This document shows positions 1 to 34,041 of a stretch of 34,041 nt of DNA, in pieces. The DNA is from Planctomycetota bacterium (GTDB lineage: Bacteria > Planctomycetota > Phycisphaerae > FEN-1346). How positions within the stretch are numbered: position 1 is the stretch's first letter; each line of letters begins with the position of its first letter. The DNA is taken from positions 1 to 34,041 of the forward strand of contig JADHXV010000005.1 in assembly GCA_016782785.1 (NCBI GenBank), read 5' to 3'. A program made the position numbers and the translations under genes. The notes under the pieces are model-generated. The model ran no database searches. It was not told where the DNA came from and was given only the letters and a program-made list of their open reading frames with translations.

Positions 1-191
1 ACGACCCACGTCGTGGCCCAAGGGGAGGGGTAGCCTGTCAGAAAAACCTCACCGAATCTCGGTGTGGTGCGGAAGGCTGCGGGCCTGAGCCGCAGAGGAT
101 CCGACCGGACGCGTGATGCTGTAAGTTCTTTTCTTCGAAGGAGTTACATTCACGTCATGGCCGGGAGGTCCGTTCGCCGGCCTCCAGGCGT

Positions 192-219
192 TTGACATTC
201 GGGCGTACCCCTGTATGTT
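192..219 (+). promoter_or_regulatory. Candidate sigma70-like promoter upstream of the pilin leader
   Basis: Perfect TTGACA (192-197), 16-nt spacer, TATGTT (214-219); motif reading only. Confidence 0.35.
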
Positions 220-243
220 GTAGTATGTTGCCGGCGGGAGAAA

Positions 244-266
244 ACGATGGCCGCGGCGGCCATCGT
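244..266 (+). promoter_or_regulatory. Perfect hairpin ACGATGGCCG-CGG-CGGCCATCGT
   Basis: 10-bp perfect stem with 3-nt loop read directly. Confidence 0.6.
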
Positions 267-312
267 CGCTCTATGGCCCTGCCTGTTAATATGGGCACTC
301 TGGAAATTGTAG
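247..312 (+). CDS. Possible 21-aa hydrophobic leader/micropeptide MAAAAIVALWPCLLIWALWKL
   Basis: ATG preceded by GGCGGGAG (233-240); the start lies inside a perfect 10-bp hairpin (244-266). Too short for the ORF track. Confidence 0.25.
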   Translation: MAAAAIVALWPCLLIWALWKL

Positions 313-636
313 GAAAACCTGTGAAGGCAGGTTGTGATTTCGCCGATACAAGTACCACCTTGAACCCAGCCGGGAACCTATCCATGGGATTCTTGGGAAT
401 GAATCGAGGTTGGCAGTTGGCAAGGAATCTGTCCGGCCTGTCGTGCCGCTGCCTGGTGATCCGCGCCGACAAAGGGGGTGATGCAACGCGGGGCGTGGCG
501 TCGGAGGACTGTTGCTAGCCGCCGCTCTCGGTGGGCGGCGAGACGAAAGGCCGGACAGAACCGTGTGTCAGAGGGGTACGTAAGACAAGGTCATTTGCCC
601 GTCCCGGGCGAAGCATCGCATGAAGGAGATCCAGGT

Positions 637-1140
637 ATGAAGCGTGCGGCGAAACAAGGTTTTACCCTGGTTGAGATTCTGATTGTGGTCATCATTCTGG
701 GCATCCTGGCGGCCATTGTGATCCCGCAGTTCACCTCGGCCTCGAGCGAGGCCCGCGTCAGCAACCTCATGACCAACCTCCAGACCATCCGAAGCCAGTT
801 GCTGCTCTACAAGACCCAGCACCTCGAGAACTACGCGGCCGACGGTGCCGGCGAGGGCCACGACGAGTTCGAGGACGAGATGTGCTCGTACAGCGATGAG
901 GACGGGGCCACCAACGCTACGCTCGATGCCGACCATCCCTTCGGGCCGTATCTGACGAGCGTCCCCGTCAACCCGCTCTCGGGCGACAACACGGTCCGGG
1001 TGGTCAACAACGCGGCTACGGTGTTCGCGGCGCCTGCGGCTAACGGCGGATGGTACTTCAACGCCGCCACCGGCGAATTCCGGGCCGACCTCGTCGATGC
1101 CCACACCACGACCGACGGCACACTACTGAACGAACTGTAA
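637..1140 (+). CDS. Type IV pilin / major pseudopilin-like prepilin
   Basis: Class III signal KQGFTLVEILIVVIILGILAAIVIPQF; GAAGGAGAT ribosome-binding site at 622-630. Confidence 0.9.
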   Translation: MKRAAKQGFTLVEILIVVIILGILAAIVIPQFTSASSEARVSNLMTNLQTIRSQLLLYKTQHLENYAADGAGEGHDEFEDEMCSYSDEDGATNATLDADHPFGPYLTSVPVNPLSGDNTVRVVNNAATVFAAPAANGGWYFNAATGEFRADLVDAHTTTDGTLLNEL

Positions 1141-1168
1141 TCGCTGTGGGTGCGCAGCGGTGACCGCC

Positions 1169-1196
1169 AGCCTCTTCGTGTAGGGGCGAAGAGGCT
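1169..1196 (+). terminator. Strong stem-loop downstream of pilin (10-bp perfect stem)
   Basis: AGCCTCTTCG-TGTAGGGG-CGAAGAGGCT. Confidence 0.55.
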
Positions 1197-1201
1197 TGGA
1201 T

Positions 1202-1249
1202 CCGGAGGCAGGGACGCTTGGAGCGATCTCTGCCTCCGGTTGTTTTTTT
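1202..1249 (+). terminator. Rho-independent terminator
   Basis: CCGGAGGCAG ... CTGCCTCCGG followed by TTGTTTTTTT. Confidence 0.8.
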
Positions 1250-1413
1250 ATCGGCGGCCGCAGAGGGACACGGCATGCCGCCCAGCCGCCCCAGGCCGTG
1301 CCCCTACAGGCCCACGGTCCCCCAAGAGGCCTCGTTTCTACCGTCTTGGCAGGCACGAATGGCTTAAGGCCGGCCGCCGGCCATGCCGATAAACCGTACG
1401 CTTGGCCACCGAC

Positions 1414-1436
1414 GGACGCGGAGCGTCCCGTTTTTT
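1414..1436 (+). terminator. Second short intrinsic terminator
   Basis: GGACGC-GGA-GCGTCC followed by CGTTTTTT. Confidence 0.55.
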
Positions 1437-1478
1437 GGGCCATGCCTGTGAATCTGGGGGTTTTAGGGGGTTTGGAAA

Positions 1479-1793
1479 ATGGCATCTCGCGATCTTCGGA
1501 CCATATCACACGCCCTTATCCTAGTGGCGTTCATGTTGGGTCTCATAGCGGCCGCCCTGTGGCTCCGCGGCGGAGGGCTCGAGCCCCAGGCGTCGGCGCA
1601 AGTCCGGCGGGTATCAACCGAGAAGGAAGGCGGCATCCCCGACTCCGGCCGCCAGCGCATGGACATGATCGCCGAACTCCAGAAGATCAACGGCCGGCTG
1701 GAAGCCATCGACTCGGCGCTGCGAGGCGGCACGTACCGCATCCAGACGCTGGAGGCCAAGGGCGACGCGAAGGCGGATCAAGGAGCGCGATAA
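1479..1793 (+). CDS. Small single-pass membrane protein with coiled-coil-like C-terminus
   Basis: Hydrophobic segment ALILVAFMLGLIAAALWL; stop overlaps the next start (TAATG at 1791-1795). Confidence 0.6.
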   Translation: MASRDLRTISHALILVAFMLGLIAAALWLRGGGLEPQASAQVRRVSTEKEGGIPDSGRQRMDMIAELQKINGRLEAIDSALRGGTYRIQTLEAKGDAKADQGAR

Positions 1794-2329
1794 TGCGGAA
1801 CGGCACTTGCACGGCGGCCGGCACAGGCCGCGCGGGCGGCTTCACCCTGGTTGAACTGATCGTGGTCATCATCGTCCTGATGATTGCGGCGGCCGTGGTG
1901 ATTCCAAACATCGGCACGGCGTCCGACACGCAGGCGACCAGCGCTGCCCGCACCCTGGCTTCGGACCTCGAGATGGCCCGGAACCTGGCCCTGATGACCC
2001 AGCGCCCGCATACGGTGCTGTTCAGCCCGACACGGCAGTCCTACAAGATCGTGGCCGACTACAGCGGCGGCACGTACGCCGCTACGCAGGCCATTCCGCA
2101 CCCGGTGGTGGTCGGCAAGAGGTTCGAGGTGACGCTGGCCGAGCACAACGGCATGGGGAACGTCCAGGTCACGAACGTTTCGTTCGGCGGCGACGCCCGC
2201 GTGACGTTCGACGCCCTGGGCGACCCGTCATCGGCCGGCACCATCACGCTCCAGACCGCCGGCATGCAAATGGAAGTCTCAGTCGCCGGCCTGACGGGCA
2301 GCGTCTCGACGCACCGGGTGACGAACTAG
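1793..2329 (+). CDS. GspH/FimT-like pseudopilin
   Basis: GGFTLVELIVVIIVLMIAAAVVIPNI prepilin motif and GspH-like downstream region. Confidence 0.85.
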   Translation: MRNGTCTAAGTGRAGGFTLVELIVVIIVLMIAAAVVIPNIGTASDTQATSAARTLASDLEMARNLALMTQRPHTVLFSPTRQSYKIVADYSGGTYAATQAIPHPVVVGKRFEVTLAEHNGMGNVQVTNVSFGGDARVTFDALGDPSSAGTITLQTAGMQMEVSVAGLTGSVSTHRVTN

Positions 2330-2346
2330 CCGGGAAGGGGACGACG

Positions 2347-3447
2347 ATGGCCCAGTTGCCCATCGGCGTAGACATCGGAAGCACGGCGGTGCGGCTGGTC
2401 CAACTGTCGGGCAGCCGGCGCGACCTGCGGGTCGTTGACGCCGCCAAGTTCGTCATTCCGCGCGAGGCGATGGCCAGCGACAGCCGGCAGCGGACGTTCA
2501 TCGTCGAGCATCTCCGCCGCCTCGTCAAGGAACGCCGGTTCCGCGGCCGGGAGGCCGTCATGGCCCTGGCGCCGAGCCAGGTGGCTGTCCGCAATATCCG
2601 CATGCCCGACCTGGACGATGAGGAAATCGCCCAGGCCGTCACCTGGGAGGCCCAGAACAAGTTTCCGTTCGACACGGCCACGGCAGTCATCCAGTACCTG
2701 GAGGCCGGCCGGGTGCGCCAGGGCGACGAGGTGCTGGACGAGATCATCGTGTTCGCCTCGCCGCGGGTCGAGGTCGAAAGCCGCATCGAACTGGCCGCCG
2801 AGGCCCGGCTGGAACTGGTCAGCGTCGACACGGTCCCGTGCGCGGTCTTTCGCGGGTTCGAGCGGTTCCTCCAGCGGCGCGAGGACGAGGACATGGTCAG
2901 CGTATTCGCCGACATCGGGGCCGAGACGGCGGTGGCTATCTCCCGCGGCCGGGAGGTCGTGTTCGTCAAGACCATCCCGATCGGGGGCACGCTGTTCAAC
3001 CGGGTGGTGGGCGAGTGCCTGGACCTGGAGCCGGCCGAGGCCGAAGCCCTCCGCCGGCGCATCGCGTCGCGTACGGCCGCCGGCGAGGCCGACCCGCACG
3101 ACCGGGCCGCCCGGGCCGTCGCCGATGCCATCCGGCCGCACCTGGAAGACCTGGCCGACGAAATCGGTCTGTGCCTGCGCTATTACGGCGTGACGTTCCG
3201 CGGCGCGCGTCCGGAACAAATTGCATTCACCGGGGGCGAGGCCCATCACCCGCACGTGACGGCGACGCTGGCCGACCGCCTGGGCATGGAAGCGGCCGTG
3301 GCCGACCCGTTCCGAAACGTGCGGACGGACCACCTGGGCCCGGTGCTGGACCGTCGGGGGATTCGCGCCGAGTGGGCGACGGCGTTCGGTCTGAGCCTGA
3401 AGGGGTTCCACCTGGCCCACGACCACGCGGGCCAGTACGCCGCCTGA
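2347..3447 (+). CDS. pilM: Type IV pilus assembly protein PilM
   Basis: Actin-like fold motifs LPIGVDIGSTAVRLVQL and VFADIGAETAVAIS; position before PilN/PilO-like genes. Confidence 0.85.
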   Translation: MAQLPIGVDIGSTAVRLVQLSGSRRDLRVVDAAKFVIPREAMASDSRQRTFIVEHLRRLVKERRFRGREAVMALAPSQVAVRNIRMPDLDDEEIAQAVTWEAQNKFPFDTATAVIQYLEAGRVRQGDEVLDEIIVFASPRVEVESRIELAAEARLELVSVDTVPCAVFRGFERFLQRREDEDMVSVFADIGAETAVAISRGREVVFVKTIPIGGTLFNRVVGECLDLEPAEAEALRRRIASRTAAGEADPHDRAARAVADAIRPHLEDLADEIGLCLRYYGVTFRGARPEQIAFTGGEAHHPHVTATLADRLGMEAAVADPFRNVRTDHLGPVLDRRGIRAEWATAFGLSLKGFHLAHDHAGQYAA

Positions 3448-3465
3448 CGAAACGGAGATCGTGCC

Positions 3466-4056
3466 GTGCGCGAACTCGAATTCTTGCCGGAAGAGTACCT
3501 GCGGGCCCGCTTCCAGCGGCGGATCGGGTTTGTGCGCTCCTGGCTGCTGCTGGCGATCGGGTTGGCGATGGTGCTCTACAGTTTCCAGATGGGGACGTGG
3601 GTCCGCGACGCGCAGGCCGAGTTGGTGGCACTGCGCGGGTCGGGGGCGGCGGTGGCGCCCGACGTCGCCAAGGTCCGCATGCTCCGGGCCGAGGCGCGCG
3701 TGTACAACGAACGGCTCGAGCGGCTCGACGCCCTCCGGCCGGCCCTGGCCGTCACCAACATCCTGGCCGATGTCGTCCAGGCCGTTCCCGACGCGGTGGT
3801 CCTGGAGTGCCTGGACGTGAGCACGTCGCCCGCTGAGTGCGGCGAGAGCCTGACGGTGCGCGTCCAGGGCCTTGCCCGGAGCGAGGAGGGCGTCACCGCG
3901 ATGGTGGCCGGACTCGACGCCTTGCCGCGTTTCACGCAGACGATCCTGGTGGAATCGAGACTGGTCGACGAGACGCCGGACGGCCGGCGGGCTTTCGCCA
4001 TCGAGGCGGAGGTCGTCCCGGAGGCCGCCCCAACGGCGCCGTCCGCCAAGGAGTGA
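3466..4056 (+). CDS. pilN: PilN-like fimbrial assembly protein
   Basis: N-terminal ELEFLPEEY motif, one TM, coiled coil; gene order. Confidence 0.7.
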   Translation: MRELEFLPEEYLRARFQRRIGFVRSWLLLAIGLAMVLYSFQMGTWVRDAQAELVALRGSGAAVAPDVAKVRMLRAEARVYNERLERLDALRPALAVTNILADVVQAVPDAVVLECLDVSTSPAECGESLTVRVQGLARSEEGVTAMVAGLDALPRFTQTILVESRLVDETPDGRRAFAIEAEVVPEAAPTAPSAKE

Positions 4057-4064
4057 GACGAACC

Positions 4065-4703
4065 GTGGCCGAGACCAACGCAACGCGGAAGCCGTCGACG
4101 AACGCCGGGCTCCGGCGACGCTGGGCCGTCGACCGCCGGCAACTGCTCATCCTGCTGGTGGCCGCCGTCATGCTCGCCAGTTTCGGCCTGTTCGTCCTGT
4201 GGCCGAAGCACGAGGAACTGACGCGCCTGGGCATGGCCGTGGGAAACGAGCGGTGCCTGCTGACGCAGCGCGTCTCGGCCAGCCACGAGGGCGTCCTCGT
4301 GTCGGCCCGGATCCCGAGCCTGCGCAAGGCCCGCGACAGCATCGAGCGCCGCCTGCCCGGCGAGCCGAACGTCGCCGAGTTCCTCCGCATGCTGGACGTG
4401 TGTGTGGCCCGGACGCCAACGGTCACGCAAGAGGTGGCCCGGTCGGCCGTCCCGTACACGGGGGGCACGCCGGCCATCGGGCTGTGCCTGATGCTCAAGG
4501 GGCCGTTCCTCGACGTGTACCGCGCCGTGGCCGGCATCGAGGGCATTGAACGGCTCAGCCGGTTCCGGCGGCTGCGGGTCAGCCAGGCCGACGCAGGCGG
4601 CAACGTGGTGGCCGAGGCCGAGATCCTCATCTACTACCTGCCCGACCAGAGCGAGGCAACGAATCAGACGTTGGCCCAGACGCAAGGCGAGACGCGCACC
4701 TGA
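4065..4703 (+). CDS. pilO: PilO-like pilus assembly protein (GTG start)
   Basis: N-terminal TM LLILLVAAVMLASFGLFVLWP and gene order after PilN. Confidence 0.6.
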   Translation: MAETNATRKPSTNAGLRRRWAVDRRQLLILLVAAVMLASFGLFVLWPKHEELTRLGMAVGNERCLLTQRVSASHEGVLVSARIPSLRKARDSIERRLPGEPNVAEFLRMLDVCVARTPTVTQEVARSAVPYTGGTPAIGLCLMLKGPFLDVYRAVAGIEGIERLSRFRRLRVSQADAGGNVVAEAEILIYYLPDQSEATNQTLAQTQGETRT

Positions 4704-4710
4704 GGCCGGC

Positions 4711-5319
4711 ATGAGGGAACCACGAACGATGGCGACACCGTCGAAACACGCGGGCCTTGGGGCAACGCTCCAGGCCTGGTTCTTCGGCGGCCGGCTCCGG
4801 CGGTGGGGGTCGGCGCGGAGCCGCTGGCTGAACGGCGGCCTGACGGTGGCCCTTCTGTTGGCGGGCGTGGTCGCCTGGGTCCTGGCCCTCGTGCAGCCCT
4901 GGACGGTCCGCGCGGCCGACCCCGGCATCGTGCCCGTCAAGGGGCAGTTGACGCCGGACCGGATGCGTGAGGCGGCCGAGGCGGCCAGCCGCGCGCTCGA
5001 CGCCCCGGCCCCGCTGGTGCCCAGGCTCGTTAGCCGGAACCCGTTCCGCTCGGCCGGCGCCCCGGCCGAGCCGCCGACAGCCGGCGGCGAGGCCGACGCG
5101 CTGGGCGTCGCGCCGACGCCCCGCGAGATCGCCGACGTCGTCAAGGACCTGAAACTTAAGGCGACCGTCCTCGGGCCGAACGGCCAGCGGTGGGCGGTCA
5201 TCAACGGCAGCACGTACCAGGAGGGGGAGGAGGTGGCCGGTCTGACGCTTGTCGAGGTCCGGGAAGACCGGGCCAGGCTCCGCCGGGCCGATGTCACGTG
5301 TGTCCTGAAAATGGACTGA
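4711..5319 (+). CDS. GspC/PilP-like inner-membrane protein
   Basis: One TM, then a C-terminal homology-region-like segment LKLKATVLGPNGQRWAVINGSTYQEGEEVAGLTLVEV; immediately upstream of the secretin. Confidence 0.6.
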   Translation: MREPRTMATPSKHAGLGATLQAWFFGGRLRRWGSARSRWLNGGLTVALLLAGVVAWVLALVQPWTVRAADPGIVPVKGQLTPDRMREAAEAASRALDAPAPLVPRLVSRNPFRSAGAPAEPPTAGGEADALGVAPTPREIADVVKDLKLKATVLGPNGQRWAVINGSTYQEGEEVAGLTLVEVREDRARLRRADVTCVLKMD

Positions 5320-5331
5320 GGAGGATGTGTC

Positions 5332-7287
5332 ATGGGGAGGGAGAGACCCCAACAACCGACCATGCGATGGCGACTGTTCCTGACGGCCGCGCTCCTCGTG
5401 GGCGCGTCGGCCGCCGGGGTCCTGGCGGCCGAACCGCCTGCGGCTGCGCCCACGCCACCGCCCGCCGAGACGGCCGCCCAGCCGGGCTCGGCCGTCAGCG
5501 GCAGCGGCAAGATTGAACTGCACGTCAAGGACGATGCCTTGGCCAACGTGCTGGAACTCTTGTCGCAGCAGTACCGGCTGAACATCGTGGCCAGCAAGCA
5601 GGCCACCGGCCGGGTCACGGCCGACCTCTACGACGTGACGGTCGAGGAGGCGCTCGACGCCGTCTGCAAGGCCGCCGGCCTCGGCTGGGTCCGCGAGGCC
5701 AACTGCATCTTCATCTACAGCAAGGAGGAACTCCAGGCCCAGGCCAAGGACGAGTCGCGCCTCGTGACCGAGGTCTTCGAGTTGAACTACCTCTCGTCGG
5801 CCGAGGCCGCCAAACTCCTGGAGCCGGTCAAGAGCGAGAAGGGCACCATCGCCGTCAGCAGCGCGCCGGAAGAGGGCATCCCCTCCGGGGCGGGCGGCGG
5901 CACGGGCGGCAACACCTTCTGCCTGCCCGACACGGCCGTGGTCCGCGACTTCCCCGAGAACGTCGAGCGGATGCGCGAGATCATCAAGAAGATGGACCGC
6001 CGGCCCCGCCAGGTTCTGGTCGAGGCCACCATCATCCAGGTCCAGTTGGACGACACCACGAGCCTGGGCGTCGACTTCAACGCCCTGGCCGGTGTCGATT
6101 TCCGCGACCTCTCCAACACCGCCACGCCCATCACCGACCCGACCATCATCCCCAACAACAACGCCACGACCGTGGACGCCGCCCAGGCGCCGTACGGCCA
6201 GGTGGCCCAGGTCGGGTTCGCCACGCAGGGCACGGGCCTGAACATCGGCGTCATCACCAATAACGTCTCGTTCTTCATCCACGCCCTCGAAACGGTGACC
6301 GACACCACCATCCTCAGCAACCCCAAGGTCCTGGCCCTGAACAAGCAGCGGGCCGAGGTCATGGTCGGCCAACGCCTCGGCTACAAGACCACCACGGTGA
6401 CCGAGACGGCCAACGTGGAGACCGTCGAGTTCCTCGACACGGGCACCCAGTTGATCTTCCGGCCGTTCATCAGCGACGACGGGTACGTCCGCATGGAAGT
6501 CCACCCGGAGGTCTCGTCCGGCGTCGTCGTGGCCGGACTGCCGCAGGAAACCACCACCGAGGTCACCTGCAACATCATGGTCAAGGACGGGCACACCATC
6601 GTCATCGGCGGCCTGTTCGACGAGGACGTCTCGGTCGGCCGGAGCCAGGTGCCGGGCCTGGGGAACATCCCCGGCCTGGGCTGGCTGTTCCGCAGCAAGG
6701 AAGATTCCACCACGCGCAACGAGATCATCGTTCTCCTGACGCCGCACATCATCGCCGACGAGGAAGACGCCGCCGCCCTCGGCGAAAGCATCCTCTCCGA
6801 CGCCAAACGCCGGTGCCTGGGTCTGAGGGAGGGCTTCAGTTTCTTCACCCGCGAACGCATCACCGTCGGCTACGTCCAGAAGGCCGAGGAGGCCTGGGCC
6901 CGGTACCAGCAGAGCGGCGCCAAGGCCGACCTCGACGACGCTCACTGGAACATGCAACTGGCCCTGAACGTGGCCCCGAACAATCTCAAGGCCCTGCGCC
7001 TGAAGGATAAGATCCTCACCGCCCGGACCGGCGAGCCGTACGCCCCGCCCAACGTCACCATCTGGGACAGGCTCCACGACCGGCTGCGGGCCATCGACGA
7101 GGTCCGCGGCGTGACGATGCCTCGCCTGCCGTACTTCCGCGTCCCCAGCCAGGACAAACCCAAGACCGACGCGCCGACCGCCCCCGCGAAGGATGCCCCG
7201 CAAGCCGGCTCCCGCCCGACTAACGAGAAGGCCAGCGCCGAGACGTCCCGCACGACCAAGACGAGGGAGGGAAACCATGCGAGTTAA
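5332..7287 (+). CDS. pilQ: Secretin (PilQ/GspD-like) with C-terminal extension
   Basis: Secretin signature VGRSQVPGLGNIPGLGWLFRSKEDSTTRNEIIVLLTPHII; N-terminal STN/secretin N domains; about 175 aa beyond the secretin core. Confidence 0.85.
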   Translation: MGRERPQQPTMRWRLFLTAALLVGASAAGVLAAEPPAAAPTPPPAETAAQPGSAVSGSGKIELHVKDDALANVLELLSQQYRLNIVASKQATGRVTADLYDVTVEEALDAVCKAAGLGWVREANCIFIYSKEELQAQAKDESRLVTEVFELNYLSSAEAAKLLEPVKSEKGTIAVSSAPEEGIPSGAGGGTGGNTFCLPDTAVVRDFPENVERMREIIKKMDRRPRQVLVEATIIQVQLDDTTSLGVDFNALAGVDFRDLSNTATPITDPTIIPNNNATTVDAAQAPYGQVAQVGFATQGTGLNIGVITNNVSFFIHALETVTDTTILSNPKVLALNKQRAEVMVGQRLGYKTTTVTETANVETVEFLDTGTQLIFRPFISDDGYVRMEVHPEVSSGVVVAGLPQETTTEVTCNIMVKDGHTIVIGGLFDEDVSVGRSQVPGLGNIPGLGWLFRSKEDSTTRNEIIVLLTPHIIADEEDAAALGESILSDAKRRCLGLREGFSFFTRERITVGYVQKAEEAWARYQQSGAKADLDDAHWNMQLALNVAPNNLKALRLKDKILTARTGEPYAPPNVTIWDRLHDRLRAIDEVRGVTMPRLPYFRVPSQDKPKTDAPTAPAKDAPQAGSRPTNEKASAETSRTTKTREGNHAS

Positions 7288-8383
7288 ACGAGCCATCCTC
7301 TGGGCCGCCGTCGTCGCGGTGTTCCTGGCGGCGGGGTGCGACAATCACATGACCCGCAAGCGGAACGAGGCCGGCCAGCGGTGGGCCGAGTCGCGAGCCG
7401 AGATGGTCACGACCCTGGCACGCCGCTCCTACGAGGGCGGCAACTTCAGCCGCGCTCGCGAGCAACTCGACCCCGTGCTCCGCGCCGCCAACCCGTATGC
7501 GCCCGCCTACGTCCTGGCCGCCAGGCTGGCGGCCGACCAGGGACGCCTGGACGAGGCCCGCGACTGCGCCCGCACCGCCGTCGAGGTCAAGCCCGAGGTC
7601 GCCGAGGCCCACTACGTCCTCGGCACCATTGAGCAGACGCTCTCGCACCGGCCGGAGGCGCTGGCGGCATTCGCCGAGGCGGCGCGCCTCGCGCCGACCG
7701 ACCCGCGCTACGCCCTGGCCGAGGCTGAGATGCTCGTCGCCACCGGCCAGGTCGATGCCGCCGCCGTCGGCCTCGAGGCCGCGTCCGACCGCATGCCTGG
7801 GGCGGCCGAGGTGCATGCGGCCCTCGGCGATGTCTTCGCTCGCCAGGGCCGGTACCGCGAGGCCGCGGACCGCTACCGCGTGGCCCTTCGCCTGAACCCC
7901 GAGAACACGGCACCCACCCAGCGCCTGGCGGTGGCGCTGTTCCAGGCGGGGGCGTACGCCGAGGCCGAACCGATCCTGGCCGAGCTCGAGGTGTCCGAGC
8001 CCGACTTCGCCGTCGGATGGATCCGCCTGACGCGGGCCGACTGTCTTCTGGCCCTCAGGCAAGTGGACCGGGCCCGGGCCCTGTACCAGCGGGGCGTCGA
8101 CGCGGCGCCCGATGACGTGGCCCCGCGGGTCGGCCTGGCACGGTGCGACGTCCTGGCTGACCGGTTGACCGAGGCCCAACGCCATCTTGAAGAGGTGCTG
8201 GTCCGTCAGCCCGAGCATCCTGAAGCGAACGGCCTGCTCGGCTACGTCCTGCTGGCCACCGGCCGGCCCGGCGAAGCCGTGCCGCACCTCAAACTTGCCA
8301 GGAACACCCAGCCCGGCCGCGGCCGGGAGACGATCGAACAGTGGCTTGTCCATGCCGAACAGGCGGTCACGCGCACGCCCTAG
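7277..8383 (+). CDS. TPR-repeat lipoprotein
   Basis: Lipobox VFLAAGC; repeated TPR motifs; overlaps the secretin stop by 11 bp. Confidence 0.8.
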   Translation: MRVKRAILWAAVVAVFLAAGCDNHMTRKRNEAGQRWAESRAEMVTTLARRSYEGGNFSRAREQLDPVLRAANPYAPAYVLAARLAADQGRLDEARDCARTAVEVKPEVAEAHYVLGTIEQTLSHRPEALAAFAEAARLAPTDPRYALAEAEMLVATGQVDAAAVGLEAASDRMPGAAEVHAALGDVFARQGRYREAADRYRVALRLNPENTAPTQRLAVALFQAGAYAEAEPILAELEVSEPDFAVGWIRLTRADCLLALRQVDRARALYQRGVDAAPDDVAPRVGLARCDVLADRLTEAQRHLEEVLVRQPEHPEANGLLGYVLLATGRPGEAVPHLKLARNTQPGRGRETIEQWLVHAEQAVTRTP

Positions 8384-8431
8384 GGCCTGGCTGCACTTGG
8401 CCGGAGGAGCAAAAAGGATAGGGGGTCTCGG

Positions 8432-9946
8432 ATGCCGTTAAGCGCGTCGCCGCGCCCGAGGGGTCGCGGCGGCGCGGGCGTCCGGTGGAGGTTGGTTGGT
8501 GTGATCGAACTGCGGCGCGTGGCGGCCGTTATTCTGCTCTGTGTCGGCGTCGGAGCGGGCCTGCACCTGTTGCTGGACCCGCTCCGCAACGCCGGCCAGG
8601 GCGCCGCCGACAAGGCGTTGACGCTCGGTGCGGGCGCCGCCTTGGCGGTGCTGGGCGCCATCGGGGGGTATCTCATCGCCCGCATCCCCAAGGAGCGCAT
8701 CCGCGACGTGGCCGACCGCCTCGAGGTGCTGGTCCGTCGCGGCAGGGTGGGCATGGCGTTCAGCGACGCCGAGGCCGACGCCCTCGGCCGTTTCGGCCAC
8801 GCTGTCAACCGGTACCTGGCGTTCGTCAAGGACGAGGTCGAGCAGTCGCAGATAGCCGTCAAGGAACGCCAGATCCAGATGAAGGTCCTGGAGGCCGAGA
8901 AGCGGCACGTCGAGGCCGTCATCCACGCCATCAGCGACGGGGTGCTGGTCATGGACTCGTTCAGCGACCTGGTCCTGACGAACGAAGCGGCCAAGGGCAT
9001 CTTCGGTTTCCAGTTCGAGGCCGGGTCGCGCGTGCCCGTGGAAGAGGCCATCACCGATGCGACGTTCCTGGACCTCCTCAGCGAGATGCGCGAGTCGGGG
9101 TCGCTCGTCCCGCACCGGACCGCCGAGTGGAAGCGGGGCGCGGGCGAATGCGAGCGCGCCTACCGCGTCATCCTGAACACCGTTTTCGAGGGCCGCAAAC
9201 GCGACCGCGTCAGCGGCGTCGTGGCGGTTCTGCACGACGTTACGCGCGAAAAGGAAATCGCGCGGGCCAAGAGCGACTTCGTCTCCAGCGTGTCGCACGA
9301 GATGAAGGCGCCGCTGGCCAGCATCAAGGCCTACACCGAGATGCTGGTCGACGGCGACGCCGACGACCCGGCCGAGGCCCGCGAGTTCCTGGTCATCATC
9401 GCCGGCGAGACCGACCGCCTGACCCGCCTCATCGACAAAACGCTGAACCTGAGCCGCCTGGAATCGGGCCTCATCGCGGCCAACAAGGCCGACCTGGCCG
9501 TCACGGAACTGCTGCGGGCAGTGGCCGAGGTCGTCTCGCCGCAGGCTGCGGCCAAGGGCATCCGCCTCGAGGCCGACCTCGCGCCCCTCTTCTTCCACGT
9601 CCACGGCGACCGCGACATGCTGTACCAGGCCATCCTGAACGTCGTCTCCAACGCCGTCAAGTACACGCCCGAAGGCGGCCACGTGGCCATCTCGACGTAC
9701 CTGGATGACGGTGCTGTCGTCGTCGACGTGGCCGACACGGGCATGGGTGTGCCCGCCGACGAAATCGAACGCATCTTCGAGAAGTTCTACCGGTCGAGCC
9801 GGTCGGCCGACACGGCGGCCGGCACGGGGCTGGGGCTGCCGCTCGTCAAGCAGATTGTGGAGACCATACACGGGGGCCGTGTGGCGGTGGAAAGCGAGGT
9901 CGGCAAGGGGTCGGTGTTCCGGCTCTATCTGCCGGCCGTCCGCTGA
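8432..9946 (+). CDS. Membrane sensor histidine kinase (PAS, HisKA, HATPase); start could be GTG at 8501
   Basis: FVSSVSHEMKAPLASIKAY H-box, NVVSNAVKYTPEGG N-box, GTGLGLPLVKQIVE G-box; two N-terminal TMs. Confidence 0.9.
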   Translation: MPLSASPRPRGRGGAGVRWRLVGVIELRRVAAVILLCVGVGAGLHLLLDPLRNAGQGAADKALTLGAGAALAVLGAIGGYLIARIPKERIRDVADRLEVLVRRGRVGMAFSDAEADALGRFGHAVNRYLAFVKDEVEQSQIAVKERQIQMKVLEAEKRHVEAVIHAISDGVLVMDSFSDLVLTNEAAKGIFGFQFEAGSRVPVEEAITDATFLDLLSEMRESGSLVPHRTAEWKRGAGECERAYRVILNTVFEGRKRDRVSGVVAVLHDVTREKEIARAKSDFVSSVSHEMKAPLASIKAYTEMLVDGDADDPAEAREFLVIIAGETDRLTRLIDKTLNLSRLESGLIAANKADLAVTELLRAVAEVVSPQAAAKGIRLEADLAPLFFHVHGDRDMLYQAILNVVSNAVKYTPEGGHVAISTYLDDGAVVVDVADTGMGVPADEIERIFEKFYRSSRSADTAAGTGLGLPLVKQIVETIHGGRVAVESEVGKGSVFRLYLPAVR

Positions 9947-9967
9947 CACGCTGTCCTGGAGGCTGCA

Positions 9968-10345
9968 ATGGCTGCAAGGGTCCTGATAGCCGACGACGAG
10001 CCCTGCATCACGGACGTGGTGTCGCGGAAACTGCGCAAAGAGGGGTTCGAGGTCATTGTGGCGGCCGACGGCCAGGAGGCGTACGAACTCGCCATGGCCG
10101 AACGCCCCGACTTCATCATCACGGACCTCCAGATGCCCCGGATGAGCGGCCTGGAACTGTGCGTCCGCCTCGCCGCCGAACTCGCCGAGCCCGTGCCGAT
10201 CCTGATGCTGACCGCCAAGGGTTTCGAACTCGACCCGGCCGAGATCGCCCGTCTGCCCATCCTGGCGGTTATGACAAAACCGTTCAGTCCCCGCGAACTG
10301 CGCGACAAGGTCTGCCAGGCGCTCCAGGACCTTCGCGCGCCGTGA
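9968..10345 (+). CDS. Stand-alone response regulator receiver domain
   Basis: IADDEP, IITDLQMPRMSG, MLTAKG, MTKPFSP motifs; no output domain. Confidence 0.9.
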   Translation: MAARVLIADDEPCITDVVSRKLRKEGFEVIVAADGQEAYELAMAERPDFIITDLQMPRMSGLELCVRLAAELAEPVPILMLTAKGFELDPAEIARLPILAVMTKPFSPRELRDKVCQALQDLRAP

Positions 10346-10352
10346 GGAACAC

Positions 10353-11885
10353 ATGCCGCCCTCGCTCACAACCACGCTGCCCGCCAAACCGCTCACCGTT
10401 CCGAAGGGGCTCGTGGAGGGCGTTCGCGCGCGGACGGGCGTGGCGGTCCACCTGTTCGACCTCCAGGGTGCGCCGCTCGCGGGGGGTGCCGGCGTCGCCG
10501 ACGGTCCGGCGGGTCCCGCCGACGTCGAGACCCTGAGCCTCCTGGCCCGGGCCGCGATCGCCGACGACGCCGATCAGGGCGACGAGACGCCGGCCGGCCT
10601 GGCCGCCGCCTGGCCAATCCGGATTCGCGGCAAACCCGTCCTCGTGGCGGCGGCGGAACTTGACCTGGGGGGCGCCGCCGACACGGCGGTCGGCCGGCAG
10701 TGCCTGGCCGCCGTCGCCGAGGCCGTCCGCGCCCGCTTCGACGAGGCCGAGCGGACCCGGGAATGCGACTCGCTGACCGAGGCCCTGACGCAGAGTTTCG
10801 AGGAAATTTCGCTCCTGCACAACGTGGGCGAGGTTCTGCGGGTCACGCGGCCCATCGGGGGGTTGCTCGAGTACCTGTGCGCGGAACTGTGCGAGATCAC
10901 GGGGGCCGAGGCCGCCGCCGCCTACGTGCCCGACGCCTCCGGCGGCGAGGCGAACATCGTCGTCCGCGGCGACCTGCCGCTCGCCGAGCAGGACCTGCCC
11001 GCCCTGTTTGGACACGTCGCCGAGACCGCCGCCGAGCATGTGCTCATCAACAATCATTGTCAGGAAGACCCCGCGCTGGCCGCCTTCTCGCCGCACCTTC
11101 GGCAGATGGCCGTCGTCCCCCTGGATTTAGGCGACGGGCCCCCCGGCGCCCTGGCCATTCTGAACCGGGCCGGCGCCGACTTCGACAGCCCCGAGGTCAA
11201 ACTCATCCGGTCCAGCGCCGGCGCCGGCGCCGTCTTCATCGAGAACCGCCGCCTCTACAACGAACTCCAGGCGATGATGCTCGACCTGGTCCGCGCGCTG
11301 GTCTCGAGCGTCGACGCGAAAGACCCGTACACGTGCGGCCACAGCGAGCGGGTGGCCCTGACGGCCCACGCCCTGGCGTGCGAGATGGGCCTGCCCGACG
11401 ACCAGGTCGAGCAGGCGTACATGGCGGGCCTCCTGCACGACATCGGCAAGATCGGCACGCCGGAGGCCATCCTCTCGAAGGAAGGCCGCCTGGCGCCCGA
11501 CGAACGCCGCATCGTCGCCGAGCACCCCGGCATCGGCGGACGCATCATCCACGGCATCCGCAAACTGGAGACCATCCGCGAGGCCGTCATCCACCACCAC
11601 GAACGCATAGACGGGTCGGGCTATCCCGATAATCTTCCAGGCGACGCCATCCCGCCGCTGGCCCGGATCGTCGGCCTGGCCGACGCCTTCGACGCCATGA
11701 CGAGCAACCGCCCCTATCGGCCCATGCTCCCGCTGGACGCCGTCATCCGCGAGATCGAAAAGCACAACGGCACGCAGTTCGACCCGGCCGTCGTCGAGGC
11801 GTTCTTCCGCCTCGACATCGAGAACCTGATGGACCAGTTCGCCGAGCACGCCGCGGCCCGGCGCGCGGAAACCAAGAAAGGCTGA
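10353..11885 (+). CDS. GAF/HD-GYP domain protein (predicted c-di-GMP phosphodiesterase)
   Basis: LLHDIGKIGTPE, HHHERIDGSGYP and LADAFDAMTSNRPYR motifs all intact. Confidence 0.9.
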   Translation: MPPSLTTTLPAKPLTVPKGLVEGVRARTGVAVHLFDLQGAPLAGGAGVADGPAGPADVETLSLLARAAIADDADQGDETPAGLAAAWPIRIRGKPVLVAAAELDLGGAADTAVGRQCLAAVAEAVRARFDEAERTRECDSLTEALTQSFEEISLLHNVGEVLRVTRPIGGLLEYLCAELCEITGAEAAAAYVPDASGGEANIVVRGDLPLAEQDLPALFGHVAETAAEHVLINNHCQEDPALAAFSPHLRQMAVVPLDLGDGPPGALAILNRAGADFDSPEVKLIRSSAGAGAVFIENRRLYNELQAMMLDLVRALVSSVDAKDPYTCGHSERVALTAHALACEMGLPDDQVEQAYMAGLLHDIGKIGTPEAILSKEGRLAPDERRIVAEHPGIGGRIIHGIRKLETIREAVIHHHERIDGSGYPDNLPGDAIPPLARIVGLADAFDAMTSNRPYRPMLPLDAVIREIEKHNGTQFDPAVVEAFFRLDIENLMDQFAEHAAARRAETKKG

Positions 11886-11892
11886 ACACGCC

Positions 11893-12228
11893 ATGACCAC
11901 GATCGCCGATGCCTACGGCAGCATGATGGTCCTGTCGGTGGAGCCCGCCCTGACGAGCCAGGAGCACGAAGCGTTCCGCAAGGCCGCCGGCGAGCAGATT
12001 CGCTCGGGAGGCCGGTGGTTCGTCCTCGACCTCTCGGGCGTCGGCTTCTTCGATAGCCAGGGCCTGGAGGCCCTCGTCTGGTTCCAGGAGCAGGTGGCGT
12101 CGGTGGCCGGCATGGTGAAGGTGGCCGGTCTGAAGGGTCTGGCCCGAAAGACCTTCGAGATCGTCCGGTTCGATAAGAAATTCGAGGTCTTTGCCAACGT
12201 GCACGAAGCCGTGAAGAGTTTCCATTGA
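11893..12228 (+). CDS. STAS-domain anti-sigma-factor-antagonist-like protein
   Basis: FVLDLSGVGFFDSQGLEALV with conserved DSxGL serine. Confidence 0.8.
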   Translation: MTTIADAYGSMMVLSVEPALTSQEHEAFRKAAGEQIRSGGRWFVLDLSGVGFFDSQGLEALVWFQEQVASVAGMVKVAGLKGLARKTFEIVRFDKKFEVFANVHEAVKSFH

Positions 12229-12302
12229 CCGGCCCCGCGCCGGCGCCGGGCGGGGAGCGGCCCACCGGCGGCAGGACGCGGGCCGATGGCAGGAATCCAG
12301 CC

Positions 12303-14072
12303 ATGAGTGCGAATGCGACGACGCGTCGGCGGGCCCGGCTGGGCGACCTTCTGGTCGCCCGGGGCGTCATCTCCGACGAGCAACTTCGCCATGCCCTCGA
12401 GGTCCAGCAGGGCGGCCAGCAGGACCGCCTGATTGGCGAAATCCTCGTCGACCTCGGCTATGCCAGCCAGGAGCAGGTCCTCTCGGCCGTGGCCGAGGCG
12501 TGCGGCGTGCCGTTTGCACGACTTGTGCCGCAGTTGGTCGATTCGGCGGTCCGCAGCGCGCTCCCGGCCTCGTTCATCCAGAAGCACTGTGTCTTGCCGC
12601 TGTTCCGCGTGCGCGACGTGCTGACCGTCGCCATCTGCGAGCCGTCGAACGTCTTCCTGGTGGACGAGATTGCGCACGCGGCCGGCCTGAGTGTCCAGGT
12701 GGTGGCCGCCACCGCCGAGAACATCTACCGGATGCTCGACGAGACGCGTCCGGACGGCCAGGAGACCGCGGCGATGGCCGACGAACCGGCCGCCGGCCTC
12801 TCGCTCGCCGACGGCATCCTGCTGCCGGACGATTACGAGACGATGTACGGCACCTGGCCGGCCGAAAAGGTGGCGGGGCTCTTGATCCGCGAGGCCGTCC
12901 GCGCCCGGGCCAGCGCCATCCACCTGGAGCCCGACGAGAAGGTCCTGCGGATCCGGTTCCGGATCGACGGCACGCTGCACGTGGTGATGCGTCCGCCGGC
13001 CCGTCTGGCCGAGGGGTTGGCGGCGGCGTTCTGCGAGATGCTGGGCGTCTCGGCCAGCGGCAGCCAGGTCCCCGACCATCACCGCAGCGCCCGGTTGCTT
13101 GTCCAGGGCCAGCCCGTCCAGTTGCACGTGACGGGGCTGGGCGGGGCGTTCGGCCGGCGGACCGTGGTCCGGCTGGTTCGCGAGGACGAGGCCACCCGAC
13201 CGCTCGAAAAACTCGGCTGCGACTTCCGCCTGCTCTCGGCCTACCAGGACCTGCTGGCCGAGCCGCGCGGCCTCGTCCTGCTGGCCGGACCACGCGAAAG
13301 CGGCGTCACCACCACGCTCTACAGCACGCTGGGGGCGCTGGACCCGGTCCGGCTGAACGTCTGCACGTTCGAGTCGTCGGTCCACTTCGCCCTGCCGGGC
13401 GTCAACCAGTTTTCGCCGGCGACATGCGGGACGGCGGAGGCGGCCGAGGTGCTGCCGCGGCTCCTGGGCCAGCAGCCCGACGTCCTGGCGCTGGACGGCG
13501 TGCTCGACGGCCGCATCGCACCGCACGTGCTGGAAACCTCGCTGGAAGGGCGGCTGGTGGTGGCCCAGATTCGCGCGATGGACGCCGCCGACGCCGTCGC
13601 CCGGATGTCGGCCCTGGTGCCGCCGGACCTGCTGGCCGAGGCGCTGCGGGGCGTCCTGGCCCAGCGGCTGGCCCGGACGGTCTGCCTGCATTGCCGCGTC
13701 AGCCACGAGCCGCCGGCGGCGCTCAGGCGGCGCGTCGGCCGCACCTTCGGCCCGGTGGAGGAGTATGTCAACGGGCGGGGCTGCTCGAACTGCGGCCAGA
13801 CGGGGTTCCTGGGGCGCATCGGCCTGTTTGAACTGGCGCCGATGGACGCCGGCTTCTCGGACCTGGTCCGCCGCCGCGCCTCCCCCGAGGCGCTGCGGCA
13901 GTCGATTCGCGAGGCGGGTCATCCGTCGATGTGGATCGATGGCATCAACAAGGTGCGGGCGGGAATCACGTCGATCGAGGAAATCCAGCGCGTCCTGGTG
14001 GGGTGCCCGGGCGGTCTGGCCGACGCCGTGCCGGCCGAAGAGGCGGCCGCTACTCCCGGACGTTCTCCTTGA
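12303..14072 (+). CDS. PilB/GspE-like protein with MshEN-like N-terminus and degenerate ATPase motifs (putative pseudo-ATPase)
   Basis: RLGDLLVARGVISDEQLRHALEVQ MshEN-like; ASAIHLEP; GPRESGVTTTLY at the Walker A position; LLGQQPDVLALDGVLDG at the Walker B position; CLHC...CSNC zinc motif. Confidence 0.85.
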   Translation: MSANATTRRRARLGDLLVARGVISDEQLRHALEVQQGGQQDRLIGEILVDLGYASQEQVLSAVAEACGVPFARLVPQLVDSAVRSALPASFIQKHCVLPLFRVRDVLTVAICEPSNVFLVDEIAHAAGLSVQVVAATAENIYRMLDETRPDGQETAAMADEPAAGLSLADGILLPDDYETMYGTWPAEKVAGLLIREAVRARASAIHLEPDEKVLRIRFRIDGTLHVVMRPPARLAEGLAAAFCEMLGVSASGSQVPDHHRSARLLVQGQPVQLHVTGLGGAFGRRTVVRLVREDEATRPLEKLGCDFRLLSAYQDLLAEPRGLVLLAGPRESGVTTTLYSTLGALDPVRLNVCTFESSVHFALPGVNQFSPATCGTAEAAEVLPRLLGQQPDVLALDGVLDGRIAPHVLETSLEGRLVVAQIRAMDAADAVARMSALVPPDLLAEALRGVLAQRLARTVCLHCRVSHEPPAALRRRVGRTFGPVEEYVNGRGCSNCGQTGFLGRIGLFELAPMDAGFSDLVRRRASPEALRQSIREAGHPSMWIDGINKVRAGITSIEEIQRVLVGCPGGLADAVPAEEAAATPGRSP

Positions 14073-14934
14073 CCTGTTCGATCTTCTTCAGAATCCGGGC
14101 GCGTTCGCGCTTGCCCTTCTCGTCCTTGTCGGAAATCTTGTCGTGCACTTGCCGGTACATCTCCAGGGCGGTCTTGGGGTCGCCGCCCTGCAGGAAGGCA
14201 TCGGCCACCTTCTCGGCGAACTTGGTGTCGCTGTACCGCTGTTTCTCGGGCTTGGCTTCGAACAAGGCCTTGTACAGCGCCAGCGAGTGCTTGTAATCGC
14301 CGAGACGGTGGTACATGTCGGCGATGGACTCGGTCAGTTCGTTTTCCTTGAGCCGCTCGCTCTCGGGGATCATGGCGTACACCTGGAGGTAGTGCGCGAG
14401 GGCCGGCCGCCATTCGCCCGCCTGCTCGTACAGGTTCGCGATCTTCTCCAGGTTGGTCCGGTGCTTGCCCATGACGCGCGACGCCACGCCCTCAACCTGC
14501 ACCTTGATCGGCTCCGGGGCGTCCTGGGTCTTCTGCTGGAGTTGCTGGACCTGCTTGATAAGCGGCAGGAACTGGGCGTCGAACCGCTGGACCTGCTGGG
14601 CCGAGGCCACGATGAACGCCTTGAACTTCATCAGGTCGCCGGACCGATCGCCCTTGGCGAGCCGGCCGGGAACCTTGCTGGGGTCGTCGACGAGGCTGTT
14701 GGCCTTCTGCTGCATCTCCATGATCTTGCCCATCAGGGCGAATTCTTGCTGCTGAAGGGCCGAGAGCCGCTCGTCGATGACCTGGATCTTCTTGCTGATT
14801 TCCTCGCTTTCGCTCTCGGTGTCGCCTTCGCGCGTGTACGCGCGGGCGCCGGCGGCGCTGCCGATCAGGACAGCGGCCGCGGCCGCGAGCAGCACCAGCC
14901 GCCGCACCGACGATGTCGGACGATCGTTTCTCAT
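14050..14934 (-). CDS. Secreted/periplasmic TPR protein
   Basis: N-terminal signal sequence LVLLAAAAAVLIGSAAGARA; TPR-like repeats; converges on and overlaps the PilB-like gene by 23 bp. Confidence 0.7.
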   Translation of the reverse strand: MRNDRPTSSVRRLVLLAAAAAVLIGSAAGARAYTREGDTESESEEISKKIQVIDERLSALQQQEFALMGKIMEMQQKANSLVDDPSKVPGRLAKGDRSGDLMKFKAFIVASAQQVQRFDAQFLPLIKQVQQLQQKTQDAPEPIKVQVEGVASRVMGKHRTNLEKIANLYEQAGEWRPALAHYLQVYAMIPESERLKENELTESIADMYHRLGDYKHSLALYKALFEAKPEKQRYSDTKFAEKVADAFLQGGDPKTALEMYRQVHDKISDKDEKGKRERARILKKIEQVKENVRE

Positions 14935-15007
14935 GGTTCGGCCCTCGCTCTTCGAGCGTCCCGGGACGCGCGACGCGTGCGAGCGGGCCGCAGCCGCCGA
15001 CCGGCCG

Positions 15008-15319
15008 TCACCCCTCGATGGCGGTAACGCGGACGGTCAGGTACGACTGCCGGTGCCCCACGTGGGTCCGGGACCTCTTTCGCCGGCGGACCTTGACGAC
15101 CTCGAGTTTCGGCCCCTTGTCGGGACCGATGACCTCGGCCGTCACCTTGGCCCCCTCGATGAGGGGCTTGCCGACCCGCGCGCCCTTCTTGTCGGCGACC
15201 AGCAGGACCCGGTCGAACGTGATGCTGGCGCCAGGCTCGGCGTCGCGGGTGTCGATCTGGATGGTCTGGCCTTCCTCGACACGCAGCTGCGTGCCGCTGT
15301 CGTCGATAATGGCGTACAT
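15008..15319 (-). CDS. rplU: 50S ribosomal protein L21
   Basis: MYAIIDDSGTQLRVEEGQTIQID ... VVKVRRRKRSRTHVGHRQSYLTVRV is characteristic of L21. Confidence 0.9.
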   Translation of the reverse strand: MYAIIDDSGTQLRVEEGQTIQIDTRDAEPGASITFDRVLLVADKKGARVGKPLIEGAKVTAEVIGPDKGPKLEVVKVRRRKRSRTHVGHRQSYLTVRVTAIEG

Positions 15320-15498
15320 TGGACTCTCCGAACTCTCCGCACGATGACCCTGTCGGACAAACCGCGTCAGTGTACCGCCGGCGGGTGTTGGAATCAAGCG
15401 CCATTCGGCCGTAAGTACGGACGACCCCGGCAGTTGCCTATTCGCGCCGCCTGGGCCGTGCATGTGACCGTACCCGAGCGGAAGCGTGGGACAAGGGC

Positions 15499-15609
15499 TG
15501 TCATTCTGAGCGAGCGCAGCCCGTACGGGCCGTTTTCGTTGCTGTTTCACTTTTTGCCGGGTGTGACAGCGAGATTCTTCGTCGCCCTTGCGGGCTCCTC
15601 AGAATGACA
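15499..15609. repeat. MITE/REP-like element with 12-bp terminal inverted repeats
   Basis: TGTCATTCTGAG (15499-15510) and CTCAGAATGACA (15598-15609). Confidence 0.6.
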
Positions 15610-15721
15610 TTCGCTGCAGGCGAGCGCCGCTGCCGTGCCGCCCCCCGCCCGCGCAGGCGCTTGAACCCGCCGGCGCGGCGCGGTAAAGTGCCCGTTCCGC
15701 CTGATGCGACAAGGACGCCCC

Positions 15722-16933
15722 ATGGCTACGGTGCCCGATGCGAGCGGCCGGTTCGGCCCCTACGGGGGGCGGTACGTCCCCGAGACGCTCATGGCCGCCC
15801 TCGAACAACTCGCCGACGCCTACGCCGAGGCCCGCGAGGACCCCGACTTCCAGCAGCAACTCGACTACCTGCTGAAGCAGTACGTGGGCCGGCCCACGCC
15901 GCTCTACTTCGCCCGACGCCTGACGGAGGCCTGGGGCGGCGCACGCGTGTACCTGAAGCGCGAAGACCTGACCCACACCGGCGCCCACAAGATCAACAAC
16001 ACGGTCGGGCAGGCGCTGCTCGCGGTCCGCATGGGCAAGACCCGCCTGATCGCCGAGACGGGGGCCGGCCAGCACGGCGTGGCCGCCGCCACCGGGGCCG
16101 CCCTGATGGGCCTAGAGTGCGATATCTACATGGGTACTGAGGACATGCGCCGCCAGCGCCTGAACGTCTTCCGCATGCAGGCCCTGGGGGCCCGCGTCGT
16201 CGGCGTCGAGACCGGCCAGCGGACCCTCAAGGACGCCATCAACGAGGCGATGCGCGACTGGATGGCCACCGTCGAGCACACGCATTACTGCTTCGGCACC
16301 ACCGCCGGGCCGCATCCGTTCCCGGTCATGGTCCGCGATTTCCAGTCGGTCATCGGCCGCGAGATACGCCGCCAGTGCCAGAAGCAGGAGGGATGCCTGC
16401 CGACGGCCGTGGTGGCGTGCGTGGGCGGCGGCTCGAATGCCGCCGGCGCCTTCTTCGCCTTTCTCGACGACGAGGACGTTGCCCTCGTGGGCGTGGAGGC
16501 GGGCGGCCGGGGTCTGGCTTCCGGCCAGCACGCCGCGCCGCTCTGCGCCGGCAAGCCGGGCGTCCTGCACGGCTCGCTCTCGTACGTCCTCCAGGACGAC
16601 GCCGGCCAGACGCTGCCCGTCCACTCCGTCAGTGCCGGCCTCGATTACCCCGGCGTGGGGCCCGAGCACGCCTACTGGAAGGACACCGGCCGCGTCCGCT
16701 ACACCAGCGCGACCGACGACGAGGCCCTGGCGGCATTCGTGGAACTGGCCCGGACCGAGGGTATCGTGCCGGCCCTGGAGTCGTCGCACGCCCTCGTCGA
16801 GGCCAAAAAGATGGCCCCCGAGATGGACCGCCGCGACGTCCTCGTCGTGAACCTCTCCGGCCGGGGCGACAAGGACGTGGAAGAGGCCGCACGCCTTCTC
16901 GGCGACGGGCTGGCGAAAGGACCCTCGGCGTGA
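15722..16933 (+). CDS. trpB: Tryptophan synthase beta chain
   Basis: [37 protein letters not shown] lysine motif; GGGSNAAG. Confidence 0.95.
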
Positions 16934-17739
16934 ACCGCGTCACCGCCGTCTTCCGCCGCCTGCGCACCGAACGCCGGGCCGCCTTCATGCCGTTCATCGC
17001 GGCCGGTGACCCCAGCCTCGAGGCCACCGAGGCCATCCTCCGCACGCTCCAGGACCGCGGCGTGGCCGACCTCGTGGAACTGGGCGTCCCGTTCTCCGAC
17101 CCCATCGCCGACGGGCCGACCATCCAGGCCAGTTACCAGCGGGCCCTGGCGCGGGGCGTCACGCCGCAGGCCATCCTCGATACGGTCGAGCACCTGCGGG
17201 GCGGGGGCCTGGAGATGCCCGCGTGCCTGATGGTCTCGTACTCGCTCGTCTATCGGCCGGGGATGGAGCGGTTCATCGAGCGTGCGGCCCGGGCGGGCGT
17301 GGACGGCTTCATCGTGCCCGACCTGCCCGCCGACGAGGCCGGCGCGCTGGAGCAGGCCCTGACGGCGGCCGGCCTCGTGTACGTGCCGCTGGTGGCGCCG
17401 ACCACAACGCCCGCCCGCCGCGAGAAGGTCGTCGCCCACGCCACCGGGTTCATCTACTGCGTGGCGGTGACCGGCATCACCGGCGAACGCCCTGAACTTC
17501 CGAAGGATCTGGATGCGTACGTGCGCGGCATCAAGGAAGAGGCCAAGGCGCCGGTCTGCGTGGGGTTCGGCCTGTCGCGGTCGGAGCACGTTAAGGCCGT
17601 CGCCGAGGTGGCCGACGGCGCCATCGTCGGCAGCGCCATCATCCACCGCATCGCCGAGTGTGGCCAGGCGCCGCCCGCCCGCATCGCCGAGGCCGTGGCC
17701 GACCTCTGCGCCGACCTCTCGGCCCCGCTGCGCGGGTGA
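16930..17739 (+). CDS. trpA: Tryptophan synthase alpha chain (GTG start)
   Basis: [11 protein letters not shown] and [18 protein letters not shown] signature; GTGA overlap with the trpB stop. Confidence 0.95.
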
Positions 17740-17748
17740 TCCGCGGGC

Positions 17749-17851
17749 CTTCCTCTCCCTCAATGGGAGAGGGATGGGGTGAGGGTGAAACGCCGCGAAG
17801 GAAGCCCACACCCCCCTCACCCTGCCCTCTCCCGCCAGGGGAGAGGGAAAC
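17749..17851. repeat. Palindromic CCTCTCCC...GGGAGAGG / GGTGAGGG...CCCTCACC intergenic repeat
   Basis: Two hairpins within a larger inverted arrangement between convergent genes. Confidence 0.65.
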
Positions 17852-17888
17852 CACGGTGGCGCCTGCGCCGCTGCCGTGCCACCCGCCG

Positions 17889-18452
17889 TCAATCCGACCC
17901 GCCGTGCGGCCGGAGCAACCCTTCGATCTGCTCCTGCAACTTGTCCGTCATGCCGCGGACATGCTCGATGTCCCACCAGGCCCGGAACGCCGGCGGCGTC
18001 ATCTGCGTCGGCAGCCCCGGCGGGACCTTCATCGGCAGGACCATCGGCCCGGCCCCGCTTGTGCCCTTGGGCGGCGCGAGCACCAGGTCGTACTGCGCGG
18101 GGTCCGTCGGCCGGTACGTGATGGTCCGGCCGGTGCGCGTGGCGGTCGGCAGGGCGGGCCAGTCGGGCGGGGCCGTCTCACGCATCTCGGCCACATCCTT
18201 CGGCAGCCGGCCACGCTGGGCGTAGAACCAGGCCACGTGGCGCGACAGGTCCGCCACCGCCTCGTCCTGCATCGCCTGGATGGCCTTAAAGGCGGGATCG
18301 GCGGGCGCGACCGTGCCCGTGCCGGGCGACCGCTCGGGCGATCGCTCGCACCCGCCAGTTAGGTACCACATGATCATATATAGGCTGGCCAGGACGGCCA
18401 TCGACGCCAGCACCGTCCAGCGTTTGCTCTGCCACGACCCGGGCTCAGCCAC
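17889..18452 (-). CDS. Hypothetical membrane-anchored protein
   Basis: N-terminal TM; no family recognised. Confidence 0.55.
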   Translation of the reverse strand: MAEPGSWQSKRWTVLASMAVLASLYMIMWYLTGGCERSPERSPGTGTVAPADPAFKAIQAMQDEAVADLSRHVAWFYAQRGRLPKDVAEMRETAPPDWPALPTATRTGRTITYRPTDPAQYDLVLAPPKGTSGAGPMVLPMKVPPGLPTQMTPPAFRAWWDIEHVRGMTDKLQEQIEGLLRPHGGSD

Positions 18453-18467
18453 GCGCGTCTCCTGCGT

Positions 18468-19844
18468 TCATTCGGGCGGCTGCTTGTCCGGCTGCTCGTC
18501 GCCGCTGCCTGCCTTGCGCAGCCGCCGGAACCGCTCCAGGCGCTCCTTCAACTGGGCCTCGCGGCCGTGATCGGTCGGCTCGTAGTAGGTCTTGTCGACG
18601 CCCAGGTACTCCTGCGGGGCCACGCCCTCGTCGTAATCGTGGGCATATTTGTATCCCTCGCCATGGCCGAAACGTTTGGCCCCGGGGTAGTTGGCGTCTC
18701 GCAGGTGCATCGGGACGGGCACGGTGCGGTTTTCGCGCACGTCCTCCATGGCCCGGTCGATGGCCAGGTACGCGGCATTCGACTTCGGGGCGCAGGCGAT
18801 GTACGTGACGGCCTCGGCCAGGGGGATGCGGGCCTCGGGCATGCCGACGTACTCGACCGCCTGCATCGCCGCCACCGCCACCATCAGGGCCGCCGGGTCG
18901 GCGTTGCCGACGTCCTCCGCCGCACAGATGACGACCCGCCGGGCGACGAACCGCGGGTCCTCGCCGGCCTCCAGCATGCGGGCCATCCAGTAGATGGCCG
19001 CGTCCGGGTCGCTGCCGCGCATGCTCTTGATGAGCGCGCTGGCCGCGTCGTAGTGCTCGTCGCCGGTGCCGTCGTAGACGATCGCCTTTTGCTGGATGCT
19101 CTCCTCGGCCACCGCGAGGTCGATGCGAATCGGGCCCGCGTCTTCGGGCGCGGCGTTCGGGTCCGGCACCTGCGAGAGGACGGCCACCTCGAGGGCCGCG
19201 AGGGCCCGCCGGGCGTCGCCGTCGCTCGTGGTGGCCCAGTGGTCGAGGGCCTCGTCGGCCACGCGGAGGTCGTACCGGCCAAGGCCGCGCTCCTCATCGG
19301 CCATCGCGCGGCGAAGGAGCGTGCGGATTTCGTCCTCGGCGAGCGGCTCGAACCGGAAGATCTGGCTCCGCGAGACGAGCGGGGCGTTCAGGGCGAAGAA
19401 CGGGTTCTCGGTCGTCGCCCCGATGAGGATGATGACCCCGTCCTCCACGTCCGGCAGCAGCACGTCCTGCTGGGCCCGGTTGAAGCGGTGGACCTCGTCC
19501 AGAAAGAGCACCGTGCGCCGGCCGGTCGTCAGGAGCCGGTCGCGTGCCCGCTCCAGGACCTCCCGCACCTCCTTGACGCCGACGAGGGCGGCGTTCATCG
19601 GCTCGAAGGCGGCGCTCAGGCGCCCCGCGATGACCTCCGCGAGGGTGGTCTTGCCGGTGCCGGGCGGGCCGAAAAGGATCGCCGACTGGAGGCGGTCGGC
19701 GTCGAGCATCCGCCTCAGCAGCCGGCCGGGGCCGAAGAAATGGGCCTGGCCGACGAACTCCTCCGGCGTCCTCGGCCGCATGCGGACCGCCAGCGGTGCC
19801 CGCTCGCGGAGGGCCCGCTTTTCGCTTTCGTTGAAAAGGCTCAT
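18468..19844 (-). CDS. rarA: Replication-associated recombination protein RarA/MgsA (AAA+ ATPase)
   Basis: RMRPRTPEEFVGQAHFFGPGRLLRRM, GPPGTGKTTLAEVI, FLDEVHRFNRAQQDVLLP, YKYAHDYDEG. Confidence 0.92.
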   Translation of the reverse strand: MSLFNESEKRALRERAPLAVRMRPRTPEEFVGQAHFFGPGRLLRRMLDADRLQSAILFGPPGTGKTTLAEVIAGRLSAAFEPMNAALVGVKEVREVLERARDRLLTTGRRTVLFLDEVHRFNRAQQDVLLPDVEDGVIILIGATTENPFFALNAPLVSRSQIFRFEPLAEDEIRTLLRRAMADEERGLGRYDLRVADEALDHWATTSDGDARRALAALEVAVLSQVPDPNAAPEDAGPIRIDLAVAEESIQQKAIVYDGTGDEHYDAASALIKSMRGSDPDAAIYWMARMLEAGEDPRFVARRVVICAAEDVGNADPAALMVAVAAMQAVEYVGMPEARIPLAEAVTYIACAPKSNAAYLAIDRAMEDVRENRTVPVPMHLRDANYPGAKRFGHGEGYKYAHDYDEGVAPQEYLGVDKTYYEPTDHGREAQLKERLERFRRLRKAGSGDEQPDKQPPE

Positions 19845-19954
19845 GCGGCGTGTATTATAGCAGGTTGCGTGCCGGCGTGTCACCCGGCGCCGGGGCGGAG
19901 GCGATGACCGGTCCTCGGGGGGTGAGACGAGCGGTGCGTGAAGGGGCGCGCCAA

Positions 19955-20044
19955 TCGGCCCCCGAAGGGGGCCCAAGAGAATAGCCCACGGCGTCAGCCG
20001 TGGGTCAGGAAGCGCCGCGAGAACCCGAGCCCCGGAGGGGCGCA
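19955..20044 (+). repeat. REP-like palindromic element, left of the RAYT gene
   Basis: CCCACGGCGTCAGCCGTGGG (19985-20004) plus GCCCCGGAGGGGC; near-copy at 20846-20937. Confidence 0.75.
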
Positions 20045-20049
20045 AGACC

Positions 20050-20502
20050 ATGTCCCATTCCTACGCCTCCCTCTTGACGCACGTGGTGTTCAGCACGAAG
20101 GACCGCGCGCCGCTGATTGCCGACGAATGCCGCGGGAGGTTTTTCCCGTATCTCGGCGGCATCGCCCGCGAACAGGGGGCCAAGGCCCTGACGATCGGCG
20201 GCACGGTCGACCACGTGCACCTGCTCCTGTCGCTGCCGCCCACGTGCTGCGTGGCGGACGCGCTTCGCGACCTCAAGGCGAATTCCTCGCGATGGATTCA
20301 CGAAACGTGGCCCGATCGCCGCGCGTTCGCCTGGCAGACGGGTTACGGGGCGTTCAGCGTCAGCGAATCGAACCGCGAAGGCGTTCTCCGGTACATCCGG
20401 GAGCAGGAGCGACACCACCGGCGGCTGACGTTTCAGGAGGAGTTCCTGGCGCTTCTGAAAAAGCACAAGATTGCATATGATGAGCGATATATCTGGGTGT
20501 AA
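20050..20502 (+). CDS. REP-associated tyrosine transposase (RAYT; IS200-like Y1)
   Basis: TKDRAPLI, HUH motif GGTVDHVHLLLSLP, Y1 region GYGAFSVSESN..VLRYIREQERHH; flanked by palindromic repeats. Confidence 0.85.
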   Translation: MSHSYASLLTHVVFSTKDRAPLIADECRGRFFPYLGGIAREQGAKALTIGGTVDHVHLLLSLPPTCCVADALRDLKANSSRWIHETWPDRRAFAWQTGYGAFSVSESNREGVLRYIREQERHHRRLTFQEEFLALLKKHKIAYDERYIWV

Positions 20503-20523
20503 CGCTCCGGCGTTTCTGCCGCC

Positions 20524-20813
20524 CCCTTCGGGGGCTTGGGGGTCTGGGGTGGGCCGCGGTTCCCACGGCTGACGCCGTGGGCTATTATCGGCCGCCCCTT
20601 CGGGGCGGATACGGCTCTGCCGTGCCCTTCGGGGGCTTGGGGGTCTGGGGTGGGCCGCGGTTCCCACGGCTGACGCCGTGGGCTATTATCGCCCGCCCCT
20701 TCGGGGCGGATACAGCTCTGCCGTGCCCTTCGGGGGCTTGGTGGTCTGGGGTGGGCCATGGTTCCCACGGCTGACGCCGTGGGCTATTATCGGCCGCCCC
20801 TTCGGGGCGGACA
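20524..20813 (-). repeat. Three tandem 101-bp-period REP-like units, inverted relative to the flanking copies
   Basis: CCCACGGCTGACGCCGTGGGCTATTAT starts at 20562, 20663 and 20764 (exact 101-bp period). Confidence 0.85.
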
Positions 20814-20845
20814 TGGCGACGGTCGGCCCCCGAAGTGAGCGACGG

Positions 20846-20937
20846 TCGGCCCCCCGAAGGGGGCCGGAGACAATAGCCCACGGCCCGAGCCGTGGGTCAG
20901 GATGCGCCGCCACGAACCCGAGCCCCGGAGGGGCGGT
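20846..20937 (+). repeat. REP-like palindromic element, right copy
   Basis: Near-identical to 19955-20044, including CCCGAGCCCCGGAGGGGCG. Confidence 0.75.
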
Positions 20938-21008
20938 AGACGGTGCCGGCGAAGCGAGGAGCGCGCGTATTCGGCCGTGGCGCCGTGGGCAACATGAAAT
21001 GTCCGCAC

Positions 21009-21107
21009 CCGGCCAACGACCGGCGGCGCGGCAACGCGAAGCGCCCGCATCCGGCCAACGGCCGGCGGCGCGGTAAAATGAAACGTCCGCACCCGGCCAA
21101 CGACCGG
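21009..21107. repeat. Three-copy 42-bp-period repeat carrying CCGGCCAACGRCCGG palindromes
   Basis: Palindromes at 21009-21023, 21051-21065 and 21093-21107. Confidence 0.75.
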
Positions 21108-21131
21108 CGAAAAACGGCGAAGGGGTCCACC

Positions 21132-21914
21132 ATGTCCGCTCGAAGGGCGAAACCGACGGCGACGCACGACCTGCCGCTGCCCGTGCGGCCGGCGTTCCGG
21201 CGGTCCTTTCTGGACTTCGAGCGCGGCATCCGGATGGGCGGCCTGGCGCCGAACGAGCGCATCACGCAAATTATCAAGATGCTTCTGAAGGACCGGCACG
21301 CCCAGGACTTCGTCATCGACAAGTGGGGCCGGGGGCGGTACTGGCAGTGGATCTGCTGGCTGCCGCGCGCCAACCGCGACGCCAAGCCGCGGTCCTCCGG
21401 CTACAACTTCTCGTGCGCGAAGTTCTTCGTGGCCCTCGACCGCGACCGGCGCGAGTTGCAGGCGGGTCTCCAGATTGAACGCGCCACCGTCCACCGGGGC
21501 AGGGGACCCGCGCGCGAGGTCACTCTGCGCGACGACTGGGACTATCATCGACTCATGGCGAATCTTCGCAGCGGCACGCCGCTGGCGAGGGAACTCAGGC
21601 GCCTGGCCGTCGACGAGGGGTTCACGGTGTACGTCGGCAACACGCCGGCCCGGCGGGCGACGTTCCGCGGACGGGGTTGGCGCGGACCGGCCGCCGTCCG
21701 GCGGGCCCTGGAGGCCGTGCCGGACGACGACTGGGGATGGTTCCAGGTCTATTACCCCACGCCGGAGAAGGAACTCGACCGGATGACCGGCGACGAGATC
21801 GTCGCGACCGTCCTGGCTGTGTTCGACGAGGTCACGCCGGCGATGAACCACGTGATGACCGAGCCGTGCCTGCGCACCCGCTCGCCGCGCGGGAGGAACG
21901 GAGAGACGCCATGA
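21132..21914 (+). CDS. Hypothetical protein
   Basis: Long ORF with codon bias; the upstream part of ORF 20943..21914 is the 42-bp repeat, so the ATG at 21132 is preferred. Confidence 0.6.
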   Translation: MSARRAKPTATHDLPLPVRPAFRRSFLDFERGIRMGGLAPNERITQIIKMLLKDRHAQDFVIDKWGRGRYWQWICWLPRANRDAKPRSSGYNFSCAKFFVALDRDRRELQAGLQIERATVHRGRGPAREVTLRDDWDYHRLMANLRSGTPLARELRRLAVDEGFTVYVGNTPARRATFRGRGWRGPAAVRRALEAVPDDDWGWFQVYYPTPEKELDRMTGDEIVATVLAVFDEVTPAMNHVMTEPCLRTRSPRGRNGETP

Positions 21915-22609
21915 CGACGCAGCCGTCACCGGTGCCCGGAAACGCCGCTGGCGCGAGGCCCGTGCCGCGGGGGCTCTACCGCGCGGCCGTCGCGGCCATC
22001 GTCGTCGCCACGCTGGCCGTCGCCTACCAGTTCTACGACATGGCGTGCCCGAACACGTTCGTGGGCGACATGTACGGCCTGATCGTGCTGGTGCGGCTGG
22101 TGCCGCTCGTGGCGTGCGGCGTCGTGCTGACGGCGGGCGGCGTGCTGGCGGTCGTCGGATGGACGCGGCGGCGGCGGGGACCGGTCATCGCGGGGGCCGT
22201 CATCGCCATCGCAGCCACGTTGCCGATCCTCGGCATGGCCGGTCACGTGGCCTGGGAGCGGCACCGGAACGCGGTGCGCGCCACGTACCCGGACCGCAGC
22301 GTGGAGGACCTCTTGCGCCTGGCCAACGAGGAACACGACCAGTTCGCCGTCGGCGCCCTGAGCACAAAGGGCGACCTGGCGGCCGTGCCGGGCCTTCGGG
22401 CGATGCTGCTGGACCCGGAGGCGCCAACGAATCTGCGCATCTGCGCCGCGCAAGCGATCGCGAACCTCGGCGGCCCGGAGGCCCGCGAGGCGCTCGAGAC
22501 GGCCCGCGACGGCGTGACCGACCCGGACGTGCAGCGGGCGGTCGGCTATGCCCTGGAGTCGCTCGACGCCATGGCCGGCGAAGCACCGGGGCCGGCCGGG
22601 TTGCCGTAA
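21911..22609 (+). CDS. Membrane protein with C-terminal HEAT-like repeat
   Basis: Three TM-like segments, then VPGLRAMLLDPEAPTNLRICAAQAIANLGGPEAREAL; ATGA overlap with the previous gene. Confidence 0.65.
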   Translation: MTTQPSPVPGNAAGARPVPRGLYRAAVAAIVVATLAVAYQFYDMACPNTFVGDMYGLIVLVRLVPLVACGVVLTAGGVLAVVGWTRRRRGPVIAGAVIAIAATLPILGMAGHVAWERHRNAVRATYPDRSVEDLLRLANEEHDQFAVGALSTKGDLAAVPGLRAMLLDPEAPTNLRICAAQAIANLGGPEAREALETARDGVTDPDVQRAVGYALESLDAMAGEAPGPAGLP

Positions 22610-22692
22610 GGCCTTTTCGTGGAGATTCCCGTCTGTGATGTCCGATTTATCCAGGGCCGGCCCACGAACGCGCCCCGACCGCGGGAACGCCC

Positions 22693-23580
<888 letters not shown>

Positions 23581-23670
23581 ATGACGAATGACGAAAGGCG
23601 CGCCGGCGCTTCGTCATTCCTCATTCGTCATTCTCTCGTCATTCGGAATTCGTCATTCCTCATTACCATG
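23581..23670. repeat. TGACGAAT/ATTCGTCA short-motif repeat between convergent genes
   Basis: AATGACGAATGACGAA ... TTCGTCATTCCTCATTCGTCATT can fold; several heptamer copies. Confidence 0.6.
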
Positions 23671-23681
23671 ACGCGCGATCT

Positions 23682-24986
23682 TCACTGAGCACTCGCCAGG
23701 TACTCCCGGATGGCCTTCCCCAGTGTCTCGAACGTCCACCGGCGTTTGGCGTCGTCGGTCTCCAGCAGCGTCACGCGGAACCCTTCGCGCTTGCAGCAGA
23801 AGCCGGTCAGCGGCACGACCACGATACCAGTCGAGGCCATCAGGTAGTAGACGAACCGCTGGTCGTTCGGCACGGCCTGGACGATGCGTTCGGTCATCTC
23901 ACGGACGCGAGCGTCGGCGATGGGCAGCGTCTGCCGGTCGTTCAGCACGCCTTCCTCGAAGAGGGCGGTCATGTAGAACGCGCCGCTGGGCATGTTGACG
24001 AGGACGCCGGGCAGCCCCTGGAGCGCCGCGTGGGCCTCGCGGGCCCGCCCCTCGAACATGACGGCCCGCCGGGCCAGGTGGTCGGGGTACCGCGGGTCGC
24101 CCATGATGCGCGGGACGGCCATCTGGGGGGCGGTGGTCGAGCACACCTCCAGCCGCTTCGATGCCACGAGCGAGTTGACGTACGTGTCGAACATCGGGTC
24201 GCGGTGCCGGTTGAGGACCTCGATCCATCCGCACCGCGCGCCGGGCCACGGCACCTCTTTCGAGACGCCGCGCATCACCAGGCCGCACACGTCGCCGATG
24301 ACCTCGGAGGTATGGAGCGTCTCATTTCCGTTGTAGACAATATGGGTGTAGATTTCATCGCAGATGACGAACAGGCCGAACTCGCGCGCGATCTCGACCA
24401 TCCCCTCGACCACCTCGCGCGGGTACACCGCGCCGGTCGGGTTGTCGGGGTTGATGAGGAGGATGCCCGCGATCGAATCGTTGTACTTGACCTTCAGGCG
24501 CAGGTCGTCCAGGTCGGGCATCCAGCCGTTGTACGGGTCCAGTTCGTACGTCAGGTGCTCGTAGCCGGAGTGGGCGGCCTCGGCGGAGGAGTGCGTGCTG
24601 TAGGCCGGCGTCGGGCCGATGACACGGGCCTCGCGCCTGAGGAAGCCGTACACCTTGGCCACCGCATCGCCGATGCCGTTGAAGAAGACGATGTCGTCGG
24701 GCGTGACGCGGGCCCCGCCGCGCTTGTTGACTTCGGCCGCCAGAAACTGGCGGGCCTCGGGCACGCCGGCCGTGTCGCAGTAGCCGAACGCCAGGTTCTC
24801 GTCGATGACCTGGTGGATGATAGCGCGGATCCACGGGGCGATCTGTTCGCCCTTCTGGACCGGGTCGCCGATGTTCTCGTACGTCATGTCGACGCCGAGG
24901 TCGCGGAACCGGTGCGCCACCTGGACAATCTCGCGGATGGCGTACGTCAGGCTCCCGGCCCCGGGGTGCACGATGTTGCGTCGCAT
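23682..24986 (-). CDS. PLP-dependent aminotransferase, class I/II
   Basis: YENIGDP, LLINPDNPTGAVYPREVV, CDEIYTHIVYNG, GVSKEVPWPGARCGW. Confidence 0.88.
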   Translation of the reverse strand: MRRNIVHPGAGSLTYAIREIVQVAHRFRDLGVDMTYENIGDPVQKGEQIAPWIRAIIHQVIDENLAFGYCDTAGVPEARQFLAAEVNKRGGARVTPDDIVFFNGIGDAVAKVYGFLRREARVIGPTPAYSTHSSAEAAHSGYEHLTYELDPYNGWMPDLDDLRLKVKYNDSIAGILLINPDNPTGAVYPREVVEGMVEIAREFGLFVICDEIYTHIVYNGNETLHTSEVIGDVCGLVMRGVSKEVPWPGARCGWIEVLNRHRDPMFDTYVNSLVASKRLEVCSTTAPQMAVPRIMGDPRYPDHLARRAVMFEGRAREAHAALQGLPGVLVNMPSGAFYMTALFEEGVLNDRQTLPIADARVREMTERIVQAVPNDQRFVYYLMASTGIVVVPLTGFCCKREGFRVTLLETDDAKRRWTFETLGKAIREYLASAQ

Positions 24987-25231
24987 GGCTCGTCCTGGCA
25001 CGATGACCGACCGTCCCTTTCTTGTCACGAGGCGAAGCACGTCGGGCGGTGAACGGCTCAGTATACACAGAGCCGGCCGAGTGTCCAGCCCCCGCGCGGC
25101 GGTCCGCACGGCGGCGTGGTGCGACTCGTAGCGGCGCGGCCATGCAGCGCCGGGCCGATCTCGAGCCCGCTGTGTAAGCAGCGGGGTACGTCCGATTTGC
25201 CGTGCGATGCTCCCGCGCCATTCCAACGTAC

Positions 25232-25251
25232 CCGCGACCTCACGGTCGCGG
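25232..25251. repeat. REP-like hairpin CCGCGACC-TCAC-GGTCGCGG
   Basis: 8-bp perfect stem; inverted partner at 26578-26597. Confidence 0.6.
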
Positions 25252-25368
25252 CTCGAACGGCGTGCCGCGCGGCCCGGGCGCCGGAATCGCTGGACACGCC
25301 GCGCCTCACCACCCACAATAGCCGCTGCGGGCCCACCGAGTGTGCCCGATCCATGAAAGGAGTATCCC

Positions 25369-26520
25369 ATGCCGCTCAGTCACCTGTCGCGCCGGCGTTT
25401 CCTGACGGGCGCTGCCGCCGGCGCCGCCTTGGCCGCCTCCGCCCCCGCGAGCCTGGCCGCTCGGGCCGCAGCACCCGCACCGCCCGCTCCGGCCTCTCCC
25501 GCCGCTCCCGCCGCCGCGCCGCCGCCTGGGGAGGCCGACGAGCGCGGCGCCCAGCGGCTCACCCTCGAGGCGCTTCGCCGGTGGGAATCGCTCGGCTACG
25601 GCATGTTCATCCACTTCGGCCTGAACACGTTCGTCGGCAAAGACATCCCCCGGACCGACCCGCCGGCGGCCGCGTACGCCCCCGACCGTCTCGACGTGGA
25701 CCAGTGGGTCTCCGTCGCCCGCGATGCCGGCATGAAGTACGCCGTCCTGACGGCCAAGCACACCACCGGCCACTGCCTCTGGCCCAGCGACCACACCGAC
25801 TACACGGTGGCCAACAGCCCCGTCAAGACCGACGTGGTCGGAGCGTTCGTCAAGGCGTGCCGGCGGGCGGGCCTCTTGCCGGGCCTGTACTACTGCTCGT
25901 GGGACGACCACCACATGTTCGGCGGCCAGACGCCGGCGGTCGTCAAGTGGTCGCCCATCATGAACCGGTTCCCGAAGCCCGGCGAGGCCCTCGCGCCGTT
26001 CACCTCGTCGCTGTACCAGTCGTTTCAGACGGCCCAACTGGAGGAACTCATCGCCCGCTACGGGCCGCTGGCCGAGATCTGGATCGACATCCCCGGCGTC
26101 CTCGGCCGCGGGTACCGGACGTTCCTGTATCAGCACTTGGCTGGCCTCCAGCCGGAGGCGGTCATCATGATGAACTCGGGCATCGGCTCGGGCGAGAAGT
26201 ACGACGTAGCCTACGCCTGGCCGTCCGACCTCATCGCCATCGAACGCCGCATGCCGCCCGAGACCGGCCACCGAACGTGGCGAACCATCGAGGGGCAACG
26301 CTACTATGTGCCGGGCGAGGTGTGCGACCCCATCAGCAGATACTGGTTCGGGATGGAGGGCGACGCCGCCCGGCCCGTCGACGCCTTGGCCGAACAGGTC
26401 ACGGCCTGCCGGCAGCGGGGCGTCAACGTCCTGCTGAACGTCCCGCCCGACAAGCACGGCCGGATCCCCGACGGGCACGTGCAGGCGCTGGCCCAGTTGC
26501 GCAAGCGCCTGAACCTGTGA
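25369..26520 (+). CDS. GH29-type alpha-L-fucosidase-like protein, Tat-exported
   Basis: Tat motif SRRRFLTG; LGYGMFIHFGLNTF, YAVLTAKHTTGHCLWPS, LPGLYYCSWDDHH, AEIWIDIPG. Confidence 0.8.
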   Translation: MPLSHLSRRRFLTGAAAGAALAASAPASLAARAAAPAPPAPASPAAPAAAPPPGEADERGAQRLTLEALRRWESLGYGMFIHFGLNTFVGKDIPRTDPPAAAYAPDRLDVDQWVSVARDAGMKYAVLTAKHTTGHCLWPSDHTDYTVANSPVKTDVVGAFVKACRRAGLLPGLYYCSWDDHHMFGGQTPAVVKWSPIMNRFPKPGEALAPFTSSLYQSFQTAQLEELIARYGPLAEIWIDIPGVLGRGYRTFLYQHLAGLQPEAVIMMNSGIGSGEKYDVAYAWPSDLIAIERRMPPETGHRTWRTIEGQRYYVPGEVCDPISRYWFGMEGDAARPVDALAEQVTACRQRGVNVLLNVPPDKHGRIPDGHVQALAQLRKRLNL

Positions 26521-26577
26521 CCGTGCGACGCGCGCCGCCGCCCGCGAGCGTTTTTCGAGCCGCGTGCGTTTTTCGAG

Positions 26578-26597
26578 CCGCGACCGGAAGGTCGCGG
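26578..26597. repeat. REP-like hairpin CCGCGACC-GGAA-GGTCGCGG
   Basis: Same stem as 25232-25251 with a different loop, in opposite orientation by flanks. Confidence 0.6.
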
Positions 26598-26650
26598 GGA
26601 CGACCGAACCTCGGCGTGCGCCCGGGGCGCACCGGCGAAAGGAGTTTCCG

Positions 26651-27979
26651 ATGCCGCTGGGTCCCCTCTCGCGCCGCCGATTCCTGACGAACGCCGCCGG
26701 CGCCGCGGCGGGCGCCGCCGTCGTCGCCACCGCCGCTCCCGCGGTCCTTGCCGCCCCGCGGGGTGCGCCGCGCGCCGCCTCGTACGACGGCCGCGACGCC
26801 TCCGCCGCCTGGCGCGAGGCCGCCCATCGCCGCATCGACCAGCACCGCAAGGCGGACCTCGCCGTCACGGTGACCGATGCGGACGGCAAGCCGTTGCCCG
26901 GCGCGCAGGTGACCGTCGCGATGCGTCGGCACGCGTTCGGGTTCGGCTCGGCCGTGGCGGCGGACTGCCTCGTCGGCGAGCGCGATGACCACAAGCGGTA
27001 CCGCGAGACCGTCCGCACGTCCTTCTCGAAGGTCGTCTTCGAGAACGACCTCAAATGGCCGCAATGGGAAGACCCCGCCAACCGGGCCCGGACGCTGAAG
27101 GCGCTGGATTGGCTGGAAGGCGAGGGCATCGTCGTCCGCGGCCACTGCCTGGTCTGGCCGTCGTGGCGCCGCATGCCGGGGGACGTGGCCGGCCTGAAGG
27201 ATGACGAGCCCGCCCTGCGCCGCCGCATCGCCGGCCACGTGCGCGACGAGGTGTCGGCCCTGAAGGGACGCATCGCCGACTGGGACGTCATCAACGAGCC
27301 GTTCTGGAACCACGACGCCATGGACGTGCTCGGCCAGGACGCCATGGTCGAGTGGTTCAAGACGGCCCGTGCGGCCGACCCCGCCACGGTCCTCTACCTG
27401 AACGACCAGAACATCCTGGCAGGCGGCGGCACCGACGCCGCGCACCAGGATCACTACGAGCGGACCGCGCGGTACCTGGTGGACCAGGGGGCCCCGCTGG
27501 GCGGCCTGGGCATGCAGTGCCATTTCGGGGGCAACCTGACGCCGCCCGAACGGATGCTCGCGCTGCTGGACCGCTTCGCCGCCTTCAACCTGCCCATCCA
27601 GATCACCGAGTTTGATATCAACACCAGTGACCGCGACCTCCAGGCCGACTACTTCCGCGATTTCCTCACGGCCGCGTTCAGCCACCCCCAGGTCGCGGGT
27701 ATCGTGATGTGGGGCTTCTGGGCCGGCCGGCACTGGAAACCCGAGGCCGCCCTCTTCGAGCGCGACTGGACGCTTCGGCCGCACGGCCAGGCGTGGCGCG
27801 ACCTCGTCCTCGGGCGCTGGTGGACCCGCGCCAGCGGCCCCGCGGACGCCCGCGGCCGGTTCGCCGCGCGCGGCTTCCTCGGCACGTACGAGGTGACCGG
27901 GACCGCCGGCGGCCGGACGAAGACCGTTCCCGCGGCGCTCGGCCAGGACGGGGCGACCGTCACGGTCCGCCTGGACTGA
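26651..27979 (+). CDS. GH10 endo-1,4-beta-xylanase, Tat-exported
   Basis: Tat motif SRRRFLTN; FENDLKWPQWE, GHCLVWPSWRRMP, DWDVINEPFW (acid/base), IQITEFDI (nucleophile). Confidence 0.88.
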   Translation: MPLGPLSRRRFLTNAAGAAAGAAVVATAAPAVLAAPRGAPRAASYDGRDASAAWREAAHRRIDQHRKADLAVTVTDADGKPLPGAQVTVAMRRHAFGFGSAVAADCLVGERDDHKRYRETVRTSFSKVVFENDLKWPQWEDPANRARTLKALDWLEGEGIVVRGHCLVWPSWRRMPGDVAGLKDDEPALRRRIAGHVRDEVSALKGRIADWDVINEPFWNHDAMDVLGQDAMVEWFKTARAADPATVLYLNDQNILAGGGTDAAHQDHYERTARYLVDQGAPLGGLGMQCHFGGNLTPPERMLALLDRFAAFNLPIQITEFDINTSDRDLQADYFRDFLTAAFSHPQVAGIVMWGFWAGRHWKPEAALFERDWTLRPHGQAWRDLVLGRWWTRASGPADARGRFAARGFLGTYEVTGTAGGRTKTVPAALGQDGATVTVRLD

Positions 27980-27994
27980 TTCGGCGCGCGAGCC

Positions 27995-28069
27995 GTGCCA
28001 CGGCCGGCCTCGTCCGGCCGTGCGCGGTGCGGTGGCGGGATCACGGCGGGGCAAGACCCGCCGTGGCAC
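27995..28069. repeat. Paired-hairpin BIME-like element
   Basis: CACGGCCGG-6nt-CCGGCCGTG and CACGGCGGG-6nt-CCCGCCGTG within outer GTGCCACGG/CCGTGGCAC. Confidence 0.65.
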
Positions 28070-28177
28070 ATCGCGTGGGAGGACCCCCGCGGCACGGCCG
28101 CGCGAAATGCGTTGACGCCGCCGCCCCGGCGGGGTATCGATAACAGACGGGACACGTCCACACGAAAGGGGAGATGT

Positions 28178-29659
28178 ATGCGCCCGCCCATGCTCCGCCC
28201 GGAACCGCTGCTGGTCCTGCTTGTGCTGATGGCAATCGTCGCCGCGGCCGGCTGTGCGCCCTCGGAGTCGTCCGCCCCCGCGCCGCCGGAATCGACCGCG
28301 CCCGACGCGCGGCGGCCTTCCCAGGCCGACGCGGATCGTGCTCCGGCAGACGACGTGGTGGCCTCGGAAGGCCACCACGCGGGAACAGGACCCGCCTCGC
28401 CCGCCGCCCCCGCCGAATCCGTTTCCTCGGGGACGGCCGCCGCTCCGGAGAAGGCCGCGGCCGCGCCGGCCGCCGACACCGTCCGCCTCCAGCCTGCTGA
28501 CCTCGTCTACCGCGGCACGTTCCGCCTGCCGGGACCGTCCGGCGGCTCCGACTGGACGTGGTGCGGCGACGCGCTGGCGTACCGACCCGACGGCGACCCC
28601 GAGGGCGGCGGCGACGGGTATCCCGGGTCGCTCTTCGGCTTCGGCCACGACCATCAGCACTTCGTCTCGGAGATCAGCATCCCCGCGCCGGTGGTCTCGA
28701 AGGGGAAGGTGCTGGCCGATCTGCCGACCGCGAAGACGCTCCAGCCGTTCGCCGACGTCCGGGCCGGCCACTTCGCCGACTACGAGATCCCGCGGGCGGG
28801 CCTGGCGTACCTCCCGCCACAGGGCGACCAGACCTCGCCGAAACTCTACTTCTCGTTCGGCCAGCACATGCACGAGACGTTCAAGGGCCCCACCCTGTGC
28901 TGGTGCGAGCCGACCCTGGCCGACCCCAAGACCGCCGGCCCGTGGCGGCTGGGCGAGTTCACCGAGTACGTGACGGCCGATTACCTGTTCCCCCTGCCAA
29001 AGGCGTGGGCCGACGCGCACGCGGGCGGCCTGCGGCTGGGGTGCGGGCGGTTCCGCGACGGCGGGCAGGGCAGCATGGGCCCGGTGGTCATCGCCTTTGC
29101 GCCGTGGCAGCACGGCAACCCGCCGGCGGCCGACACGCAACTGAAGGCCGTCCCGCTGCTCCTCTACTCCTCGGTGTACGACGAGCCGGACCAGCAGCAC
29201 ACGGTCCGCGATTACCATCACTCCGACGATTGGGCCGGCGCCGCCTGGCTGACCGACGGCACGAAGGCGGCCGTCGTGTTCGTCGGCACCAAGGGCGTCG
29301 GGAAATGCTGGTACGGCTTCGCGAACGGCGTGGTCTGGCCCGAGGAAGGCCCCTGGCCGCCCGTCCCGCCGTTTCCCAACGACCAGCGCGGCTGGTGGTC
29401 CACGGAGTTCGTCCGGCAGATGCTCTTCTACGACCCGGCCGACCTGGCGAAGGTGGCTGCCGGCACGATGAAGCCGCACGAGCCCCAGCCGTACGCCGTC
29501 ATGGACCTGGACCCGGTCCTGTTCAGCATCAAGGGCAAGCAGCAGACGCAGAAGGTCATGGCGTGCGCCGCCGACATGGACCGGGGGCGCCTCTACGTCT
29601 TCGAGCGCAACGCCGACGAGGACGGCCGGGCCCTGGTGCACGTGTGGGAGGTGAAGTAG
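28178..29659 (+). CDS. Hypothetical lipoprotein
   Basis: Lipobox IVAAAGC; low-complexity Ala/Pro linker, then a globular region; no family recognised. Confidence 0.7.
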   Translation: MRPPMLRPEPLLVLLVLMAIVAAAGCAPSESSAPAPPESTAPDARRPSQADADRAPADDVVASEGHHAGTGPASPAAPAESVSSGTAAAPEKAAAAPAADTVRLQPADLVYRGTFRLPGPSGGSDWTWCGDALAYRPDGDPEGGGDGYPGSLFGFGHDHQHFVSEISIPAPVVSKGKVLADLPTAKTLQPFADVRAGHFADYEIPRAGLAYLPPQGDQTSPKLYFSFGQHMHETFKGPTLCWCEPTLADPKTAGPWRLGEFTEYVTADYLFPLPKAWADAHAGGLRLGCGRFRDGGQGSMGPVVIAFAPWQHGNPPAADTQLKAVPLLLYSSVYDEPDQQHTVRDYHHSDDWAGAAWLTDGTKAAVVFVGTKGVGKCWYGFANGVVWPEEGPWPPVPPFPNDQRGWWSTEFVRQMLFYDPADLAKVAAGTMKPHEPQPYAVMDLDPVLFSIKGKQQTQKVMACAADMDRGRLYVFERNADEDGRALVHVWEVK

Positions 29660-29791
29660 GCCGGGACGACGTCCCGGCAGGCAAAACGCGGACGTGCGGG
29701 CCGGGGCATATCAGACGGCGGGCGGTCCGGCTGCGGCAACGACCGTGTGCCGACCCGCCGGCGCAGGCCGCGCCGCCGTCCCGGCCGCCCC

Positions 29792-30529
29792 TCAGGGCGT
29801 GCGGATGGCCGCGACGACAAAAACCGACGCGTCCTTCCGTCGCTCGGCGGGCGTATGCAGCCGGTCCAGGAGCAGCATGGCGGCATGGGCGACGGTGTTC
29901 AGCGCCGGCCGGAGCAGCGCCGGCGTTTTCCGCGCGAGCGCGTCGTGCAGAAGCATCGCGCCTGCGGGCGCCAGGCCCATCGCCCCCTCCAGCGAGACCA
30001 CCCGGAACCCCATCTGCGCCAGGACGTTGACCAGCCCCGGGCTGGTCCATCGCCACAGGTCCTCCGGGTCGCGGTGATATTTGTATATACCATGTGTCGT
30101 CAGAATGAGCAGCCCGCCCGGGACCAGCAGCCGCCGGCACTCCTTGAGGTACGCGAACGGGTTCGGCACGTGCTCCAGCACCTGGGTCGACAGGACGATC
30201 TGGGCGATGCCGTCGGGCGCCGGCACCGTGGCGTCCGGCCGCAGGTGGACCTCGGCCCGCGGGTTCGCCGGGAAGTCCACACCGATGTATCGCGATGCGT
30301 ACGGCTCGAAGAGCGGCCGGTACGGCATGCCGCCGCAGCCGTAATCCACCAGCCGGTAGCCCTGGTCCTTCTTCAGGTATGTGGCGATGACGTGATCGAT
30401 CCGGCCCCGCAGCAGCCGCAGCAGCGCCGCCCCGCGCTGCGACAGCGGCGGGTTCAGGCGGTTCAACGCGTCGCCGGGACGGTCGGCGGGCGGCTTTGTC
30501 GCCGGGGTGGGCACCTGCGCGTCGGGCAC
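29792..30529 (-). CDS. Class I SAM-dependent methyltransferase
   Basis: VDYGCGGMPYRPLF, IGVDF, IVLSTQVLEHVPNPFAYLKECRRLLVPGGLLILTTHG. Confidence 0.85.
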   Translation of the reverse strand: MPDAQVPTPATKPPADRPGDALNRLNPPLSQRGAALLRLLRGRIDHVIATYLKKDQGYRLVDYGCGGMPYRPLFEPYASRYIGVDFPANPRAEVHLRPDATVPAPDGIAQIVLSTQVLEHVPNPFAYLKECRRLLVPGGLLILTTHGIYKYHRDPEDLWRWTSPGLVNVLAQMGFRVVSLEGAMGLAPAGAMLLHDALARKTPALLRPALNTVAHAAMLLLDRLHTPAERRKDASVFVVAAIRTP

Positions 30530-30605
30530 GTGCGTGTCTCCAGGACGGCCGCCTGGCGGCGGGCGTTCGCCCTCGGTCGCAGTCCGGCGGCGGCGCCCGC
30601 CGCCG

Positions 30606-31571
30606 TTAGCGGCTCCGCGGGTCGAAGGCGTCGCGGAGGCCGTCGCCCACGAAGTTCAGCCCCAGCAGCGTCGCACCCAGGCACGCGCACGGGAACACCA
30701 GCAGCCACCAGTACGCCTCCACCGGGTTCAGGGCCTCGACGGCGTCGGAGGCCAGCGTCCCCCACGAGGCCAGCGGCGGCGTCACGCCCAGGCCGAGAAA
30801 GGAGAGGAACGATTCCTGGAGGATGGCCAGCGGCACCGTCAGCGTGGCGCAGACCAGAATCGTGCCCGTCAGGTTCGGCAGCAGTTCCTTGAGGATCGTC
30901 CGGACGGTCCCCGAGCCGACGGCCCGGGCGGCCTGGATGAACTCCGCCTCCCGCAGCGCCAGCACCTGCCCGCGGACCACCCGGGCCATCGTCAGCCACG
31001 AGACCGACCCGATGGCCAGGAACAGCACCACCACCCGCAGCCAGGCGAACTGTTCCTCGATGAGCACCAGCAGCAGGATCACGACGAGCATGTACGGCAG
31101 CCCGTAGAGGACGTCCACGATGCGCATCATGACCGTGTCGGTGCCCCGGCCGATGTACCCGGCCGTCATGCCCCACATCGTGCCGATGAAGACGCTGACC
31201 ACCGCGGCCGAGAGGCCCACGCCCAGCGACACGCACCCGCCGATGAGCGTGCGGTGGAGCATGTCGCGCCCGAGCGTGTCGGTGCCGAACAGGTGGCCCG
31301 GCGACGGCGGCTGGGGATGCTCGCCCGGCAACTGGTCGCGGTAGGGCTGCGGCTCATCGTGGGCGGCGGCCCGGGCGTTCCAGACCAGGCCCGCGAGGCT
31401 CCCCAGGACCATGACGGCCAGGATCGCCAGGCCCGCCATCGCCAGGCCGTTGCGCCGGAACCGCCGCATCGCCAGGTACAGCGGCGACCGGGGCAGACGG
31501 CGGGGACCGGAAAAGGTGTCAGGCACCTGTTCCGCGCCGCTCGCGACGTCCTCGGTGCTCTCGGGGTTCAC
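30606..31571 (-). CDS. dppC: ABC transporter permease, DppC/OppC family
   Basis: LFGTDTLGRDMLHRTLIGGCVSLGVGL and the EAA-loop region; multiple TMs. Confidence 0.9.
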   Translation of the reverse strand: MNPESTEDVASGAEQVPDTFSGPRRLPRSPLYLAMRRFRRNGLAMAGLAILAVMVLGSLAGLVWNARAAAHDEPQPYRDQLPGEHPQPPSPGHLFGTDTLGRDMLHRTLIGGCVSLGVGLSAAVVSVFIGTMWGMTAGYIGRGTDTVMMRIVDVLYGLPYMLVVILLLVLIEEQFAWLRVVVLFLAIGSVSWLTMARVVRGQVLALREAEFIQAARAVGSGTVRTILKELLPNLTGTILVCATLTVPLAILQESFLSFLGLGVTPPLASWGTLASDAVEALNPVEAYWWLLVFPCACLGATLLGLNFVGDGLRDAFDPRSR

Positions 31572-31584
31572 CGTCTGTCTCCCG

Positions 31585-31605
31585 AAAAGGTGCCTGACAC
31601 CTTTT
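31585..31605. repeat. AAAAGGTGCCTGACACCTTTT palindromic repeat
   Basis: Near-perfect palindrome filling the dppB-dppC intergenic gap; inverted partner at 31511-31530. Confidence 0.75.
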
Positions 31606-31613
31606 CCCGTCGC

Positions 31614-32531
31614 CTACTCGTACCGAATCCGCGGGTCCAGGAACGCGTACCCCACGTCCACCGCCAGGTTGAACGCCACGAGCAGCACGGCGTACAACAG
31701 GACCGTGGCCAGGATAAGCGGGTGGTCGCGGTGCAGGGCCGAGTCCACAAAGTGCTGGCCCACGCCGGGGATCGCAAAAATCTTCTCGATGACGAACGAC
31801 CCCGTGAAGATGCCCGCCGCCGCCGGGCCCAGGTACCCGAGCACCGGCAGCCAGGCGTTGCGCAGGGCGTGGTCGAGCAGGACCCGCCTCTCGGCCAGGC
31901 CCTTGGCCCGGGCCGTCCGGATGTAGTCGGCCGAGAGGACCTCCAGCATGCCCGTCCGCACCAGCCGGGCGATGTAGGCAGCCGGCAGGGCGCCCAAGGC
32001 CATCGCCGGCAGGATGACCTGCTCCGGGCTCCCCCAGCCGCCCACCGGCAGCCACCGCAGGGTGAACGAGAACAGGCCCATCAGCACGGTGGCGATGACG
32101 AACGAGGGCTGGCTGATGCCGATCATTGCGCCCGTCATCGCCGCGTAGTCGATGAGCGTCCGCGGACGGGCCGCGCTCGCCACCCCCGCCGACGTCCCGA
32201 CCACCACCGCCAGCCCGAGCGCCGCCAGGCCCAGGCTCAGGCTCACCGGGAACGCCGGGGCCAGGATGTCGCGGATCACGTTGCGGTTCTCGTACCGGAT
32301 GCTCGGCATGCCCCGAAGGGTCACCAGGTCCCACGCGAACCGGGCGTACTGGTACACCGGACGGTCCACGTAGTACTTCTCCTGGCGGGCCTTGAGGACC
32401 TCCTCCGGGACGCCCTTCTCCTGGATGAACGGGCTGCCGGGCGCGGCCCGCATCAGCAGGAACGCCACCGTATAGATCACGATGAGCGTGGGGATGAAGT
32501 ACAGCAGCCGGCGGAGAATGTAGTGCACCAT
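31614..32531 (-). CDS. dppB: ABC transporter permease, DppB/OppB family
   Basis: MVHYILRRLLYFIPTLIVIYTVAFLLMRAAPGSPF; ADYIRTARAKGLAERRVLLDHALRNAWLPVLGYLG. Confidence 0.92.
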   Translation of the reverse strand: MVHYILRRLLYFIPTLIVIYTVAFLLMRAAPGSPFIQEKGVPEEVLKARQEKYYVDRPVYQYARFAWDLVTLRGMPSIRYENRNVIRDILAPAFPVSLSLGLAALGLAVVVGTSAGVASAARPRTLIDYAAMTGAMIGISQPSFVIATVLMGLFSFTLRWLPVGGWGSPEQVILPAMALGALPAAYIARLVRTGMLEVLSADYIRTARAKGLAERRVLLDHALRNAWLPVLGYLGPAAAGIFTGSFVIEKIFAIPGVGQHFVDSALHRDHPLILATVLLYAVLLVAFNLAVDVGYAFLDPRIRYE

Positions 32532-32713
32532 GCGCGGCGCCTTGCCTGGTCGCGTGGCACGGAGGATAATGCCCCGACGCGCAAAACGCAAGAGAAGGCC
32601 TGGCCCCCGACTTCCTACCGGGGCTTGTGGGAGCCGGTTTTTTGCGGTTCCCTTTTTCGCCCGGCGGGCTAAAGATGGTAAGCCAAACCGACCCGCGTTT
32701 CAGGGGTGAACGT

Positions 32714-33988
32714 ATGCGACAGACTTTTCTGCTGGCGACGACCGCCGGTCTGCTGGCCGCGATGGCCGTCACTCTGCCGACCGCGACGGCCGCGGCCGAA
32801 GAGTGGCCCGCCTGGCGCGGGCCCCGCGGCGACGGCACCAGCACCGAAACCGGCGTCCCCCTGCGCTGGAGCGCCGACGAGAACGTCGCCTGGAAGACGC
32901 CTATCCCCGGCAAGGGCCACTCCTCGCCGGTCGTCTGGGGCGACCGCGTCTTCGTCACCACCTGCATCGAAGAGCAGGGCGCGCGGCTGCTTCTGTGCCT
33001 CGACCGGCGCACCGGCAAGGTGCTTTGGAAGCGGCCCGTTCTGACGGCCCCGCTCGAGAAGAAAAACAAACTGAACTCGTACGCCTCGAGCACGCCCGCG
33101 ACCGACGGCCGGCACGTCTGGGTCACCTTCCTCGACGCGCCGCACCCGCGCGTGGTCTGCTACACCGTCGACGGCGAGGAGGTCTGGCGCGCCACGCCCG
33201 GCGAGTTCCACTCCATGCACGGCTACTGTTCCAGCCTGATACCGTATAAAGACATGATCATCCTGAATGCCGACCAGGACGCCGTCCTGCCGCTGCGGGC
33301 CTACATCGTGGCGTACGAGAAGGCCACCGGCAAGGAACGCTGGCGCATCGACCGGCCGAACCGCGTCCGCTCGTACACGCCGCCCGCCATCTTCCAGGCC
33401 GCCGGAAAGATGCAACTGGTCGTCTCGGGCGCGAAGTGCGTCGCCTCGTACGACCCCGACACCGGCCGGCAGCACTGGCTCATCGACGGGCCCACCGAGC
33501 AGTTCTGCGCCAGCCTCGTCTTCACCGATGGCCTCTTCATGATGACCGGCGGCTTCCCCGAGTTGCACATCATCGGCATCCGGCCGGACGGCACGGGCAA
33601 CGTGACCGACACGCACGTGGCGTGGCACATCGAGAGCCGTACGATTGCCTCCTACGTGCCGTCGCCCATCGCCGAGGGCAAGCACTTCTTCGTGGTGTCC
33701 GACGCCGGCCTGGCCACGTGCCTCGAGGCCGCCACCGGGCGGATCCTCTGGTCCGAGCGCCTCGGCAAGCACCACAGCGCCAGCCCCGTGTCGGCCGAGG
33801 GCCGGCTGTATTTCCCGGACGACGCCGGCACGATGCACGTTGTCCGTGCGGGCTCGGAGTTCGAGGTCCTGGCGCGCAACGACCTGGGCGAAGAGTGCCG
33901 CGCCTCGCCCGCCATATCGGGCGGCCAGATATTCCTCCGCGGCCTCCGGCACCTGTTCGCCATCGCGAAGGGTGACGAAACCCAATGA
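32714..33988 (+). CDS. PQQ-binding-like beta-propeller repeat protein, secreted
   Basis: Signal peptide; WPAWRGPRGDGTSTETGVPLRWSADENVAWKTPIPGKGHSSPVVWGDRVFVTT; repeated LLCLDRRTGKVLWKRP-type blades. Confidence 0.88.
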   Translation: MRQTFLLATTAGLLAAMAVTLPTATAAAEEWPAWRGPRGDGTSTETGVPLRWSADENVAWKTPIPGKGHSSPVVWGDRVFVTTCIEEQGARLLLCLDRRTGKVLWKRPVLTAPLEKKNKLNSYASSTPATDGRHVWVTFLDAPHPRVVCYTVDGEEVWRATPGEFHSMHGYCSSLIPYKDMIILNADQDAVLPLRAYIVAYEKATGKERWRIDRPNRVRSYTPPAIFQAAGKMQLVVSGAKCVASYDPDTGRQHWLIDGPTEQFCASLVFTDGLFMMTGGFPELHIIGIRPDGTGNVTDTHVAWHIESRTIASYVPSPIAEGKHFFVVSDAGLATCLEAATGRILWSERLGKHHSASPVSAEGRLYFPDDAGTMHVVRAGSEFEVLARNDLGEECRASPAISGGQIFLRGLRHLFAIAKGDETQ

Positions 33989-34041
33989 CCACGCGCACAT
34001 TTAGTACTACAGCGCCACTTGTCGCGCGGCCCGTACGGGCC

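Follow-up and report, generated by a model that had tools for sequence, protein, structure and literature searches.

Two-component input to a c-di-GMP phosphodiesterase, with effects on type IV pili, is known from Xanthomonas in RpfC/RpfG (HD-GYP) and PdeK-PdeR; these differ from the locus described here in that the receiver is fused to the enzyme or to other domains, the genes lie outside a pilMNOPQ-pilB operon, and no STAS protein is known to take part. In Pseudomonas aeruginosa, HsbA-HsbD combines an anti-anti-sigma (STAS) protein with a c-di-GMP enzyme and affects type IV pili (PMC5085249). As far as that source describes the pair, the likeness to our locus lies in this pairing and its effect on pili, whereas HsbA-HsbD is outside a pilus operon, its enzyme is a cyclase, and it includes no pseudo-motor. 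Vibrio cholerae MshE and other MshEN proteins are c-di-GMP receptors, and the published MshEN motif consists of two 24-residue motifs joined by a 5-residue spacer (24-5-24) (PMC5013675). Among the motors themselves, Myxococcus xanthus PilB affects exopolysaccharide, and Walker mutants separate its pilus-assembly and signalling roles (PMC5544727; review PMC11656802); PilT Walker mutants still function together with PilU (PMC11656802); and Acinetobacter baylyi has two cooperating extension motors, PilB and TfpB, with an inhibitor, CpiA (PMC8213720). For Planctomycetota, our literature search found no description of pilus regulation and none of a pilus system with HD-GYP and STAS proteins.

A signalling cassette within a pilus operon

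The window, by which we mean the whole 34,041-nucleotide stretch of a Planctomycetota MAG analysed here, carries a type IVa-like pilus operon with the following genes.

646..1140 (+), start approximate: pseudopilin-like gene (N_methyl; PF07963 E=2e-7, residues 57-81 of ORF 478-1140)
1832..2329 (+), start approximate: GspH-like pseudopilin gene (PF12019 E=7e-9; PF07963 at residues 213-235 of ORF 1196-2329)
2347..3447 (+): PilM (PF11104 E=2e-36; syntenic among relatives)
3466..4056 (+): PilN (PF05137 E=6e-9)
4065..4703 (+): PilO-like, assigned by position and conservation (no Pfam match; 47-51% identity across family loci, 26% in locus L055)
4711..5319 (+): PilP-position protein, T2SSB/T2SSC-like (PF16537 E=2e-6, slightly below cut-off; PF11356 E=0.002)
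5332..7287 (+): secretin, PilQ position (PF00263 E=1e-42)
7277..8383 (+): TPR protein between secretin and kinase (TPR families; present in most loci)
8432..9946 (+): histidine kinase (HK), weak PAS (HisKA E=6e-18, HATPase_c E=8e-30, PAS E=2e-4, below cut-off)
9968..10345 (+): single-domain receiver (RR), gap 21 after HK (PF00072 E=8e-25, over 125 aa)
10353..11885 (+): GAF-HD-GYP protein, motifs intact, gap 7 after RR (PF13487, HD_5/HD, E=6e-39; GAF_2 E=4e-7)
11893..12228 (+): stand-alone STAS protein with conserved Asp-Ser, gap 7 after HD-GYP (PF01740 E=8e-13)
12303..14072 (+), alternative start TTG 12225: pseudo-PilB, with MshEN, a predicted dead T2SSE domain and a zinc Cys motif (PF00437 E=1e-60, PF05157 E=6e-13)

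The PilM-N-O-P-secretin series of a type IVa pilus operon is present, with PilM, PilN and secretin recognized by Pfam and PilO and PilP by position, and the five signalling genes continue it. The first-pass annotation had described five tightly spaced, same-strand genes directly after a PilM-N-O-P-Q-like set. Strand and spacing are as it stated, with the last start at 12225 or 12303, and the set does lie upstream, but the TPR gene stands between secretin and kinase. ATG 12303 is the more probable start of pseudo-PilB: only ~10 residues separate it from the MshEN motif, and alignment with orthologues starts at this point. A search for sigma-70 promoters within the operon gave no promoter-like match, and terminators occurred at chance level.

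The individual readings of the first four products agree with those given earlier. What had been called a PAS kinase matches HisKA and HATPase_c, with PAS below threshold, and its H, N and G boxes are conserved across loci. The receiver is a CheY-like single-domain response regulator with no output domain, whose acceptor Asp is present in 31/31 sequences. Both HD-GYP motifs, HDxGK and HHExxDGxGYP, are intact in the window (LLHDIGKIG and HHHERIDGSGYP) and conserved across loci, which predicts a phosphodiesterase; in one relative (locus L061), the N-terminal region of this GAF-HD-GYP protein is PocR-like (PocR E=2e-7). The STAS protein keeps its phospho-acceptor Ser after Asp (FFDSQGL), a pair found in 29/29 orthologues, and a role as a phospho-switch is possible given the conserved Ser. 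Within the operon, we found no anti-sigma-type kinase/phosphatase that could be the STAS partner.

Co-conservation beside the pilus genes, proposed earlier as a check, was borne out as one unit. The genomes compared are fragmented MAGs, and contiguous HK-RR-HDGYP-STAS-PilB occurs in 101/115 other loci, spread over 20 families of the class. STAS accompanies PilB in 113/115 loci, and one family keeps it beside PilB though HK, RR and HD-GYP are absent. Because the same gene order recurs in >100 genomes, the arrangement is beyond chance, and we take a class-wide pilus-control cassette to be the best explanation. That the kinase, receiver, HD-GYP and STAS genes are merely unrelated neighbors of a pilus operon is very improbable: no product here has a tested partner, but this reading would have to account for an order held across so many families, for genes that lie a few bases apart in the window, and for partial retention of the order in families elsewhere in the phylum, beyond the class. 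In two of the other families of the phylum, a GAF-GGDEF cyclase replaces GAF-HD-GYP at the same operon position (loci L337, L338, L341, L344 and L346), and the position therefore looks like one of c-di-GMP turnover. GGDEF proteins are encoded in all genomes tested. The earlier proposal that a two-component/HD-GYP module tunes c-di-GMP locally is thus a good inference from this exchange and from the conserved phospho-acceptor and metal-site residues.

Loss of catalytic residues and of PilC in one family

The ATPase in the window lacks the Walker A Lys (GPRESGVTT), the Asp box (FESSVH region), the catalytic Glu (DVLALDGVLD) and the His box (LEGR..QIRA). Set against the PilB/GspE pattern of Walker A GxxxxGK[ST], Walker B/catalytic Glu, Asp box and His box, all six members of the window's family are without these elements, and residues of the Arg-finger region are lost as well; judged from these residues, the enzyme is catalytically dead. 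The first-pass annotation had made a dead ATPase part of the system as such. Its boxes are indeed absent in the window, but this is a derived state of one family: Walker A is lost in 6/6 members and intact in 121/121 orthologues outside. Loss as the norm for the operon is rejected given those 121 intact orthologues, as is a separate paralogue, since the protein occupies the orthologous slot and falls inside the slot clade. The dead PilBs form a single clade (support 100) nested among syntenic intact PilBs, as expected from common descent, on a stem of 1.57; divided by mean distance, the stem is likewise 1.57 for PilB vs 0.14-0.37 for seven other operon genes (~4-11 times longer).

The losses are confined to one part of the protein. 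Forty-seven of 116 conserved PilB columns are lost, all at residues 190-446 in the ATPase core, compared with 0/35 elsewhere (Fisher p=1.6e-10); the MshEN and zinc parts have lost no conserved column, and the Cys pairs are kept. The PilB/GspE fold (N1D = MshEN, N2D, CTD, tetracysteine) is recognizable from the Pfam T2SSE and MshEN matches and these Cys pairs, and the AlphaFold model resembles PilB 5tsh (Foldseek, TM 0.89 of target). Since the stem, the dead PilBs have been under purifying selection, with dN/dS of ~0.27-0.41, similar to that of neighboring genes, and within the family they evolve 2-3 times faster, relative to intact orthologues, than the other operon genes.

PilC has also gone. 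PilC (T2SSF) lies downstream of PilB in 107/112 loci outside the family and in 0/4 inside it, counting those followed by 2.4 kb or more of sequence, and PilT, where otherwise present, is missing too; the window's family thus has no active PilB with PilC at this operon. Relocation of the slot PilC was rejected as less likely than its loss because the PilC tree of the family contains only second-locus and unrelated types.

A family in the course of losing its pilus, in which the motor died, PilC went first, the remaining genes are going and pseudo-PilB is idle, would fit the joint disappearance of motor catalysis and PilC, the long PilB stem and the presence of other intact motors in the genomes. 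We consider such a relic quite unlikely, however, as the reading frame is open in all complete copies from several genera under the selection noted above, the losses spare 35/35 conserved positions outside the core, and PilM-Q, HK, RR, HD-GYP and STAS remain intact and show no acceleration.

Intact motors, active PilBs among them, are encoded elsewhere in these genomes. One second locus, PilM-N-O-PilB-PilT-PilC, encodes intact motors, but its contig carries no secretin belonging to it. We did not find this locus in the genome from which the window comes, which is 75% complete. The locus also occurs in a relative (G007) whose slot motor is intact, and so did not arise as a replacement. Such PilBs raise the alternative that pseudo-PilB is still a motor subunit, joining an active PilB of another locus in mixed hexamers or in stacked rings, much as PilT Walker mutants work with PilU (PMC11656802); Acinetobacter baylyi also has two cooperating extension motors (PMC8213720). 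The retained fold and many conserved positions are consistent with this, but Arg-finger-region and Asp-box residues are lost along with the rest and the neighboring PilC is gone, and we regard it as unlikely.

The MshEN domain and c-di-GMP

Like Vibrio cholerae MshE (PMC5013675), pseudo-PilB carries an MshEN domain at its N terminus. Motif I, RLGxx..G..L...L..Q, is complete in the window's family, including Arg9 and Gln32 (RLGDLLVARGVISDEQLRHALEVQ in the window), with RLG and Gln32 present in 5/5 family members that have this part. Motif II departs from the published form (Arg38, Gln61, spacer 5), with Leu at 38, Ala at 61 and a spacer of 7; unlike in MshE, the ATPase is also dead (PMC5013675). 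Gln61 is missing, and the spacer two residues longer, in all slot orthologues, whether or not the ATPase is intact. The four MshEN ATPases that the window's genome encodes at other loci, by contrast, retain Gln61 and the normal spacer. The claim that the pseudo-ATPase reads c-di-GMP thus does not fit its second half-site, and direct reading by the slot MshEN appears doubtful. With this half-site degenerate, c-di-GMP may therefore act elsewhere.

These results bear on the chain proposed in the first-pass annotation, in which the two-component input tunes c-di-GMP through HD-GYP, the MshEN of the pseudo-ATPase binds and transmits it directly, and STAS is a phospho-switch. Gene order, the intact HD-GYP, the GGDEF/HD-GYP exchange and the complete motif I speak for it; the absence of Gln61, the departure from 24-5-24 spacing, a pseudo state that is not general and the lack of a STAS kinase in the operon speak against it, and as a whole we think it improbable.

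A proposed regulatory role for pseudo-PilB

We favor, with moderate confidence, a type IV pilus operon with its own class-wide regulatory cassette, whose motor became a non-hydrolysing regulatory subunit in one family. We infer the protein contacts, the direction of control and the motor in trans as follows. In the ancestral form, found in most of the class, the PAS histidine kinase would phosphorylate the single-domain receiver, which would act on the GAF-HD-GYP protein, predicted to lower c-di-GMP locally, and/or on the stand-alone STAS protein. STAS, the component most tightly tied to PilB, would gate PilB as extension motor, with PilC and often PilT encoded after it. In the window's family, the motor would have become a pseudoenzyme, giving up the residues for ATP binding and hydrolysis, those of the Arg-finger region and PilC while keeping the MshEN and zinc parts. 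Pseudo-PilB would most likely be a non-hydrolysing subunit or adaptor that docks on the PilM/N/O platform. Under the control of STAS and of the two-component signal, it would hold back the apparatus or release it to an active motor acting in trans, for which the second locus is a candidate. Against this reading stand the degenerate MshEN half-site, the still faster evolution of pseudo-PilB within the family, the second locus being unseen in the window's incomplete genome yet present in G007, and the fragmentation of the MAGs.

This scheme resembles M. xanthus in giving PilB a role in another process beyond pilus assembly (PMC5544727; PMC11656802), although there the motor is intact, whereas the window protein is without all catalytic boxes and without its PilC neighbor. 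As in Acinetobacter baylyi, there would be at least two extension motors, one of which a regulatory protein acts upon; unlike here, PilB and TfpB are both described as motors, and no two-component, HD-GYP or STAS cassette is described (PMC8213720).

Tentatively, and at somewhat less than even chances, we suggest that PilB was converted in this one family to a dedicated pseudoenzyme regulator that retains its STAS/two-component/c-di-GMP cassette and serves as the gate of a pilus whose driving motor is encoded at another locus. Evolution would in this way have separated the signalling role from the motor role. Whether PilB signals independently of its work as a motor has so far been judged mostly from M. 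xanthus point mutants. A family that removed only the catalytic core and retained the rest of the protein, together with the signalling cassette, would make this role testable with natural proteins, and the class-wide cassette, with its synthase/hydrolase swap at one operon position, would allow the local control of pili by c-di-GMP to be studied cleanly in Planctomycetota.

The operon and its conservation

Contig C33, which makes up the window, belongs to a genome of 2.68 Mb and 75% completeness. Five open reading frames at 8432-14072 all lie on the plus strand. The first four genes are separated by 21, 7, and 7 bases, and the STAS gene either overlaps the last gene or lies 74 bases from it, according to the start chosen for the latter. 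Pfam profiles match HisKA/HATPase_c in the kinase gene (PAS is sub-threshold), Response_reg, GAF plus HD_5, and STAS in the second to fourth genes, and MshEN plus T2SSE in the last. In that last protein the Walker A Lys, Asp box, Walker B Glu, and His box are all substituted, while the cysteine pairs are retained. These data confirm the string proposed in the first-pass annotation, namely, histidine kinase (HK), lone receiver (RR), HD-GYP protein, STAS protein, and dead ATPase (pseudo-PilB). PilM, PilN, a PilO-like gene (by position), a T2SSB/C-like gene at the PilP position, a secretin, and a TPR gene lie 5' of the kinase. Elsewhere in the window, an alpha-L-fucosidase-like gene adjoins a GH10 gene (25369-27979), and a PQQ-propeller protein is encoded at 32627-33988.

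A pseudo-PilB query finds a match in 61/61 nearest genomes, and the matches include an orthologue group distinct from paralogues. A clear orthologue of the PilB at this operon position (slot PilB) occurs in ∼143 of the 298 class genomes in the sample. In tblastn and profile searches of fetched regions, the order PilM or secretin, TPR, HK, RR, HD-GYP, STAS, PilB recurs. Co-conservation of the genes is borne out by 115 loci outside the window's family, each with upstream sequence: STAS is present in 113, HD-GYP in 107, RR in 105, and HK in 102, and the exact contiguous HK-RR-HDGYP-STAS-PilB string is found in 101 loci from 20 families, as counted from profile matches to stop-to-stop frames in MAGs with short contigs. 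Functional residues are retained with hardly an exception among the orthologues, namely, the phospho-acceptor His and Asp, the HD-GYP motifs, and Asp-Ser of STAS. HK alone is absent from the slot in two loci (L055, L073). In family f14, HK, RR, and HD-GYP are gone and STAS is still found 5' of PilB, so of all the cassette genes STAS has the closest tie to the motor. Loci L075, L291, L297, L298, L302, and L305 retain STAS-PilB-PilC, with HK, RR, and HD-GYP gone. We found no description of this cassette combined with pilus genes in the literature searched, which took in a minority of subscription journals.

Predicted motor loss in one family

All 121 orthologues outside the window's family (121/121) carry an intact Walker A and all six inside it (6/6) have lost theirs, and both genomes (2/2) of the sister family in the same order encode an intact PilB. 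Judged from these sequences, the predicted motor loss is derived and restricted to a single family, and is not a general feature of the cassette. In a quick tree, in which the letter make-up of the dead rows deviates, the six dead PilBs form one clade (SH-aLRT 100) nested among intact slot proteins. The stem of that clade measures 1.57 changes per site. Scaled to the mean distance between the remaining loci, the stem is 1.57 for PilB versus 0.14 to 0.37 for PilM, secretin, TPR, HK, RR, HD-GYP, and STAS.

The losses are confined to one part of the protein. Of 116 columns at least 95% identical in intact PilBs, 69 persist in the window's family. The other 47 are lost there and fall without exception within residues 190-446, a stretch that covers N2D and its Arg-finger region, Walker A, Asp box, Walker B, and His box; the MshEN and C-terminal zinc parts have lost 0/35 (Fisher p = 1.6e-10). 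The dN/dS of the dead gene (0.27-0.41, rough Nei-Gojobori) is within the range of neighbor genes, and an AlphaFold model (pLDDT 78; 13 sequences as input) aligns with Geobacter PilB at a TM of 0.89 of the target. Pseudo-PilB thus resembles a pseudoenzyme that has come under selection again, and not a decaying gene. The nearest ideas to a dead-motor cassette are the signaling role of PilB in M. xanthus and the joint function of PilT Walker mutants with PilU (PMC11656802), and the two extension motors plus an inhibitor of A. baylyi (PMC8213720).

The slot PilB of L306 (genome G209) has partly degraded catalytic boxes (EDTIG, VSEIRD, LTGD, HTPD) with the Walker A Lys kept, which may represent a separate motor loss at an early stage. 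Distinct from pseudo-PilB, another dead traffic-ATPase family (e.g., GPKNSGVTTTLH, DVVGFDSLYD) occurs in both families of the order. In 3/3 genomes checked, its gene adjoins one for a short T2SSE protein whose motifs are intact.

Members of the separate dead traffic-ATPase family
L312:1651-2802, minus strand, separate dead traffic ATPase of the second dead family
L316:3130-4278, plus strand, separate dead traffic ATPase of the second dead family; matching stretches in L311, L313, L314, and L315

PilC and the second pilus locus

PilC lies directly or one gene 3' of intact PilB in 107 of 112 loci with room for it. None is found beside pseudo-PilB at the four loci of the window's family with at least 2.4 kb of downstream sequence, and the PilC tree contains no relocated slot-type PilC from this family, only a relative from a second pilus locus. 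Just 3' of pseudo-PilB, where relatives carry PilC, the window encodes a TPR protein on the opposite strand (14050-14934, minus), with a homologue at the same place in L048, L049, and L051.

The second locus (L085 in G005, L084 in G007) has the layout PilM-N-O-PilB-PilT-PilC, with two or three small genes between PilM and PilB. In the window's genome, which is incomplete, no such locus was found. Because its PilB is intact, PilC is present, and no secretin was found on its contig in G002, G004, G005, or G007, a division of labor is possible, in which the window's operon would supply secretin and regulation and the second locus motor and platform.

Probable turnover and doubtful direct reading of c-di-GMP

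Beyond the class, orthologues in other families of the phylum share the gene setting. In five loci from genomes of one genus (L337, L338, L341, L344, L346), the place of GAF-HD-GYP between receiver and STAS is taken by a GAF-GGDEF protein whose GGEEF motif is intact; L345 has a GGDEF protein with a degraded signature there, and in L339, L340, and L342 STAS comes immediately after the receiver. Since a predicted synthase and hydrolase of the same messenger swap at this position, there is good evidence that it is a site of c-di-GMP turnover. GGDEF proteins are encoded in all genomes tested, with four in the window's own.

The proposal that the pseudo-ATPase reads the messenger fares less well. 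The MshEN motif consists of two 24-residue halves with a 5-residue spacer, and the Arg and Gln of each half touch the ligand (PMC5013675). The window's family has every element of motif I. At position 61 of motif II, nearly all slot orthologues carry Ala, Gly, Ser, Thr, or Cys, with no Gln in our counts over dead and intact proteins, and both kinds have a spacer lengthened by two residues; the four MshEN ATPases elsewhere in the window's genome keep Gln61 and the standard spacer. Direct c-di-GMP reading by pseudo-PilB is therefore doubtful. HD-GYP output may instead pass through contacts or another receptor. A precedent for a STAS protein and a c-di-GMP enzyme acting on pili is HsbA-HsbD, in which the STAS protein binds the enzyme and affects pili (PMC5085249).

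Follow-up and report, generated by a model that had tools for sequence, protein, structure and literature searches.

The window, by which we mean the whole 34,041-base stretch analyzed here, is a complete contig (C33) from a Planctomycetota genome of 2.68 Mb that is 75% complete. It carries an operon resembling those of type IV pili, running from prepilin-like genes to a gene for a relative of the ATPase PilB (Table 1), and the order pilins-PilM-PilN-PilO-PilP-like-secretin-TPR-histidine kinase-response regulator-GAF-HD-GYP-STAS-PilB is kept across several families in the loci that we examined. The operon's HD-GYP gene in G002 (L047:8107-9472, -) matches as two overlapping pieces, which suggests a frameshift or an assembly error. 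Farther along the window lie genes for an alpha-L-fucosidase-like protein (25369-26520, +) and a GH10 glycosidase (26564-27979, +), both unrelated to the pilus operon.

Table 1. Genes of the pilus-like operon in the window, and features within the pseudo-PilB gene.
Feature	Position	Strand	Basis or remark
Prepilin-like protein, N-terminal methylation motif GFTLVEILIVVIILGILAAIVIPQF	637..1140	+	Pfam N_methyl
GspH-like pilin	1790..2329	+	Pfam GspH and N_methyl; synteny
PilM	2347..3447	+	Pfam PilM_2, 125.9 bits; synteny
PilN	3466..4056	+	Pfam PilN
PilO-like	3990..4703	+	Position and synteny, without a Pfam match; exact start uncertain
PilP/GspC-like	4714..5319	+	Position; T2SSB slightly under cut-off
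Secretin (PilQ-like)	5332..7287	+	Pfam Secretin, 145.6 bits
TPR protein	7193..8383	+	Start uncertain; overlaps the secretin end
Sensor histidine kinase	8432..9946	+	HisKA and HATPase; PAS slightly under cut-off
Single-domain response regulator	9968..10345	+	
GAF-HD-GYP protein, putative c-di-GMP phosphodiesterase	10353..11885	+	Pfam HD_5/GAF_2; HD and GYP motifs intact
STAS-domain protein	11893..12228	+	Pfam STAS; next to PilB at the family loci and most wider loci
Pseudo-PilB, 589 aa: MshEN, N2D, dead ATPase core, zinc tetracysteine	12303..14072	+	Profile matches, alignment
MshEN motif I RLGDLLVARGVISDEQLRHALEVQ, residues 12-35	12336..12407	+	Agrees at every position with the published 24-residue c-di-GMP consensus
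MshEN motif II LIGEILVDLGYASQEQVLSAVAEA, residues 43-66	12429..12500	+	Degenerate, with Ala for the final Gln
Walker A position GPRESGVTTTLY, Lys to Val (GTC 13305-13307)	13287..13322	+	DNA read as GGACCACGCGAAAGCGGCGTCACCACCACGCTCTAC
Convergent TPR protein, at the PilC position of other lineages, outside the operon	14050..14934	-	Marks the missing PilC

The frame of the PilB relative is open from its ATG at 12303 to the stop at 14072 and codes for 589 residues; a longer reading from a TTG at 12225 is available, and orthologue alignments begin near the ATG. In Pfam searches the product matches T2SSE (PF00437) with 205.5 bits over profile positions 7-370 of 370 and MshEN with 49.2 bits, and it scores 52.6 bits against the NCBIfam c-di-GMP-motif model NF053729 (cut-off 38). 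Its match to the PilB model TIGR02538 has an E-value of 5e-88 yet falls far under the equivalog cut-off, and its top PDB matches are the PilB entries 5tsg and 5zfr. By these comparisons the product is a genuine full-length relative of PilB, sharing with the PilB/GspE/MshE ATPases (T2SSE, PF00437; TIGR02538) homology over its full length, the MshEN, N2D and CTD domains, the zinc tetracysteine and a place in a PilMNO-secretin operon. It differs from them in keeping only a single mapped nucleotide-site residue and in having no PilC in its operon.

In a search of 61 relatives the orthologues scored above 330 bits and stood clear of the paralogues, which reached about 302 bits at most. The family of the window is represented by six genomes from six genera, two of them about 75% complete, and an orthologue is present in all six, each time in degenerate form; the copy in G004 is cut by a contig end, and the copy in G003 lacks its N-terminus for the same reason. 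Residue roles follow the numbering of G. metallireducens PilB, in which E357 binds Mg, R271 is the Arg finger and E395 is catalytic (PMC5424180), and were transferred by alignment. The Lys of Walker A is V, L or I in 6/6 family members, the Val codon of the window copy being more than one base away from AAA or AAG. The Mg-binding E357 has become H, G or N, the Arg finger R271 has become H or Q, the catalytic E395 after Walker B has become G or C, and H413 and H420 have given way to other residues, again in six of six members in each case. In the window copy the His box reads LVVAQIRAMD, with equivalents in the other members, and the canonical His box is absent. R286 is the single mapped nucleotide-site residue that has not been replaced, while the pore-loop residues D398/E400 are likewise not conserved in the family. 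The zinc tetracysteine (CxxC...CxxC) is retained in all five copies that reach that region, and the family shares an invariant new P-loop motif, AGPRxSG(V/L/I)(T/S)TTLY, which occurs as GPRESGVTTT and GPRESGLTTT in two members each and as GPRDSGVTTT and GPRWSGISTT in one each. These replacements support the view that the PilB of this Planctomycetota family is non-hydrolyzing. The earlier note on this DNA had quoted the Walker A position, the Asp box, the Walker B region and the His box, and reading the ORF confirmed all four as quoted and where they had been placed; its claim that the Asp box is lost holds for the Mg-binding second Glu, which is gone, but not for the first Glu of TFE, which is retained.

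Outside the family, all 24 orthologues sampled are canonical, two of them from sister-family genomes and 22 from the rest of the class. Because the loss is seen in six of six family genera and in none of the wider orthologues, it is not a matter of chance. A sequencing or binning artefact is ruled out by the same loss in six separate genomes, among them MAGs labeled CSMAG, fen, LacPavin and DeepCast 400m. We also searched at the DNA level with the pattern G-P-x-x-(S/T)-G-(V/L/I)-(S/T)-T-T-L-(Y/H), Phe being permitted for Leu, which matched in 55 of 398 class genomes and gave 0 matches as a reversed control; outside the family, 44 of the 49 pattern matches were read, and every one is a different paralogue. 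The narrower GPRxSG(V/L/I) gave no further case among 392 genomes sampled across the phylum, and a blastn search of plasmids gave no match.

In a maximum-likelihood tree the six family PilBs form a clade with 100/100 support, which groups with the canonical operon PilB of the sister family with moderate support (83/93). The family stem measures 1.44 substitutions per site, as against 0.23-0.34 for the tips, which are of ordinary length, and we place the loss of ATP binding and hydrolysis, as predicted from the replaced residues, once on this stem. Within the family the pairwise dN/dS of the pseudo-PilB is 0.25-0.41, values to be taken as guides with dS near saturation; in the same operon it is 0.24-0.49 for PilM and 0.37-0.54 for the secretin, which makes the pseudo-PilB comparable to PilM and at or under the secretin. 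Such ratios support purifying selection on the pseudo-PilB after the catalytic loss. The open frames and a dN/dS in this range, not near 1, led us to reject pseudogene decay. The earlier note had proposed a search of relatives for a conserved K-to-V loss, which proves to be V, L or I in all six family genomes, and it had named intact Walker motifs in sister genomes as a possible objection. They are intact outside the family and lost in 6/6 genomes within it, and this result therefore dates the loss rather than refuting the reading. That the gene is not a pseudogene is borne out by the family-wide conservation of the loss, the purifying selection and the open frames.

We then set the family-to-sister distance of each domain against its sister-to-class distance. 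The two values were 1.47 and 1.30 in MshEN and 2.00 and 1.45 in the zinc end, as against 3.67 and 0.70 in N2D and 2.55 and 0.59 in the ATP core. N2D and the ATP core have diverged 4-5 times faster than normal, whereas MshEN and the zinc end have not, and most of the change has therefore fallen in the motor domains. Within the family MshEN shows the highest conservation of all domains (71% mean identity), while canonical relatives show the reverse.

The family also differs at the position of the platform gene. At all seven loci compared outside the family, a PilC gene (Pfam T2SSF) comes after PilB, in some cases with PilT in between. PilC was not found downstream of PilB in the window or at L046, L047, L049 and L048; in the window, L046, L047 and L049, what follows PilB is a TPR gene in convergent orientation together with an L21 gene, with tryptophan synthase genes further on where the contig reaches. 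In a PilC tree the operon PilCs of other lineages fall together with no family member among them, the 20 family PilCs that it includes are all assigned to other clusters, and support for separating family from operon PilCs is only 78/78. The nearest family clade (C227/C31/C86/C219) is a paralogue rather than a moved operon PilC, because it also holds the sister-family protein G007_C110, and on the strength of this tree we rejected relocation of the operon PilC elsewhere. Catalytic loss and loss of the local platform go together, and the absence of the cognate PilC makes it more likely that the local motor was lost as a whole; plain replacement in trans would explain the loss of PilC equally well.

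Motif I of the MshEN domain follows the published consensus, RLGxx(L/V/I)2xxG(L/V/I)2xxxxLxxxLxxQ, at every position in the window copy, as it does in 4/5 family copies with an N-terminus but in only 1/24 canonical relatives, most of which have Gln or Pro at the position of the Arg. Among the canonical operon PilBs of the wider class (L022, L024, L026-L045) motif I mostly starts with Gln or Pro, and in this order it starts with Arg. Motif II departs from the consensus in the window copy, with Ala for Gln and Val for Leu. The Gln of this motif contacts the ligand (PMC5013675, PMC11731258), and it is absent from the family and from the canonical wider-class copies alike. The extended MshEN consensus accepts Leu at the first position of motif II (PMC11731258), and in Xanthomonas GspE changes in several conserved residues abolished c-di-GMP binding (PMC5013675). 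The ligand itself is likely to be available to the pseudo-PilB, because every family genome has 4-6 GGDEF matches and the operon codes for a putative phosphodiesterase. Binding of c-di-GMP by this MshEN domain is plausible, and it may be weak or absent because the Gln of motif II has been lost.

Canonical PilB/PilC sets are present in each family genome, and that of the window has three PilCs linked to a PilB. The leading candidate for an in-trans motor of the window operon is a PilB-PilT-PilB-PilC cluster on contig C105 (L012:1435-7728, -), which both families of the order have conserved and whose contig has no secretin or PilM match. A second PilM-secretin locus, conserved in the order, lies on C78 (~14586-23947), a contig with no T2SSE or T2SSF match, and might be served by a pair of genes on C46. 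This pair (L011:1636-3585, - and 3438-4781, -) combines a T2SSE protein with a PilT-like ATPase whose P-loop is normal, and thus an active ATPase with a dead one. The T2SSE protein is itself a pseudo-PilB, with GPKNSGVTTTLH at Walker A, GPKKSGVTTTFY and similar versions across the pair's relatives, and no MshEN match in the window genome's copy. Close equivalents occur across the class (L093-L099, L111-L154), usually with the PilT-like neighbor in view, and in the sister family the Walker A Lys is Arg. In the tree the C46-type pseudo-PilBs form a separate clade with 100/100 support, which led us to reject a common origin with the pseudo-PilB of the window, and since the clades are separate, the two types arrived independently at the same hydrophobic substitution for the P-loop Lys. 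The two types are alike in a convergent Walker A, SG(V/L/I)TTT(L/F)(Y/H), in the loss of the other motifs and, in the order's copies, in the retained zinc motif. They differ in that the C46 type stands beside a canonical PilT-like ATPase and occurs in many families, besides the separate clade and the missing MshEN match.

Our preferred reading, held with slightly better than even confidence, is that of a domesticated pseudo-ATPase: as PilB of a conserved T4P-like operon, the protein would have lost ATP binding and hydrolysis once, the operon losing its PilC as well, and been kept as a nucleotide-independent sensor or scaffold subunit of the PilMNOP-secretin complex. Its MshEN domain would dock on the PilM-PilN-PilO base, as PilB does on the PilM ring, and would read c-di-GMP, the local level of which would be set by the neighboring HD-GYP protein under the control of the histidine kinase, the response regulator and the STAS protein. 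The V/L/I P-loop would hold the ATPase fold permanently apo-like, and this fold could relay the c-di-GMP state as a signaling or scaffold surface, much like the nucleotide-free M. xanthus PilB that has been proposed as a signal for exopolysaccharide. Docking, c-di-GMP reading and relay through a nucleotide-free fold are steps that we infer. Filaments might still be assembled from the operon's pilins by PilB and PilC of another cluster in trans, or assembly may have been given up. The pseudo-PilB probably serves in signaling or as a scaffold, not as a motor. The interpretation given in the earlier note agrees with ours on a non-hydrolyzing, retained protein and on true PilBs encoded elsewhere, a second intact copy having been sought and four canonical PilBs found in the same genome; its c-di-GMP-responsive character is plausible only, as motif I fits the 24-residue consensus but motif II is without its ligand-contacting Gln. 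A broader statement is more tentative and falls somewhat short of an even chance: that the family turned a motor into a sensor-only PilB found in nature, a nucleotide-independent subunit of the PilMNOP-secretin complex that reads c-di-GMP, and dropped PilC, and that the class converged on the K-to-V/L/I change in a second pseudo-PilB paired with an active PilT-like ATPase.

The main rival is a heteromeric or stacked co-motor, in which the dead PilB would join an active PilB from another locus, either within one mixed hexamer or as one of two paired rings, and tune pilus extension. The four canonical PilBs of the genome speak for it, as does the presence in the same lineage of a pseudo-PilB beside an active PilT-like ATPase; PilT Walker mutants still support retraction with PilU, the separate homohexamers being thought to pair (PMC6821130), and PilB-TfpB hetero-oligomers have been discussed as possible (PMC11656802). 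However, the operon has lost its cognate PilC and holds no active partner, its PilB has not conserved the pore-loop residues, and R271 and the His box, with their inter-subunit roles, are missing as well; we consider a co-motor rather unlikely. With PilC and, as read from the sequence, ATPase activity both locally missing, the pilins, PilMNOP, the secretin and the pseudo-PilB might instead form a non-pilus envelope complex without an extension motor, in which the pseudo-PilB would be a static base plug. The C78 locus, with neither T2SSE nor T2SSF on its contig, suggests that motor-less secretin complexes may exist in the group, yet the window operon retains prepilin-type genes with methylation motifs, which have no obvious use without assembly, and other PilB/PilC sets are available in trans, which makes such a complex improbable.

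The long stem branch and the many conserved residues lost would also suit a slowly decaying relic of a redundant PilB. This account is disfavored and very improbable beside frames that are open in six genomes as far as the contigs reach, the low dN/dS, the new invariant P-loop motif and the retained zinc cysteines and MshEN domain. The kept R286 and the overall P-loop shape (GPxxSG) could be taken to mean that ATP is still hydrolyzed by an unusual mechanism, but the replacement of the Lys, the Mg-binding Glu, the catalytic Glu, R271 and the His-box residues in 6/6 members leaves this hardly credible.

The reading of the protein as a domesticated pseudo-ATPase has a close counterpart in M. xanthus, where a Walker A mutant PilB that does not hydrolyze ATP supports exopolysaccharide without pili and the nucleotide-free form has been proposed to signal (PMC5544727). 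The M. xanthus protein likewise has the MshEN motif, and a non-hydrolyzing PilB can still signal there, but that is an engineered mutation in a working motor, whereas the loss described here is natural, fixed and family-wide. The PilT/PilU pair of Vibrio cholerae (PMC6821130) similarly illustrates that an ATPase-dead ring can be useful beside an active paralogue; there, however, PilT was inactivated by mutation in the laboratory and the two proteins together power retraction, while here the protein is a PilB relative without a known partner. In the open-access literature we found no description of pseudo-ATPases in type IV pili or of PilB in Planctomycetes. Signaling by PilB apart from its motor role has so far rested on engineered mutants, and a lineage that has dispensed with the chemistry of the motor and with its cognate platform gene while keeping the sensor offers a natural case of separation of function. 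It points to the apo ATPase fold and MshEN as a selectable unit, and makes a non-ATP role of PilB directly testable. It also calls for caution, as a protein annotated as PilB/GspE in Planctomycetota can be one that is unable to act as a motor.
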